Assembly: GCA_943787365.1 (NCBI GenBank)
Contig: CALSMD010000005.1
Span: forward strand, 124,001 to 188,000
DNA: 64,000 bases
Source of the DNA: an uncultured Flavobacteriaceae bacterium
GTDB lineage: Bacteria > Bacteroidota > Bacteroidia > Flavobacteriales > Flavobacteriaceae
Direction: 5' to 3'
Of the stretch, positions 1 to 64,000 are shown piece after piece (the stretch's first letter is position 1; each line of letters begins with the position of its first letter). The position numbers and the translations under genes are program-made. The notes under the pieces were generated by a model, which had not been told where the DNA came from, did no database searches, and was given only the letters and a program-made list of their open reading frames with translations.

Positions 1-273
<273 letters not shown>

Positions 274-319
274 TTATTTTCAATAAAAATAGGTCTTGCC
301 TTACATAAAATAAGGTACG

Positions 320-327
320 CAAATATA
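320..327 (-). promoter_or_regulatory. Promoter -7 box for icd
   Basis: On the minus strand this reads TATATTTG, matching the Bacteroidota -7 consensus TAnnTTTG, 68 bp upstream of the icd ATG. I see no convincing TTTG -33 box at the usual spacing. Confidence 0.45.
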
Positions 328-430
328 TGAAATAGGAATCATTTTATGGATCAATTTAATTCTAAAAATCATCGATAAATCTAATATTAATAGTTTTAAA
401 ATTGATGAGTTATTCCTGTAAAATTAAGAC

Positions 431-464
431 AAAAAAAAAGCTCTAAATAAATAGAGCTTTTTTG
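431..464 (-). terminator. Rho-independent terminator after rplS
   Basis: Inverted repeat AAAGCTCTA / TAGAGCTTT with a 6-nt loop, flanked by a nine-base A run on the left and a T run on the right. It can therefore end transcription in both directions. It lies 23 bp past the rplS stop and separates rplS from icd. Confidence 0.85.
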
Positions 465-486
465 AGTGTTTGAATTAAAAATCGGA

Positions 487-837
487 CTAACGTCTTCTTT
501 CTTTAATTCTGGCTTTTTTACCAGTAAGTTCTCTAAAGTAAAAGATACGAGCTCTTCTTACTTTACCACGTTTGTTGACTTCAATTTTCTGTAAGGCTGG
601 TAAGTTTACAGGAAAAATACGTTCAACACCAATGGTGCCAGACATTTTTCTGATTGTAAATGTTTCAGAACTTCCTGAGCCTCTTCTTTGAAGAACAACC
701 CCTCGGTAGAACTGTGTACGTACTTTTTCGCCTTCTCTAATTTCGTAATAAACAGTGATGGTGTCACCAGCTGCAAATTCTGGAAAGTCTTTTTTTGCTA
801 CAAATTCGTCTTGAACAAATTTAATTAAGGATTCCAT
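487..837 (-). CDS. rplS: 50S ribosomal protein L19
   Basis: 116 aa, the usual length for L19. It contains the conserved FYRGVVLQRRGSG segment at about residues 42-54 and the basic C-terminal stretch VRRARIFYFRELTGKKAR. L19 sits at the 30S-50S interface. trmD lies directly upstream on the same strand, which keeps the common bacterial trmD-rplS order. A separate -7 box at 911-918 suggests rplS also has its own promoter with a leader of about 70 nt. Confidence 0.97.
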   Translation of the reverse strand: MESLIKFVQDEFVAKKDFPEFAAGDTITVYYEIREGEKVRTQFYRGVVLQRRGSGSSETFTIRKMSGTIGVERIFPVNLPALQKIEVNKRGKVRRARIFYFRELTGKKARIKERRR

Positions 838-910
838 ATTAATGGTTTTTTATGTATTTATCCGAAACAACATTCGCGATGATCGCCAGAGGTTAACTCG
901 AAATTGGCTG

Positions 911-918
911 CAAATATA
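911..918 (-). promoter_or_regulatory. Promoter -7 box for rplS
   Basis: Minus-strand TATATTTG (TAnnTTTG) in the trmD-rplS gap. The predicted leader (about 838-905) contains the short inverted repeat GCGAT-n-ATCGC near 880-890. That could be a protein-binding site or a small hairpin; the latter is inference. Confidence 0.5.
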
Positions 919-976
919 AGTAAAAAGTAAAACCTAGAAACTTTATTATAGAAAAAGTTTTGTAACACACGGCGTT

Positions 977-1654
977 TTAGTCTTCCAACAAATCGGGACG
1001 TCGTGTTTTGGTGTGCTCCAACGCTTGTTCTTCTCGCCATTTTTCTATTTTTGGAAAATTACCACTTACTAAAAGTTCTGGAACCTTCCATCCTTTATAA
1101 TCTCGTGGTTTTGTATAGATGGGCGGGGCTAACAATCCATCTTGAAATGAATCGGTCAGTGCCGAAGTTTCATTTCCTAAAACTCCCGGAATGAGACGGA
1201 TAATGGAATCACAAAGAACAGCAGCTCCTAGTTCGCCTCCAGAAAGCACATAGTCGCCAATAGAAATTTCTTTGGTTATAAACTGATCGCGCACACGTTG
1301 ATCCACTCCTTTATAATGTCCACAAAGCATAATGAGATTCCCTTTCATCGATAGTTGATTGGCAATGCCTTGATTGAGTGTTTCTCCATCGGGGGTCATA
1401 TAAATCACTTCGTCATAGTCGCGTTCCGATTTTAATTTAGAAATACATTTATCAATAGGTTCTATCATCATCACCATGCCAGCACCGCCTCCAAATTGGG
1501 TGTCGTCAATGGATTTGTAATTATCGGAGGTGTAATCCCGTAAATTATGAAAATGAACACTGACCAAGCCCGCATCAATAGCGCGCTTTAATATGGATGC
1601 CTCAAAAGGGCTTTTTAGTAATTCTGGTAAAACGGTAATGATGTCTATGCGCAT
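977..1654 (-). CDS. trmD: tRNA (guanine-37-N1)-methyltransferase
   Basis: 225 aa, the normal size for TrmD, a SPOUT-family enzyme that methylates G37 next to the anticodon using SAM and so prevents frameshifting. Visible hallmarks are [13 protein letters not shown] at the N-terminus, [10 protein letters not shown] at about 54-63, [12 protein letters not shown] at about 109-120, the knot segment [14 protein letters not shown], and the linker [15 protein letters not shown] that carries the catalytic aspartate. A -7 box lies 17 bp upstream of the ATG. Confidence 0.97.
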
Positions 1655-1671
1655 CTGCTAAATTTAAAGCG

Positions 1672-1679
1672 CAAAGATA
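1672..1679 (-). promoter_or_regulatory. Promoter -7 box for trmD
   Basis: Minus-strand TATCTTTG, an exact TAnnTTTG match, with the trmD ATG 17 bp downstream, implying a leader of about 10-12 nt. Confidence 0.5.
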
Positions 1680-1693
1680 ACGAATTGAAAATT

Positions 1694-3142
1694 CTAATAG
1701 TAGGTGAATCGCCTTACTTTGGCAATGTATTTGGCCAAACGCACCACTTGATGGCTGTATCCAAACTCGTTATCATACCATATATATAAAATTATATTTT
1801 TCCCATTCGGACTCACAATGGTTGCTTTACTATCATAAATGGCGGGTGCGGTACTGCCCACAATATCGCTAGAAACAAGTTCGTCGTTGAATTCATATTT
1901 GATTTGTTCAACCAATGCGCCAGAAAGTGCGGCGGTTTTAATTACCGTATTGATCTTTTTTATATTCGTTGTTTTTTTGATTTCAAGATTTAAGATGGCC
2001 AAACTTCCATTTGGAACGGGCACTCGAATCGCATTGGAAGTGAGTTTGTTTTCTAAAGAGGGAAGTGCTTTACTGACTGCTTTTCCAGCCCCCGTTTCAG
2101 TAATGACCATATTGAGTGCTGCGGCGCGTCCTCTTCTGTATTTGGAGTGCATGTTATCTACCAAATTCTGATCATTTGTATAGGCATGAATGGTTTCGAG
2201 ATGGCCATGAACCACACCAAAAGCATCTTCAATTACTTTTAGAATCGGGGTGATGGCATTGGTAGTACAAGAGGCTGCAGAGAAAATATCAACCGTATCA
2301 GGCGAGTGTTCTAAATGGTTCACGCCATGCACAATATTTGGAATGCCTTTGCCCGGTGCTGTTAATAACACCTTTTTCGCTCCCTTAGCAGTCAAATGTC
2401 TTTGCAGTGCTTCCTGATCTCTAAAGGCGCCCGTATTGTCAATAATTAACGCCTCGTTTATGCCATAGGCTGTATAGTCAATGTCCTCGGGTTTTGCAGC
2501 GGATATGATGTAAACGGTCATGCCGTTGATAATTAAAGCTTGTAATTTTGTATCCACCCGAACAGTTCCCTGAAAATCTCCATGAACAGAATCACTTCTC
2601 AGTAATGCGGCTCTTTTTTCTAAAATAGTGGGGGTTAGTTTGTCTCTAGTAACGATGGCGCGAAGTCGCAATTGACTTCCGCTTCCAGACTTCCCCATCA
2701 GCTCGCGTGCTACCAACCTTCCAATACGTCCAAATCCGTAGAGCACCACATCTTTAGGTTCAAGTTTTGGTTGTTGTTTGGCGCCTTTTAATTTTTTAGA
2801 AAGAAAGGCAGAGCTGCTATGGTTGTTGGCTTCTTCTTTGTGGAATTCAAAGGTTAATTTTCCGATGTCTAATTTTGAGGCTGGCAGGTTGAGCAGTTTA
2901 ATGGCTTGAGCCATTTCTACGGAATCAAAAATGGAGATGGGTTTATTTACAAATTCGCCTGCATATTCATGGAGTTTAAGAATCTCGCTGACATTTCGAT
3001 TCATTAATTGATTTCTAAACAAGACCAATTCGATCGCACTGTCGTACCATAAATCACTGAGTATTTTAATAAGTTCAACCGCTGCTTTTCTGCGGTCTGA
3101 TTGGAATGCAATTTCGGAATCGTAGGTAGGTTTTGAAGCCAT
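1694..3142 (-). CDS. gap: Glyceraldehyde-3-phosphate dehydrogenase, long form
   Basis: 482 aa. The NAD-binding motif GFGRIGR is at residues 136-142 and the catalytic cysteine is C292 in ASCTTNA. The C-terminal WYDNEFGYSHQVVRLAKY is typical of GAPDH. The first 125-130 residues are an extra, mostly helical domain that ordinary 330-340 aa GAPDHs lack. Long GAPDHs of this kind occur in Bacteroidota and some Proteobacteria. The role is interconversion of glyceraldehyde-3-phosphate and 1,3-bisphosphoglycerate. Direction and cofactor preference cannot be read from the sequence. It stands alone, with a -7 box at 3169-3176. Confidence 0.95.
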   Translation of the reverse strand: MASKPTYDSEIAFQSDRRKAAVELIKILSDLWYDSAIELVLFRNQLMNRNVSEILKLHEYAGEFVNKPISIFDSVEMAQAIKLLNLPASKLDIGKLTFEFHKEEANNHSSSAFLSKKLKGAKQQPKLEPKDVVLYGFGRIGRLVARELMGKSGSGSQLRLRAIVTRDKLTPTILEKRAALLRSDSVHGDFQGTVRVDTKLQALIINGMTVYIISAAKPEDIDYTAYGINEALIIDNTGAFRDQEALQRHLTAKGAKKVLLTAPGKGIPNIVHGVNHLEHSPDTVDIFSAASCTTNAITPILKVIEDAFGVVHGHLETIHAYTNDQNLVDNMHSKYRRGRAAALNMVITETGAGKAVSKALPSLENKLTSNAIRVPVPNGSLAILNLEIKKTTNIKKINTVIKTAALSGALVEQIKYEFNDELVSSDIVGSTAPAIYDSKATIVSPNGKNIILYIWYDNEFGYSHQVVRLAKYIAKVRRFTYY

Positions 3143-3168
3143 TTAATTTGAGTTTTAAAATGTTTTTG

Positions 3169-3176
3169 CAAAAATA
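3169..3176 (-). promoter_or_regulatory. Promoter -7 box for gap
   Basis: Minus-strand TATTTTTG (TAnnTTTG), 26 bp upstream of the GAPDH ATG. Confidence 0.45.
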
Positions 3177-3270
3177 GAAGATTTCAAACGTTTTCGTAAC
3201 TTTTTTTAATAAAAAAAATCCACCATTCAAAAAATGAATCATGGACTTTAAAACTCAGTTAAAGAATGTT

Positions 3271-4668
3271 TTACCTAAATCGGTACACCACTTTTTCACC
3301 ATTATTTTTAACAAGAGCGATTCTAAGGACTTTGTTGGAATATTTCTCCAACGCTCTCTGAGCGTCATTGATAGAATTTATTTTTACATCGTTGATTTCG
3401 GTTACAAAACTTCCTTCAGAAACACCATCTGATTCCCAATCTTTTCGGTGGGTTTCAGAGAGTTCAGAAACTTGTAAACCATAGTCTATGTCAAGACTAT
3501 CAAGAGCTTCTCTTGTTGGTTCTTGTAAAACCCCAATGATTGGTATGTCAATGGATGTAAGTTTTTCTAAGGTTACCATCAAACTTTGAGGGATGCCATT
3601 TCTAAGGATATCAACTTCAACTTGATCTTCTGGACTTTTGGTATTTAGAAACCCTTTTAAATCTGAAAATTTTGAAATCGTAACCCCATCGATGCGTTGA
3701 ATGATGTCGCCTTTTTGAATGCCTGCGCTTTCAGCACCTGTCCCTGTTTGTACATCGGTCACATAAAAACCTTCGGTTTGATCGACGTTGTATTCTCTGG
3801 CTTTTTTACCATTTAATTCGCCACCAATCACCCCTAGAATTCCGTTCTGTACATTTCCAAATTCCATAAGATCTTCCACGACTTTGCGCGCAATGTTACT
3901 AGGAACTGCAAACGAATAGCCAATATAGGAACCTGTTTGAGACGAAATAGCGGTATTAATGCCGATTAATTCTCCGTTAATATTTACCAAAGCGCCGCCT
4001 GAGTTTCCGGGATTTACCGCAGCATCTGTTTGGATAAACGACTGCGTGTTTCGTCCCGATAAATCTCTAGATTTTGCACTTATAATTCCAGCCGTTACCG
4101 TAGAATTCAGGTTAAAAGGGTTGCCAACGGCTAAAACCCATTCCCCAATCCGAACGGAATTACTATCCCCAAATGTGGTGTATTTTAAAGGTCCATTAGC
4201 TTCTATTTTTAACAAAGCAATATCAGTATTGGGGTCAGTTCCAATGAGTTCGGCATCATACGTTTTATTGTCATTTGTGGTAATCTCAATAGATTGCGCT
4301 CCATCGATGACATGATTATTTGTTATGATATAGCCATCTGGCGAAATAATAACGCCCGAACCTGTCCCGATCTGTTCTTGCTGTTGAGGTCTTCCGAAAA
4401 ATAAATCTTCAAAACTGGTATAGCCTTTACTAAGCGTTGTGTTTTTTACATGGACCACTGAATGCACAGTTTTGTCCGCAGCGGTGGTGAAATCCACATT
4501 GGTTCCGCCATTCACACTTGTAGTTAAATTTACAGGAAAAATGGAAGCAGAAGATTGATTTTCAATAGGTTTAGGAGTTGAAGAATCTTCAAAAAACTGT
4601 TTGTAGGCTCCAAGGGTGAGTGCTCCACCCAAAGCTGAAACACATACTAACGTTAGAAATTTTTTCAT
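3271..4668 (-). CDS. Do/DegP-type periplasmic serine protease with two PDZ domains
   Basis: 465 aa. An N-terminal signal or anchor (MKKFLTLVCVSALGGALTLG) is followed by a trypsin-like domain with the catalytic triad H119 (NNHV), D149 (TDIALLK) and S223 (NPGNSGGAL). Two PDZ domains follow, about residues 275-365 and 385-465. This is the HtrA/Deg family, which degrades or refolds damaged envelope proteins in the periplasm. Both PDZ domains are present, as in DegP/DegQ. Which of the two it corresponds to cannot be decided. Monocistronic. Confidence 0.95.
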   Translation of the reverse strand: MKKFLTLVCVSALGGALTLGAYKQFFEDSSTPKPIENQSSASIFPVNLTTSVNGGTNVDFTTAADKTVHSVVHVKNTTLSKGYTSFEDLFFGRPQQQEQIGTGSGVIISPDGYIITNNHVIDGAQSIEITTNDNKTYDAELIGTDPNTDIALLKIEANGPLKYTTFGDSNSVRIGEWVLAVGNPFNLNSTVTAGIISAKSRDLSGRNTQSFIQTDAAVNPGNSGGALVNINGELIGINTAISSQTGSYIGYSFAVPSNIARKVVEDLMEFGNVQNGILGVIGGELNGKKAREYNVDQTEGFYVTDVQTGTGAESAGIQKGDIIQRIDGVTISKFSDLKGFLNTKSPEDQVEVDILRNGIPQSLMVTLEKLTSIDIPIIGVLQEPTREALDSLDIDYGLQVSELSETHRKDWESDGVSEGSFVTEINDVKINSINDAQRALEKYSNKVLRIALVKNNGEKVVYRFR

Positions 4669-4776
4669 AGTGTTCTGTTTTATATTTTTTATAATAACCC
4701 TAAAATTAGTATTTTATTGAATTCACAATTCAATTTTAACGACGTTTTAACAGCTCCACTTACAGTTTAATATTCT

Positions 4777-4784
4777 TATATTTG
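4777..4784 (+). promoter_or_regulatory. Promoter -7 box for dapF
   Basis: TATATTTG, an exact TAnnTTTG match, only 9 bp before the dapF ATG at 4794. The transcript would have a very short leader of a few bases. Confidence 0.5.
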
Positions 4785-4793
4785 TCTTTATAT

Positions 4794-5573
4794 ATGAAGC
4801 ATTTATTTTATAAATATCAAGGAACTGGGAACGATTTTGTGATGATCGATAATCGTTTGGGAGGGTTTGAAAAAAAGAATACAGATTTGATTGCTCATTT
4901 GTGCAACCGCCGTACAGGAGTAGGAGCGGATGGATTGATTCTCTTAGAGACCGATCCGGATTATGACTTCAGAATGGTGTATTTTAATGCCGATGGCAAT
5001 GAAAGTACCATGTGTGGAAATGGCGGACGCTGTATTGTTGCTTTTGCAAATTTTTTAGGAATTATTGAAGAGAGTACGGAATTTATAGCCATCGACGGCC
5101 CGCACTTAGCTCGTATTGATGAGGCCTATGTTGAATTGAAAATGCAAGAGGTTTCAACGGTTACTTCTAATGAACTGTACCATATTCTCGATACAGGATC
5201 CCCTCATTATGTGGCGCTTCAATCAGGTTTGCAAGCAATAGACATGAACGTTGAAGGTTCAAAAATTAGACACAGTGCACCTTTTGATATAAGTGGTGTC
5301 AACGTGAATTTTGCCGAAAAAATCAATGAAGATACCTTTGCGATTCGCACTTATGAACGCGGGGTAGAAGGAGAGACTTTGTCTTGTGGTACAGGTGCTA
5401 CAGCTGTTGCTATAGCGATGTTTCACTCTGGTCAAACCAAATCTAAATCCATAACTTTAGAGGCACAAGGCGGGGATTTAAATGTTCGTTTTGAACCTCG
5501 TTCATCCTCTTATTCGGATGTGTGGTTGTGTGGACCTACTCAGCAAGTTTTTAAAGGAAATTTAGAATGGTAG
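4794..5573 (+). CDS. dapF: Diaminopimelate epimerase
   Basis: 259 aa from the ATG at 4794. A TTG four codons earlier overlaps the -7 box, so it is not the start. DapF converts LL- to meso-diaminopimelate for lysine and peptidoglycan synthesis, using two cysteines as acid and base. These are C74 in MCGNGGR and C198 in LSCGTGAT. The N-terminal FYKYQGTGNDFV is the family signature. It is the first gene of an overlapping set with an acetyltransferase and mltG, which suggests co-transcription of cell-wall functions. Confidence 0.97.
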   Translation: MKHLFYKYQGTGNDFVMIDNRLGGFEKKNTDLIAHLCNRRTGVGADGLILLETDPDYDFRMVYFNADGNESTMCGNGGRCIVAFANFLGIIEESTEFIAIDGPHLARIDEAYVELKMQEVSTVTSNELYHILDTGSPHYVALQSGLQAIDMNVEGSKIRHSAPFDISGVNVNFAEKINEDTFAIRTYERGVEGETLSCGTGATAVAIAMFHSGQTKSKSITLEAQGGDLNVRFEPRSSSYSDVWLCGPTQQVFKGNLEW

Positions 5574-6094
5574 GGTTAGAAGGAAATCACATCAATCTCA
5601 GAGCCCTGGTGCTTGAAGATTTAGCATTTTTATATACCATAGAAAATGACGAATCCCTTTGGGAGTTAAGTCAAATTGAAACGCCTTTTTCTAAGGATGT
5701 GTTGCAGAAATATTTAGAGACCGCTCAAATTAATATTAAAAAACTGAAACAATTGAGGTTGGTAATTACTTCTAAAACCAATGACCCTCTAGGTTTTATT
5801 GATCTTTTTGATTTTGATTTGCAAAACAAACATGCGGGAGTTAGCATTGTGATTTTAGAAAAACACAGAGGGAAGGGCTATGGAAAAGATGCCTTATCCG
5901 TATTGATGGATTATAGTTTTAACAAATTAGGCTTACATCAATTGTACAGCAATGTTTTAGAAGATAATAATGTGAGCATTCGCTTATTTGAATCTGTTGG
6001 GTTTGAAAAAGTTGGGCTTAAGAAAAAGTGGCGATTCTATAAAGGACAGTACAAAAACGAATATTTATTTCAATTTATAAACCATGTATCTTAA
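5567..6094 (+). CDS. GNAT-family N-acetyltransferase (RimJ/RimL-like)
   Basis: 175 aa. It starts inside the last codons of dapF (7-bp overlap) and ends 11 bp inside mltG, so translation is probably coupled. The acetyl-CoA pyrophosphate loop is visible as RGKGYGKDAL at residues 101-110. The following segment LHQLYSNVLEDNNVSIRLFESVGF is typical of RimJ/RimL/SpeG-type enzymes. The substrate (ribosomal protein, polyamine or cell-wall precursor) cannot be told. Its place between dapF and mltG is suggestive only. Confidence 0.9.
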   Translation: MVGLEGNHINLRALVLEDLAFLYTIENDESLWELSQIETPFSKDVLQKYLETAQINIKKLKQLRLVITSKTNDPLGFIDLFDFDLQNKHAGVSIVILEKHRGKGYGKDALSVLMDYSFNKLGLHQLYSNVLEDNNVSIRLFESVGFEKVGLKKKWRFYKGQYKNEYLFQFINHVS

Positions 6095-7127
6095 AAAAAC
6101 AGCGATTGCCATTGTATTAATTGGATTGGTTGGTGCAGGAATTTTTTCCTACTATATTTACTCCGTTATGCTTATTCCCAATACTAATTTCAACTCCGAA
6201 GAAGCCTATATTTTTGTGGGATCGGATGCGACCTTCTCAGAGGTTCGTGCCGATTTAGAACCGCTTCTAAAAGATATAGAAACGTTTGAAACATTAGCAA
6301 AGCAAAAAAAATACATAAATAATATAAAAGCAGGTCGTTTTTTGATTACCAAAGAGATGACCAATAACGATATTATTAACTCCATTCGGAGTCGTAATGT
6401 ACCAATAAAAATAGCTTTTAATAATCAACATTCTTTGGCGGATTTAGCCTCTCGAATTTCGAGTCAAATAGAGGCTGACAGTACCGCCCTAATTTCTGCG
6501 TTTACAGATAAAGAGTTTTTGGAATCTCATGATTTTACAGAAGCGAATGCTCTCGGTATGTATTTGCCAAATAGTTATGAATTTTTCTGGAATACGTCTG
6601 CGAAGACCTTTAGAAACCGAATGCTGAAAGAGTACAATCGTTTTTGGAATGCCAGCCGTTTAGAAAAAGCAAAGTCAGCAGGTTTGACGCCTCATGAGGT
6701 GATGGCACTTGCAGCGATTGTTCATGAAGAGTCCAAACAAGCGGCGGAGCAACCGCGAATCGCGGGGGTTTATATCAATCGTTTAAATAATGCATGGCCT
6801 TTACAAGCAGATCCGACGCTCAAATATGCGGCCTATCAATTGCCAAAGTATAAAAACACCATTATCAAACGTGTTTTGAATGTACATAAATCGATTATTT
6901 CCCCTTATAATACCTATAAGAATAAAGGCTTGCCACCGGGTTTGATTGCGATGCCAGACTTAACAGCGATTGAAGCGGTGTTAAACTATGAACAACATTC
7001 GTATTTTTATTTTGCTGCAGATGCCCAAAACCCAGGCTTTCATCAGTTTGCTAAAACCCTTAGAGGGCACAATCAAAATGCTAGAAATTACCAAGCCCAT
7101 TTGGACCGTCGGGGTGTGAGGAAATAA
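6084..7127 (+). CDS. mltG: Endolytic murein transglycosylase MltG
   Basis: 347 aa with one N-terminal membrane segment (residues 7-29), a LysM-like subdomain, then the YceG/MltG catalytic domain. The catalytic glutamate lies in AAIVHEES (E216 or its neighbour E215), followed by RIAGVYINRL and LQADPTLKYA, all diagnostic. MltG cleaves nascent glycan strands at the cytoplasmic membrane and so limits chain length. It overlaps the preceding acetyltransferase gene by 11 bp. Confidence 0.95.
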   Translation: MYLKKTAIAIVLIGLVGAGIFSYYIYSVMLIPNTNFNSEEAYIFVGSDATFSEVRADLEPLLKDIETFETLAKQKKYINNIKAGRFLITKEMTNNDIINSIRSRNVPIKIAFNNQHSLADLASRISSQIEADSTALISAFTDKEFLESHDFTEANALGMYLPNSYEFFWNTSAKTFRNRMLKEYNRFWNASRLEKAKSAGLTPHEVMALAAIVHEESKQAAEQPRIAGVYINRLNNAWPLQADPTLKYAAYQLPKYKNTIIKRVLNVHKSIISPYNTYKNKGLPPGLIAMPDLTAIEAVLNYEQHSYFYFAADAQNPGFHQFAKTLRGHNQNARNYQAHLDRRGVRK

Positions 7128-7164
7128 TGTATATTTATGCGGTTTCTAGGTTCACTCAAGTGTT

Positions 7165-7830
7165 ATGAACAAGATTGATATGAATTTAAAGTATTCATTT
7201 TATTTTATAGTGCCTTCGTTCATGGCTGGCTTGTTGCTGATCTTATTTTCAACTCAACTAAAAATTGATTACAATGACTATACCGTCACTGCCGAGGAGT
7301 TTGATTATAATCTTTACCAAAATAGACCTTCCACAAAAACGAATGAGGACTCTTTAAATATTTTATTTTTAGGCAATTCGTATGTGGCATTTAAGGAAGC
7401 CGTTGCCTTCAAGGAATCTCAAGGAAAGTATGGAGCTGTAAACACGCTAGGCTACTTAGGGAAATATCAGTTTGGAGTGACAACTTTAGAGTTATTAGGA
7501 ATAAAAAACCCAATACTTTTTTTAAAGAACCCCGCCCTTCAAGAGAAAGCTTTTTTAGCAAATGCGAAACGCAATAAATGGGTTTTAAGACGTGATATCA
7601 AACGTTTTGTTGGTAAAAAAATTGATGGGATACGCATTACCGAATCTGGGATTTTAGCCGCCGCTCATTTGGCAGGTCCAGGAAGTGTAAAGCTTTTTTT
7701 AAGGAGCTACGGCGCACTTGATTTCGCAGATGCTTATGGCACTGATATTCCTTCGTATATGCGTAAATTTTCGGGTTATGATACTTCTTTTATTATCCCT
7801 CTTAAAAAATCAAAATTAAAGCAGCCTTAA
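7165..7830 (+). CDS. Membrane-anchored muramidase/transglycosylase-like protein
   Basis: 221 aa. It has one membrane segment at residues 10-30, then a linker. A globular part follows in which FKESQGKYGAVN (E84 the candidate catalytic residue) and LGYLGKYQFG resemble the E-S-x-G and G-x-Y-Q-F motifs of lysozyme-fold transglycosylases, including phage-type ones. A later ESGILAAAHLAGPG segment also fits that fold. It follows mltG by 37 bp, supporting a cell-wall role, and ends in a 4-bp overlap with the convergent methyltransferase gene. The function is inferred from motifs. Confidence 0.7.
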   Translation: MNKIDMNLKYSFYFIVPSFMAGLLLILFSTQLKIDYNDYTVTAEEFDYNLYQNRPSTKTNEDSLNILFLGNSYVAFKEAVAFKESQGKYGAVNTLGYLGKYQFGVTTLELLGIKNPILFLKNPALQEKAFLANAKRNKWVLRRDIKRFVGKKIDGIRITESGILAAAHLAGPGSVKLFLRSYGALDFADAYGTDIPSYMRKFSGYDTSFIIPLKKSKLKQP

Positions 7831-8534
7831 TCTTTTTGAATAATAAAAATAGCGGGACGTTTGTGAAAATCTAATTTGGAGTGTTTCCATTCTTTCGCCG
7901 TTTGTGTTTTGATATATTCCGAGGGTAATGTCAAATCACAAGCCACACAAATTCGGGTGTCTGGGCTTAGGGCAGCACTCAAATCTTCTAAAATACTGTT
8001 GTTTCTATAAGGCGTTTCAATGAATAATTGGGATTGATGTTCTTCAAAAGAGCGTCGTTCAAGTTGTTTTATTTTTGATTTTCGTTCCGCTTTGTCAATA
8101 GGCAAGTAGCCATTAAAAGCAAAATTTTGACCATTCATTCCAGAACTCATCATCGCTAATAATATAGAGGAAGGCCCTACCAACGGAATCACTTGAATGT
8201 TCTGTTTGTGGGCTATTTTCACCACTTCTGCTCCTGGATCAGCAACGCCAGGACATCCTGCGTCTGAGAGCAATCCAATACTGTTTCCTGCGAGGCATTC
8301 TTCTAAAAAAGAAGGGATTTCTAAAGGGTCTGTAAACTTATTCAAACTAAATAAATTCAAACTCGCTTGAGATTTCCCAGAACTTACAGATTTGATAAAC
8401 TTACGTGCAGCCTTTTCGTTTTCAACAATATAAGTGTCTATGTTTTCAATGACTTTTTTGATGGAAATAGGCAGTACTTCTAAAGGAGCGTTGTCGCCGA
8501 GTCCTGTAGGAATTAAGTATAATTTGCCAGTCAT
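7827..8534 (-). CDS. RsmI-like SAM-dependent methyltransferase (tetrapyrrole-methylase fold)
   Basis: 235 aa. Visible family features are the N-terminal GKLYLIPTGLGD, the glycine-rich SAM loop GLLSDAGCPGVADPG and PLVGPSSILLAMMSSGMNG. It also has ETPYRNNSILEDL. This is the SAM/RsmI family that 2'-O-methylates C1402 of 16S rRNA. Bacteroidota commonly carry this shorter version as well as a canonical RsmI, so which activity it has is open. Convergent with the preceding gene. Confidence 0.85.
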   Translation of the reverse strand: MTGKLYLIPTGLGDNAPLEVLPISIKKVIENIDTYIVENEKAARKFIKSVSSGKSQASLNLFSLNKFTDPLEIPSFLEECLAGNSIGLLSDAGCPGVADPGAEVVKIAHKQNIQVIPLVGPSSILLAMMSSGMNGQNFAFNGYLPIDKAERKSKIKQLERRSFEEHQSQLFIETPYRNNSILEDLSAALSPDTRICVACDLTLPSEYIKTQTAKEWKHSKLDFHKRPAIFIIQKD

Positions 8535-8621
8535 TATATTAGAAGTATTAGTCGTTTTTTAAGCGGATAGTTATCTTACATTTTAAGTATGTAAACTATG
8601 AACTCTTAATAAAAACAATAT

Positions 8622-10049
8622 TTATATGGATAATTTCTTCGTCAAGTCTTCTACGTATTTTCTAAATTGCTTATCTGTTGTAGAGAGGTTGTTAACCGTT
8701 TTGCAAGCGTGTAGAACCGTAGCGTGATCGCGTTTCCCAATTTGAGATCCAATACTTGCTAACGAAGCTTTGGTGAATTTCTTCGCAAAAAACATGGCCA
8801 ACTGTCTTGCTTGCACAATATGACGCTTACGTGTTTTTGATTGCAGTGTATCCACATCCATTTGGAAATAATCTGAAACGACTTTTTGAATGTAGTCGAT
8901 AGACACTTCTCGCTTGGTGTTTTTTACAAATTTCTCAACGATTTCTCTCGCTAAAGAAAGTGTGATTTCTTTTTTATTGAATGAAGATTGTGCAATTAAT
9001 GAAATGATAGCCCCTTCCAATTCACGAACATTTGAAGTGATGTGTTTGGCTAAATATTCAATAATTTCTTCTGGCATCTCAACGCCATCTCTGTATAGTT
9101 TATTCTTAACAATAGATACACGTGTTTCAAAATCTGGATTTTGAAGTTCTGCGGATAATCCCCATTTGAATCGAGATAATAAGCGTTGCTCAATATCTTG
9201 CATGTCCACAGGTGCTTTATCACTTGTTAAAATGACTTGTTTCCCGTTTTGATGTAAATGGTTGAAAATATGAAAGAATACATCTTGCGTTCCTGATTTT
9301 CCGGAAAGGAATTGAACATCATCAATGATTAAAACATCTATAATTTGATAGAAGTGAATGAAATCATTTCGATTGTTCTTCTTAACGGATTCTATATATT
9401 GTTGGGTGAATTTTTCAGCGGAGATGTACAACACTGTTTTTTCAGGATATTTATCTTTTATGTCTACACCTATCGCATGTGCTAAATGTGTTTTCCCTAA
9501 GCCAACACCACCAAAAATGAGTAAGGGGTTAAAAGAGGTGCCTCCTGGCTTGTTAGCCACGGCTATACTCGCATTTCGAGCCAATCTATTTGAGTCGCCC
9601 TCTAAAAAGTTATCAAAGGTATACGTTGGATTTAGTTGAGACTCAATTTTAACGTTTCTAATCCCAGGAATTACGAAAGGATTTTTTAATTCAGGGTTTA
9701 TATTTTTTAGAGGAATATCGACGCGTTGTGAATAGACTGCCGACCGATTCGAACTAGGAATTTTTTCTGTAAAAGGTTGTTTGTTTCCATACGTATTCTC
9801 CATTTTGATGATATACACCAATTTGGCATTCACGCCGAGCTCTTTAGTAAGGGCTACTTTTAAGATTTTAACGTAATGTTCTTCTAGCCATTCGTAGAAG
9901 AATTTACTAGGAACTTGAATACTGAGCGCATGATCGTCAAGTTTTACAGCTACAATTGGTTCAAACCATGTTTTGTAGGCTTGCGGTTGAATGTTGTCTT
10001 TTATAAAGTTCAGACAGTTTTCCCAGACCGATTGCGCAGTGTTATTCAT
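8622..10049 (-). CDS. dnaA: Chromosomal replication initiator DnaA
   Basis: 475 aa. Domain I is at residues 1-85, followed by a short linker. The AAA+ ATPase has Walker A GGVGLGKT at 180-187 and Walker B LIIDDVQFL. The C-terminal DNA-binding domain has the box-recognition motif KRDHATVLHACKTV. DnaA-ATP opens the replication origin. No cluster of DnaA boxes is visible in either flank, and dnaN is not adjacent, so this locus is not obviously oriC. The gene has a 179-bp AT-rich divergent spacer with the thioesterase gene. Confidence 0.98.
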   Translation of the reverse strand: MNNTAQSVWENCLNFIKDNIQPQAYKTWFEPIVAVKLDDHALSIQVPSKFFYEWLEEHYVKILKVALTKELGVNAKLVYIIKMENTYGNKQPFTEKIPSSNRSAVYSQRVDIPLKNINPELKNPFVIPGIRNVKIESQLNPTYTFDNFLEGDSNRLARNASIAVANKPGGTSFNPLLIFGGVGLGKTHLAHAIGVDIKDKYPEKTVLYISAEKFTQQYIESVKKNNRNDFIHFYQIIDVLIIDDVQFLSGKSGTQDVFFHIFNHLHQNGKQVILTSDKAPVDMQDIEQRLLSRFKWGLSAELQNPDFETRVSIVKNKLYRDGVEMPEEIIEYLAKHITSNVRELEGAIISLIAQSSFNKKEITLSLAREIVEKFVKNTKREVSIDYIQKVVSDYFQMDVDTLQSKTRKRHIVQARQLAMFFAKKFTKASLASIGSQIGKRDHATVLHACKTVNNLSTTDKQFRKYVEDLTKKLSI

Positions 10050-10228
10050 GTTCTTAATTGGTTTTTTTTAGTTAGTAATCAAAAATAACAATTATTTAGG
10101 GGAAATGGTCGTCGTTATTTTACAGTACAAATATGTGAACAAAATTTCATAAAAAAAAATCAAATTTGATTGATTATTTAATATTTTTTCCTCATGTTTA
10201 ATTTTTATAAATATACAAATTTTAATAT

Positions 10229-10627
10229 ATGAACATGTATCAAACAAAGATTAAGGTGAGATACGCTGAAACCGATCAAATGGGGGTTGTGTACCATGGT
10301 AATTACGCTCAGTATCTGGAAATTGGCCGTTTGGAATGGCTGTCTGCTTTAGGTATTTCTTACAAAGAGATGGAGGCTAATGACGTAATGTTACCAGTGG
10401 TGTCTCTAAGTTTAAACTACAAAAACCCAGCGTATTATGATGATGTTTTAACGGTATCTACGACACTTTTAAAACAACCGACGGCTTCTATCGAATTTGC
10501 TTACGAAATTCATAATTCTAGCGGCGAATTACTCACAACGGCCAGCACCAAATTGGTATTTGTTAACATGAAGTCCAATTTTCCGATGCGTTGTCCGCAA
10601 TATATTTTAGATAAACTGCAAATTTAA
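10229..10627 (+). CDS. Acyl-CoA thioesterase, 4HBT/YbgC family
   Basis: 132 aa hot-dog fold enzyme. The YbgC/4-hydroxybenzoyl-CoA thioesterase signature AETDQMGVVYHGNYAQYLEI carries the catalytic aspartate D16, and FVNMKSNFPMRCP near the C-terminus completes the fold. It hydrolyses acyl-CoA thioesters; the physiological substrate is unknown. Divergent from dnaA and overlapping the convergent yigZ end by 4 bp. Confidence 0.92.
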   Translation: MNMYQTKIKVRYAETDQMGVVYHGNYAQYLEIGRLEWLSALGISYKEMEANDVMLPVVSLSLNYKNPAYYDDVLTVSTTLLKQPTASIEFAYEIHNSSGELLTTASTKLVFVNMKSNFPMRCPQYILDKLQI

Positions 10628-11235
10628 TCGTTTAAAATTTCAACTTTAATTTTATGAAAGGCCTCAAAAGCAGTTTGAAGGCTTTTTTCAACACTTTTTT
10701 TGACCAAAACAACCACTTCACATTCCATTTCAAGCCGCTGAGATTTTAAAACTAGCTGCTGTTTTTTAATAATTCGCATTACTTGGCTTAATTCTTTATA
10801 TTCAAAATTTAGTTTGAAGGCAATTAAAATATCCATTTGTTTTATAACACTGGCCTCCAAACTTAACTTTGCGGTAGTCTTGTATGCGCTTATCAAGCCC
10901 CCAACTCCAAGTTTTGTGCCTCCAAAATAACGAACTACCACCACAAGTACATTGGTAACATCAAATGCTTGCAATTGTCCATAAATTGGCATCCCCGCAC
11001 TGTTTGAGGGCTCTCCATCGTCAGAAGCTCTGTAATAGAGGGTTTCAATGCCGTGTTGGTATGCAAAGCAAAAATGACCCGCACTGGAATGTTTTTGTTT
11101 AAGGTTTTCTATAATTCCTTTATAGTTCTCTATTGTATTTAGAGGGAATGCATATCCATAAAATTTACTCCCCTTGTCTTTATAAAGGACTTCTTCAGAG
11201 GGTTTTAGGATGGTTTTATAAGTCAACACAGACAT
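10624..11235 (-). CDS. YigZ/IMPACT family protein (UPF0029)
   Basis: 203 aa. The N-terminal half has the family signature KGSKFYGYAFPL, followed by HFCFAYQHG, SDDGEPSNSAGMPI and VVVVRYFGGTKLGVGGLISAY. The C-terminal domain (DUF1949) follows. IMPACT-family proteins are linked to ribosome and translation control in eukaryotes; the bacterial role is poorly defined. Its ATG overlaps the stop of the HAD gene as TAATG, so the two are translationally coupled. Confidence 0.92.
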   Translation of the reverse strand: MSVLTYKTILKPSEEVLYKDKGSKFYGYAFPLNTIENYKGIIENLKQKHSSAGHFCFAYQHGIETLYYRASDDGEPSNSAGMPIYGQLQAFDVTNVLVVVVRYFGGTKLGVGGLISAYKTTAKLSLEASVIKQMDILIAFKLNFEYKELSQVMRIIKKQQLVLKSQRLEMECEVVVLVKKSVEKSLQTAFEAFHKIKVEILND

Positions 11236-11852
11236 TAAGAATTGGTAAATAAAGAGTTGTCAAATATATTGATAACATCCTCTTTTGCAGGGTCGTTATT
11301 CCAAGTGTGTATGCCGAGTTGAGCTGCTGCCTGTGTGTTTTCTTTGGTGTCATCTACAAAGAAACAACTGTCAGCTTCCAGTTGATTCTCGTTTAATACA
11401 TATTCATAAATCGAAGCATCAGGTTTTCGTAAATGTATCTCATGTGAAAGATAGAATTTGTCAAAACAGCTTTTAAAACGTTCATACCTATATAAAGACA
11501 TGTTTTCAATGACTTGTTCGATATGAAGCGTATTGGTGTTGCTGAGTAAAATAAGTTTGTAGTTTTTATTTGTAGAGAGTTTCTCTATAAATTCTAAACG
11601 GTATTCGGGAAACTCTAAAATAATTGAATTCCATGCTTTTTTAAATTCGGCTGCTGAAATTGAGGGGTATTTAGCCGTGAATGCAGTTACAAAATCATCA
11701 GTATTTATCAGTCCTTTTTCATACTGCATGGCGGTATGAAGCATGTCCTCCGTTATGGGGGTCACTCCAAGATTGAACAACGAGCGTTCAATGGCTGGCT
11801 TGTCTAAGTTGATAAACACATCTCCAAAATCAAATATAATAGTGTCAATCAT
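11235..11852 (-). CDS. HAD-superfamily hydrolase, subfamily IA
   Basis: 205 aa. HAD motifs are in order: IIFDFGDVFI (nucleophile D8), LLSNTN (motif II), LRKPDASIYEY (motif III lysine) and CFFVDDTKENTQAA (motif IV). The DFGDV form, with glycine two residues after the nucleophile, resembles YihX-type sugar-phosphate phosphatases. The substrate is not predictable. It lies between ribD (8-bp overlap) and yigZ (TAATG overlap). In Bacteroidota a HAD protein next to ribD could be the missing phosphatase of riboflavin synthesis, but that is inference from position only. Confidence 0.9.
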   Translation of the reverse strand: MIDTIIFDFGDVFINLDKPAIERSLFNLGVTPITEDMLHTAMQYEKGLINTDDFVTAFTAKYPSISAAEFKKAWNSIILEFPEYRLEFIEKLSTNKNYKLILLSNTNTLHIEQVIENMSLYRYERFKSCFDKFYLSHEIHLRKPDASIYEYVLNENQLEADSCFFVDDTKENTQAAAQLGIHTWNNDPAKEDVINIFDNSLFTNS

Positions 11853-12846
11853 TCATCCATATTTTTAAGGTATCGGACGAAATGCGTGTTTCAGTACCTA
11901 ATGAACCCTTAATTTGAGGTTTTGAAATTCCGTCTTTTAAATTGAGTTCACTCGAAAATACACGTGCTTCATCCCAAAGGTTTTCATCAATAAATGCTTG
12001 CAATGTTTTTTGCCCTCCTTCAATAATCACAGAGGTGATGTGTTGTGCGTATAATGCGTTACAAATTTCAGATGCTAGAGGTTTTTGTATGTCAATTTCA
12101 TCAGACGTCAATCGGATGGTTTTCGCTTCAGAATTAAACACCTGATAGGAATTCGGTAAAGAATTTTTTAGGTCGATAACAATGCGGATCGGGTTGGCTC
12201 CTTCGACTTCACGGGTGGTCAAACCGGGGTTGTCTTGTACCACTGTATTTGCACCAACCAAGATTGCTTGTTCCTCAGAACGCCATTGATGCACCAATTG
12301 TCTGGAGTATGTATTGCTAATCCAAACAGGTTTTGTTTCAGATTTTGACAGGGGTGCAATAAAGCCATCTTTGCTTTCGGCCCACTTTAGTATAATATAA
12401 GGACGCTTTTTAGTATGGTAGGTAAAAAAACGTTTGTGATGTGTTTCACATTCTTGCTCCAAAACGCCCACAAGAACGTAGCATCCAGCAGCTTTTAGTT
12501 TTGCGATGCCCTTTCCACAGACTTTTTCATGTTCATCTAAACATCCAATCACCACGTTTGGAATTTTATGCTTAATAATCAAATCGCTGCAAGGCGGTGT
12601 TTTTCCAAAATGTGCACAAGGTTCTAAGGTGACATAGAGAGTCGCTTTTGAGAGAACGCTTGGATCTTTCACAGCATTGATGGCATTCACTTCTGCATGG
12701 GAACTTCCGTAAGGTCCTGTATAGCCCTCCGCTATAACCTGGTCATCCACCACAATCACACAGCCCACCATGGGGTTGGGTGCCGTAGAGCCCAAGCCTT
12801 TTTTGGCGATTTCAATACAGCGTGCTATGTAATGTTCGTGAGTGAT
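11845..12846 (-). CDS. ribD: Riboflavin biosynthesis deaminase/reductase RibD, probable ATC start
   Basis: Bifunctional enzyme that deaminates diaminohydroxyphosphoribosylaminopyrimidine and then reduces the product. The N-terminal deaminase has HAEVNAI and PCAHFGKTPPC zinc ligands; the C-terminal reductase domain starts near KKRPYIILKWAESKDG. No ATG, GTG or TTG gives the full N-terminus. The first TTG is at 12795 and would remove HEHYIARCIEIAKKG, which is conserved in RibD. In-frame coding continues to 12846, where the triplet is ATC, in the arrangement TAATC over the stop of the upstream gene. An ATG there would give a normal coupled TAATG start and a 333-aa protein. I take 12846 as the start; 12795 is the conservative alternative. 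Confidence 0.85.
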   Translation of the reverse strand: MTHEHYIARCIEIAKKGLGSTAPNPMVGCVIVVDDQVIAEGYTGPYGSSHAEVNAINAVKDPSVLSKATLYVTLEPCAHFGKTPPCSDLIIKHKIPNVVIGCLDEHEKVCGKGIAKLKAAGCYVLVGVLEQECETHHKRFFTYHTKKRPYIILKWAESKDGFIAPLSKSETKPVWISNTYSRQLVHQWRSEEQAILVGANTVVQDNPGLTTREVEGANPIRIVIDLKNSLPNSYQVFNSEAKTIRLTSDEIDIQKPLASEICNALYAQHITSVIIEGGQKTLQAFIDENLWDEARVFSSELNLKDGISKPQIKGSLGTETRISSDTLKIWMND

Positions 12847-13307
12847 TATAATTTAATATTAATGGTTTCTGTTTTGTTAATAGGATATGAATAAGAGAAA
12901 CTTAAAGCTTTAAACTGAATAACCCCTTCATACTTGACTTTTAAAGTTCGATTCAGGACACTGTTGAGAAGCCCGCTTAAAAATCCATTCGGATCCTTAT
13001 TTAGAAGGTCTTTAGTGTTGACTTCAATTTGAAGTGGCACCCTAAAATCCTCTTTTGCAGGGACTTTAAATTCTTCTGCACGAACGACTCCCATCAAAAT
13101 ATCATTCACAAACACAGTCACACCTTCGGTGTTCAGTCGGCCACCGACATCGTTTGGATTGTTAAAAAGTGCATCCGCGCTCAACGTCAGTGTTCTAGAA
13201 TTAGCCTCCACAAGTTTAATACGGTCTATTTTGATAAATACAGGTTTCTGCTTGATGGCGCAACTCGTTGTCAAAAAGATTAAGACGAGGATCGTGAATT
13301 TTTTCAT
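12846..13307 (-). CDS. LEA-2/WHy-like lipoprotein
   Basis: 153 aa from the ATG at 13307. Earlier in-frame starts lack a signal peptide and are not used. The N-terminus MKKFTILVLIFLTTSCAIK has a lipobox (TTSC), so it is a secreted lipoprotein. The rest, with VEANSRTLTLSADALFNNPND and VPLQIEVNTKDLL, resembles the LEA-type-2 beta-sandwich found in small bacterial lipoproteins. The function is unknown. It is the first gene of the ribD-HAD-yigZ run, with a -7 box at 13342-13349. Confidence 0.8.
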   Translation of the reverse strand: MKKFTILVLIFLTTSCAIKQKPVFIKIDRIKLVEANSRTLTLSADALFNNPNDVGGRLNTEGVTVFVNDILMGVVRAEEFKVPAKEDFRVPLQIEVNTKDLLNKDPNGFLSGLLNSVLNRTLKVKYEGVIQFKALSFSYSYPINKTETINIKL

Positions 13308-13341
13308 TATTTTTTTGGGTATTATATGTATCTTCGGACAA

Positions 13342-13349
13342 CAAAAATA
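13342..13349 (-). promoter_or_regulatory. Promoter -7 box for the lipoprotein-ribD operon
   Basis: Minus-strand TATTTTTG (TAnnTTTG), 34 bp upstream of the lipoprotein ATG. Confidence 0.45.
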
Positions 13350-13374
13350 AGATTTATTAATCGGTATCCATAAC

Positions 13375-13851
13375 ATGCGTATTAGAGAAATTCAATTTAA
13401 CGATAATTCACAAATCGAATCCATCATTAAATCCATATTTATAGAACTTCAACTTCCTTTAACTGGGACTGTTTACGAAGATGTAGAAACCACGCAAATG
13501 TTTGAATCCTATCAAGAAGAAAAGGCCGTTTATTTTGTGATGGAAGCCGGTGGCGAAGTGAAGGGCGGCGCTGGAATTAAAGCCTTAGACAGCAAAGATA
13601 CATCCATTTGTGAACTTCAAAAAATGTACCTATCTCATGAAATACGAGGGAAAGGGTTTAGCAAACAACTTTTAGAAGTTTGTTTGAAAGCTGCCAAAAA
13701 GATGGGGTACACGCAGTGTTATTTAGAAACGCTTTCGGAACTCAAAACAGCTCAGAAATTATACAAACAATACGGATTTGAATACTTGGAAACTTCTATG
13801 GGAAATACCGGTCACAGCTCTTGCGGCGTTCGAATGATAAAAACCTTATAA
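13375..13851 (+). CDS. GNAT-family N-acetyltransferase
   Basis: 158 aa. The acetyl-CoA-binding motif is visible as LSHEIRGKGFSKQLLEVCL, followed by LETLSELKTAQKLYKQYGF, the usual final GNAT strand-helix. The substrate is unknown. Its stop overlaps the prmC ATG as TAATG, so the two genes are coupled. It is a different GNAT subfamily from the one at 5567-6094. Confidence 0.9.
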   Translation: MRIREIQFNDNSQIESIIKSIFIELQLPLTGTVYEDVETTQMFESYQEEKAVYFVMEAGGEVKGGAGIKALDSKDTSICELQKMYLSHEIRGKGFSKQLLEVCLKAAKKMGYTQCYLETLSELKTAQKLYKQYGFEYLETSMGNTGHSSCGVRMIKTL

Positions 13852-14699
13852 TGCAATTAAAATCACTTCAGAATTTTTTTCAAAATGGACTTTTAGGTTA
13901 TTATCCCAAAGATGAAATAAGCGCATTTTTTTACAGAGTATGTGAACAGCATTTAGATTTCAAACGCATTGATGTGAGTCTGAAATCAGAGACACTCATC
14001 ACCCCTGAAACCTTTGAATATTTTGAAACCATCATCAGTCGTTTATTAACCTATGAACCCATTCAGTATATTTTAGGAACCACCTCCTTTTTTGGATTGG
14101 AATTTAAAGTCGATGCCAATGTCTTGATCCCACGCCCTGAAACCGAGGAGTTGGTCGCTTGGATTTTGAAAGGTGCAGATTCCAATACCCATCTTAAGAT
14201 TTTAGACATCGGCACCGGCTCTGGCTGTATTGCGGTGAGCTTGGCAAAGCACTTGCCCAATGCAGAAGTGTATGCCTTGGATGTGAGTTCTGCCGCTTTG
14301 GAAATGGCACAGCACAATGCCCAGCAAAACGGGGTGCAATTGAACTGTATCGAGGCGAATGTTTTGGAGTGGTCAACTACCGAATTGGAGTTTGACATCA
14401 TTGTGTCCAATCCGCCTTATGTTCGTGAGAGTGAAAAAGAATTCATGGCACCCAATGTGTTGGAACACGAACCGCATTTGGCTTTGTTTGTTGAAAATAA
14501 CCATCCACTTGTGTTTTATAAAGCCATTGTGGAGTTGAGTCAACAGACTCTTAAAAAAGACGGTTTGCTCTATTTTGAAATCAATGAATATTTAGGAGAT
14601 GAAACAAAAGCACTTTTTTCTTCGGACGATTTTGAAGACGTTCAATTAAAAGCAGATATTTTTGCAAAAAACAGAATGATGCGTGCTAGCAAGCGTTGA
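13851..14699 (+). CDS. prmC: Peptide chain release factor N5-glutamine methyltransferase
   Basis: 282 aa from the ATG at 13851, which overlaps the upstream stop by one base. An earlier in-frame ATG lies inside the acetyltransferase gene and is not needed. PrmC (HemK) methylates the GGQ glutamine of RF1 and RF2. The SAM site is DIGTGSGCIAVSLAK and the catalytic motif is SNPPYVRESE, with the N-terminal helical release-factor-binding domain before it (PIQYILGTTSFFGLEF). Confidence 0.96.
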   Translation: MQLKSLQNFFQNGLLGYYPKDEISAFFYRVCEQHLDFKRIDVSLKSETLITPETFEYFETIISRLLTYEPIQYILGTTSFFGLEFKVDANVLIPRPETEELVAWILKGADSNTHLKILDIGTGSGCIAVSLAKHLPNAEVYALDVSSAALEMAQHNAQQNGVQLNCIEANVLEWSTTELEFDIIVSNPPYVRESEKEFMAPNVLEHEPHLALFVENNHPLVFYKAIVELSQQTLKKDGLLYFEINEYLGDETKALFSSDDFEDVQLKADIFAKNRMMRASKR

Positions 14700-14786
14700 T
14701 TTTTTGTTGACTAAATTGCTGATAAATTCTCCATATTTCCCTTTTAGATACCGCTCATTTTTATATCTTGTAGTGCTAAATATTAA

Positions 14787-16799
<2,013 letters not shown>

Positions 16800-16974
16800 A
16801 GGGGGGAGATCTGTGAGAGAATGAGTTTTGAGTAGGGGGTAGTTTCCTTTGCTATTGAGCCTACGTTATTTATCATTTATCCATAAATTATCTATATTTT
16901 ATCCATTTAAACAAATTTGATTAGTTGTTTCAACGGATCATAATTGTGTTTTAGCACAGTTGTTTTGAGTAAGT

Positions 16975-17036
16975 GAGGCTGTCTGAAAAGCCTTTTTTCT
17001 TGAGAAACTAAAAATAAATTCAGACGGAGTGTCTTT
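16975..17036. other. Island left edge: hairpin and IS-end-like sequence
   Basis: GAGGCTGTCTGAAAAGCC followed by a T run. AGGCT/AGCCT can pair, giving a weak terminator after ligA. The word GAGGCTGTCTGAAAAG also looks like the terminal inverted repeats of some insertion sequences, and GTCTGAA is repeated inverted as TTCAGAC at 17019-17025. No transposase is present, so at most this is a solo remnant. The identity is uncertain. Confidence 0.3.
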
Positions 17037-17861
17037 TTAGGACTCCTTATGTAGTTTCTTTAAAGTGAAATTAGAGACCAATGATTTCATTTGCGTAATA
17101 GCCATCTCATTGAGTTGTGTCAATCGTTCTTGTTGAGGTTTATTTTGATGAATCAGCATTGCATTGATGCTTTCTAAATTAGACAGTACAACCAATTGTT
17201 GAATGGTCGCAAAATCTCTAATGTTTCCTTTTTCGTTTGGGTTTTCGTCTCGCCATTGTTTGGCTGTTTTTCCAAAGAGTGCCATATTCAGCACGTCTGC
17301 TTCCGTGGCATAAATGATGGCAGTCTGTGTTCCACTTAACTGTACAGGAATTAGTTTCTCTTTAATCGCATCTGTATGGATTTTGTAATTCACTTTAGCA
17401 AGTGTTCTTTGAAAATCCCATTGTAAGTTGAGGCGATTGCTTTCATCTTCTTTAAGACGTTGGTATTCTTTAACAAGTAATAGTTGAAACTTTGGACTAA
17501 TCCACATTCCAAAATGGAAGGCAATATCTTTATGTCCATAAGTACCCCCATACCTTCCTGCCTTAGCAGTTAATCCAATAGCATTTGTTGCCTCTATCCA
17601 ATTCTTAACAGATAAAACAAAATTATTGCTACCTGCTTCATTTTTAATTGTACCGAATTCGGTATAATTAAAATCAGGATTATATAGTTTTTCCCATTCG
17701 CCAAGATACTCAATCGTACTTTTTAAACTAAGCCATTTTATAATTACAACATCCTGTAATTGGCTTTTTGCCATATCAGTAAGAGAAATAAATGCGTCTT
17801 GGTTCTTTTTTACAATTGTTATTTCTGTTCCTTGTACAGTTATCTTTTTTGGTTTACTCAT
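17037..17861 (-). CDS. KilA-N domain protein
   Basis: 274 aa. The N-terminal half (about residues 20-125) has the KilA-N pattern: FISLTDMAKS, KSTIEYLGEWE, SVKNWIEATNAIGLTAKAGRYGGTYGHKDIAFHFGMWISPKFQL. KilA-N is a DNA-binding fold shared by phage, DNA-virus and many bacterial accessory genes. The C-terminal part is helical and of unknown role. It is the first gene of the accessory island, with its own promoter at 17985-18016. A regulator or defence role is plausible but not shown. Confidence 0.88.
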   Translation of the reverse strand: MSKPKKITVQGTEITIVKKNQDAFISLTDMAKSQLQDVVIIKWLSLKSTIEYLGEWEKLYNPDFNYTEFGTIKNEAGSNNFVLSVKNWIEATNAIGLTAKAGRYGGTYGHKDIAFHFGMWISPKFQLLLVKEYQRLKEDESNRLNLQWDFQRTLAKVNYKIHTDAIKEKLIPVQLSGTQTAIIYATEADVLNMALFGKTAKQWRDENPNEKGNIRDFATIQQLVVLSNLESINAMLIHQNKPQQERLTQLNEMAITQMKSLVSNFTLKKLHKES

Positions 17862-17984
17862 TTGTTTCTTATTAAGGATAATTAAAATTAGTCTTCAATT
17901 AATACATTAATACCTGTTGTAGCTCCTGTTTTAAAACAATATTTAAAGCCCATTCAATTTTAAAGTGATGACATATTGTAGAAA

Positions 17985-18016
17985 CAAAGTTAAAAAATCA
18001 AGCTCAATTATTCAAA
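17985..18016 (-). promoter_or_regulatory. Promoter for the KilA-N gene
   Basis: On the minus strand, TTTG followed 20 bp later by TAACTTTG matches the Bacteroidota TTTG / TAnnTTTG promoter. The ATG is 124 bp downstream, so the predicted leader is about 115-120 nt. Confidence 0.5.
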
Positions 18017-18082
18017 AAAATAGTTTCTTTTAAGACTAAGGTTCAGTGGGTAGTGTGTCGTGAAGTTCGTCTGCTTTTTTTC

Positions 18083-18145
18083 TAAACCCCTCGAATTCGA
18101 GGGGTTTAAAATCGGGATTATTAAGAGATTTTGTGCGTTAGTAGG
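18083..18145. repeat. Hairpin repeat unit 1 (perfect 26-bp palindrome plus conserved tail)
   Basis: 18083-18108 is a perfect palindrome: arms TAAACCCCTC and GAGGGGTTTA around a central GAATTC. It is followed by about 34 bp of tail that includes TTTTGTGCGTTAG. The tail aligns without gaps to unit 2 (25 of 34 matches), 84 bp further on. Confidence 0.75.
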
Positions 18146-18166
18146 GATTTAATCTCGCCTGACTTT

Positions 18167-18230
18167 TAATTATGGCGAATTCTCCATAGTTAAAAATAGG
18201 ATTGTTAACAGGTTTCGTACGTAAGTGAAC
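18167..18230. repeat. Hairpin repeat unit 2 (26-bp palindrome with different arms)
   Basis: 18167-18192 is again 26 bp around GAATTC, but the arms are TAATTATGGC and TCCATAGTTA. They still pair except for one mismatch and one wobble. The tail contains TTTCGTACGTAAG and ends just outside the patatin stop codon at 18231. Size, centre and tail match unit 1 while the arm sequence changed, which points to selection on, or copying of, the paired structure. Confidence 0.7.
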
Positions 18231-19295
18231 TTATTCATCTATAAGCCCATCTAAAAAGTCATCCAATCCATTTGCTTTTGCGTATTCCAGTGTTTTGATG
18301 CCGGCATTCATCAGTTTTTTAATGTTTTCTGGCGAAGCATCAGACATGTCAGCAGCGTAATTTTGATCTTCTTTTGGCGTATCAATCCGCATATAGGCAC
18401 CAGGATCATTCGGCTGGAGGGTTCCATTGATCTCATTCATTTGAAAAGCCACCGTATCAATACTTCCATCCATCATAATATCTGGGATGGTCTTTGCCCA
18501 TTTCAAGAGACTCCAATTAGCGCTTTTTTCTTTTCTCTTAAGTTGAAATCCACCGCCTCCAGTACCGATGGATAAAATATACATCTGTTTTGCGGAGGGT
18601 TCATTGTTATTTCGGTCTTCAAAGTTTGTGTTTCTAACTTCTGCGTATGCACACATTGTAGGGTTGTTGGCAAATACGCCACCGTCCAAATTTATCATGT
18701 CAACCAACGCCTTATTTTCTTGGACGTTTGCTGCCATATTTTTTATTTTTGCTGGAGGAAAATAGGTTGGCGCTGCTGAGGTTGATCGTAAAACGTCCCG
18801 TACATAAAACTCCCTTTTAGAAGTGTCTTCATCGCTTGTAAAAAAGAAAGAAGACTTGGTATTCATATTATAAGTGGTAATAAGACAGGGTTTCATGAGC
18901 GCACTGATCCGAAGATTTCCAAATTTCTGTTTTAGTAAATTCTCTAAATTTCGAGGGCTAAACAAGGTCGCACTTCTGAGTCCCCACAATCGTTTCCAAT
19001 TACTAATCTTTGAGGCGTTAAAAATACCGTAGCCTTCTTTCACATAAAAATCCAATGCTTCTGAAGCAGCATATTTTGCTTTGGTCTGATCTCCATCCTG
19101 AGGGGTTAAATAAATAGCTGTTAGGATGCCTCCCGTACTCGTTCCAGAAATAAAGTCAAAGTGATCGGCAATAGTAGTTCCGGGTATTTTTTTCTCTAGA
19201 TATTCCTCGATGTATTTAATAATAGTTGCAGGAATGATGCCTCTAATACCTCCGCCATCTAAGGTGAGAATGCGTACTTTTTTCTTGTTTTTCAT
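18231..19295 (-). CDS. Patatin-like phospholipase
   Basis: 354 aa. The oxyanion loop DGGGIRG is at residues 13-19, the nucleophile is S53 in GTSTGG, and the catalytic aspartate is D204 in LDGGVFANNP. The full catalytic dyad is therefore present. Patatin-like enzymes hydrolyse acyl chains of membrane lipids. Relatives act as effectors in CBASS defence, but no cyclic-nucleotide synthase is nearby, so that role is not supported here. The first 44 codons are duplicated upstream in a dead copy at 19460-19591. No promoter is recognised. Confidence 0.92.
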   Translation of the reverse strand: MKNKKKVRILTLDGGGIRGIIPATIIKYIEEYLEKKIPGTTIADHFDFISGTSTGGILTAIYLTPQDGDQTKAKYAASEALDFYVKEGYGIFNASKISNWKRLWGLRSATLFSPRNLENLLKQKFGNLRISALMKPCLITTYNMNTKSSFFFTSDEDTSKREFYVRDVLRSTSAAPTYFPPAKIKNMAANVQENKALVDMINLDGGVFANNPTMCAYAEVRNTNFEDRNNNEPSAKQMYILSIGTGGGGFQLKRKEKSANWSLLKWAKTIPDIMMDGSIDTVAFQMNEINGTLQPNDPGAYMRIDTPKEDQNYAADMSDASPENIKKLMNAGIKTLEYAKANGLDDFLDGLIDE

Positions 19296-19358
19296 AACAG
19301 TTATTATTTGTAGAATTCAACACAATTTCTGTGTCAAAAATCGTTCCGAAAATTGGCT
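19163..19358. repeat. Direct repeat copy A (patatin 5' end plus nuclease tail)
   Basis: About 196 bp nearly identical to 19459-19653. It covers the first 44 codons of the intact patatin gene plus 60 bp upstream that encode, on the minus strand, the tail SERFLTQKLC of the DUF1016 remnant. The main differences are a few point changes and a short replaced stretch just before the ATG. Confidence 0.9.
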
Positions 19359-19436
19359 TTGCTGTTGTAAGAAATTGAAGGTTCGATGCAGTCAATCTTT
19401 CATATTGATGTTAGTTTTCTTGTACTCTAACCACAC

Positions 19437-19458
19437 GAAAGATTCGTGCGGGAGCGGG
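19437..19458 (-). repeat. Boundary motif copy 3
   Basis: On the minus strand this reads CCCGCTCCCGCACGAATC and is followed by TTTCGTG, which pairs partly with it. It is fused directly to codon 44 of the dead patatin copy. It resembles motifs at 19967-19990 and, more weakly, the tails of the two units at 18109-18230. Confidence 0.6.
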
Positions 19459-19653
19459 GATCGGCAATAGTAGTTCCGGGTATTTTTTTCTCTAGATATT
19501 CCTCAATGTATTTAATAATAGTAGCAGGAATGATGCCTCTAATGCCTCCGCCATCTAAGGTGAGAATGCGTACTTTTTTCTTGTTTTTCATGTATTTATT
19601 ATTTGTAGAATTCAACACAATTTCTGTGTCAAAAATCGTTCCGAAAATTGGCT
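19459..19653. repeat. Direct repeat copy B
   Basis: 195 bp, the partner of 19163-19358, 296 bp further on. It sits between the boundary motif at 19437-19458 and the intact part of the DUF1016 remnant, of which it forms the 3' end. Confidence 0.9.
19460..19591 (-). pseudogene. Truncated duplicate of the patatin gene 5' end
   Basis: The ATG at 19591 starts 44 codons encoding the same residues as the intact patatin protein (through TTIAD). After that the sequence switches abruptly to the boundary repeat, and the frame ends at 19427 with a foreign tail (PRSRTNLSCG). The nucleophile serine and the rest of the enzyme are missing, so it cannot be active. Confidence 0.88.
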
Positions 19654-19913
19654 CATTCTTCGGAGGTTGCGAAGTTCAAAATTATTTCCATAGTGTTCAC
19701 TCAAATGTGTGGACACAGTCGACATAATTTGCTTGCTATATTCCGCACGTTTATGATCTCACACAAAATCGTTGAGGTGTTTACCAATCGGCCAAAATAA
19801 CAGGGTGAGCGTACGATTTGCTTGAGTTGCAATTTTACTTTGACTTTGCCAACGAGTTCAGACAATTTATTTAACAACTCTTGCTCATTGTTTTTCAGGA
19901 GTGCTTTGCTCAT
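19612..19913 (-). pseudogene. DUF1016 (YhcG-type, PDDEXK family) nuclease remnant
   Basis: The ATG at 19913 opens MSKALLKNNEQELLNKLSEL and then loses frame near 19833-19845. In the next frame the family pattern continues: TLTLLFWPIGKHLNDFV, a TGA at 19759-19761, then RAEYSKQIMSTVS, NNFELRNLRRMSQF and SERF. It ends at TGA 19612. These match the DUF1016 N-terminal domain (sequences like RAEYGKQIV and NLRRM-x-QF). The C-terminal nuclease domain is absent. One frameshift, one nonsense codon and truncation make it dead. The family is often found with restriction and phage-defence genes. Confidence 0.82.
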
Positions 19914-19960
19914 TAAGTGTGATGCTTTTGTTTTGTGTTTCTATGGTACTTGGCAGCTGT

Positions 19961-19990
19961 GTAACACACGAAAGGATTCGTGTGTTAGCG
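19961..19990 (-). repeat. Boundary motif copy 4 (perfect hairpin)
   Basis: Arms TAACACACGAA and TTCGTGTGTTA pair perfectly over 11 bp around a 4-nt loop. On the minus strand the motif CCGCTAACACACGAATCC starts about 10 bp past the stop of the dndE-ATPase gene. It has no T run, so it is a poor intrinsic terminator. Confidence 0.75.
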
Positions 19991-19999
19991 GTGGAATAA

Positions 20000-21580
20000 T
20001 CACTTATTGTTTTCCCAAAATTGATTCAATTTAAGTAATTTACCCTTGTCAAATTCTTTAATATTTGAAATTGCTTGACCTGATTCTATTTTTTCTAGAC
20101 TTCTTGCTCCTGCGATTCCCTCTTTTTCACTAAAACCTAGAAATTTATTTATGGCTTTAGAATTTATTTTATCCTTTATATTGAGTAAAAATGACATCTC
20201 ACAATTGCTTGAGAAATCAAAACCTGGTTGATTAAACTCCGCAATTCCTTGTGACACTAATACTACTGCAACACCTTTTGAACGAATTTCCCTTAAAATC
20301 TTATCAAGTATTTCTTGATATTTTTTCTCTTTAAATATCACGTGAGCTTCATCAATTAATAGTACATAGCGCATACCGCGATAACCATTTTCTGTAGGCG
20401 TGCTTTCCATATTCATAAACGTATTGTAAATATAATTTATGATTAAAAAAAGCGAAGTGAAGCGCACAGAATTTGAAAGGTCGCCCGAAAGAGATAGATA
20501 GATGTTTTCATTTAAAAAAGATTTACCAGTTTTTTCTTCTGAAAAGATGTTATAACGACTTAACTCATCAATAATTTCGGTAAGTGTATCTCTTTTGTCT
20601 CCAACAATGTCCAACAGGTTTTCATTGATTTCTGGCATAGTTGGATATTCTCCAGTTTTTTTAGCATGAAAACTTTCCAATACAGCTTCTCTCAGATAGC
20701 CACGCTGTTTAGGTCCAAGATTTGAGTATTTACAAATAATATCGACAAACTTGTCAATGCCCATCTGTCTATCTGTTTCGTTTATTGTGTCAATAAACGA
20801 TAATGGATTGACCGGAAACGGAGTTGATGGGACATCTACAAAAGTTGCTTTTGTTTTATTAAAAAATGGCTTATAAGACTTTAAATCATCGTCTTTTAGT
20901 CCTTTGAAATCCAAATATATAAAGCTGACGTGATGATTGGATTCTTGACTTATTTGGTTAAGAAGTTCGAGTGCAAATTGTGTTTTACCAGTACCTGATG
21001 CACCCGCAATTGCAATATGTGAATTATTGTAAACATTTGTATTATTGAATTTTAATGTAATAGGTTCTTTATTTTCAATAGTTGACCCAATATTTAGATT
21101 AATAGGTTCTTTAAAAAAACTTTTTTCAATATTTTGATTGTTGTTTCTTACTGCATTAAGATTTACTTCAACACTACTTAAAAACTCTATTCCTTTATCT
21201 AAATGACCAATTAAAAAGTCAAAGAATGTGTAGTTTTTACTATTCGAAAATAGATTGTCCATTAATTCTAAACCGTGGTCAATATGAAGTTTAACGTATT
21301 TAGGGATATTTTCATCCGTTTTGTAAATACCATAATACTGGCAAATTCCAGCAATATAAAAATCGCGGTGTTTTGCATCAAAAAGGATATGGTCTTTATA
21401 TTCTTTACCTTTTGAATCATATAAGTTAAAATCGTTAGAGGTGAATTTCTTGCCATTTAATAATGAGTAGCCTAAAGCTATACGAGCAATTACATTTTCT
21501 TTTGTCCCCGTTGGAAGTTTACTTGTGAGACTACGTACAATTCCTTGGTTTTCTGCTGAAGTTCTAATATTAATCTGCAT
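20000..21580 (-). CDS. dndE: DndE domain fused to HerA/FtsK-like ATPase
   Basis: 526 aa. Residues 1-110 (IRTSAENQGIVRSLTSKL ... KYVKLHIDHGLELMDNL) match the pattern of DndE, the small DNA-binding partner in DNA phosphorothioation. Normal DndE stops there at about 110-130 aa. Here it continues into an ATPase of the DUF87/HerA type, with Walker A GASGTGKT at 193-200, Walker B YVLLIDEAH at 405-413, and a later VVLVSQGIAEF sensor-like strand. The start overlaps dndD by 11 bp. HerA-like ATPases translocate DNA, so the fusion may couple modification to DNA movement or restriction (inference). DndE identity is from pattern recognition. Confidence 0.8.
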   Translation of the reverse strand: MQINIRTSAENQGIVRSLTSKLPTGTKENVIARIALGYSLLNGKKFTSNDFNLYDSKGKEYKDHILFDAKHRDFYIAGICQYYGIYKTDENIPKYVKLHIDHGLELMDNLFSNSKNYTFFDFLIGHLDKGIEFLSSVEVNLNAVRNNNQNIEKSFFKEPINLNIGSTIENKEPITLKFNNTNVYNNSHIAIAGASGTGKTQFALELLNQISQESNHHVSFIYLDFKGLKDDDLKSYKPFFNKTKATFVDVPSTPFPVNPLSFIDTINETDRQMGIDKFVDIICKYSNLGPKQRGYLREAVLESFHAKKTGEYPTMPEINENLLDIVGDKRDTLTEIIDELSRYNIFSEEKTGKSFLNENIYLSLSGDLSNSVRFTSLFLIINYIYNTFMNMESTPTENGYRGMRYVLLIDEAHVIFKEKKYQEILDKILREIRSKGVAVVLVSQGIAEFNQPGFDFSSNCEMSFLLNIKDKINSKAINKFLGFSEKEGIAGARSLEKIESGQAISNIKEFDKGKLLKLNQFWENNK

Positions 21581-23684
21581 AGAGTTCGTCGTATTTAGTT
21601 AATAGATTGTTTGGGGTGGCTTCAATAAATTTGGAAGCGTCTGTGCTATAGTTATGAATTAGATATACCTTACTCATTTTAGGCTTTAAAAGATTGAATT
21701 CAGGAACTGTTAATTCTTTATGAAGCAAAGGAAATAATACAACTTGTTTTGAAACGTTAGGGTAAAATTCTTTGATTATATTTTGAGCGTGGTCTGCATC
21801 GAATTTTTGCATTGGAGAATCAATGAATACAGGGAATTCAATGTCAGATTCATCTACAAGTGCTTTAAGTAAAGCAGAAGCATACATCTGCCTTTCGCCC
21901 ATTGAAAGAGAACTTTTATCAATTTTTTCTTTACGAGCGTTATATAAACTGATATCAACGTCATCCCCAGCTTGATTAATATCAACGGAAATATTTTTAA
22001 TAAAATCTTTTTTGTGAAGTAGGATGTTTAATTCACTTAAAATATTTTCTTCAAGAGATTTTTTCTTTTCCTCTTTGAATGATTTTATAAAAACTTTAAG
22101 TTTATTGATAATATCTTGGGCTTTAGCATCTTTATCGGAATACTTACGAGAATTATCAATTTTCTTCCTTAATTCTTCTTGACGTTGTTTAAGAGTTTTC
22201 TTATTGTTCTTAAATGTTCCGATTTTTTCCTTTAGTTCACGAATTTCAAGTTCGATAGTCAAAACTCTTGAATCTAATTTTTCTTTTTCTGCTCTTAAAT
22301 TAGAGATATGCTCATCTTCTGCATCTTTTTCAGCATCTCTAATTTTTCTTCGGATACCATCAATTGATTTTTTAGTGCGTAGATATTCATCGTTTAAACT
22401 AGTAAACTTACTTTTAAACGAATGTTTTAAAGTATTTAATAAAGTGTTAAATTCGTTGATCTCTGTGTCTGAAAAATCGTGCAAAGGTTTGAAATTGTTA
22501 GGTAATTCTGGCGTTTCTGAAAAGAAATATTTTTTAACTAAAGAACTAATATGTTTCTCGTAAAAGTTGCGGATATCAGTTGGAATAACAGTTGGGAAGC
22601 TTTTCTTTTTCTCTTCTAAGTCGTCTAGGATGTTTTTCGTCTTATAGTCAACATCTTCTTGTATTAATTTAGAATCTCGATATTCTTTTTCGTTGCCAAG
22701 TTGCATCGAAACTTCCATTAGAGTTTCTCCAGCTAAACCAAATGGAATTAAATCGAACAATTCTTTAAGGTCACTTTGCAAACGCCCCATTGTTTCATTT
22801 AAAACACTTTCTACGTCTTTTAACTTGTTTAGCTGCTCCAAAGTCATTTTATTACCCTCGGAAATTAATTTTCTTTGAATATCATTTGATGCGTTTGCTT
22901 TTTCAATTTTTTCCTCGTCAAGTAGTTTAACTTCCGCTTCAATACTTTCAATTTCAATGTCAGCATTGTCAATATTTGCTATAATTGAATTTAACTCTGT
23001 TTTTTCTCGTGGTTTTGCGGATTTCTTTCGGTAATCATCTTGGATGTTTTCTAATTGTTCTTTTAAGTCTTCGTATTTTTTTATACCCAAAACTTCCGTG
23101 TACGCTTTACTTAATAATCTTCTTTGTTCAGGTGAATTTATTTCGGCGAGAGCAACTATTTTCTCAGCATCAAAAAAGAAGAATTTAGCAATTTCAATAG
23201 GTAATATATAATCACGAATAAAGATTTCTTCGCCTTGCTGACCATCTGTTGTAAGGTCTAGTATCAATTCGTTTTCGAAACCATCTACTAAAACTTCAAC
23301 TTTGTCTCGTGTACTAGTCACTGTGTCAAAAGAACGGGTTATTTTAATTTCTTTACAAGGTATTTCTTGAATTTTCACATCGTTAAATGTAACTGAAACT
23401 GAAAATTTTGTTTCACCCTCTACATTTGCTAAACTATTTAAACTGTTACCAATATATTTGCCATAACCTCCTTTGTCTGAAATTTCCTTTAAATAGAGTT
23501 CATCAACATTTTGCATTTGCTTCCCATAAAGGCACCAAACCAAGGACATAAGAAACGTGGTTTTACCAAAACCATTTTTACCACTAATAATAGCAATATT
23601 TTTATCAGTTTCTGGTGAAAGGTCAATTTTATTTTTCCCTTTATAGATTCTGAAATTATTAAGTTCAATTTCTCTTATAAACAT
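21570..23684 (-). CDS. dndD: DNA phosphorothioation ATPase DndD (SMC/RecF-like)
   Basis: 704 aa. The N-terminal Walker A GKNGFGKTT is at residues 35-43, with long heptad-rich coiled coils at about 200-560. The C-terminal ABC signature LSMGERQMY is at 593-601 and Walker B FPVFIDSPM at about 617-625. The opening MFIREIELNNFRIYKG is typical of DndD, the SMC-like ATPase thought to open or remodel DNA for sulfur insertion. It lies 3 bp after dndC and overlaps dndE by 11 bp. A generic RecF/SbcC-like ATPase would be the alternative, but the context makes DndD much more likely. Confidence 0.92.
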   Translation of the reverse strand: MFIREIELNNFRIYKGKNKIDLSPETDKNIAIISGKNGFGKTTFLMSLVWCLYGKQMQNVDELYLKEISDKGGYGKYIGNSLNSLANVEGETKFSVSVTFNDVKIQEIPCKEIKITRSFDTVTSTRDKVEVLVDGFENELILDLTTDGQQGEEIFIRDYILPIEIAKFFFFDAEKIVALAEINSPEQRRLLSKAYTEVLGIKKYEDLKEQLENIQDDYRKKSAKPREKTELNSIIANIDNADIEIESIEAEVKLLDEEKIEKANASNDIQRKLISEGNKMTLEQLNKLKDVESVLNETMGRLQSDLKELFDLIPFGLAGETLMEVSMQLGNEKEYRDSKLIQEDVDYKTKNILDDLEEKKKSFPTVIPTDIRNFYEKHISSLVKKYFFSETPELPNNFKPLHDFSDTEINEFNTLLNTLKHSFKSKFTSLNDEYLRTKKSIDGIRRKIRDAEKDAEDEHISNLRAEKEKLDSRVLTIELEIRELKEKIGTFKNNKKTLKQRQEELRKKIDNSRKYSDKDAKAQDIINKLKVFIKSFKEEKKKSLEENILSELNILLHKKDFIKNISVDINQAGDDVDISLYNARKEKIDKSSLSMGERQMYASALLKALVDESDIEFPVFIDSPMQKFDADHAQNIIKEFYPNVSKQVVLFPLLHKELTVPEFNLLKPKMSKVYLIHNYSTDASKFIEATPNNLLTKYDELYAD

Positions 23685-23687
23685 CTT

Positions 23688-25013
23688 TTATACTTTATTT
23701 ATATATTCCTCAATCTTATTTTCGATGTCACTTTTAAGACCTCGTTTTTTGTTAAGTAATGCTTTATTTTTTTGAAGCATTAATAATTCTTGAATAAGCT
23801 CAAAATCTCTTGAGTTTTTTTCGCAAGATTTTTTGAGTAACTCTAACTCTTTTTCTTGCTTTTTGTTCTGTTTTTCCATATTTATGTTTGTGTTATAATT
23901 GTTATGGTAAATATTTGAAACCGTGTAATTGAAAATCAAATCTCGATACCATAACGTTTGTATTGCAACTAATTCCTGATTTGTAATTAGTTCAACATGT
24001 GGTCTGTCAATTTGAATTTCTTTTTGAGCAGATAATACTTTTTCTAAAACTGTTGCTCTATATTTAGGAGTGTATGGCCCCATCCCGTTAATTGCATCCG
24101 CTCCGTTTCTCCGCTTTGGCATCCTATTTTCTATAATATTACGCTCGTTAAACAATTGGTTTCTAAATTCAAGTAAAGGACGTAGCCAAGTCAGACCATT
24201 CTCAATTAGGGCACTCATTGACTTATCTTTTTTTACAACCGTGCATACCCAGCATCCAAATCTACTTTGCCCACATGATTTATGTTCTTTATCCGTAATA
24301 ACTGTAGGGCATTCGTAATCATCTGCGCTTGCGTCAGAGTATATTTGAAACAATTCTGAATTATCGGCTTTCCAAGGGGAGGGCATTGTGTTTATAATAT
24401 ACCAAACCTCATCCAATGTTAGATTTCGAATTGGAGCATACATAAAAGTATTTGCCTGTGATGGATGCTTGGTAAGTCGTTTGCCTTTTATAGCGTGTTT
24501 TTTCATGGACTTTGCACGTTGTACACTTTCGGCAGTCCTTGTGCCGATTAGTATGACAGCTTCTCCAAATTCGTTTACTTGTTCTAAAATAAACCTTGAT
24601 GTAGGTTTAATTTTTAATCGTTCAGTACACCAACGGAAAGCATTATTTGGAGCGGGATAACCACGTCCAATTAGATTTACCCAAAATGAATCTTCTAGTC
24701 TTGGAATTGTTTTAACGACGTATACGGGTATTCCTTGGTCCCTTGCTGCAATTTCAATTTTATCCAACACTCTGTATACATATTCAGTTATTACAGGGTT
24801 TTCAACCATTGTATCATTACAAACTACGTAAATATCACGTTTTACAATTCCTGTTAATTCTTTGATTTGTGTGATTGCTTCCCAGACAAGCTGAAGCATT
24901 ACTGTAGAATCTTTGCCTCCACTAAAGCCAATAATCCACGGACGTTTAGTTTTGTCTGCGTACAGATACTGATCAATTATTTCTTCTATAATGTGTTGTG
25001 TGAATCTTAACAT
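23688..25013 (-). CDS. dndC: DNA phosphorothioation sulfurtransferase DndC
   Basis: 441 aa. The ATP-pyrophosphatase loop is FSGGKDS at residues 30-36, as in PAPS reductases. RWCTERLKIKP (C129), C235, and CGQSRFGCWVC (C247, C254, C257) supply cysteines for the Fe-S cluster and sulfur transfer. DndC adenylates the DNA backbone phosphate and delivers sulfur. The C-terminal 70 residues are a charged, probably coiled-coil tail. It is the first gene of the operon. No cysteine desulfurase (DndA) or DndB regulator accompanies it in the window. Confidence 0.93.
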   Translation of the reverse strand: MLRFTQHIIEEIIDQYLYADKTKRPWIIGFSGGKDSTVMLQLVWEAITQIKELTGIVKRDIYVVCNDTMVENPVITEYVYRVLDKIEIAARDQGIPVYVVKTIPRLEDSFWVNLIGRGYPAPNNAFRWCTERLKIKPTSRFILEQVNEFGEAVILIGTRTAESVQRAKSMKKHAIKGKRLTKHPSQANTFMYAPIRNLTLDEVWYIINTMPSPWKADNSELFQIYSDASADDYECPTVITDKEHKSCGQSRFGCWVCTVVKKDKSMSALIENGLTWLRPLLEFRNQLFNERNIIENRMPKRRNGADAINGMGPYTPKYRATVLEKVLSAQKEIQIDRPHVELITNQELVAIQTLWYRDLIFNYTVSNIYHNNYNTNINMEKQNKKQEKELELLKKSCEKNSRDFELIQELLMLQKNKALLNKKRGLKSDIENKIEEYINKV

Positions 25014-25100
25014 GTTAGGGCATATAAGTAGTTAATTTTATTTTAGTGTTGGTGAAAAGCATCTTTTTCATTCTTTTCAGTATTAGCGTTAAGTCTTCAT

Positions 25101-25108
25101 CAAAAATA
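25101..25108 (-). promoter_or_regulatory. Promoter -7 box for the dnd operon
   Basis: Minus-strand TATTTTTG (TAnnTTTG), 87 bp upstream of the dndC ATG, leaving a leader of about 80 nt. No TTTG at the usual -33 spacing. Confidence 0.35.
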
Positions 25109-25457
25109 TCGTTGATGTTTACGAGTTTCCTTTTTCAGTAAAACATCCATTGCTTAGTATTATATTTCCTCTAAAATTTATATAAAAAACTCCCTCCATT
25201 CGGTTAAATTCTTTTTGAAGATTCAGACTGGGGCCTCAATCAAAAATTGAAATTAAAATATTTTATTTAATATCCAATAAATATGGCACTTTATTTTTAT
25301 AAATAGCTGGTAGTGTTTATCTTAAATAGTTAAACATTAAACAAAACTGTAATATATTACAATTAAATAATTATTTTTTATGGAAACATGAAATTTGGCT
25401 CGTCTTACAAAACCCGTTTTTTAGCAAGAAATTAGTAAAACTTAAAGATATAGTTGA

Positions 25458-25465
25458 TATTTTTG
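25458..25465 (+). promoter_or_regulatory. Promoter -7 box abutting idi
   Basis: TATTTTTG (TAnnTTTG) ends 4 bp before the first idi ATG (25470). If used, the mRNA would be leaderless or nearly so. Confidence 0.45.
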
Positions 25466-25469
25466 TGGC

Positions 25470-26009
25470 ATGATGGAAGAACGGGTCATTCTTGTGAATG
25501 CACAGGACGAACAAATAGGCACCATGCCAAAAATGGAAGCACATGAAAAGGCGGTCTTGCACCGAGCGTTTTCGGTGTTTATATTTAATGCCAAAAATGA
25601 ATTGATGCTGCAACAACGCGCGGCTCATAAATACCATTCGCCGCTGTTGTGGACCAATACCTGCTGTTCTCACCAACGGGTTGGAGAATCCAATTTGGAA
25701 GCCGGCACACGCCGTTTGCAAGAAGAAATGGGTTTTGTGACCCCTCTCAAAGAAACCACTTGGTTTATTTACAAAGCGCCTTTTGACAATGGGCTCACCG
25801 AACACGAATTGGACCACATTATGGTGGGCAATTATGAAGCGGCACCCGTCATCAATACGGAAGAAGTGGAAGCCTGGAAATGGATGCCTTTGGAAGCCGT
25901 CAAAGCCGATATCAAACTGCAGCCAGCTCTGTACACCGAATGGTTTAAAATCATATTTGAAAAATTTTACGAACATATAAATACCACCAATGAAAGTCAC
26001 CATAAGTAG
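25470..26009 (+). CDS. idi: Isopentenyl-diphosphate delta-isomerase, type 1
   Basis: 179 aa Nudix-fold enzyme that interconverts isopentenyl and dimethylallyl diphosphate for isoprenoid and quinone synthesis. The active-site cysteine is in LLWTNTCCSHQR (about 59-70) and the metal and catalytic glutamates are in RRLQEEMGF and TEHELDHI. Two adjacent ATGs (25470, 25473) are both possible starts. It overlaps queD by 20 bp. A long open frame on the opposite strand here is a shadow. Confidence 0.96.
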   Translation: MMEERVILVNAQDEQIGTMPKMEAHEKAVLHRAFSVFIFNAKNELMLQQRAAHKYHSPLLWTNTCCSHQRVGESNLEAGTRRLQEEMGFVTPLKETTWFIYKAPFDNGLTEHELDHIMVGNYEAAPVINTEEVEAWKWMPLEAVKADIKLQPALYTEWFKIIFEKFYEHINTTNESHHK

Positions 26010-26400
26010 AAAAGCACATTTTAATGCCGCCCATAGATTGTACCGTCCCGATTGGAGTTTTGAAAAAAACGATGCCATTTTTGGGAAATGCAACAACCCT
26101 AATTTTCACGGGCACAATTACGACCTTACGGTCAGTGTGACGGGAGAGATCGATCCAGAAACAGGGTATGTGATGGACGTTAAAATCCTGAAAGACTTTA
26201 TCAAATCGGAAGTAGAAGATGCGTTTGATCATAAGAATTTAAACTTGGACGTGCCAGAATTTAAAGATTTAAACCCGACTGCCGAAAACATTGTGGTGGT
26301 CATTTACGATAAGCTAAAAGCCGTCCTCGAATCTAATTTAGATTTGGAAGTGACGCTTTATGAAACCCCTCGTAATTTTGTGACTTACTCTGGAAACTAA
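25990..26400 (+). CDS. queD: 6-carboxytetrahydropterin synthase / 6-pyruvoyl-tetrahydropterin synthase homologue
   Basis: 136 aa, with zinc-ligand histidines in HFNAAHRL (near residue 15) and FHGHNYDL (about 37-44) and the catalytic acid in LYETPRN near the C-terminus. QueD makes 6-carboxytetrahydropterin on the way to queuosine. PTPS-like activity for pterin synthesis is the alternative. It overlaps idi by 20 bp and is followed 4 bp later by manA. Confidence 0.92.
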   Translation: MKVTISRKAHFNAAHRLYRPDWSFEKNDAIFGKCNNPNFHGHNYDLTVSVTGEIDPETGYVMDVKILKDFIKSEVEDAFDHKNLNLDVPEFKDLNPTAENIVVVIYDKLKAVLESNLDLEVTLYETPRNFVTYSGN

Positions 26401-26404
26401 GCTT

Positions 26405-27382
26405 ATGAGCGCCCTTTATCCTTTAAAATTCCAACCCATTCTCAAAAATAAAATTTGGGGAGGTCAAAAACTACAACAGCTTTTAAACAAACCCACCACG
26501 GCTACGGATGCCGGCGAAAGTTGGGAAATCAGTGATGTGGAAGGCGATACCTCTGTGGTTGCCAATGGTCCTTTGGAAGGTACATCGCTAAAAACCCTTT
26601 TGGAGACTTATACGTCTGATTTGTTAGGAGCGAAGAACTTTCGCCAGTTTGGGACTAAGTTTCCTTTGCTTATAAAGTTTATTGACGCCAAAGAAGATTT
26701 GTCCGTACAGTTGCATCCCAACGATCAGCTTGCCAAAGAACGCCACAACAGTTTTGGGAAAACCGAAATGTGGTATGTGCTTCAAGCCGATACAGATTCC
26801 AATTTGATAGTTGGTTTTAATCAGGAGATGACACAAGACTTGTACCTCAAACACCTGGAAGAGAAGACGCTTCAAAGCATCTTAAATTTTGATGCCGTCC
26901 AAGCAGGGGACACCTATTTTATAGAAGTGGGGAGAATCCATGCGATTGGAGCAGGCGTACTTTTGGCAGAAATTCAACAGACCAGTGATATTACCTACCG
27001 TGTGTATGACTGGGATCGCGTGGATGCCGATGGCAATGAACGCGAATTGCACAATGACATTGCGCTGGAAGCTTTTGACTTTGATATGCCGGATAATTAC
27101 AGAGTGAAGTATTCCAAAAATTCAAATACTTCTACCGAACTGGTCAGTTGTCCGTATTTTACAACGAATGTGCTGGACGTAACAGAAACAATTCTAAAAG
27201 AAAACACACACGATTCCTTTATGATTTATATGTGTGTAGAAGGAGCTGCAAGCGTGGAAGTGGACGGAACTGTCACTGAAATTTCGATGGGGGAGACGGT
27301 TTTAATTCCTGCCTGTATCGAACGATTTTCGATTTCTGCAAATCATGCAAAACTTTTAGAAGTTTATATTGAGCTCGTTTAA
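26405..27382 (+). CDS. manA: Mannose-6-phosphate isomerase, class I
   Basis: 325 aa cupin enzyme interconverting mannose-6-phosphate and fructose-6-phosphate. The zinc-site motif DAKEDLSVQLHPND and the glutamate in GKTEMWYVL are present, as is the downstream RIHAIGAGVLLAEIQQTSD. The length fits the short bacterial type I enzyme. It is the third gene of the idi-queD-manA run. Confidence 0.94.
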   Translation: MSALYPLKFQPILKNKIWGGQKLQQLLNKPTTATDAGESWEISDVEGDTSVVANGPLEGTSLKTLLETYTSDLLGAKNFRQFGTKFPLLIKFIDAKEDLSVQLHPNDQLAKERHNSFGKTEMWYVLQADTDSNLIVGFNQEMTQDLYLKHLEEKTLQSILNFDAVQAGDTYFIEVGRIHAIGAGVLLAEIQQTSDITYRVYDWDRVDADGNERELHNDIALEAFDFDMPDNYRVKYSKNSNTSTELVSCPYFTTNVLDVTETILKENTHDSFMIYMCVEGAASVEVDGTVTEISMGETVLIPACIERFSISANHAKLLEVYIELV

Positions 27383-27542
27383 GCTTTTTCAATCGGCTAA
27401 AAAATGGCCCTTTTTGACCCACTTTTTGTCTTTTTTAACTTCCGTAACGGAGCTACGCAACTAAAAAAAACTTCAATTGGATAAAAATTGACTAATTTTC
27501 GCTACAATTCAAAAAGTGTAAACGAGTTCAGTTAAAATTACG

Positions 27543-27550
27543 TAATTTTG
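27543..27550 (+). promoter_or_regulatory. Promoter -7 box
   Basis: TAATTTTG (TAnnTTTG), 20 bp before the ATG of the small protein gene at 27571. Confidence 0.45.
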
Positions 27551-27570
27551 CAAAAACAAAAATTAAGATA

Positions 27571-27837
27571 ATGGCTAACGTTAGAAATTTAAAGAAAGAT
27601 ATCAATTACGTATTAGGAGATATCATTGAAGCAGTATACATTTGGGAATATGCCAATACCGATAAAGACACTAAAAAAAGTGAAGCGATCATTGACGAGG
27701 CGATTTCAACTTTTGATGAATTGATTGCGATGGTAAATGCTAAAGATGTTGAAAATCAAAAAGCGCATTTCAAAGGGATTGCTAAAGATCTTGAAACAAA
27801 AGGAAAAGCTTTAATCGAAAAGATTAACAAGCTCTAA
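27571..27837 (+). CDS. Small conserved-looking helical protein, unknown function
   Basis: 88 aa, soluble, charged, with no signal peptide or membrane segment. The sequence (KDINYVLGDIIEAVYIWEYA ... TFDELIAMVNAKD) predicts two to three long helices. I do not recognise a named domain. A good -7 box and an A-rich leader ending in AAGATA before the ATG support expression. It ends one base before the convergent lipoprotein stop. Confidence 0.8.
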   Translation: MANVRNLKKDINYVLGDIIEAVYIWEYANTDKDTKKSEAIIDEAISTFDELIAMVNAKDVENQKAHFKGIAKDLETKGKALIEKINKL

Positions 27838-27838
27838 A

Positions 27839-28531
27839 TTACTCAGACTTTACAGATTTAATATAGGCCTCCAGAATAATTCCATACTTAGAATTGGCAA
27901 TTTTTGGAGGCAATATTTTGTTTATGGTATCCAAGTATTTCACATTGGCATCATAAATTTCAGATACCGCTACAAAAGGAGCCACTTCACTCTCTTTATT
28001 ATTGACAGCAAAATTGATGCTGTACAAATAGCTGCGCTGTACTAATTTATCCATTTGAACTTGAAGCGAATCGGCACGTGCTGAGAAGCCATCTTTTTGA
28101 GCGTTTAATTGCGCCTCAATCATTTCTAGTTTTTGATCCTTAAAACGGGCAATGTTTTTGTAGTAAGATTCCAATAATTTTTGTTGAGTGCTGCCTTCTA
28201 TTTTCGCATCGAACTTGAAGCGTTTTAAGCTTGTGTTTATAGTTGTAAGTCCTTTATCAGCAAAGAAAGAAATGCGCTCGGCATCCACCTCTTTTGATAA
28301 ACTTAAGAATAACAACTCCGCTTCTTCCAAGTCGCAGCCCAATTCAAAATCGGTTGTACTATTCATCACCAAAGAATCCAAGGTTGTAAATCCACCATCA
28401 ATCACATTTTGAAGGTAGAGCGTTCCTTTTTGAAAGCCTTTAATACTTCCGCTAACCGTTGTGTTTTTAGGAGTTTGCTGTGTACAAGCCGTGATGAGGA
28501 TGGCAAGGATAAAGTATAAGCTGTTCTTCAT
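27839..28531 (-). CDS. DUF4369-type lipoprotein
   Basis: 230 aa. The N-terminus MKNSLYFILAILITACTQQ has a lipobox (ITAC). Residues about 25-125 (TVSGSIKGFQKGTLYLQNV ... LDSLVMNSTTDFEL) look like the DUF4369 beta domain that usually precedes a thioredoxin domain in Bacteroidota TlpA-like proteins. Here only a helical C-terminus follows and there is no CxxC. The role is unknown. Confidence 0.8.
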   Translation of the reverse strand: MKNSLYFILAILITACTQQTPKNTTVSGSIKGFQKGTLYLQNVIDGGFTTLDSLVMNSTTDFELGCDLEEAELLFLSLSKEVDAERISFFADKGLTTINTSLKRFKFDAKIEGSTQQKLLESYYKNIARFKDQKLEMIEAQLNAQKDGFSARADSLQVQMDKLVQRSYLYSINFAVNNKESEVAPFVAVSEIYDANVKYLDTINKILPPKIANSKYGIILEAYIKSVKSE

Positions 28532-28547
28532 GATTTATTTTTAGACT

Positions 28548-28555
28548 CAAATATA
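28548..28555 (-). promoter_or_regulatory. Promoter -7 box for the DUF4369 lipoprotein
   Basis: Minus-strand TATATTTG, 16 bp upstream of the ATG, between this gene and the DUF819 gene. Confidence 0.5.
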
Positions 28556-28562
28556 ATTATTT

Positions 28563-29879
28563 CTAAGCAGTTGCAGCCGCTAATTCCATAAGGATTGTAC
28601 AAGCAATGGCAGCAACTGTTCCGATGGCATATCCAAAGACCGCTAAAATCACACCCACACTTGCTAATGAGGGGTGAAACGCAGCCGCTACGATAGGCGC
28701 AGAGGCTGCAGCTCCTACATTTGCTTGGCTTCCTACGGCTAAAAAGAAATAGGGGGCTCGAATTAATTTCGCAACGGCAATTAGCAAGATTGCATGGATG
28801 CTCATCCAAACCACACCAATCGCAATCAATCCTGTATTGTCAAAGATCATGGTTAAATCCATTTTCATTCCAATGCTGGCGACTAAGATGTAAATAAAAA
28901 CACTTCCAAATTTACTCGCGCCTGCACCTTCATAATTTTTAGCTTTTGTAAACGAAAGTCCCACAGCAGTGAGGGTTGCAATACTAATCAACCAAAAGAA
29001 AGAAGACCCTAAAAAGGTAAAAATGTTTCTTAAGGTTCCAGATTCAATCGTTGCGACATATTCACTAAAAAAGGGTGCTAGATACCCAGAGGCGATGTGT
29101 GCAAAACTCACCGTTCCAAATGCAATCCCAACCATGATCATAATATCCGTGAGTGATGGGTTGCGTTTGACACTTTCTGTGAAGGTAGAAACTTTGTCTT
29201 TCAACGTTTCAATGGCAGTGGTGTCGGCTCGTAACCATTTATTAATCCGGTCTGATTTTCCAATTCCAATTAATAAGAGTGCCATCCATATATTAGCAAC
29301 CACGATGTCTACAAACACCATGCCCCCAAACAATTCTTTATTATATCCATAAATTTCCAACATCGCGATTTGGTTGGCGCCGCCACCAATCCAACTTCCT
29401 GCTAAGGTAGAGAGGCCTCTCCAAACTGCATCGGGTCCAATACCACCTACCGTTTCTGGAGAAACTAAAGAAATTAATAAGATGGCAATCGGGCCTCCAA
29501 TGACGATGCCTAAAGTCCCTGTAAAAAACATAATCAATGCTTTCCATCCCAAGTTGACAACAGCTTTTAAATCGATGCTTAGAGTCATTAAAACCAACGC
29601 GGCGGGTAATAAGTAACGACTTGCTACATAGTACAAGTTGCTGCTGTGTTCGGTCAGTTCGCCGGTAGGAGTGAGGGTTTTCCATTCTGGAGCAATCCAT
29701 CCCAAGGTTGTGAATAGGGCTGGAATCATATAGGCCATAAACAGTCCGGGAACAATTTTATAAAATTTATGCCAAAAGCCGGTTGGACGGGATTCTGTGT
29801 AAAATATCAGAGCAATGGCCGACATGAGTAACCCAAAAACAATGGTATCGTCTGTAAAAAATGGCGTTGTATCTATCAT
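28563..29879 (-). CDS. DUF819 family (YjcL-type) membrane protein
   Basis: 438 aa with about 11-12 hydrophobic segments. Family features include FMAYMIPALFTTLGWI, AGSWIGGGANQIAM and VGSQANVGAAASAPIVAAAF, the last two being the paired glycine/asparagine-rich loops seen in DUF819 and related transporter folds. Probably an inner-membrane transporter of unknown substrate. Monocistronic, with a -7 box 21 bp upstream. Confidence 0.9.
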   Translation of the reverse strand: MIDTTPFFTDDTIVFGLLMSAIALIFYTESRPTGFWHKFYKIVPGLFMAYMIPALFTTLGWIAPEWKTLTPTGELTEHSSNLYYVASRYLLPAALVLMTLSIDLKAVVNLGWKALIMFFTGTLGIVIGGPIAILLISLVSPETVGGIGPDAVWRGLSTLAGSWIGGGANQIAMLEIYGYNKELFGGMVFVDIVVANIWMALLLIGIGKSDRINKWLRADTTAIETLKDKVSTFTESVKRNPSLTDIMIMVGIAFGTVSFAHIASGYLAPFFSEYVATIESGTLRNIFTFLGSSFFWLISIATLTAVGLSFTKAKNYEGAGASKFGSVFIYILVASIGMKMDLTMIFDNTGLIAIGVVWMSIHAILLIAVAKLIRAPYFFLAVGSQANVGAAASAPIVAAAFHPSLASVGVILAVFGYAIGTVAAIACTILMELAAATA

Positions 29880-29900
29880 AATCTGTTAGTTTCTAGGTCT

Positions 29901-29908
29901 CAAATATA
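29901..29908 (-). promoter_or_regulatory. Promoter -7 box for the DUF819 gene
   Basis: Minus-strand TATATTTG (TAnnTTTG), 21 bp upstream of the ATG. Confidence 0.5.
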
Positions 29909-29993
29909 AATAAAATAATGTTTGGCACGAAGTTTGGTTACTAGTAAACATATTACATAATCTTTTGTAATAAAATTTGGTTGGTTAGTGATT

Positions 29994-30025
29994 AAAAGCA
30001 TCATTTTTTTAAATGATGCTTTTTT
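29994..30025. terminator. Strong hairpin with flanking A and T runs
   Basis: AAAAGCATCATTT / AAATGATGCTTTT, a 13-bp perfect stem with a T4 loop and a T run to the right. No gene ends directly before it on the plus strand. It is nearly the same sequence as the hairpin at 30254-30284, 260 bp away. Confidence 0.6.
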
Positions 30026-30253
30026 CATATCAATTCGATTTCTCCTGCCTGTAGGCAGGCTCAGTGCAAAAAGCTCAATCTGTTTTTGGTGCATCCATTT
30101 CAGTATTTCCCAATGGATGTTAAAACCTGAAGCATGGTCGGTTCGTTATGTGAAAATTAAGTTAAATAGCCAATTTCAGCACATCTTGGCACGGAAGTTG
30201 AAAATAGTATTTTATATTATTTTGTTAGTAATAATTTGATTTGTTAGTTAGTT

Positions 30254-30284
30254 AAAAGCATCATTTTTTAATGGTGCTTTTTTC
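30254..30284 (-). terminator. Terminator overlapping the hydrolase stop codon
   Basis: 12-bp stem AAAAGCATCATT / AATGGTGCTTTT (one G-T pair) with a T4 loop. The TGA stop of the hydrolase gene (30261-30263) lies inside the left arm, so the last codons are part of the terminator. Confidence 0.75.
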
Positions 30285-31205
30285 TTTTTGTATAAAATCG
30301 AGCATGACCTCAATTACCTCGGGCATGATCGGGTGATTTAGTTCATTGTAAGATTTTGTGTTCACCAAATCATCCCCATTAATTTCAAATAAGAGGTGAT
30401 TCATGTTTTCTACAATAAATAATTCGGCATCTTCTTTACGATCCTTTAATAATTGAGCTTCCGCAGCACTGACCTGTAAATCTTTGGTGCCGTTTATGAT
30501 GAGTACAGGAATTTCTAAATTTTCAATAAGTTCGTGAGGATTGTATTGCATCCAGTTGATCATAAATGGTTGAATGTCTAAATTGAATATAGAGGCGAGT
30601 GCCGGAGGGAAATCTGTAGTGGTTTTTCCGTTTTTTAAGGTCTCTAAGACACGCTTCGTATCTTTCGTAAAAAAGGGTGCTGTTTTGGTGATTTGTTCTA
30701 AAATAATTTGATCGATTGGATTCCCTGCACCTGCTAAAGAAATAAAACCATCCACTCCCGCTTCGCTGGCTAAAAGTCCAACCAAACTGCCTTGGCTGTG
30801 TCCTGCAATGGTGATGGACAAATAAGAAGTTTTGAAATAAGTGACCACCGATTTGGCATCTGTTACAAAGTCATCAAAACGGATGTTCTTATCAAAAGTT
30901 CCTGTTTTGAGTTGCTTCACCACACGTTTGTCGTATCTGAAAGTCGCAACCCCATTTTCAGAAAGTCTTTCGGCCAGTTTTTTTAACATGTCATTTTTCA
31001 TGAACGACTGATTTCCATTTCGGTCGGTAGGCCCCGAACCCGCAATTATAATGACCAACGGCGGGTTTTCTACGGATTCTGGAGCTAATAGCGTGCCATC
31101 CACATAGCGATTGATGGTAATGTCAGTAGAAGAAACGTTTTGAGCTTCAGTGAAAGTCGTCATACCAATAAAAAGGCAAAGGAAATGGAGGATGTGTTTG
31201 GTCAT
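30261..31205 (-). CDS. Secreted alpha/beta hydrolase
   Basis: 314 aa with signal peptide (MTKHILHFLCLFIGMTTFTEA). Alpha/beta-hydrolase features are IIAGSGPTDRNG (oxyanion region), the nucleophile elbow GHSQGS, and VLIINGTKDLQVS with the acid and a late NHLLFE histidine. The complete triad implies an active esterase or peptidase-like enzyme in the periplasm; the substrate is unknown. It follows the AlkB-like gene by 7 bp. Confidence 0.9.
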   Translation of the reverse strand: MTKHILHFLCLFIGMTTFTEAQNVSSTDITINRYVDGTLLAPESVENPPLVIIIAGSGPTDRNGNQSFMKNDMLKKLAERLSENGVATFRYDKRVVKQLKTGTFDKNIRFDDFVTDAKSVVTYFKTSYLSITIAGHSQGSLVGLLASEAGVDGFISLAGAGNPIDQIILEQITKTAPFFTKDTKRVLETLKNGKTTTDFPPALASIFNLDIQPFMINWMQYNPHELIENLEIPVLIINGTKDLQVSAAEAQLLKDRKEDAELFIVENMNHLLFEINGDDLVNTKSYNELNHPIMPEVIEVMLDFIQKEKSTIKK

Positions 31206-31212
31206 AATGCTG

Positions 31213-31821
31213 TTATTTAAGGAGTCTAAATGTCAAGTTGATTCGCTTGCCAAGGGGCTTTTTAGTTTTTGGTATTTGGTGTAGCCAGTGGTGTTGCGTT
31301 TCGTTTTTCATGAGTAATAAACTGCCGTTTTGTAAATTTAGTTTGTGTTTTAAAGTTTTTATTTTTTTATGTTTCAAATGAAATGCCCGTTCGGCACCCA
31401 AACTCACAGAAGCGATTACAGGATTGAGTCCAAGCTCTTTTTCATCGTCTGCATGCCAGCCATTGCTGTCTTGTCCATCTCGATATAGATTTAATAAACA
31501 AGATGAAAATTGCGTTTGTGTGGCTTCTTCAACTTTTGTTTTTATAGCATTTAAAAGCGGGGTGAAGGGTTGAGGAGTCATTGAAATGTTTGAATACCCA
31601 TACGTCTTTTGGTTGTTGGCATAAAAAGCTGTTAACCGCGGTTGCTTATATACTTTTCCATACACTCTGATGTCTTCTTCAATCCATGGCGTATGTTGAT
31701 ACAATTCATCAAACAGTGCATTGGCTTCTTCCAAACCAAAAAATTGCGGATGGTAGTCGATATCAGCATCTTGAAGCGGAAGTTTTATAATTTCGGAGGA
31801 ATCGAATAGTGACATGCTCAT
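31213..31821 (-). CDS. AlkB-like 2-oxoglutarate/Fe(II) dioxygenase
   Basis: 202 aa. Iron ligands and the 2-oxoglutarate arginines are visible: GWHADDEKELG (H-x-D), HHWLHQIPK (distal H) and RINLTFR. RDGQDSNGWHADDE is typical of the ALKBH2/3-like DNA-repair branch. It would remove alkyl lesions such as 1-methyladenine by oxidation. Probably co-transcribed with the following hydrolase. ATGs at 31821 and 31815 are both possible. Confidence 0.9.
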   Translation of the reverse strand: MSMSLFDSSEIIKLPLQDADIDYHPQFFGLEEANALFDELYQHTPWIEEDIRVYGKVYKQPRLTAFYANNQKTYGYSNISMTPQPFTPLLNAIKTKVEEATQTQFSSCLLNLYRDGQDSNGWHADDEKELGLNPVIASVSLGAERAFHLKHKKIKTLKHKLNLQNGSLLLMKNETQHHWLHQIPKTKKPLGKRINLTFRLLK

Positions 31822-31891
31822 AGTTGAGCTCTAAATTAATATAAGTTTTTATTTCAGAGACTCATTTAGATTTATTTTTTGAGTTTAAACC

Positions 31892-31920
31892 AAAAAAAAG
31901 CTGTCCTCAGACAGCTTTAG
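31892..31920 (-). terminator. Terminator after htpG
   Basis: Perfect stem AAAGCTGTC / GACAGCTTT with a CTGAG-type loop and, on the minus strand, a run of eight T. It lies 27 bp past the htpG stop. Confidence 0.85.
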
Positions 31921-31946
31921 TTTTTATAAAAAAAATATAAAGAAAC

Positions 31947-33860
31947 TTATTTTATCATTTCATAGCTACGGTTGATGAAATTGGTCAAGGCTTCTCCTTT
32001 CAGAAGTCCTTGAGACAATTGTGCCAAATCCAAGCTTTGTGTGATTAAACGTTCTTGTTTTTTCTTTGTTTTGGTGTTTAGAATTTCACTTACCAATTCA
32101 GAGTTGGTGTTTACAATAAGGTTGTGCATTTCAGGCATATTCCCCATTCCAAACATGCCGCCACCGCCACCGGTTTGTTGCATTTCTTTCATACGACGCA
32201 TAAACTCAGGTTGTGTAATCATAAAGGGTGCAGAATTGCTGTCCATTGCCTCTAATTGTACCATGAATTTTTCCGAAGGAACAATTTCCTTCAAAACAGT
32301 TTCAAGCGTTGTTTTGTCTTCTTCACTCAGTTTAGAAACGGTCGCTTCATCCTTTTTAATCAAATTATCAACATGATCTGAATCCACACGTACAAAGCTT
32401 GTGTTTTCTTTCTCGCTTTCTAATTTCTGAATTAAATGAGATACAATAGGAGAATCTAACAACAACACTTCGTAGCCTTTTGTTTTTGCAGCTTCAATGT
32501 AACTGTGTTGGGCATCTTTATTAGAGGCATACAAAATGACTAGTTTATCATCCTTATCCGTTTGGTTTGCTTTGATTTTGTTGTAAAGCTCTTCATAGGT
32601 ATAATAGGTTCCATCGACTGAAGGATACAATGCAAACGCATCGGATTTTTCAAAGAATTTATCTTCGGAAAGCATCCCGTATTCAATCACAATTTTAATG
32701 TCATTCCATTTTGCTTCAAAATCTTCTCTATTAGAATTGAATAGAGATTTCATTTTATCCGCTACTTTTTTAGTGATGTAAGACGCTATTTTTTTAACCG
32801 CGCCATCTGCTTGAAGGTACGAACGAGATACGTTTAATGGAATGTCTGGAGAATCAATTACCCCTCTTAACATCGTTAAAAATTCAGGGACAATGCCTTC
32901 AACGTTATCCGTTACAAATACTTGGTTTTGATACAACTGGATTTTATCCTTTTGCACATTCATATCATTCCCCATTTTTGGGAAGTATAAAATCCCTGTC
33001 AAGTTGAAAGGATAATCTACATTTAAATGAATGTTAAATAAAGGCTCTTCAAACTGCATTGGATACAGCTCGCGGTAAAAACTTTTATAGTCGGTTTCTT
33101 CTAATTCAGAAGGCTGCTTGGTCCAAGCCGGTGTTGGGTTGTTAATGATGTTATCAACCGTAACCTTACGCTGAGGTTCCGTTGTTTCCTTACCGTCTTT
33201 GTCCGTAGTTGTTTTTGGTTCATGCGTTTCATCATTTTCTTCTTTGTTTCCAAATTTAATTGGAATCGGCATGAACTTATTGTATTTGTTTAAAAGCGTC
33301 GTGATACGGCTTTCTTCAAGAAATTCAGTAGAATCTTCAGCAATGTGCAAAATAATCTCGGTTCCTCTTTCTGTTTTGTCAGAAGCTTCAAGCGTGTATT
33401 GTGGGCTGCCGTCACAAGTCCAATGCGCAGCAGGTTCATCTTTGAAAGACTTGGTAATAATTTCTACTTTTTCAGCGACCATAAAGGCAGAGTAGAAGCC
33501 CAATCCAAAATGACCGATAATCCCAGAATCGTCGATCTTGTCTTTATATTTGTCTAAAAATTCTTCGGCGCCAGAAAAAGCAACTTCGTTGATGTATTTC
33601 TGAACCTCATCCGCAGTCATCCCTAAACCTTGATCGATAATGTGAAGTTTTTTGCCTTCTTGATCGATTTTAATTTCGATTTTAGGCGTTCCGTACTTTA
33701 CACTCACTTCACCAATGTTGGTCAAGTGTTTTAGTTTTAGAGTGGCGTCTGTGGCATTACTCACCAATTCACGTAAAAAGATTTCGTGATCGCTATAGAG
33801 GAATTTTTTAATCAGTGGAAAAATATTTTCTACGGATACATTAATCGTACCTTTTGACAT
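31947..33860 (-). CDS. htpG: Molecular chaperone HtpG (Hsp90)
   Basis: 637 aa from the ATG at 33860 (MSKGTINVSVENIFPL). An in-frame upstream start at 33938 would add a sequence unlike any Hsp90. The N-terminal GHKL ATPase has RELVSNATDA, GLGMTADEV, and GHFGLGFYSAF. The middle domain carries the catalytic arginine region SRSYLQAD, and the C-terminal dimerisation domain ends in GEALTNFINRSYEMI. ATP-driven chaperone for stress and protein maturation. Confidence 0.97.
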   Translation of the reverse strand: MSKGTINVSVENIFPLIKKFLYSDHEIFLRELVSNATDATLKLKHLTNIGEVSVKYGTPKIEIKIDQEGKKLHIIDQGLGMTADEVQKYINEVAFSGAEEFLDKYKDKIDDSGIIGHFGLGFYSAFMVAEKVEIITKSFKDEPAAHWTCDGSPQYTLEASDKTERGTEIILHIAEDSTEFLEESRITTLLNKYNKFMPIPIKFGNKEENDETHEPKTTTDKDGKETTEPQRKVTVDNIINNPTPAWTKQPSELEETDYKSFYRELYPMQFEEPLFNIHLNVDYPFNLTGILYFPKMGNDMNVQKDKIQLYQNQVFVTDNVEGIVPEFLTMLRGVIDSPDIPLNVSRSYLQADGAVKKIASYITKKVADKMKSLFNSNREDFEAKWNDIKIVIEYGMLSEDKFFEKSDAFALYPSVDGTYYTYEELYNKIKANQTDKDDKLVILYASNKDAQHSYIEAAKTKGYEVLLLDSPIVSHLIQKLESEKENTSFVRVDSDHVDNLIKKDEATVSKLSEEDKTTLETVLKEIVPSEKFMVQLEAMDSNSAPFMITQPEFMRRMKEMQQTGGGGGMFGMGNMPEMHNLIVNTNSELVSEILNTKTKKKQERLITQSLDLAQLSQGLLKGEALTNFINRSYEMIK

Positions 33861-33945
33861 AATTATGTTGATTTTTAAGTTATATGGTTTCTTATAGTCA
33901 AAAAAAATACCAAATATTAAAAAGTGACAAACTGACAATTTAGTT

Positions 33946-33953
33946 TATATTTG
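33946..33953 (+). promoter_or_regulatory. Promoter -7 box for fabH
   Basis: TATATTTG (TAnnTTTG), 26 bp before the fabH ATG. Confidence 0.5.
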
Positions 33954-33979
33954 TTACACCTTTTACTCAAACTTACACT

Positions 33980-34990
33980 ATGTACAACTCAAAAATTATA
34001 GGTTTAGGTCATTATGTGCCAGAAAACGTTGTCACGAATGACGATTTGTCTAAGATTATGGACACGACAGATGAATGGATTCAAGAACGTACGGGAATCA
34101 AAGAACGCCGTTGGGCAAAGCCTGGCGATGGACAATCCACTTTTACAATGGGTTTGGAGGCTGCCAAAAAGGCCATTTTAAACGCTGGAATTGAAAAAGA
34201 AAATATTGATCTTATTGTATTTGCAACTTTAAGTCCCGATTATTACTTTCCTGGACCAGGAGTGCAAATTCAAGAAGCTTTAGAAATTGATACAGTAGCG
34301 GCTTTGGACATTAGAGCCCAATGTTCGGGTTTTGTGTATTCGATTTCGGTGGCAGATCAATTTATTAAAACGGGTATGTACAAAAATATCCTTGTGATTG
34401 GAAGTGAATTGCAATCGCATGGGATTGACAAATCGACTCGCGGTCGAAGTATATCAGTTATTTTTGGCGATGGTGCCGGAGCTGCTATACTAACGCGTGA
34501 AGAAGATTTGACAAAAGGGATTCTATCCACACACATACATTCTGAAGGAAAACATGCGCTTGAGCTTGCAACCGAAGCACCGGGTATGGGAACGCGTTGG
34601 GTGACCGATATTATTAAAGAGAATGACCCTGAAGATTTTAGTTACCGTCCTTATATGAACGGGCAATTTGTTTTTAAACATGCCATCAAACGCTTTAGTG
34701 AGGTGATCAATGAAGGTTTGCAAAAAAATAATTTAGAAGTTTCTGATATTGATATGCTCATTCCACATCAAGCCAACTTGCGGATTTCTCAGTTCATTCA
34801 AAAGCGGTTTGGATTGTCGGACGACCAAGTTTATAACAACATTCAAAAATACGGAAATACCACGGCAGCCTCCATTCCAATTGCCTTATCTGAAGCCCAT
34901 GAACAAGGGAAAGTCAAAGAAGGGGACACGGTTGTTTTAGCCGCTTTTGGAAGTGGATTTACTTGGGGAAGTGTGATTATAAAATGGTAG
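33980..34990 (+). CDS. fabH: 3-oxoacyl-ACP synthase III (KAS III)
   Basis: 336 aa thiolase-fold enzyme that starts fatty-acid synthesis by condensing acyl-CoA with malonyl-ACP. The Cys-His-Asn triad is visible: C115 in AQCSGFVYSI, histidine in IPHQANLRI and asparagine in YGNTTAASIPIAL. It is not next to plsX, acpP or rpmF here, so it may be one of several FabH copies. Divergent from htpG. Confidence 0.95.
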   Translation: MYNSKIIGLGHYVPENVVTNDDLSKIMDTTDEWIQERTGIKERRWAKPGDGQSTFTMGLEAAKKAILNAGIEKENIDLIVFATLSPDYYFPGPGVQIQEALEIDTVAALDIRAQCSGFVYSISVADQFIKTGMYKNILVIGSELQSHGIDKSTRGRSISVIFGDGAGAAILTREEDLTKGILSTHIHSEGKHALELATEAPGMGTRWVTDIIKENDPEDFSYRPYMNGQFVFKHAIKRFSEVINEGLQKNNLEVSDIDMLIPHQANLRISQFIQKRFGLSDDQVYNNIQKYGNTTAASIPIALSEAHEQGKVKEGDTVVLAAFGSGFTWGSVIIKW

Positions 34991-35000
34991 TTGTTTAGGG

Positions 35001-37382
35001 TTACATAAACCCACCACCAGATTTTTCATTATTATCACGTTGTTTTCTACTTAATGCTTTGTACTTGCTACCACCAAAGCGGTAATTTAAACCAACTCTC
35101 CAGGTGTTACTTTCCCAATTAAACTGACCGTTTTGCGGGTAAGGTCTTTCGCCATCAAATTGAAATTTCATGGTATTAAAAATGTCATTATAACTAAAAC
35201 TAAAAGTAGCTTTATCTTCTAAAAATTTATAACTCAAACCTGTGTTAACCATAAACATTGATTTTCTGTTAAACTGTAAACTTTCACTATCGGCACGATA
35301 CATTCCAAATAAAGAGAAGCTTAATTTTTTGTTAGCTTTAAAGGTGTTACTTAATCGCAAATTATAGGTAGAGTTATCAATTTCAACATTTTCTAGTCCA
35401 GTAATTCCTGTATCCACTACACCTTTTACAGTATTAAAATACAGTTCTGCACTACCATTAAAGCTCCACCACGTTGTAGGTCTATAATTTGTAGATACTT
35501 CTGCACCATAGGCATTATTTTTGTCAAAATTATCAAAACTTAATAAGAGTCTGTTAGCATCGGTTGGGTCTAAAGAAACGGTTCTACTAATTTCGTCATC
35601 TATAGCTCGGTAAAACACGCCACCTGTAATGCTTCCTTTGTTCAATTTCCGAGTGTAGTTCGCTTCTAAAGAATTAGTAAATTGCTGCTTTAGATTTGGG
35701 TTACCTATCGATGTAATTCGTGGTGTACTCCATACTCTTATCGGGTTTATTTGTCCCAACCCTGGACGATCTACACGGCGACTAAAACTTACTTGATACG
35801 TGTTTTTTTCTGAAAGATTATAAGTTATAAACCCTGAAGGATATACACTAAATTGATCGTCTTTAAATAGAGCATCTGCTTGTGTGTTTTGTGCAAAATC
35901 GGCTTTCACATCGTACTGTTCTATTCGGGCACCTATTTGATAAGACCATTTTTCAAAGGATTTACTATAGGTACCATAAAAGGAGTAAATGCTTCTTTCA
36001 TATTGATAATCAGAATCAAATAAGGTAACATTAGTAGTGTCATACGTGTTTTCAGAATTGTTATTTCTGTATTCTGCTCCCAATTCTAATTTTACGTCAT
36101 CAGACAATGGGTTTTCATAATCCAAGTTTATAATGGTATTATCTCGTTGGTTATTTACTAAATCCAAATAGGTAGGAGCTGCGGAGAATCTGAAATCAGC
36201 AGTTTCATCACTATCAAAGGTACTATAGTCACCTTCTATGCTAATGTTATGTCCATCATCATTAAAATCGTGTTTGTAACTTGCGTTATACGTAGAGGTG
36301 TTGTTATCATTGGAGTTGTTAAACTCTTGTCTAAAATCTGGATTGTTATTTAATAAATAAACTATATCCGTTGCTCCATTTCCTTTGCCATCATACAAAT
36401 TTTGATTGGTATAAACAGAAAAGGTATTTTTATCATTTATATAGTAATCTACACCTACTTTAAATAAATGTGATTTGTTATTGTTTCCAAAAGTGAACAA
36501 TTGTCTGGTGCTATCATCTAATCTATTTATAAACCCATTATTAGAACTTTCCCCAATAGTATTACCATAATTTCCGTAAAAATTGAATTTACCGTTGCGG
36601 TAATTCATATCGATGGAACTATTAAAATTGGCATTTATTTCTTTACTTAATCCAATATTTAAGCTTCCATTAAAACCTACCATTGTGTTTTTGTGAAGAA
36701 TAATATTTATAATACCACTCATACCTTCAGGGTTGTATTTTGCGGATGGGTTTGTAATAAGTTCAACACTTTTTATAGATGTAGAAGGAATTTGTTTTAA
36801 TAACTGCGCTGCGGGTACATTGGTTGGTTTTCCATCTACTAAAACACGCACATTTTCGTTCCCACGCAGGCTAATAGAGCCACTTTGACTATCTACACTA
36901 ACAGAAGGTAAATTGTTCATAATATCACTTGCAGTTGCGCCTTGTGTTGTAAGGTCTTTTCCGATAGTAATCACTTTTCGATCTACTTTTTGTTGAATGG
37001 TAGAAGTTTCAGCGATGATAGTGACTTCGTCAAGTGCCGTCTGATCTTCTTCCAAAACAAGAGTTCCTAAATCGAGTTTATTTTTTCCACGACTCAGAGT
37101 AACCTCTTTGTTTAAAGTTTTATAACCAATGTACTGAACAGAAACTATAACTGTAGTCTCTTTAATGTTTGAGATTTCAAAAACGCCATCTTGATCTGTA
37201 ATTGCACCAGTAATTATTTCACCTGATTGTGATTTAATGATGATATTTACATAGGGGAGGGCTTCGTTTGATTTAGAATCGATCACACGGCCACTAATGG
37301 TACCTTTGTCTAATGAGTTGTCAGCATAAAGAGCTAAATTGGAAACCATTAAAAAAGTAAGTAATACTGCGATATTTTTCAT
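35001..37382 (-). CDS. TonB-dependent outer-membrane receptor
   Basis: 793 aa. Signal peptide (MKNIAVLLTFLMVSNLALYA) and an N-terminal carboxypeptidase-regulatory-like domain (about 28-115, with GTISGRVIDSKSNEALPYVN). Then comes a plug domain with LPSVSVDSQSGSISLRGNENV and a long beta-barrel of the OMP_b-brl_3 type ending FGGSKYKALSRKQRDNNEKS. The last residues lack the usual terminal aromatic. Likely substrate unknown. No SusD partner is nearby, so it is not a standard polysaccharide-utilisation pair. Confidence 0.93.
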   Translation of the reverse strand: MKNIAVLLTFLMVSNLALYADNSLDKGTISGRVIDSKSNEALPYVNIIIKSQSGEIITGAITDQDGVFEISNIKETTVIVSVQYIGYKTLNKEVTLSRGKNKLDLGTLVLEEDQTALDEVTIIAETSTIQQKVDRKVITIGKDLTTQGATASDIMNNLPSVSVDSQSGSISLRGNENVRVLVDGKPTNVPAAQLLKQIPSTSIKSVELITNPSAKYNPEGMSGIINIILHKNTMVGFNGSLNIGLSKEINANFNSSIDMNYRNGKFNFYGNYGNTIGESSNNGFINRLDDSTRQLFTFGNNNKSHLFKVGVDYYINDKNTFSVYTNQNLYDGKGNGATDIVYLLNNNPDFRQEFNNSNDNNTSTYNASYKHDFNDDGHNISIEGDYSTFDSDETADFRFSAAPTYLDLVNNQRDNTIINLDYENPLSDDVKLELGAEYRNNNSENTYDTTNVTLFDSDYQYERSIYSFYGTYSKSFEKWSYQIGARIEQYDVKADFAQNTQADALFKDDQFSVYPSGFITYNLSEKNTYQVSFSRRVDRPGLGQINPIRVWSTPRITSIGNPNLKQQFTNSLEANYTRKLNKGSITGGVFYRAIDDEISRTVSLDPTDANRLLLSFDNFDKNNAYGAEVSTNYRPTTWWSFNGSAELYFNTVKGVVDTGITGLENVEIDNSTYNLRLSNTFKANKKLSFSLFGMYRADSESLQFNRKSMFMVNTGLSYKFLEDKATFSFSYNDIFNTMKFQFDGERPYPQNGQFNWESNTWRVGLNYRFGGSKYKALSRKQRDNNEKSGGGFM

Positions 37383-37480
37383 TTATTTGGGAGGGATAAA
37401 ATTAATAGGTATTTGTAGATTAGACGACATATAATTAATTTTGTTACTATTTATTTTAAATTAATATAAAACTTAATGGC

Positions 37481-37846
37481 ATGTCAAAAAAACACACCCT
37501 CGTTCTCGGCGCTTCTTTAAATCCCGATCGTTACTCCAATATGGCAATACTTCGCTTGTGTGACAATGCCATCGAAGTGAAGGCCTTTGGATTGAAACAA
37601 GGCACAGTTTGCGGCGTTGATATTGATACGGAGTTAATGCCTTATAAAAACATTCATACGGTCACTTTGTATCTGAATCCGAAACGTCAAGAAGCTTATT
37701 ATGATTATATATTAGATTTAAACCCTACACGCGTTATTTTCAATCCTGGCACTGAAAATCCTAAATTTTATGAGCGTCTAAGTGAGGTGTCTATAGATTA
37801 TGAAGTTGCTTGTACGTTGGTATTACTCACGACGCAGCAGTATTAA
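37481..37846 (+). CDS. CoA-binding domain protein (YccU-like)
   Basis: 121 aa Rossmann-fold protein. LVLGASLNPDRYSNMAILRL is the CoA_binding_2 signature and FNPGTENPKFYERL the second conserved part. Small stand-alone CoA-binding proteins of this kind are widespread and functionally undefined. Monocistronic. Confidence 0.9.
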   Translation: MSKKHTLVLGASLNPDRYSNMAILRLCDNAIEVKAFGLKQGTVCGVDIDTELMPYKNIHTVTLYLNPKRQEAYYDYILDLNPTRVIFNPGTENPKFYERLSEVSIDYEVACTLVLLTTQQY

Positions 37847-38062
37847 TTCTAGGGAATATTCTTTGTTAAAGGAGTAAGCCCCCTATAACTTACTTTCAAC
37901 ACTTACCTTGAAAAGGATGTTTGAGTAAATGCTATTTTAAAGAGGGTTCTTTTGTGCGTCTCTAACCAGCAATACTGCGAAATAAAGTTAAAGTCACAGA
38001 ATATTTTAAGATTGTAAATATTTTTCACTATATTAATGTACCAAATTTCAAATCCTTACGCT

Positions 38063-41000
38063 ATGAATAAGCCTACTCTTATTTTATACACTTTTCTATT
38101 ATTATTTTTAAATGTTGAATCCCAAGAATATCTTGAGATGATGAACTCAGAAGAATTCACAGTTCAAGAAGTTCAGAATACTGCCGAGGCATATTTTGAA
38201 ATTAGAGGAACTGGTAGAGGCACTGGACACAAAAGCTATAAGCGTTGGGAGTATGATGCGATTCGTATGCAAGATGACAATGGACTTTTAAAGTCGCCTT
38301 CGTTTTACTATAACGAGTTAGAACAGTACAATTCAGAGATAAACAATTCAAATAGATCAAGTCGTGCCAGCTTAGTTTCTAACTGGGAACAATTAGGACC
38401 CTCCTATTGGAATCAAACTTCGGGATGGAATCCGGGTGTTGGACGAATTACCAGTATAGCCATTGATCCCACTAATGAAGATCATATCATTATTGGATCT
38501 CCAGGGGGAGGCGTTTGGAAAACAACTGATGGGACTACAACCTGGACTGCATTAACAGATAATCTCTCTAATATTGTGGTGCATGCATTGACAATACACC
38601 CCACCGATTCAAACACCTATTTCTGGGGGACTTCCTATGGCGTAATTTATAAATCTACAGATGCAGGTGCCACTTGGAACCTACTAGCAGATACTGGAAA
38701 TGGAAGAATTAATAAAATTTTGATTGACCCTACAAACACCAATAAAATGTTTTGTTCTGGGGAGTTTGATGGGGTCTATAAATCCGTTGATGCGGGTCTA
38801 ACATGGGCATTAATTCATCCAGAGTCTACTACAGGCTTTGATGTAGAATTTAAGCCAGGGGACACCAATACAATTTACGCATCAGGAAATTCATTTTTTA
38901 AATCTACCGATGGTGGTCAAAGTTTTGAGATTATCAATAATGCTTTTGATCCTTTAGCTTTTTGGAGTCAAGAATATGTGTCTCAGACTACAGATTGGGC
39001 CATAGCTGAATCTAACCATAATGGTTCATTGACTGCTAAAAGCGGCTCAAAGTTAGCAATTTTAACACTGTTTTCTGCATCAAATTCGATTACAAAATTA
39101 ATTACACCTGCAATCGATCTTAGCGGGATTTCAGATTCAACATTAAATTTTTCTTTTACAAATGTAAACATTCGATATCCTCAGAATCCTGCTAATCCTT
39201 TTAAAATATTTTATAAAACAGGAGTTTCCGAGCCATGGACGCTGCTTGCAACTATACCAGCTGAAGTTTCAGCATGGGAGGACGTTTCAATTCCTTTACC
39301 AGATCCATCTGGAGACTATTATATAGCTTTTGAAGGGCATTCCTACTATGCCAGCGAAGTCACATTAGATGATATTTCTGTAGAAAGTCCAACACAAGGA
39401 GTTGTTTATTCTGATGGTTTTGAAGCGGGTGCAAATCCAGATAATTTTCTAAGTGGTCCAAAAATGATAGGCGTTTCTGCAAACAATCCGGAGGTTGTGT
39501 ATGTAGTCGAAGCTGCTGGCAGCCTATTTGGAGGGTTTTATAAATCAACCGATGGTGGTGCTAATTTTACTGAATTAGACCACGCCGGAAAAAATTATTT
39601 TGGTTATACATCAGATGCAAGTGATGCCAAAGGGCAAGCCCCAAGAGATATGGATATCATCGTCAATCCATCTGATGTAGATGACGTTCATATTGCGGGT
39701 GTTCTTTCATGGAGATCAACAAATGGTGGTACGGATTTTAACGTGACCTCTCAATGGCAACCAGGCTCTGCAGCAAATGAAAACATAGGCTATTGCCATG
39801 CCGATATTGATCTTATGATCTATCATAATGACAAAATTTATGTGGGGAGTGATGGCGGTATTTTTGTAGCCAATGACCCGTTGAATGTCAGCAGTACTTA
39901 TTATACCGATTTAACCGCAGGTTTGGGGATACGTCAATTTTATAAAATTGGAATCAGTCAAACAAATCCAGTGATTGTTTCTGGAGGATCACAAGACAAT
40001 GGAACTTCGGTTTATAGAGCAGACGGTGTTTGGTATGATTGGTTAGGTGCGGATGGTATGGAATCTTTTGTGGACCATTCAGATTCTAATATCTTATATG
40101 GAACTTCACAATTTGGAAGTTTATATAAATCCACCAATCAGGGACAAAGTATTATTTTTCTTCCATCTCCTGATGGCAAGTCAGGAGATTGGGTCACACC
40201 TTTTGAGCAAGACCCTAGTGATGGAAATACCATTTATACCGGATATGATCAAATATATAAATCTACGAATGGAGGCCTGAACTTGAGTGATGGAAGCCAG
40301 AGCTGGACTGCTATTTCACAAGATTTTGGCAGCACTGCAAACCACCTAAAAATAGCACCTTCTGATAGCGATACCATGTATGCTGCATTTGGGAGTAATC
40401 TTTACAAAACGACCAATGGTGGTTCCATTGGAGATTGGGCGCAACTGACAGGGTTTTCTGGAGGTATTAATTCGATTGCCATTCATCCAACAGATTCAAA
40501 TAAACTAGCCATTGCGACTAATTCGTCTGAAAAAGTTTATATTTCTAGTGATGGCGGTGCAACTTGGAGTGTTACAACGCATGACTTACCTAGTTTTAGT
40601 GCCTTGGCATTGGTGTGGGATATAACGTATGGTGAAGATATACTATACTTAGGGATGAATTATGGGATTTATTATTTGAGAGCTAATGAAACCACCTGGA
40701 CGTCCTACAACACTGATTTGCCAAATGTTAAGGTAAATGAGCTTGAGATAAATACGGCGGATAACAAATTATATGCGGCGACCTACGGGCGTGGACTCTG
40801 GCGAGTTGATTTGTACAAGCCTAATAGTGCTGGATTGGATGAATTTGACACCTCTGATTTAGAAGTGTCTCCAAACCCTTCAACTGGTGTGTTTAAACTA
40901 AGTTGGAAATTAAACAAACTTGTAACCATAAAAATCTATGATTCCCTAGGGAAGTTGGTCTTTTATGAAAAAAATAGAGATCTATCCCAAAACCCTGAAA

Positions 41001-41086
41001 TAGAATTACGAGCACCTGAAGGATTGTACTTCTTAAAAGTAAACACCACTCATAGCGAAATCACTAAAAAATTGATTGTAAAATAG
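38063..41086 (+). CDS. Secreted beta-propeller protein with T9SS type A sorting domain, copy 1
   Basis: 1007 aa from the ATG at 38063. The signal peptide ends near VESQ. A conserved N-terminal region with SYKRWEYDAIRMQDDNG leads into many Asp-box/BNR repeats (SVDAGLTW, STDGGQSF, SSDGGATW) that predict sortilin-like beta-propellers. At about residues 300-450 a jelly-roll (MAM/choice-of-anchor-like) domain interrupts the propeller (ending TLDDISVES). The last 75 residues (SPNPSTGVFKLSW ... GLYFLKV, KKLIVK) are a type A sorting domain for export by T9SS to the cell surface. Similar enzymes include xyloglucanase-like hydrolases, but no catalytic pair was identified. Confidence 0.9.
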   Translation: MNKPTLILYTFLLLFLNVESQEYLEMMNSEEFTVQEVQNTAEAYFEIRGTGRGTGHKSYKRWEYDAIRMQDDNGLLKSPSFYYNELEQYNSEINNSNRSSRASLVSNWEQLGPSYWNQTSGWNPGVGRITSIAIDPTNEDHIIIGSPGGGVWKTTDGTTTWTALTDNLSNIVVHALTIHPTDSNTYFWGTSYGVIYKSTDAGATWNLLADTGNGRINKILIDPTNTNKMFCSGEFDGVYKSVDAGLTWALIHPESTTGFDVEFKPGDTNTIYASGNSFFKSTDGGQSFEIINNAFDPLAFWSQEYVSQTTDWAIAESNHNGSLTAKSGSKLAILTLFSASNSITKLITPAIDLSGISDSTLNFSFTNVNIRYPQNPANPFKIFYKTGVSEPWTLLATIPAEVSAWEDVSIPLPDPSGDYYIAFEGHSYYASEVTLDDISVESPTQGVVYSDGFEAGANPDNFLSGPKMIGVSANNPEVVYVVEAAGSLFGGFYKSTDGGANFTELDHAGKNYFGYTSDASDAKGQAPRDMDIIVNPSDVDDVHIAGVLSWRSTNGGTDFNVTSQWQPGSAANENIGYCHADIDLMIYHNDKIYVGSDGGIFVANDPLNVSSTYYTDLTAGLGIRQFYKIGISQTNPVIVSGGSQDNGTSVYRADGVWYDWLGADGMESFVDHSDSNILYGTSQFGSLYKSTNQGQSIIFLPSPDGKSGDWVTPFEQDPSDGNTIYTGYDQIYKSTNGGLNLSDGSQSWTAISQDFGSTANHLKIAPSDSDTMYAAFGSNLYKTTNGGSIGDWAQLTGFSGGINSIAIHPTDSNKLAIATNSSEKVYISSDGGATWSVTTHDLPSFSALALVWDITYGEDILYLGMNYGIYYLRANETTWTSYNTDLPNVKVNELEINTADNKLYAATYGRGLWRVDLYKPNSAGLDEFDTSDLEVSPNPSTGVFKLSWKLNKLVTIKIYDSLGKLVFYEKNRDLSQNPEIELRAPEGLYFLKVNTTHSEITKKLIVK

Positions 41087-41119
41087 ATTCTAATATTTCT
41101 GTAACACTCGAAGATATAT

Positions 41120-41150
41120 AGGCGGCTAATCTAACATTAAGTCGCCTTTT
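41120..41150 (+). terminator. Terminator after T9SS protein copy 1
   Basis: Imperfect stem AGGCGGCTAAT / ATTAAGTCGCCT followed by TTTT, 34 bp past the stop, between convergent genes. The T run is present only in the plus direction. Confidence 0.6.
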
Positions 41151-41159
41151 ATGTTGAGG

Positions 41160-42617
41160 TTATTTACGTCGAATCAACATTAGTCCTATAAAAGTAAAGA
41201 GCCCATTAAGAGGCAGAAGCTCGTAGCCAATCACATAGCCACCTAAGTTTTCTGCGGGTATATTCCCAAGCATAAATACAATCGCAACAGAAGACAAGGC
41301 GACCACCCAAACATAGCGGTCTTTTATTTTATAATCTGTAAATATTCCAAAAGCAAACAATCCTAAAAGAGGCCCGTAGGTATACCCAGCCACAGTCAAT
41401 AAGCTACTAATCACATTGGAGTTTAGAGTGTATTTGAAAGCGATGATGACCACCACCAAAAGCACACTCATTCCGATATGTGTTTTTTTACGAATCGTTT
41501 TTTGTTCTTGTTCTGATTTGTTTTTCATGTCTAGGATGTCCACACAAAAAGACGTCGTCAAAGAAGTCAGGGCACTATCGGCACTGCTATACGCAGCGGC
41601 TATCAATCCAAGGATAAAAGTGATGCCTAGCGTGATTCCCAACCCGCTGTTGAGGGCGATTTCTGGAAATAATAAATCTGTTTTGGGTTTGCCGTCCAAT
41701 AACGGAATCGCAATATTATTTTGTTTGGCATAAATAAACAAAAGAGCTCCCAGCAGCATAAATAAAAAGGTTACGAATGTAAGTACAACACTGAACGAAA
41801 GCATATTTTTCTGAGCATCCTTAAGTGATTTGCACGTCAAGTTTTTTTGCATCATATCCTGATCCAATCCCGTCATGCAAATCGTAACAAACAGACCTCC
41901 AAAAAAGGATTTCAGAAAGTAATTTTTATCTAAAATGCTATCCGTATTAAAAATAGTACTGTAAGATTTTAGTTCGTCTGAGGCTAAAAACTCTGTGAAA
42001 CTCCACCCCAAACTATCCGTAATAAAATAAATGGACAATACCACCGCAGTAATCATAAACAAGGTTTGAAGCGTATCCGTCCAAACAATGGTTTTAATAC
42101 CCCCTCTAAACGTATAAATCCAGATTAATAAAATTGAAATGATAACAGTGATTTCGAAAGGGACATTCCAATCACTAAAAACAAATTGCTGCAACACAAT
42201 CGCTACTAAATACAATCGAAATGCAGCACCTAAAACTCGGGATATAAAAAAGAAAAAGGCCCCCGTTTTATGACTTACAAATCCAAAGCGTTGAAAAAGA
42301 TACTCGTAAATGGATGTTAAATTTAATTTATAATACACAGGAAGCAGCACAAAAGCGACCACAACGTAACCCACCATATAACCCAAGACAACTTGAAAAT
42401 AACTAAACTGAGATGCTTCTACCCAACCTGGAACAGATATAAAAGTAACTCCCGACAGCGACGCGCCAATCATTCCAAAAGCCACTAGATACCAAGGTGA
42501 TTGTTTACCCGCTTTAAAAAAATCGACATTAGAATCGTTTTTTCCCGTTAAGAAAGAAATGAGGATTAAAACTAAAAAATAACCTAAAAGGAGCGTTAAA
42601 ATTAAAAAGGAACTCAT
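41160..42617 (-). CDS. Sodium:solute symporter (SSS family)
   Basis: 485 aa with about 13 hydrophobic segments. The start [20 protein letters not shown] has the N-terminal helix. The conserved loops [19 protein letters not shown] (TM2), [13 protein letters not shown] and [17 protein letters not shown] (the sodium-site TM8 equivalent) are present. Imports a sugar, sialic acid, amino acid or similar with sodium; the substrate cannot be read. It lies between the two paralogous T9SS proteins on the opposite strand. Confidence 0.93.
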
Positions 42618-42670
42618 GTGTTAAAGTAAATTAGATTACTTTTACGAAGTTAACCAATTATAACTTTATT

Positions 42671-45661
42671 ATGAAAAAATCAACCTTTATTTTAGGGGTT
42701 TTCCTATTGTCATTTTTATCTATTGAAGCTCAAGACTATCTTGAGATGATGAACTCAAACCAATATACAGTTTTAGAAGTTCAAAATGCTGCAGAAGCTT
42801 ATTTTGAAAATCGAGATAAAGGTAGAGGAACGGGTTATAAAAGTTACAAACGTTGGGAGTATGATGCACTTCGTATGCAAGATGACAATGGACTTTTAAA
42901 ATCGCCTTCGTTTTACTATAACGAACTAGAACGTTATAACTCTTACAAAAATAATTCCACGCAATTGGGACAAAGACGTAGGGTTGCCAATTGGGAACAG
43001 TTAGGGCCTTATGAGTGGAATCAAACTTCGGGGTGGAATCCAGGAGTGGGACGAATCACAAGTATAGGAATTGATCCTAATAACGAGAATCATATGATTA
43101 TAGGTTCCCCAACTGGTGGAGTTTGGAAAACCACAGATGGGAGTGCGACTTGGAATGCATTAACAGATAACCTCTCTAATATTAATGTGTATGCATTAAC
43201 GATCCATCCCACAAATTCTAATATTTATTTTTGGGGAAGTAATAGTGGTGTTATTTTTAAATCTACAGATGCCGGGGCAACTTGGAACGAATTAGCCGAT
43301 ACAGGAAATGGAAATGTAAATAAAATTTTAATCAATCCATCGAATACGAATCAACTATTTTGTTCAACAGAATCTTCTGGAGTTTTTCAATCTACGGATG
43401 CTGGTGTCAATTGGGAGAAAATCCACGGTAGCTCTAGTCGAGGCTACGACGTAGAGTTTAAGCCTGGAGATACCAATACGATTTACGCATCTGGAAATTT
43501 ATTTTTTAAATCCACGGATGGCGGTTTAACCTTTTACGATGATTTGTTTAGCCCTTGGACTCAAGAAAATGTGCAAGGTCAAACAAATTGGACTATTGGG
43601 GCATCAAATCCTTGGGGCTCTGTTAGTCCTGTTCAAGGAGATATGATGGCGAATTTTTACTTGCCAAGTTATGAGAATCCAATTACAAGATTAGTTACTC
43701 CGGCTTTAGATTTGAGTAATGCAGCATCGCCAGAACTCAATTTTTCTTTTTCGAATCTTAGATGGCTTGGTCCCTACTTAAATGGGTTTCGAGTACTTTA
43801 CAAAACATCTATTAATGGTGAATGGATAGAATTAGCGAACTATCCTGACTCAGTGCCAAATTGGCAAAATGTTACATTAGCTTTACCAGATGCTTCAGAC
43901 GATTATTATATTGCATTTGAAGTGACTAATAATTATGGAAAACCCACAACTTTAGATGCCGTATCCATTGAAGATTCTTCATTGGGTATTATTTTCGAAA
44001 ATGGGTTTGAATTGAGTGATAATGATTTTTCAAATGGTCCAAAAATGATAGGTGTTTCTGCTGATAATCCGGATGTTGTGTATATACTAGAAGCAGCTGG
44101 CGGCATATTTGGAGGGTTTTATAAATCTACTGACAGTGGTGCCAATTTTACTAAATTAGACCATACAGGGAAAAATTATTTTGGGTATACATCTGATGCA
44201 AGTGATGCCAAAGGGCAAGCCCCAAGAGATATGGATGTTATTGTCAACCCATCTGATGCAGAGGATGTTCATATTGCAGGGATTTTATCATGGCGTTCTA
44301 CAAATGGTGGAACCGATTTTAATATTACTTCACAATGGGTGCCTGGAAATGCAGCAGATCAAAATATTGGGTACTGCCATGCAGACATTGATCTTATGAT
44401 TTATCATAATGACAAAATATATGTGGGGAGTGATGGCGGTATTTTTGTTGCTAATGACCCACTGAATGTTAGTAGTACTTACTATACCGATTTAACCGCT
44501 GGTTTGGGAATTCGTCAATTTTATAAAATTGGAATCAGTCAAACAGATCCTGTGATTGTTTCCGGAGGATCTCAAGATAATGGGACTTCTGTTTATAGAG
44601 CCGATGGCATCTGGTACGATTGGTTAGGGGCTGATGGAATGGAGTCATTTGTAGACCATTCAGATTCTAATATTTTGTATGGAACCTCCCAAAATGGGAC
44701 TTTATACAAATCATACGATCAAGGAGCAAGTTATAGTTGGATCAACCATGGATATTTTGATGATGTTGAAGGTCCAGACGGTAGCTGGGTCACCCCTTTT
44801 GAACAGGATCCTAATGTTGGTGCTACATTATACTCTGGATACCGTGAAATATATAAATCCCTTGATGCAGGAGCTACTTGGAGTTCTATCTCTCAAGATT
44901 TTGGTAGTACTGCAAATCATTTAAAAATAGCACCCTCTGATAGCAATACCCTATATGCTGCATTTGGAGAGAACCTTTACAAAACCACAAATGGAGGATC
45001 AGAAGGAGATTGGACGCAAGTAACAGGATTTTCTGGAAACATTAATTCGATTGCCATTCATCCTACAATTTCAAATAAGTTAGCGATTGCAACAAATTCC
45101 AACGATAAGGTTTATATTTCAAGTGATGGTGGCGAAAATTGGAGTGTTGAATCTCATGACTTACCAAATTTTAGTGCCTTGGCATTGGTGTGGGATACGA
45201 CTTACAATGAAGATATATTATACTTAGGGATGAATTATGGAGTCTATTACCTCAGAAATAATGAAACAACTTGGACGTCTTATGATACAGGACTGCCAAA
45301 TATTCAAGTTCGTGAACTTGAAATAAATACGGCAGATAGTAAGCTATACGTTGCAACTTATGGACGTGGACTTTGGCGTGTTAACTTGTTTGATCCGGAC
45401 GCTTTAGGAGTGGACAATTTACAAATATCAGATTTGATCGTGTCACCAAATCCAACAACGGGAACTTTTAAATTGAATTGGAAATTAAACGATCCAGTGA
45501 CAATCAAAATTTTTGATCCCCTTGGGAAGTTGGTTTTTTATGAGAAAAACAGAGATCTATCCCAAAATCCTGAAATAGAACTACAGGCTCCACAAGGACT
45601 GTATTTCCTAAAAGTAAATACATTAAATCAAGAAATCACTAAAAAATTAATTATAAACTAA
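42671..45661 (+). CDS. Secreted beta-propeller protein with T9SS type A sorting domain, copy 2
   Basis: 996 aa paralogue of 38063-41086. Same order: signal peptide (MKKSTFILGVFLLSFLSIEA), the N-terminal SYKRWEYDALRMQDDNG region, Asp-box propeller repeats, an inserted jelly-roll domain at about 295-445, more propeller, and a sorting domain starting SPNPTTGTFKLNWKLN. Most of the protein is very similar to copy 1, with long identical stretches in the second propeller half. The jelly-roll insert is clearly more divergent. A recent duplication followed by divergence of the insert is likely. Confidence 0.9.
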   Translation: MKKSTFILGVFLLSFLSIEAQDYLEMMNSNQYTVLEVQNAAEAYFENRDKGRGTGYKSYKRWEYDALRMQDDNGLLKSPSFYYNELERYNSYKNNSTQLGQRRRVANWEQLGPYEWNQTSGWNPGVGRITSIGIDPNNENHMIIGSPTGGVWKTTDGSATWNALTDNLSNINVYALTIHPTNSNIYFWGSNSGVIFKSTDAGATWNELADTGNGNVNKILINPSNTNQLFCSTESSGVFQSTDAGVNWEKIHGSSSRGYDVEFKPGDTNTIYASGNLFFKSTDGGLTFYDDLFSPWTQENVQGQTNWTIGASNPWGSVSPVQGDMMANFYLPSYENPITRLVTPALDLSNAASPELNFSFSNLRWLGPYLNGFRVLYKTSINGEWIELANYPDSVPNWQNVTLALPDASDDYYIAFEVTNNYGKPTTLDAVSIEDSSLGIIFENGFELSDNDFSNGPKMIGVSADNPDVVYILEAAGGIFGGFYKSTDSGANFTKLDHTGKNYFGYTSDASDAKGQAPRDMDVIVNPSDAEDVHIAGILSWRSTNGGTDFNITSQWVPGNAADQNIGYCHADIDLMIYHNDKIYVGSDGGIFVANDPLNVSSTYYTDLTAGLGIRQFYKIGISQTDPVIVSGGSQDNGTSVYRADGIWYDWLGADGMESFVDHSDSNILYGTSQNGTLYKSYDQGASYSWINHGYFDDVEGPDGSWVTPFEQDPNVGATLYSGYREIYKSLDAGATWSSISQDFGSTANHLKIAPSDSNTLYAAFGENLYKTTNGGSEGDWTQVTGFSGNINSIAIHPTISNKLAIATNSNDKVYISSDGGENWSVESHDLPNFSALALVWDTTYNEDILYLGMNYGVYYLRNNETTWTSYDTGLPNIQVRELEINTADSKLYVATYGRGLWRVNLFDPDALGVDNLQISDLIVSPNPTTGTFKLNWKLNDPVTIKIFDPLGKLVFYEKNRDLSQNPEIELQAPQGLYFLKVNTLNQEITKKLIIN

Positions 45662-45721
45662 GCACTGTTTTGAGTGTTTAGAGATGTTTAATTTCATGAC
45701 ATAAATTCGTTTAATTTTATC

Positions 45722-45729
45722 TAAATTTG
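45722..45729 (+). promoter_or_regulatory. Promoter -7 box abutting recR
   Basis: TAAATTTG (TAnnTTTG) ends 4 bp before the recR ATG at 45734, predicting a leaderless or nearly leaderless mRNA. Confidence 0.45.
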
Positions 45730-45733
45730 TGTC

Positions 45734-46351
45734 ATGGAATTTTCTTCTAAATTATTACAAAGCGCCGTGGACGAAGTCGCGCAATTGCCCGGCATCGGAC
45801 GTCGAACCGCTTTACGGCTTGTGCTTCATTTGATGCGTCAGCCAGAGTCGCAAACACTTCATTTGACGGAAGCCTTGCAGAAGATGCGCCAAAATATTAA
45901 TTTTTGTAAGAACTGTCACAATATTAGTGACTCTGAATTGTGTGAAATTTGCATCAACACCAACCGTCAACAAGATGTGGTGTGTGTGGTGGAAGACATC
46001 AGAGACGTCATGGCTATTGAGGGTACGTCTTCGTATAGAGGCGTCTATCATGTATTGGGCGGTAAAATTTCACCCATGGATGGCGTAGGACCTCACGATT
46101 TAAAAATTAACAGTTTAATTGAAAAAGTTCGTACGGGCAATACTAAAGAGCTCATTTTTGCGTTGAGTTCTACGATGGAAGGCGATACCACCAATTTTTA
46201 TATTTTTAAACAAATTCAAGATACAGAGGTCGTCATCTCTACCATCGCCCGCGGAATTTCTGTTGGAGACGAATTAGAATATGCCGACGAAGTCACGCTT
46301 GGACGAAGTATTACCAATAGAATTCCATTTGAACTCTCTCTTAAATCCTAA
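45734..46351 (+). CDS. recR: Recombination protein RecR
   Basis: 205 aa. Helix-hairpin-helix [17 protein letters not shown], four-cysteine zinc finger ([16 protein letters not shown]) and Toprim domain with [13 protein letters not shown] and the C-terminal [20 protein letters not shown]. RecR works with RecO and RecF to load RecA on gapped DNA. The following glycosyltransferase starts 6 bp later. Confidence 0.97.
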
Positions 46352-46357
46352 TTTATT

Positions 46358-47446
46358 TTGAAACTCTCCGTTGTCATTCTAAATTATAATGTTCGCTACT
46401 TTCTCGAGCTGTGCTTGCAGAGTGTAGAGGCTTCTTTAGAGAATATTCCTTCAGAAATTATTGTCATAGACAATGATTCCAAGGATGGTAGTTGCACGAT
46501 GGTGAAAGAAAAATTTCCTTCTGTGGTTTTAATTGAAAACAACTCCAACGTAGGGTTTTCAAAAGCCAATAATCAAGCCGTTCAAGTCGCAAAAGGCGAG
46601 TATGTCTGTATTCTAAATCCAGATACGGTCGTTGCAGAAGACACCTTTGAATCCATTCTTGATTTTGCAGAGAAACAAACAAATTTAGGGGTCATAGGCT
46701 GTCGATTGATTGATGGTTCTGGGAAATACCTTCCAGAAAGCAAACGAAATATTCCGCTTGTTGATATTGCAATTAAAAAAGTCTTAGGAAATTCTCAACA
46801 CTACTATGCCAATCATATTATGGAGTATGAAACTGCAAGAGTAGAGGTTTTAGTTGGTGCTTTTATGGTATTGAAGCGTTCACTATATAACTCCTTAGAG
46901 GGCTTTGATGAAGATTATTTCATGTACGGAGAAGACATTGATTTTTCTTTTAAATCACTTAAAAAAGGGTATGATAACTATTATTATGGCGGCACTACAG
47001 TGATCCATTATAAGGGAGAAAGTACACGAAGGAATGCCATTTATTTCAAACGTTTTTATGGCGCCATGCAGATATTTTACAAAAAACATTTTAAATCCAA
47101 TGTGCTATTTGATTTAGGCGTCTTTTTTGGAATTAAACTATTTACCCTCATTAAGCCATTTAAACAGCATCAACCAGAAATCAAGTTTAAGCCTGTTTTA
47201 GTTTCAACGAATTCCAACGCTCAATTAGTTGAAAAATTAAACCCAAAAATCATCTCTTCAGTTGATGAAATTGATTCCAACTTTGAAATAATTTTGGATG
47301 CCTCGAGTTTATCCTTTAAGTCGATTATTGACCAGATGCAGGCTTCTAATACAAAACAGTCTATTTTTAAAATTCAACCCAAAAATTGCAACTATATTCT
47401 TGGGAGTAATTCGGCTGATAGTGTAGGAGACGTAATACAATTCTAA
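46358..47446 (+). CDS. Glycosyltransferase family 2
   Basis: 362 aa, start codon TTG at 46358 (MKLSVVILNYN). No ATG precedes the conserved N-terminus, and the TTG lies 6 bp after the recR stop. GT-A features: VIDNDSKDGSC, the metal motif LNPDTVV, and FDEDYFMYGEDIDFSFK typical of WbbL-like rhamnosyl/cell-surface transferases. About 110 C-terminal residues are unrelated to the catalytic domain. Likely involved in surface polysaccharide or glycolipid synthesis. Confidence 0.92.
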   Translation: MKLSVVILNYNVRYFLELCLQSVEASLENIPSEIIVIDNDSKDGSCTMVKEKFPSVVLIENNSNVGFSKANNQAVQVAKGEYVCILNPDTVVAEDTFESILDFAEKQTNLGVIGCRLIDGSGKYLPESKRNIPLVDIAIKKVLGNSQHYYANHIMEYETARVEVLVGAFMVLKRSLYNSLEGFDEDYFMYGEDIDFSFKSLKKGYDNYYYGGTTVIHYKGESTRRNAIYFKRFYGAMQIFYKKHFKSNVLFDLGVFFGIKLFTLIKPFKQHQPEIKFKPVLVSTNSNAQLVEKLNPKIISSVDEIDSNFEIILDASSLSFKSIIDQMQASNTKQSIFKIQPKNCNYILGSNSADSVGDVIQF

Positions 47447-47475
47447 TATTTCTTAATAATTCCATCTATTTTAGT

Positions 47476-47483
47476 TAATTTTG
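47476..47483 (+). promoter_or_regulatory. Promoter -7 box for the E2 gene
   Basis: TAATTTTG (TAnnTTTG), 34 bp before the ATG at 47518. Confidence 0.45.
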
Positions 47484-47517
47484 TAGTCTATATTAATTTA
47501 CCTATTCGCATAAAACT

Positions 47518-48855
47518 ATGGCAAAATTTGAACTTAAATTACCCAAAATGGGTGAGAGTGTAGCCGAAGCCACGCTAACCGCATGGCTCAAAGACGTTGG
47601 AGAAAAGATCGAAGCCGACGAAGCAGTCTTAGAAATTGCAACGGATAAGGTCGACAGTGAAGTGCCTAGTGAAGTTGAAGGGATTTTAATTGAAAAGCTA
47701 TTTGAAGTGGATGCCATTGTCGAAGTAGGACAAACCATCGCCATTATAGAAACAGAATCTGACGCTCCTGTGAGTGCTGTTTCAACTCCAGAAGTTGTTG
47801 AGAATACTGAACCCGAAGCGGTGGTGCAATTAGAGTCTTCTATTGCCAAAGTCCAAGAAACAATAAGTACAATCAGTTCTAATGACGCACGTTTTTATTC
47901 GCCATTAGTTAAAAATATAGCTAAAAAAGAAGGCATCTCTCAATCTGAATTAGATGCCATTAAAGGCTCTGGTAAAGAAGGCAGAGTTACCAAAAACGAT
48001 ATACTATCTTATTTAACAAATAAATCTCAAGCTGCTCCAGTTGAAGTGAAAGCACCGACTGTCTCTATCGCACCAAGTGTGACCATTGCTCCGAGCGTAT
48101 CAACAACCCCGAGCCCATCGACAGCAAGTCCTGTTGTGAGTCGCGGAGAAGATGAAATTATTGAAATGTCTCGCATGGGGAAACTGGTTTCTAAGCACAT
48201 GACCGACTCCATTCAGACCTCGGCACATGTACAGTCTTTTATTGAAGTAGATGTTACTAAAATATGGAATTGGAGACTGCGAATTAAAGATGCTTTTAAA
48301 GCTCGAGAAGGACAAAATATTACGTTTACACCTATATTTTTGGAAGCTGTAGCCTATGCGCTCACAGTACATCCAATGCTTAATATTTCAGTTCAAGATG
48401 GTAAAATAATCAAACGCAAAAACATTAATATCGGAATGGCTGCGGCCTTGGCAGATGGCAACTTAATTGTGCCTGTCATCAAAAATGCAGATCAATTAAA
48501 CCTTATTGGAATGACCAAACGCGTGAATGATTTAGCACTCCGCGCACGTACCAATCAACTAAAACCAGATGATATTCAAGATGGAACCTATACAGTAACT
48601 AATGTTGGTGGGTTTGGAAGTATCATGGGAACACCCATTATCAACCAGCCACAAGTTGGTATTTTAGCACTTGGTGCCATTCGAAAAGTACCCGCCGTAA
48701 TTGAAACCAGCGAAGGCGATTTTATTGGAATTAGACAACGCATGTTTTTGTCACATTCTTACGATCACAGAGTTGTGAACGGAGCCTTAGGCGGTCAATT
48801 CTTGAAAACAGTCAAAGAATACCTCGAAGCATGGGACGATAACAGAACACTATAA
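47518..48855 (+). CDS. Dihydrolipoamide acyltransferase (E2) of a 2-oxoacid dehydrogenase complex
   Basis: 445 aa. The N-terminal lipoyl domain has the lipoylated lysine K44 in IATDKVDSEVP. A proline-, serine- and valine-rich linker flanks the peripheral-subunit-binding domain (SPLVKNIAKKEGIS ... GKEGRVTKNDI), and the CAT-fold acyltransferase ends RMFLSHSYDHRVVNGALGG. The usual motif is DHRVVDG; here the aspartate is asparagine. Candidate complexes are branched-chain 2-oxoacid or pyruvate dehydrogenase. E1 and E3 genes are not adjacent. Confidence 0.93.
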   Translation: MAKFELKLPKMGESVAEATLTAWLKDVGEKIEADEAVLEIATDKVDSEVPSEVEGILIEKLFEVDAIVEVGQTIAIIETESDAPVSAVSTPEVVENTEPEAVVQLESSIAKVQETISTISSNDARFYSPLVKNIAKKEGISQSELDAIKGSGKEGRVTKNDILSYLTNKSQAAPVEVKAPTVSIAPSVTIAPSVSTTPSPSTASPVVSRGEDEIIEMSRMGKLVSKHMTDSIQTSAHVQSFIEVDVTKIWNWRLRIKDAFKAREGQNITFTPIFLEAVAYALTVHPMLNISVQDGKIIKRKNINIGMAAALADGNLIVPVIKNADQLNLIGMTKRVNDLALRARTNQLKPDDIQDGTYTVTNVGGFGSIMGTPIINQPQVGILALGAIRKVPAVIETSEGDFIGIRQRMFLSHSYDHRVVNGALGGQFLKTVKEYLEAWDDNRTL

Positions 48856-48857
48856 TT

Positions 48858-49634
48858 ATGCAATTAAACCTAAGTAAACCTATCTGTTTCTTTGATTTAG
48901 AAACAACAGGAATCAGTATTACCAAAGATCGAATTGTAGAAATTTCAATCTTAAAAGTAAACCCAAATGGTACTGAGGAAAAGAAAACCTGGCTCGTAAA
49001 TCCAGAAATGCAAATTCCTGATGTAGTCATAGCGGTCCATGGCATCACCAACGAAAAGGTGGCTAATGAGCCTACATTTAATGAACTTGCAAAAGAAATT
49101 AATACATGGATTAAAGACTCTGATTTAGGAGGATTTAATTCCAACCGTTTTGACATTCCTTTATTAGCAGAAGAAATGCTAAGAGCAGGCATCGACTTTG
49201 ATATGAAAAACCGACAGTCGGTAGATGTGCAAACTATTTTTCATAAAATGGAACAACGCACCCTGACAGCTGCATTTAAGTTTTATTGCGATCGAAGTCT
49301 GGAAGATGCACACAGTGCAGAAGCCGATACCATGGCGACTTACGAAGTTTTAAAAGCGCAGTTAGACCGCTATGAGGATTTAGAAAATGACACAAGCTTT
49401 TTAGCAGACTTTAGTTCTCGCAAAAAACTGGCAGATTTCGCTGGTTTTATTGCCTATGATAAAGAAGGCGATGAGTGTTTCTCTTTTGGGAAACACAACG
49501 GCAAAAAAGTCACTGAAATTCTCGAAAAAGAACCTGGTTATTTTGGATGGTTGCTTTCAGCAGATTTCCCGCTTTATACCAAAAAGGTGTTAACAGCGAT
49601 TAAGTTGCGTTCATTCAATAATAAACTGCAATAA
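48858..49634 (+). CDS. DnaQ-like 3'-5' exonuclease
   Basis: 258 aa. DEDDh exonuclease motifs: FFDLETTG (D13, E15), NSNRFDIPLLAEE and LEDAHSAEADTMATYEVL. The C-terminal 80 residues (FGKHNGKKVTEIL ... PGYFGWLLSADFP) form the small domain often fused to this exonuclease in Bacteroidota. Could be a polymerase epsilon-like proofreader or a repair/RNA exonuclease. It follows the E2 gene by 2 bp. Confidence 0.92.
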   Translation: MQLNLSKPICFFDLETTGISITKDRIVEISILKVNPNGTEEKKTWLVNPEMQIPDVVIAVHGITNEKVANEPTFNELAKEINTWIKDSDLGGFNSNRFDIPLLAEEMLRAGIDFDMKNRQSVDVQTIFHKMEQRTLTAAFKFYCDRSLEDAHSAEADTMATYEVLKAQLDRYEDLENDTSFLADFSSRKKLADFAGFIAYDKEGDECFSFGKHNGKKVTEILEKEPGYFGWLLSADFPLYTKKVLTAIKLRSFNNKLQ

Positions 49635-50246
49635 ATGAAACTCATTTGTATTGGGCGTAATTATGCGCAACACATCTCAGAACTCAAAAACGAAAAGCCC
49701 ACAGAACCGGTCATCTTTTTGAAACCTGATACCGCTATCCTTTTAAAAAAACAACCCTTTTTTATTCCAGACTTCTCTGATGAGGTACACCATGAAGTGG
49801 AGGTATTGGTAAAAATCAATCGGGTAGGGAAGCACATTGATTCAAAATTTGCTCATAAATACTACGAACAAATTGGTTTAGGAATTGATTTTACGGCGCG
49901 TGACCTTCAGCAAAAACTCAAAGAACAAGGCTTGCCTTGGGAAAAAGCAAAAGCCTTTGACGGAGCGGCAGTTGTTGGGAAATGGGTGTCTAAATCAAAC
50001 TTCGAGAATCTTAATGACCTTCCGTTTAGTCTTCATAAAAACGATGAAATTGTACAGTCTGCCACAACCAGTGATATGTTGTGGAATATTGACGAGATCA
50101 TTGCGTATGTCTCTCAGTTTTTTACTTTAAAAATTGGAGATATTATCTTTACAGGCACTCCTTCAGGAGTCAGTCGTGTACAACCCAATGATTCTTTAAA
50201 GGGATTTATTGGAGAAGAAGAATTCTTTTCAATTAAAGTTAAATAA
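49635..50246 (+). CDS. Fumarylacetoacetate hydrolase family protein
   Basis: 203 aa. The metal-binding pattern FFIPDFSDEVHHEVEVLVKI, GLGIDFTARDLQ and IIFTGTPSGVSRV defines the FAH fold. Small members hydrolyse acylpyruvates or decarboxylate oxaloacetate. It begins directly after the exonuclease stop and is followed 3 bp later by cinA, so these genes probably form one transcript. Confidence 0.94.
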   Translation: MKLICIGRNYAQHISELKNEKPTEPVIFLKPDTAILLKKQPFFIPDFSDEVHHEVEVLVKINRVGKHIDSKFAHKYYEQIGLGIDFTARDLQQKLKEQGLPWEKAKAFDGAAVVGKWVSKSNFENLNDLPFSLHKNDEIVQSATTSDMLWNIDEIIAYVSQFFTLKIGDIIFTGTPSGVSRVQPNDSLKGFIGEEEFFSIKVK

Positions 50247-50249
50247 GAA

Positions 50250-51497
50250 ATGAAAGCAGAAATAATTACGATTGGCGATGAAATTCTAATTGGTCAAATA
50301 GTGGATACCAATTCTGCATTTATAGCGAAAGAATTAAATAATATTGGCGTTTCGGTCTATCAAATCACTTCAGTTCAAGATGATAAAACACATATATTAA
50401 AAGCATTTGAAGCTGCTGAAGCCAATGTCGATATCGTTATTATTACAGGCGGACTTGGTCCCACAAAAGATGACATCACCAAAACAACCTTGGCGCAGTA
50501 TTTTGAGGACACTTTGTCTATGATCAAGCAGTGATGGACAACATAAAATATTTGTGGAAGCATTTTGTCAAACAACCCTTGCTTCAGGTTAATATCGATC
50601 AATCATTGGTGCTTTCCAAAGCAACGGCTCTTAATGAATAAATCGGGGAGTGCCCCCGGTATGTGGATTGAAAAAAATGACACAATATTCATATCCTTAC
50701 CTGGAGTACCTTACGAGATGAAAGGGCTAATGAACGATGAGGTTTTGCCACGAATTTCAGAAAAATTTGAACGTCCTTACATCTTACACAAAACACTGCT
50801 AACCTATGGGCTAGGAGAGAGCGTCATTGCCGAACGCATTAAAGATTGGGAAACGGCTTTGCCAGAATCTATAAAACTTGCGTACTTACCAAATCTAGGG
50901 CGCGTGCGCTTACGATTGTCCTCAACAGGGTTTGATAAAGCGGCGATCACCGAGGGTGTTGATGCGCAAATTGAAGCCTTATTACCATTGATTAATGACA
51001 TCTTTGTGGGGTTTGAAGAACAGTCCTCCATTGAACAAATCATAGGTAATCAATTGGTGAAACTAGGAAAAACCCTTTCTGTTGCTGAAAGTTGTACAGG
51101 TGGAAAAATAGCAGAAAACATCACGGCTTATGACGGAGCATCTGCTTACTTTAAAGGAGGCATTGTCGCCTATGCAACGGAAATAAAAACAGAAGTTTTA
51201 AAAGTCGATCCGAAATTGATTGCAAAACACTCAGTGGTCAGTTCTGAAGTAGCAGAAGCGATGGCTCAAAATGTAAAAAGGGTATTTAATTCGGATTATG
51301 GAATTGCAACCACGGGAAATGCAGGACCGTCAAAAGGCGATTCGGATGCAGAAATTGGAACCGTTTGCATTGCAATCGCGACGCCAGAGGGTGTGTTTTC
51401 ACAGGAGTTCAACTTTGGAAAACAACGACTTAGAGTCGTTCAAAAAGCCGTCACTATGGCCTTTACTTTGTTTCAAAAAGAAATTTTTAAAAAATGA
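50250..51497 (+). pseudogene. cinA: cinA-type gene with two compensating frameshifts
   Basis: 50250-50534 encodes the MoaB-like N-terminus ([27 protein letters not shown]) and then hits a TGA. The expected continuation ([19 protein letters not shown] ... SKATAL) is found in another frame, entered by one missing base near 50513-50518. The original frame resumes at MNKSGSAPGMW through one extra A near 50631-50635. From there to 51497 the C-terminal deamidase domain is intact (VAESCTGGK, GNAGPSKG). CinA acts in nicotinamide nucleotide salvage. Without correction only fragments are made. Two opposite single-base lesions about 120 bp apart could also be sequence errors. Confidence 0.85.
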
Positions 51498-51507
51498 CAA
51501 AATAAAG

Positions 51508-51538
51508 TTTGCGTACTTCTAAAGAATTCGTATTTTTG
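51508..51538 (+). promoter_or_regulatory. Promoter for rpmB-rpmG operon
   Basis: TTTG (51508-51511), 19 bp spacer, TATTTTTG (51531-51538). This is a textbook Bacteroidota -33/-7 promoter, 42 bp before the rpmB ATG. Confidence 0.75.
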
Positions 51539-51580
51539 CACCTCGTTTTGAAACAACAGAACAATTAAAGTAAAGAAAAA

Positions 51581-51817
51581 ATGTCAAGAATTTGTGAACT
51601 TACAGGTAAAAAAGCAATGTTTGGAAATAACGTTTCTCATGCCTTGAATAGAACTAGACGTAGATTTAATGTGAATTTAATCAAAAAGCGTTTTTACATT
51701 CCAGAAGAAGATAACTGGGTAACATTAAAGGTTTCTACTGCAGCCTTGAAAACTATCAATAAAATTGGTATTTACGCAGCAATCAAAGGAGCAAAGTCTA
51801 AAGGTTTTTTAAAATAA
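51581..51817 (+). CDS. rpmB: 50S ribosomal protein L28
   Basis: 78 aa. [20 protein letters not shown] and [20 protein letters not shown] are characteristic of L28. First gene of the rpmB-rpmG-DUF4295 set under the promoter at 51508-51538. Confidence 0.97.
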
Positions 51818-51840
51818 ACCACCGTTAAAAGCACTGTAAA

Positions 51841-52023
51841 ATGGCAAAAAGAGGAAATAGAGTTCAAGTAATATTAGAGTGCACAGAGCACAAAGATTCT
51901 GGAAAACCAGGAACTTCTAGATACATTACAACTAAGAACAAGAAGAATACACCGGATCGTATGGAGATTAAGAAATTTAATCCTATCCTTAAAAAAATGA
52001 CGGTTCATAAAGAAATTAAATAA
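51841..52023 (+). CDS. rpmG: 50S ribosomal protein L33
   Basis: 60 aa. [17 protein letters not shown] and [20 protein letters not shown] identify L33. The zinc-binding cysteine pairs are absent, so this is the cysteine-free form. 23 bp after rpmB. Confidence 0.97.
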
Positions 52024-52070
52024 TTAGAGATTTTACATAAGTAAAATTTCAAATGTAACACATTTGAATC

Positions 52071-52223
52071 ATGGCAAAGAAATCAGTAGCATCATTACAA
52101 ACAGGATCAAAACGTCTAACGAAAGCGATCAAAATGGTTAAGTCAGAAAAATCTGGAGCTTACACTTTTGTAGAATCAATCATGACACCTGAAAAAGTAA
52201 ATGAGTTCTTAAGTAAGAAATAA
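52071..52223 (+). CDS. DUF4295 small basic protein
   Basis: 50 aa, starting MAKKSVASLQTGSKRLTKAI and ending NEFLSKK. This lysine-rich protein type is found after rpmB-rpmG across Bacteroidota, which suggests a ribosome- or translation-linked role. That is inference from position and charge. It starts 47 bp after rpmG and is followed by a terminator. Confidence 0.88.
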   Translation: MAKKSVASLQTGSKRLTKAIKMVKSEKSGAYTFVESIMTPEKVNEFLSKK

Positions 52224-52247
52224 AAATATTTCTACAATATCCTATTT

Positions 52248-52286
52248 AAAGCTGCTTTATCACAAAGCGGCTTTTATTTTTTAGTT
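52248..52286 (+). terminator. Terminator after rpmB-rpmG-DUF4295
   Basis: Stem AAAGCTGCTTT / AAAGCGGCTTT (one G-T pair), 5-nt loop, then TATTTTTT. It ends the ribosomal-protein transcript 24 bp past the DUF4295 stop. Confidence 0.85.
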
Positions 52287-52302
52287 TCCTCACATTTAAT
52301 GC

Positions 52303-52310
52303 TATTTTTG
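52303..52310 (+). promoter_or_regulatory. Promoter -7 box for ftsY
   Basis: TATTTTTG (TAnnTTTG), 22 bp before the ftsY ATG and just past the preceding terminator. Confidence 0.5.
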
Positions 52311-52332
52311 TAAATAGATAAATAGTTGACTT

Positions 52333-53286
52333 ATGAGTTTTTTTAAAAACATATTTTCTTCCGATAAAAAAGCCACGCTTGATAAGGGTTTAGAGAAATC
52401 TAAAACTACCTTTTTTGACAAGCTAAGCAAAGTCGTTGTTGGAAAATCCAAAGTTGATGCAGATGTATTAGATGACTTAGAAGAAGTTCTTGTCACTAGT
52501 GATGTAGGGGTGAATACCACTTTAAAAATCATTGAGCGTATTGAGGCGCGTGTTTCCAAAGACAAATATGTCGGTACCGAAGCTTTAAACCTTATTTTAC
52601 GAGAAGAAATCGCAGGTTTATTATCAGAAACTAATTCTGGTGAAGAAACCGAATTTTCAGTTCCACAAACACAGAAGCCGTACGTAATTATGGTGGTTGG
52701 AGTGAATGGAGCTGGTAAAACGACAACTATAGGTAAACTTGCCTATCAACTTAAAAAACAAGGCTTAAACGTCGTCTTAGGCGCTGCCGATACTTTTAGA
52801 GCTGCTGCCATTGATCAACTACAAGTTTGGGCAGATCGTGTGGGAGTTCCAATTATAAAACAATCCATGGGAAGTGACCCTGCATCTGTAGCGTTTGACA
52901 CCTTACAAAGTGCTGTGACTTCCAATGCCGATGTTGTTATTATTGATACCGCGGGTCGCTTACACAATAAAGTTAATTTGATGAACGAATTAACCAAAGT
53001 AAAACGCGTCATGCAAAAAGTGGTGGACCATTCACCACATGAAGTCTTGCTGGTGCTCGATGGTTCTACAGGACAAAACGCATTTGAACAAGCCAAACAA
53101 TTTACCGCTGCTACCGAAGTGACTGCCTTAGCGATTACCAAATTAGACGGAACCGCCAAAGGAGGTGTTGTCATCGGAATTAGCGATGAGTTCCAAATTC
53201 CTGTCAGATATATTGGCGTTGGAGAAGGTTTAGAAGACCTTCAAGTTTTTAATAAATTTGAATTTGTAGATTCATTTTTCAAATAA
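52333..53286 (+). CDS. ftsY: Signal recognition particle receptor FtsY
   Basis: 317 aa SRP GTPase lacking the long acidic N-terminus of E. coli FtsY, as usual in this phylum. G motifs: VNGAGKTTTIGKLA, DTAGRLHNK, TKLDGTAKGG and the closing GVGEGLEDL. It docks ribosome-SRP complexes to the membrane. rimO follows 23 bp later. Confidence 0.97.
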   Translation: MSFFKNIFSSDKKATLDKGLEKSKTTFFDKLSKVVVGKSKVDADVLDDLEEVLVTSDVGVNTTLKIIERIEARVSKDKYVGTEALNLILREEIAGLLSETNSGEETEFSVPQTQKPYVIMVVGVNGAGKTTTIGKLAYQLKKQGLNVVLGAADTFRAAAIDQLQVWADRVGVPIIKQSMGSDPASVAFDTLQSAVTSNADVVIIDTAGRLHNKVNLMNELTKVKRVMQKVVDHSPHEVLLVLDGSTGQNAFEQAKQFTAATEVTALAITKLDGTAKGGVVIGISDEFQIPVRYIGVGEGLEDLQVFNKFEFVDSFFK

Positions 53287-53309
53287 ATCACAGTACTTAA
53301 TATTCCTTC

Positions 53310-54612
53310 ATGAGAACCAAAACACTTAAAAAAAATAAAATTAATGTCATCACTTTAGGATGTAGTAAAAACGTCTATGATAGTGAAGTGTTAATGGGCC
53401 AACTCAAAGCCAGTGGAAAAGAAGTTGTCCATGAAGAAGAAGGTAATATTGTGGTGATTAATACTTGTGGATTCATCAATAACGCAAAAGAAGAAAGTGT
53501 CAATACCATCTTAGATTACATGCAAAAGAAAGAAGATGGCGAAGTTGATAAAGTTTTTGTCACAGGTTGTTTAAGTGAACGATACAAGCCAGATTTACAA
53601 AAAGAAATCCCCAATGTCGATCAGTATTTTGGAACGACCGAATTACCGCAATTATTGAAAGCATTAGGAGCCGATTATAAACACGAACTTGATTGGTGAA
53701 CGTCTTACAACGACCCCAAAAAATTATGCCTATTTAAAAATTGCAGAAGGCTGTGACCGCCCCTGTAGTTTTTGTGCCATTCCGTTGATGCGTGGAAAAC
53801 ACAAATCGACACCCATTGAAAATTTAGTAATAGAAGCTGAAAAATTAGCAGCCAACGGCGTTAAAGAACTGGTGTTGATTGCACAAGATTTAACGTATTA
53901 CGGATTAGATATATACAAAAAACGAAACCTTGCAGAGCTTTTAGAGGCTCTAGTAAAAGTGGAAGGCATCGAATGGATTCGTTTGCATTATGCTTTCCCA
54001 ACAGGATTTCCGATGGATGTGTTGGATGTGATGAAACGCGAACCAAAAATTTGTAACTATATTGATATTCCATTACAGCATATATCAGATAAGATTCTGA
54101 AAAGCATGCGTCGTGGAACCACCCAAGTAAAAACAACCAAGCTCCTCAAAGACTTTAGAGCGGCCGTCCCAGAAATGACCATCAGAACGACTTTGATCGT
54201 AGGATATCCAGGAGAAACAGAAGAAGATTATCAAACCTTAAAAGCATGGGTTGAAGCCATGCGTTTTGAGCGTTTAGGCTGTTTTACCTATTCACATGAA
54301 GAAAATACACACGCGTTTAATTTAGAGGACGATGTGCCAGAAGAGGTAAAAATGGCTCGTGCTAACGAAATCATGGAAATTCAATCTCAAATTTCATGGG
54401 AATTGAACCAAGCCAAAATTGGAGAGACCTTCAAAGTTGTAATTGATCGTAAAGAAGGCGAATACTTTGTAGGACGCACGGAATTTGATTCTCCCGACGT
54501 GGATAATGAAGTGCTCATTAATGCTTCTAAAACCTACCTTAAAACGGGTGAGTTTGCCACGGTTAAGGTTACAGAAGCTGCTGATTTCGATCTGTATGCG
54601 GAAGTGGTATAA
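53310..54612 (+). pseudogene. rimO: rimO with a single frameshift
   Basis: RimO is a radical-SAM enzyme that methylthiolates ribosomal protein S12. The first frame (53310-53699) has the UPF0004 domain with its three cluster cysteines in LGCSKN, NTCGF and TGCLSE, and ends HELDW-stop. The second frame (from 53689 to 54612) continues directly with IGERLTTTPKNYAYL, the CDRPCSFC radical-SAM cluster, and the C-terminal TRAM domain. One extra G near 53688-53692 separates them; removing it restores HELIGERL. No other damage is seen, so this is a recent lesion or a sequence error. Confidence 0.87.
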
Positions 54613-54667
54613 CAGACTTCAGAATACAAAAGAAATAAAGTATCTTTACGTCCATTAAGTAAATGCT

Positions 54668-56269
54668 ATGCCAACAGACTGTATTTCTTTTCGAGACACT
54701 GCCTATGTATCCAAGCTGATCTGCGATTATGTAGAAAAACGCCCGGAACTACAATCCCTGTACCATCGGTTTCCAACTTTAGAAAATTTCAAAGCCCAAT
54801 TAGAAGCAAAACAATCTGAATTCAGTTCTGATAAAAGAGGCGTGTTAGTTGCAGCATTAATAGAACAGTATACAGAATTAAAGCCGCCTGAATTGACCAC
54901 CCAAGCGATTCAGTCTTTGGGGGATGAAAATACGTTTACCGTTACAACAGGGCATCAATTGAACCTGTTGGGTGGGCCATTGTATTTTTTGTATAAAATC
55001 ATATCAACGATTAATTTAGCAAAAGAATTAAAAAATAAATATCCTAAAAATAAGTTTGTCCCTATCTTTTGGATGGCTACGGAAGATCATGATTTCGAGG
55101 AAATCAACCATTTCAATTTTCAAAATAAACGGTTCCAATGGACGCAAGAAACTTCGGGGTCAGTGGGTGCATTATCCACCTCTGAACTTTCGGAATTTAT
55201 GGAAGTATTTTCCAGTGTATTAGGCAATTCGAGTCAGGCATTGGAGCTTAAAGCCTTAGTTAAAAAAGCATATTTAGGCCATTCAAATTTAGCATCTGCC
55301 ACGCGTTATTTTGTACATGCACTTTTTGGGTTTGAGGGCTTGGTGATTATCGATGGAAATGATGCTGCTTTAAAGCGGTTATTTATTCCACAAATCACTT
55401 CAGAACTTACAAATCAACAGGCATTTACATCCGTTTCTGAGACCAATCAACAGTTAACAGCCATTGATGTGGCTTATAAAATTCAAGTCAACCCTAGGGA
55501 GTTGAATTTGTTTTATCTCAAAGAAAACCTTCGCGAACGTATCGTTAAAAAGGACGCAACTTATAGCGTTTTGAATACGGATATAGAATGGGGTTTAGCA
55601 GCTATTTTGGAAGAAGTGAAATCACATCCTGAACGCTTTTCTCCGAATGTCATCATGCGCCCTTTGTACCAAGAAACGGTTTTGCCGAATCTCTGTTATA
55701 TTGGAGGGGGAGGTGAATTGGCATATTGGCTTCAGCTTAAATCGTATTTTGAAGCGGAATACATCCAATTTCCAATCTTATTACACCGAAATTCGGTGCT
55801 TTTAATCAGCGAAAAACAACATCAAAAATTAGAGAAATTAAAGATATCTGTTTCCGATTTATTTCAAGATAAACAAGCGTTGATTCAGTCTCAAATCAAA
55901 AAAATATCGACTTTACCCATTGATTTTTCATCTCAAAAGGAACAATTAAAACAACAGTTCGAACACTTATATACGATTGCTAGTCAAACAGATAAATCGT
56001 TTAAAGGAGCAGTGTCTGCACAGGAGAAAAAACAAATCAAAGGATTAGATGCTTTAGAAAAACGTCTCTTAAAGGCTGAAAAGAAAGCTCATAAAGATTA
56101 CATCGATCGTTTGGAAGCCCTCCACCTAGAGCTGTTTCCGAATGGAGGTTTGCAGGAGCGTATCACTAACTTCTCAGAATTTTATTTGGAGCATGGAGAT
56201 GCGTTTATAGAACAGCTAAAATCAGAACTTGCACCCTTAAATCAAAAATTTCATGTTTTGACCCTTTAA
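54668..56269 (+). CDS. bshC: Bacillithiol biosynthesis cysteine-adding enzyme BshC
   Basis: 533 aa, the normal BshC length. Signature stretches include VTTGHQLNLLGGPLYFLYKI near residue 94, IFWMATEDHDFEEINHF, and NVIMRPLYQETVLPNL followed by YIGGGGELAYWLQL. BshC adds cysteine to glucosaminyl-malate to complete bacillithiol, the low-molecular-weight thiol of Firmicutes and many Bacteroidota. Partner genes bshA and bshB are not in the window. Confidence 0.95.
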   Translation: MPTDCISFRDTAYVSKLICDYVEKRPELQSLYHRFPTLENFKAQLEAKQSEFSSDKRGVLVAALIEQYTELKPPELTTQAIQSLGDENTFTVTTGHQLNLLGGPLYFLYKIISTINLAKELKNKYPKNKFVPIFWMATEDHDFEEINHFNFQNKRFQWTQETSGSVGALSTSELSEFMEVFSSVLGNSSQALELKALVKKAYLGHSNLASATRYFVHALFGFEGLVIIDGNDAALKRLFIPQITSELTNQQAFTSVSETNQQLTAIDVAYKIQVNPRELNLFYLKENLRERIVKKDATYSVLNTDIEWGLAAILEEVKSHPERFSPNVIMRPLYQETVLPNLCYIGGGGELAYWLQLKSYFEAEYIQFPILLHRNSVLLISEKQHQKLEKLKISVSDLFQDKQALIQSQIKKISTLPIDFSSQKEQLKQQFEHLYTIASQTDKSFKGAVSAQEKKQIKGLDALEKRLLKAEKKAHKDYIDRLEALHLELFPNGGLQERITNFSEFYLEHGDAFIEQLKSELAPLNQKFHVLTL

Positions 56270-56307
56270 AAGTTTCAAAATTTAGGGCTCAATTTATTTA
56301 TAAATAT

Positions 56308-56315
56308 TACTTTTG
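56308..56315 (+). promoter_or_regulatory. Promoter -7 box abutting guaA
   Basis: TACTTTTG (TAnnTTTG) ends 3 bp before the guaA ATG at 56319. Transcription would begin at about the start codon. Confidence 0.45.
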
Positions 56316-56318
56316 ACC

Positions 56319-57854
56319 ATGCAACACGATAAGGTATTAATTCTCGACTTTGGATCTCAATATACACAACTTATAGCTCGCCGTGTTCGGGAGCTAAATA
56401 TATATTGTGAGATTCACCCCTTCAATAAAATTCCAACCAATTTAGACGAATTCAAAGCCGTAGTGCTTTCTGGCAGTCCTCAATCTGTGAGAGGCGACGC
56501 TGCTTTGCATCCGGACTTATCAGAAATTCGTGGCCACAAGCCCATGTTGGCGGTTTGTTATGGTGCCCAATATTTAGCTCATTTTTCGGGCGGTGTTGTA
56601 GCGCCTTCAAATACAAGAGAATATGGCCGTGCCAATTTATCTTTTGTAAAAGAAAATGAAGCCTTTTTTGAAGGGGTTACTGCTGGCAGTCAGGTATGGA
56701 TGAGTCACAGTGATACAATTAAAGAGTTGCCCACCAATGGTGTTTTATTAGCCAGTACCCACGACGTGGAAAATGCGGCTTATAAAATTGAAGGCGAATC
56801 CACTTATGCCATTCAATTTCATCCTGAAGTGTATCACTCTACGGATGGAAAAACTCTTTTACAAAACTTTTTAGTCAATATTGCTGGTCTTCAGCAAGAT
56901 TGGACACCAGATTCGTTTGTGGATGAAACGGTCGCAGATTTAAAAGCCAGAATTCAAGATGATAAAGTTGTTCTTGGATTGTCTGGTGGCGTTGATTCAA
57001 CCGTCGCAGCCATTTTATTACACAAAGCGATTGGTGAAAACCTCTATTGTATTTTTGTAAATAACGGTTTGTTGCGAAAGGATGAATTTTCAAGTGTTCT
57101 CACACAGTACGAAGGTATGGGACTCAATGTCAAAGGCGTTGATGCTTCGGCACGCTTTTTGGATGCTCTTGCAGGACTTGAAGATCCAGAATTGAAACGG
57201 AAAGCAATTGGACGTGTGTTCATTGAAGTCTTTGACGACGAGGCACACATGATACAAGATGTAAAATGGTTAGCACAAGGCACGATTTATCCCGATGTGA
57301 TTGAAAGTGTATCTGCAACAGGCGGCCCAAGTGCCACTATAAAAAGCCATCATAATGTTGGAGGCTTACCTGATTATATGAAGTTAAATATTGTAGAGCC
57401 TTTGAGGGCTTTATTTAAAGATGAAGTGAGACGTGTAGGTGCTTCGATGGGAATTGATCCTAAGCTATTAGGGCGTCATCCGTTTCCTGGGCCTGGATTG
57501 GCCATTCGAATTTTAGGAGATATTACTGCCGAAAAAGTTCGTATTTTACAAGAAGTTGATGCCATTTTTATCAATGGTTTAAGAGAGTGGGATTTATATG
57601 ATAAAGTTTGGCAAGCTGGCGCAATGCTCCTCCCTGTGAATAGTGTAGGAGTGATGGGCGATGAGCGTACTTATGAAAAATGTGTTGCTTTGAGAGCTGT
57701 TGAAAGTACGGATGGAATGACCGCCGATTGGGTAAATTTACCTTATGAATTTCTACAGAAAACCTCTAATGATATCATCAATAAAGTGAAGGGTGTGAAC
57801 AGAGTGGTATATGATATCAGTTCAAAACCTCCTGCAACCATTGAATGGGAGTAA
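56319..57854 (+). CDS. guaA: GMP synthase (glutamine-hydrolysing)
   Basis: 511 aa from the ATG at 56319. A TTG two codons earlier lies within the promoter box. The amidotransferase domain has nucleophile C80 in [11 protein letters not shown] and histidine/glutamate in [10 protein letters not shown]. The ATP-pyrophosphatase domain has [12 protein letters not shown], and the C-terminal dimerisation domain ends [10 protein letters not shown]. Makes GMP from XMP. Confidence 0.97.
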
Positions 57855-57880
57855 TCTTTAAAATCAATAAATATAAATAC

Positions 57881-59818
57881 ATGAAGAAGTTTTTAATTGT
57901 TTTAGGAATCGTTGCTTTTAGTAGTTTTGGTTATGCCCAAAATTTAAAAACTCACAGTGTTCAAGTTGGAGAATCGGTAGAGAGTATTGCTGAATTCTAC
58001 AAGATTACACCAGCAGATATTTATGCCTTAAATCCAGATGCACAATCAAATTTTTCGGTTGATACGGTTTTAATCATTCCTGAGTCTTTTGTGCCTAAAT
58101 CAAATTCTACAGAAGTTGTAAAAGAGTTGGTTTCTTATAAGGTTCATAAAGTAAGACGCAAAGAAACGTTGTTTGGTATTGCTCAAAAATTTAAGGTGAC
58201 AGTAGAGGAAATAAAAGCCCATAACAAACAGTTGTACTCAAAAAGTTTAAGAAGGGGCGATAAAATTTATATTCCTCAATTTAAAATGATCACAAGTCAG
58301 GTCACTACGCAGGTAATTCAAAAATATACTGTTTTACCCAAGGAAGGAAAATGGCGAATCGCTTATAAATTTGGGATTTCAGTTCCAGATCTTGAAGCGC
58401 TCAATCCAACTATGGGACCTTATCTTAAGGAAGGGCAGCAGTTGAACGTTCCAAATATTTTGGATTCAGATGAAAAAGTGATTGAAGAGGATGAATTTGG
58501 TTATTATACTGTACAGGCCAAAGAAGGATTTTTTAGACTTGAAAAAAAGCTAGGATTGACAAAAGCAGAATTGGAAGCCCTCAATCCAGAATTGACTGAA
58601 CAAGGATTAAAACTAGGAATGGTGTTAAAAACCCCTAAGATGAGTATTCAAAACATAGCAACAGAGTCATTTCCTGTGATTAATTTGGGAGATAGTTTAG
58701 TAAATTTTGCTCCTAAAAAAATAGCTCTTTTATTACCGTTTAAAACAAAAAGTATTGATTTCGATTCCCTTAATCTAGCTAAGAGCCAACTTAAAAGAGA
58801 TGGGTATATCAACATTTCTACCGACTTTTATGCGGGTGTAGTCATGGCGATCGATTCTGCTAAGCGTCTTGGGATTTCTACAAAACTAGATGTGTTTGAT
58901 ACCAACGGAGAAACGCTTGACTTGAAGACAGTATTACTACAAACAAATTTTTCTGATTACGATGCCATTCTAGGGCCTATCACAACTCAAAACCTTGAGT
59001 TGACCGCTCAATACGTTCAAAGAGATAATGTACCTGTGGTTTCACCTTTTGTAAAAACTAAAAACGTATATTCCAATTTATTTCAAACAATTCCAGATGA
59101 AAAATGGATGCGCACTAAAATGATTAACTATGTGCAATCCGATACCATTCCGCATCAAACATTGATTATATATGATGCCAAAAATTCAGCAACTTCAAAT
59201 TATTTAAAAGCAGCATTTCCAGAGGCTTCTTTATTGACTTCCAAGCAGGATAAAGAAGGGGGTGAGCAGTTTTTTTTAATGTTAGAAGATGTTCAGGAAG
59301 CGCTTTTAGAGGGGCGGACTACTGTTTTCCTAGAATCTAACAACGAAGGATTTGTGTCTAATGTAACCAGTATGCTCAATGCGATGAATGGCACGACGGT
59401 TTTAAAGGACGAAGATGATAATGAAACGGAGATCGATCGCGATATATTTTTGATGACCACCTCTAAAAACAGAGCTTTTGAAGGGGCAAACATTTCTAAT
59501 TATGATTTGTCTAATTTACATTTTCAGTACCCATCCGTGAATTTTGAATCGCGATTTTCAGAAGCATTTGAAAAACGGTATATACAGCAATTTGGAACGT
59601 TCCCTAATAAATATGCCATAAGAGGCTTTGATGTAGCTATGGACATTCTGTTGCGTCTTTCTAAATTCGGAACCTTATATACTCAGACTTCTAGTTTTCA
59701 AACTGCTTATTTAGAAAATAAATTTCAATACTTCCTTCAACCTTACGGAGGCTATAAAAATGAAGCTGGGTATATTCTCAAATATGAAGATTTACATATT
59801 GTAAAGGTTCAAGATTAA
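57881..59818 (+). CDS. LysM-repeat protein with periplasmic receptor-like domain
   Basis: 645 aa from the ATG at 57881 (MKKFLIVLGIVAFSSFGYAQ, signal peptide). An upstream in-frame ATG lies inside guaA and lacks a signal. Four LysM-like units follow (HSVQVGESVESIAEFYK, HKVRRKETLFGIAQKFK, YTVLPKEGKWRIAYKFG, YTVQAKEGFFRLEKKLG) in the first 260 residues. The remainder resembles the type 1 periplasmic-binding fold (KIALLLPFKT, YDAILGPITTQ), as in amino-acid receptors and LpoA-like proteins. Probably a peptidoglycan-associated sensor or regulator. 26 bp after guaA. Confidence 0.88.
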   Translation: MKKFLIVLGIVAFSSFGYAQNLKTHSVQVGESVESIAEFYKITPADIYALNPDAQSNFSVDTVLIIPESFVPKSNSTEVVKELVSYKVHKVRRKETLFGIAQKFKVTVEEIKAHNKQLYSKSLRRGDKIYIPQFKMITSQVTTQVIQKYTVLPKEGKWRIAYKFGISVPDLEALNPTMGPYLKEGQQLNVPNILDSDEKVIEEDEFGYYTVQAKEGFFRLEKKLGLTKAELEALNPELTEQGLKLGMVLKTPKMSIQNIATESFPVINLGDSLVNFAPKKIALLLPFKTKSIDFDSLNLAKSQLKRDGYINISTDFYAGVVMAIDSAKRLGISTKLDVFDTNGETLDLKTVLLQTNFSDYDAILGPITTQNLELTAQYVQRDNVPVVSPFVKTKNVYSNLFQTIPDEKWMRTKMINYVQSDTIPHQTLIIYDAKNSATSNYLKAAFPEASLLTSKQDKEGGEQFFLMLEDVQEALLEGRTTVFLESNNEGFVSNVTSMLNAMNGTTVLKDEDDNETEIDRDIFLMTTSKNRAFEGANISNYDLSNLHFQYPSVNFESRFSEAFEKRYIQQFGTFPNKYAIRGFDVAMDILLRLSKFGTLYTQTSSFQTAYLENKFQYFLQPYGGYKNEAGYILKYEDLHIVKVQD

Positions 59819-60711
59819 AACCCAATCAATGCTTCTAGGTGTTTAATTTGAGCCTTTACGTTTTTATTTTCGGGATCTATTTCCAAAACCTTTTCATACA
59901 TCTTAAGTGCCATTACGTGCTCGCCACTAAGTGCCAATGTTTCTCCAAAACTATCATAAACATTGGGGTTGTATTTAAATAAATAAGTATTGAGTTTAAA
60001 ACAGATTAAGGCTTCTTCAGAGCGGTTGTTTCGTAAGAGTACATAGCCCAAAGTGTTTAATTCTCTACTGTTACGTGTCTTATCCCTAAGTATTTTATAA
60101 TGAGCATTAAAATTTTCTTTTATCGATTCAATTGACTCTGAGTCAAATACCTTAAATAAATAATTAGCGCCTTCATAGTTAGGTGCAGAAGGAAACCCAA
60201 GTGCTATTTGTACAACATCAGTTACCAAATCATTTTTGGGAGATTCCACAATACGTGCATATTCGACATTGTCTTTTTTGAAAATAAATACAGGCACACG
60301 GTGAATTTGCTTGCCTTTCTCTTCTCCATTTGGGGATGTTTTATAACGTTCATCGTCATTGTAAAGACCAATCAATCGCAGTTGACTTCTTTTAAGCCCG
60401 AGCTCGTCCCACAGCTTGACAAATTGCGGGACCCACTTTTTACTATCTCCACACCAAGTTCCTAGGTAGATGTCCACCGTCATTTTTTTAAGCTTTGATT
60501 TTAGTCTTAGTCGTTTTTCTGGGAGTTTTAATTCATTATAATATTTATTAAACCAGACGCTGTACGTACTGTCGTGTTCTAAATAGTCCAAAGGAAATTC
60601 CCCACAAATATGGGTGTCTCCTTTTGCGTTTTTGTAAAAATTAACTTCTTGGGAATAGGTATTAGTGTAAGAAAAAAGGGTACACAAGACCAAAATAATG
60701 GTAGTTTTCAT
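59815..60711 (-). CDS. Secreted thioredoxin-fold protein with TPR repeats
   Basis: 298 aa from the ATG at 60711 (MKTTIILVLCTLFSYTNTYS, signal peptide). Upstream in-frame sequence overlaps the next gene and lacks a signal. The thioredoxin-like part contains YLGTWCGDSKKWVPQF: one cysteine followed by GDS, not a CxxC disulphide pair. The C-terminal 100 residues look like TPR helices (LNTLGYVLLRNNRSEEAL, ALKMYEKVLEIDPENK). Function unknown. It overlaps the convergent LysM gene by 4 bp; a -7 box lies at 60738-60745. Confidence 0.85.
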   Translation of the reverse strand: MKTTIILVLCTLFSYTNTYSQEVNFYKNAKGDTHICGEFPLDYLEHDSTYSVWFNKYYNELKLPEKRLRLKSKLKKMTVDIYLGTWCGDSKKWVPQFVKLWDELGLKRSQLRLIGLYNDDERYKTSPNGEEKGKQIHRVPVFIFKKDNVEYARIVESPKNDLVTDVVQIALGFPSAPNYEGANYLFKVFDSESIESIKENFNAHYKILRDKTRNSRELNTLGYVLLRNNRSEEALICFKLNTYLFKYNPNVYDSFGETLALSGEHVMALKMYEKVLEIDPENKNVKAQIKHLEALIGF

Positions 60712-60737
60712 AAGAATTAGAATTTGGGGTTCTAACT

Positions 60738-60745
60738 CAAAAGTA
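60738..60745 (-). promoter_or_regulatory. Promoter -7 box for the thioredoxin-TPR gene
   Basis: Minus-strand TACTTTTG (TAnnTTTG), 26 bp upstream of the ATG. Confidence 0.4.
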
Positions 60746-60772
60746 ATTGATTTTAGCTTTAAAACAAATAAA

Positions 60773-61333
60773 TCAGGAAGTTTTCCATTTGATATTACAT
60801 CCGATGCTCGGTTTCTGTGGATGGGTATTCGCTTTGTTTTCAATCATGCATTGGACGGCATGCAGTAAATCAGCTCCATCAACGGGCAATCCATTTCCTG
60901 GTCTAGAATCGTCCAATTGACCTCGATATACTAATTTTAGGTTCGCATCAAAAAGAAAGAAATCAGGGGTGCAAGCCGCATCATACGCCTTGGCCACGGA
61001 TTGCGTTTCGTCGTATAAGTAGGGGAAGGGATAGCCTAGTTTTTCAGCATGTTTCTGCATTTGTTCTGGACCATCTTGAGGGTAATCTTCGACATCATTA
61101 CTCGAAATAGCAACCACTCCAATCCCTTTATTTTGAAGGTCAGTTGCGAGCGTAACCAAGGCTTCATTTATGTGAATAACAAACGGACAGTGATTGCATA
61201 TAAATAGAACCAAAGTGCCGTGAGACCCTTTTATTTTGTTTAATGTTTTTGTAGAATTAGAAACAGAATCCCAGAGTTCAAATTTTGGTGCTTCGGTTCC
61301 TATGGGAAGCATATTGGAAGGGGTTAATGACAT
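60773..61333 (-). CDS. Thioredoxin family protein (AhpC/TSA-like, CNHCPF type)
   Basis: 186 aa. Peroxiredoxin/thioredoxin-like fold with LVLFICNHCPFVIHINEAL (CxxC in the CNHCPF form), a cis-proline-like ACTPDFFLFD and a C-terminal RPSxG-like segment (KPSIGCNIKWK). Members of this group are cytoplasmic thiol proteins of undefined substrate. It has its own -7 box at 61352-61359. Confidence 0.9.
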   Translation of the reverse strand: MSLTPSNMLPIGTEAPKFELWDSVSNSTKTLNKIKGSHGTLVLFICNHCPFVIHINEALVTLATDLQNKGIGVVAISSNDVEDYPQDGPEQMQKHAEKLGYPFPYLYDETQSVAKAYDAACTPDFFLFDANLKLVYRGQLDDSRPGNGLPVDGADLLHAVQCMIENKANTHPQKPSIGCNIKWKTS

Positions 61334-61351
61334 TTGACCGTGTTTTTTTTC

Positions 61352-61359
61352 AAATATAT
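61352..61359 (-). promoter_or_regulatory. Promoter -7 box for the CNHCPF thioredoxin gene
   Basis: Minus-strand TATATTTG, 18 bp upstream of the ATG. Confidence 0.5.
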
Positions 61360-61426
61360 AAAGATTTAAACCTTTGCATCTACCAACTCCTTAAAAATTT
61401 ATATCTTCCAGCATTGATAAAACAGC

Positions 61427-61768
61427 ATGGACATGAGTGAGACGATTACATTTGAAGATTTTTCTAAAATTGACCTTCGGGTAGGAACTATAATTGAAGT
61501 GAATGACTTTCCAGAAGCACACAAACCTGCTTACCAATTGACCATTGATTTTGGGGATTTAGGGATCAAAAAAACATCTGCACAGATTACGGCTTTATAT
61601 GCCAAAGAAGATTTGTTGGACAGACAGATCGTAGCCAATGTCAATTTTGAAGAAAAACAAATAGCTAACTTTATGAGCCAGTGTCTGGTGATTGGAGCTG
61701 TTGATTCTGAAAAAGTCATCTTATTGTCTCCAGAAGAGCAGGTGCCCAATGGAACGCCAATTCGATAA
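61427..61768 (+). CDS. CsaA-like tRNA-binding domain protein
   Basis: 113 aa OB-fold protein. FSKIDLRVGTIIEVNDFPEA and the end CLVIGA ... VPNGTPIR match CsaA and the EMAP-II/tRNA-binding domain of MetG. CsaA has been described as a dimeric export-related chaperone that can bind tRNA. ATGs at 61427 and 61433 are both possible. Confidence 0.9.
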   Translation: MDMSETITFEDFSKIDLRVGTIIEVNDFPEAHKPAYQLTIDFGDLGIKKTSAQITALYAKEDLLDRQIVANVNFEEKQIANFMSQCLVIGAVDSEKVILLSPEEQVPNGTPIR

Positions 61769-61786
61769 TACGTTACTTTTTTTCAC

Positions 61787-61813
61787 AAAAAAAAACCGCT
61801 ATATAGTAACGGT
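61787..61813 (-). terminator. Terminator after the DUF3276 gene
   Basis: On the minus strand AACCG and CGGTT enclose a CTATATAG self-complementary core, followed by a run of nine T, 23 bp past the stop. Confidence 0.65.
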
Positions 61814-61835
61814 TTATAGGGATTAATTTTATGAA

Positions 61836-62195
61836 TTAAATATCATCAAAACTCACATCTGTAAAGCTGTCAGCCGTTGTTTCATCCTTTGATTCTTCAG
61901 ATGGAAATTCTTCTTTAACGTAATCTTTTTGGTGGCGTTCGCTTATGACTTCTTGTCCTTTTTCATTGACAATATAATCGGTCATTTCAGCTAAAATCGC
62001 ATTGAACTCTGTAAAATCTTCTTTATATAAGTAAATTTTATGCTTCTTATAATGAAAGGAGCCATCGTCATTTGTAAACTTTTTACTCTCCGTGACTGTT
62101 AAATAATAATCTCCGGCCTTTGTGGCTCTCACATCAAAAAAGTAGGTGCGTCTTCCAGCTCTTAAAACTTTTGAATAAATTTCTTCTTGTTCCAT
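61836..62195 (-). CDS. DUF3276 (PUR-like) protein
   Basis: 119 aa from the ATG at 62195 (MEQEEIYSKVLRAGRRTYFF). An earlier in-frame start at 62246 would add an unconserved-looking leader. DVRATKAGDYYLTVTESKK and HKIYLYKEDF fit the PUR repeat, a nucleic-acid-binding fold related to eukaryotic Pur-alpha and known in Bacteroidota and Borrelia. The C-terminal tail is acidic. Probably a DNA- or RNA-binding regulator. Confidence 0.88.
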   Translation of the reverse strand: MEQEEIYSKVLRAGRRTYFFDVRATKAGDYYLTVTESKKFTNDDGSFHYKKHKIYLYKEDFTEFNAILAEMTDYIVNEKGQEVISERHQKDYVKEEFPSEESKDETTADSFTDVSFDDI

Positions 62196-62325
62196 ATCTT
62201 TAGTATCAATGAGTGAGCCGTTTTTAGTAGCTGTTATTACTACCAAAAGTCCAAAAAATATATTAAGACACCAACTAATTTTCGATTTTATTTTCGAGAA
62301 ATGAGCGTTTTTTTATTTTTATAAA

Positions 62326-64000
62326 TTAATGAGAAGTTTCTCTCAGTTGTTTTTGATAAAGTTCTTTGTAATATCCTTCAACACTAATTAGCGCATCGTG
62401 TGTGCCTTGTTGTGCGATAACACCATCATTTAAAACGATAATAGTATCGGCATTTTTAGCTGAAGAAATACGATGACTCACAATAATAGTGGTCTTGTTT
62501 TTTGTCACCAACTCAATGTTGTTCAGGATCTGCTCTTCAGTTTCTGTATCTACCGCAGAAAGACAATCGTCTAAAAGAAGAATTTGAGGACTTTTGATAA
62601 AAGCTCGTGCAATAGAAACACGTTGTTTTTGACCTCCAGAAAGCGTGATGCCCCGTTCTCCTAAAATGGTATCATAGCCATTTTTGAAATTGATGATATT
62701 TTTGTGAACCACTGCTTTTTTAGCAGCTTCTATAACTTCGTCTTCTGTAGCTTTATTTTTTCCAAACTTGATGTTATTTTTTAAACTGTCTGAAAACAAA
62801 AAGGGGTCTTGAGGTACAAATCCAATCGCCGTTCTTAAGCTAGTTAGATTCAAGGTTTTTATATTTGTGCCATCAATTTCAACAGCTCCTTTTTGAACAT
62901 CGTATAAGCGTCCGATTAACTCAAGTATGGTCGATTTTCCTGAACCGGTATTTCCAATGATGGCGAGTGTTTTTCCTTTTTCAACCTCAAAACTAACTCC
63001 TTTTAAGGCTTCGATATTCGTGTCTTCATAAGTGAAATACACGTCTTTAAAAACGACATTTCCATCAATGGAAGTCTGTGTTTCAGTAGGATTTACGATG
63101 CTTGGCGTTTCCTTTAAAAATTCATTAATCCGTTTTTGTGATGCTTCTGCTTCTTGCACTAAAGAGGTGACCCATCCAATGGAAGCCACCGGCCAGGTGA
63201 GCATATTCACATAAATAATAAATTCGGCAATGATTCCTATTTCTTCAATTTGACCATTCATATATTGTTTACCGCCGATGTAAATAACCAATAAGTTACT
63301 AGCACCAATAAGAAGTAACATTAAAGGGAAAAAGAGCGCTTGGATTTTTGATAAACCCAATCGTTTTTCGCGTTGCGAATTGGCGAGTTCCGAAAACGTT
63401 TCTTCCGTTTGTGTTTCCAATGCATAGGCCTTCGTAATCCAAATTCCACTAAAAAACTCCTGAGTAGAGGAGGATAGCGTGGAGAGATGCGACTGTACAA
63501 TAGTACTTTGCTTATGTATGAGTTTGCTTAAAAAGTAGATTGAAACGGATAGAAACGGCAGTGGCAATATGGTGTAAAGTGTCAGAGTAGGTGACTGGTC
63601 GTACATATAAAACAACGCCACAACAAAAAGCGTTAAGGTATTGATCGTGTACATGACAGCTGGGCCAATATACATTCGGACTTTACTCACATCTTCACTA
63701 ATTCGGCTCATTAAATCGCCGGTGCGGTTGCGTTTATAAAAAGCGATGGATAGCTGTTGGTAATGGTTGTAAATCTCGTTTTTCAAATCAAATTCGACGT
63801 AACGAGATACGTTTATAATGGTTTGACGCATCAAAAAAGTGAATATTCCGGTGGCGATTGCAGCTCCAAAAATGTATAAGATATTTAAACTTATTTCATA
63901 TCTGAATATTTCTGTACTGCTTGGGTTTGTAATCTGATTGGAAATTAATGTAATGGATTTTCCAATAAGTTGCGGGGTGAAGAGTGCAAAGATCTTAGAA
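62326..64000 (-). CDS. ABC exporter, fused permease-ATPase (N-terminus beyond window)
   Basis: 558 codons visible; the frame stays open to the window edge, so the N-terminus is missing. The membrane domain (ABC type-1 exporter helices) is followed by an ATPase with Walker A IIGNTGSGKST, Q-loop GFVPQDPFLF, signature LSGGQKQRVSIARAF, Walker B ILLLDDCLSAVD and H-loop IIVSHRIS. This is the MsbA/multidrug type of homodimeric or heterodimeric exporter. The Walker B region reads DDCLSAVD rather than the usual DEATSALD, so this subunit lacks the canonical catalytic glutamate. That suggests a degenerate site, as in one half of heterodimeric exporters. Confidence 0.93.
   Translation of the reverse strand, partial: SKIFALFTPQLIGKSITLISNQITNPSSTEIFRYEISLNILYIFGAAIATGIFTFLMRQTIINVSRYVEFDLKNEIYNHYQQLSIAFYKRNRTGDLMSRISEDVSKVRMYIGPAVMYTINTLTLFVVALFYMYDQSPTLTLYTILPLPFLSVSIYFLSKLIHKQSTIVQSHLSTLSSSTQEFFSGIWITKAYALETQTEETFSELANSQREKRLGLSKIQALFFPLMLLLIGASNLLVIYIGGKQYMNGQIEEIGIIAEFIIYVNMLTWPVASIGWVTSLVQEAEASQKRINEFLKETPSIVNPTETQTSIDGNVVFKDVYFTYEDTNIEALKGVSFEVEKGKTLAIIGNTGSGKSTILELIGRLYDVQKGAVEIDGTNIKTLNLTSLRTAIGFVPQDPFLFSDSLKNNIKFGKNKATEDEVIEAAKKAVVHKNIINFKNGYDTILGERGITLSGGQKQRVSIARAFIKSPQILLLDDCLSAVDTETEEQILNNIELVTKNKTTIIVSHRISSAKNADTIIVLNDGVIAQQGTHDALISVEGYYKELYQKQLRETSH

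Follow-up and report, generated by a model that had tools for sequence, protein, structure and literature searches.

The locus described here raises the question of what a HerA/FtsK motor does when it is joined to DndE, and offers a compact test case for whether such motors in phosphorothioate (PT) systems serve the marking of DNA or its cutting. The window, the whole stretch of 64,000 nucleotides that was analysed, comes from an uncultured Flavobacteriaceae bacterium and contains a three-gene operon, the third gene of which encodes DndE joined to a HerA/FtsK motor. Judged by the family assignments of its genes, the operon probably puts sulphur into DNA. Its genes are as follows.

23688..25013, minus strand: dndC, PP-loop sulfurtransferase, 441 aa (TIGR03183 427 bits, cut-off 290; SGGKDS motif)
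21570..23684, minus strand: dndD, coiled-coil ABC ATPase, 704 aa (TIGR03185 286 bits, cut-off 246)
20000..21580, minus strand: dndE-herA fusion, 526 aa (Pfam, PADLOC, profile and structure matches)

DndC and DndD score above their curated cut-offs and DndE above its Pfam cut-off, which would place the operon in the DndCDE family. The tight coupling of the three genes noted in the initial annotation is confirmed by the ORF coordinates, with a 3-bp gap between dndC and dndD and an 11-bp overlap between dndD and the fusion. The gene order dndC-dndD-dndE-herA recurs in relatives; DndD lies immediately upstream of the fusion in 83 of the 86 fused loci, and DndC lies inside the flank examined in 78 of them. 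DndC was not found in the stretches examined of fused loci L031 and L161, where DndD and DndE-HerA (L031:5250-11298, L161:4688-10522) each lie 3' of a gene for a protein of 666-734 aa; the L161 protein has weak sigma-70-like matches, MzaA included. At a further locus, L102, a free DndE set and a fused DndD/DndE-HerA pair occur in tandem, followed by a membrane-like protein and DndB.

Within the fusion protein, the following parts were located.

21251..21568, minus strand: DndE part, residues 5-110 (PF08870 E 1.4e-16, 61 bits, cut-off 25; PADLOC DndE 6.4e-7; structure 7x4e 4.4e-8 by profile)
20012..21136, minus strand: HerA/FtsK ATPase part, residues 149-523 (DndH C-terminus E 1.3e-28 with PADLOC; 7es4 fold match 2.2e-19)
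20981..21004, minus strand: Walker A GASGTGKT, residues 193-200 (G193, G198 and K199 invariant in 69 aligned fusions)
20342..20368, minus strand: Walker B YVLLIDEAH, residues 405-413 (I409-H413 invariant in 69 aligned fusions)
20249..20284, minus strand: Arg433 to Gln444, candidate arginine finger and sensor-1 Gln (both invariant in the 69)

The DndE-like N-terminus, which had been proposed from its pattern, is borne out by the Pfam profile; with the stricter equivalog TIGR03184 it reaches 34.7 bits, below the cut-off of 71.85. A profile built from the 69 fusions finds the DndE structure 7x4e with positions 16-113 (4.4e-8) and the DptH ATPase structure 7es4 with positions 159-501 (2.4e-25). 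A chance DndE match was ruled out, Pfam, PADLOC and the PDB profile being concordant, and so was an assembly chimera, because fusion ORFs of 510-560 aa recur in 82 other loci. The P-loop ATPase is likewise as first described, with both Walker motifs at the residues given for them, and is of the DndH type. The structure of the fusion was predicted with a pLDDT of 87 and a pTM of 0.71, and a fold search with this model returned the DndH C-domain/DptH structure 7es4 as the best match, followed by HerA and VirB4, with TdpAB (8wfd) at rank 19. All 50 fold matches shown concern the motor, so this search adds nothing on DndE. The fused motor is thus closest to the ATPase of DndH. Across the 69 aligned fusions, the window included, G193, G198, K199, D410, E411, R433 and Q444 are invariant; R433 is a candidate arginine finger and Q444 a candidate sensor-1 Gln by analogy. 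The alignment takes in L055, L067 and L092, bare copies in which the motor residues are invariant too.

The initial annotation had also pointed to the lack of dndA, dndB and a dndFGH set at the locus, and for dndB and dndH the search of the organism's own assembly (88.8% complete, 7.5% contamination) agrees with it. DndH (about 1700 aa), the sole DndFGH member sought genome-wide, was not found, only the ATPase part of the fusion giving a match. Not found in the assembly either were DndB (PF14072), a DUF262 reader of the SspE/DndI type (PF03235), which the same search detects in 8 of 14 control genomes, and X324, a cassette protein of relatives that was sought without a positive control. These absences are provisional, since the assembly is 88.8% complete and the search covered DndH, DndB, DUF262 and X324. 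According to the relevant passage of PMC8569181, DndB is not essential for PT. No linked dndA was found at the window operon; SufS is encoded elsewhere in the genome (584 bits, cut-off 475), as is an IscS/NifS-like desulfurase that scores below curated cut-offs. Together these unlinked proteins could supply the cysteine desulfurase that a DndCDE system requires.

Scanning genome contigs for relatives yielded 253 stretches that encode one, and the top 80 were analysed. Nearly all of these are titled Bacteroidota, and the other 173 need not be fusions. The 86 fused loci contain some redundancy: L028 is the same contig as L059, and the fusions of L093/L095 and of L097/L098 are identical. The records of these two identical pairs are titled Bacillota or Oscillospiraceae and Prevotellaceae, which could reflect either recent transfer or misbinned contigs. 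DndE turned up in 17 genomes out of 395 for the order and 10 out of 395 for a sample of the phylum; when the two samples are joined, the fusion, as judged by open-frame length, occurs in 9 of the 23 DndE-positive genomes. It was not found in viral contigs, and the matches in phages and plasmids concern the motor part only, at <30% identity.

To follow the descent of the fusion, a DndD tree was built from 87 proteins (72 fused, 15 free), leaving out fused DndD ORFs of <640 aa and other DndD of <600 aa or <100 bits. The fused/free label needs 3 changes on this tree, as compared to 14.1 when shuffled. All 3 are forced by starred branches of this quick tree, so a single origin without loss is not what it shows. 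L162 and the pair L031/L161 fall outside the main fused group and have long branches of uncertain position; L162 also has GIY-like and DndB genes between dndD and the fusion. Nested among the fusions is L041, where a DndE of 173 aa (9621-10142) has the linker and no motor. This is a possible loss of the motor, and its position among fusions suggests that the motor may be dispensable.

The survey of fused versus separate DndE called for by the initial annotation revealed a tendency. Full-length DndH is present in 6 of 14 genomes with free DndE and in 0 of 9 with the fusion (Fisher p 0.048, with kinship ignored and the genomes few and related). At the level of loci, a DndH core lies within the flanks examined in 6 of 14 free-DndE loci and in 0 of 86 fused loci; the DndH queries were taken from L034, L163 and L165, so 3 of the 6 positive control loci match by construction. 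One flagged match in a fused locus, L027_8, proved to be the fusion itself plus a meaningless extra segment (i-Evalue 110). The fusion and DndH never occur together in the sets examined and look like alternatives. The survey did not, however, show the neighbouring genes to be a simple replacement for DndFGH, as set out below.

Right behind the fusion, relatives have a slot, occupied in 54 of the 86 fused loci by a two-gene cassette of one of three types, and no locus has two. Cassettes A, B and C occur in 18, 29 and 7 loci, respectively, shares that apply to near relatives because the loci derive from the best 80 of the 253 stretches. The downstream flank is at least 9 kb long in 50 of the 86 loci and <1.5 kb in 6. 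Cassette A pairs a protein of about 324 aa, X324, with one called ParB-like on the strength of PADLOC PD-Lambda-5_A matches and, for the L034 homolog, an NCBIfam match below cut-off; Pfam gave nothing useful on this cassette. The X324 sequence has no match in Pfam, PADLOC or PDB searches. Its structural model (pLDDT 89) has MspJI as best fold match (E 4e-3, probability 0.99, TM 0.30) and none at E ≤0.001, which is suggestive of a restriction-enzyme-like protein. Cassette B consists of DndB and the gene behind the fusion. Of the 29 genes directly behind the fusion, 8 are GIY-YIG-like, 14 fall into a pair of membrane-like groups of 10 and 4, 5 are ungrouped and the remaining 2 are DndB; the GIY-YIG-like and membrane-like labels were given by eye, with a best Pfam E of 0.15. 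Cassette C consists of a GHKL ATPase and a Methyltransf_35 protein.

On a quick tree of the fusions, in which 18 of 76 inner branches are open, the 53 cassette-bearing rows need at least 15 changes between A, B and C. With loci labelled as having none included (23 of 81 tree rows, with 5 more unlabelled, and counting L063, L085 and L118 with other defence-like genes), 33 changes are needed versus 38.1 when shuffled, a value as low being reached in 6 of 200 shuffles. Cassettes therefore follow the descent of the core weakly. In L034, L035 and L038, cassettes A and B accompany a free DndE together with DndH, so the cassettes do not simply stand in for DndFGH. The swap slot suggests that a wide variety of effectors can read a single PT core. 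L055, L067, L092, L101 and L105 have bare operons in which each of the three ORFs is full-length.

The copy in the window is one without a cassette, as a comparison with its two nearest relatives and the DNA behind the fusion illustrates.

20004..25080, minus strand: DNA block common to the two nearest relatives, L044 (83.7%, 20004-25038) and L045 (81.0%, 20004-25080)
19296..19999, no strand assigned: 704-bp scrambled gap at the cassette site of many relatives, with a duplicated patatin start and decayed-gene scraps

Since the DNA shared with L044 and L045 starts at 20004, the block extends no further than the fusion's stop codon. In L044, the fusion is followed after 12 bp by cassette A; the L045 contig breaks off shortly beyond its fusion. 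The genes directly upstream of the operon in L045 (3096-6278; Winogradskyella SP247) match window positions 31947-34989, so the Winogradskyella operon appears to lie near the same genes as the window operon, at another point. In the gap, direct repeats of about 190 bp (19163-19358 and 19459-19653, 98-100% identical) duplicate the start of the patatin gene. The gap also contains scraps of a decayed gene that, by eye, looks DUF1016-like. Cassette proteins have no convincing match in the window (best E 0.013). Because it lacks the partner cassettes, and because the searches for DndH, DndB, DUF262 and X324 were empty, this bare copy is probably modification-only now. The earlier suggestion of a self-contained defence variant finds no support in this copy, which is without the cassettes of 54 of the 86 loci and whose four partner searches gave nothing. 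Further along, a KilA-N protein (17037-17861) aligns with the PADLOC candidate PDC-S22 along almost all of its length (427 bits), and this gene and the operon may form a small defence island.

The loop of DndC offers a view of the putative target of the operon. Three residues of this loop are linked to the PT motif, and the published triads are TRS, TQN/NQT and R-X-K/R in the part of PMC12193691 that deals with them. In the window the loop, as defined there, reads as follows.

24639..24647, minus strand: DndC triad Asn123-Asn124-Ala125 in GYPAPNNAFRWC

The Asn-Asn-Ala triad is unlike all three types given in that part of the paper. Fused loci, counting the window, provide 76 DndC ORFs of >330 aa; the loop is readable in 73 and matches those triads in 0. 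In free-DndE loci, 12 of 13 have Asn-Asn-X and L165 has Ser-Arg-Asn, so the loop type belongs to the group and not to the fusion.

Taken together, our current hypothesis, which we consider probable while well short of settled, is that the operon is a PT modification operon of the DndCDE kind whose DndE carries its own DndH-type HerA/FtsK motor. Housekeeping SufS/IscS would feed DndC, the enzyme that would introduce sulphur into the DNA backbone. A clamp made of DndD and the DndE part would find the site, and the fused motor, probably a multi-subunit ring, would move the complex along the DNA. In relatives, the cassette would act as reader of the core through a ParB/DndB-family protein together with a nuclease or membrane protein, analogous to SspE or DndI split in two. 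The proposal of the initial annotation that the translocase is built into the modification machine would fit this arrangement. Since bare full-length operons recur, we argue that the motor serves the core itself, and in bare copies without a recognised restriction partner any role of the motor in modification would be separable. At its broadest, and in this form only tentatively, the hypothesis would describe a self-propelled PT-marking core that makes DndFGH unnecessary, with a plug-in port for reader/effector pairs, some of the effectors being membrane proteins, and with Asn-Asn-Ala denoting a PT target outside the three known for DndCDE.

The kinship of the motor with DndH favours a role in restriction instead. 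In such a system the fused HerA would pump unmodified DNA to the cassette nuclease, with DndE providing targeting and modification blocking the attack, and the window would hold half a system. The separation of the fusion from DndH in the sets examined is in keeping with this, as are cassettes whose proteins have an MspJI-like fold (suggestive) or look GIY-YIG-like by eye. Bare copies, however, keep every invariant motor residue, and a motor preserved in such operons argues for a part in marking; in addition, the same cassettes accompany free DndE with DndH, so the partner is independent of the fusion. We regard a restriction-side motor as unlikely, if deserving of weight, and on balance appreciably prefer a motor in marking. 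Alternatively, the operon could be a decaying leftover with intact modification genes and a lost partner, setting an occasional PT mark at most. The scrambled downstream gap, the four empty searches of the assembly and the presence of cassette A close behind the fusion of L044 would be expected of such a remnant, but the three frames are open, DNA identity to the Gillisia and Winogradskyella records is 81-84%, the invariant residues are kept and bare full-length operons recur, which makes this explanation doubtful.

A further candidate for the missing partner is the patatin-like phospholipase at 18231-19295, which could act as an effector in place of a cassette, PT sensing triggering membrane damage. 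It is encoded on the operon strand as the next intact gene, 704 bp downstream, its catalytic GTSTG and DGG are intact, it resembles CBASS lipases below cut-off (174 bits versus 200), and some cassettes of relatives encode proteins that look membrane-like by eye. The scan of ten proteins from 17037 to 29879 revealed no CBASS cyclase. A patatin as conserved partner was ruled out, none being present in the other 85 fused loci. Homologs occur in 49 of 296 genomes of the order, with no dnd gene recognised in the four other loci inspected; the fusion-bearing genomes G064 and G115 have their patatin on another contig; and the intervening 704 bp hold the duplicated start and the decayed gene. An effector role is thus very improbable, and a gene separate from the operon is the best explanation of the patatin.

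With regard to known systems, TdpABC is similar in that a HerA-type motor takes part in a PT-based system; its motor TdpA is a separate protein, and its modifying enzyme TdpC acts alone, without DndD and DndE. Classical DndBCDE with DndFGH shares the DndC, DndD and DndE core and has the same kind of motor in DndH, but there DndE is free and the motor belongs to DndH, whereas in the window the two are fused and no DndB or DndH was found. DndC, DndD and DndE form a PT complex in which DndE sits on the coiled coil of DndD, according to the predicted structure and pull-down in the relevant part of PMC12193691. A resemblance to PbeABCD, in which a CxC ABC ATPase accompanies the HKD-nuclease helicase PbeA (as described in passages of PMC6459918 and PMC10853773), comes from the PADLOC model labelled PbeC, which matches the window DndD at 876 bits versus 311 for the best PADLOC DndD model. 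No CxC zinc hook was found when the motif was read in the window DndD, and the ten scanned proteins of the 17037-29879 interval include no PbeA-like HKD-nuclease helicase; membership of PbeABCD was ruled out despite the PADLOC label, this DndD being without CxC. In the IscS-DndBCDE-DndI (described in part of PMC11662687) and SspABCD-SspE systems, a ParB-superfamily PT sensor gates a nuclease, both in one protein. Cassettes A and B of relatives, which have no counterpart in the window, resemble a split DndI/SspE in two genes instead of one protein, and by analogy may be a split form of this ParB-sensor/nuclease reader.

The closest precedent comes from Rakesh, Aravind, Krishnan 2024 (PMC10853773), where HerA/FtsK (clade 3) domains are reported as fusions with DndE that neighbour a DndD-type gene; the window fusion matches these in that its motor is joined to DndE and adjoins a DndD-type gene. 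The novelty implied by the initial annotation therefore fails: the fusion has been published, and many Bacteroidota have it. The fusion is absent from the relevant passages of PMC9239217, PMC8569181, PMC6459918, PMC11662687, PMC12193691 and PMC12839542; the section of PMC10853773 concerned mentions it briefly and gives no account of a swap slot, a separation from DndH or the DndC loop. Going by these sections, the architecture itself is already in print, and its context, consisting of the separation from DndH, the swap slot, the bare copy and the DndC loop, is partly new.
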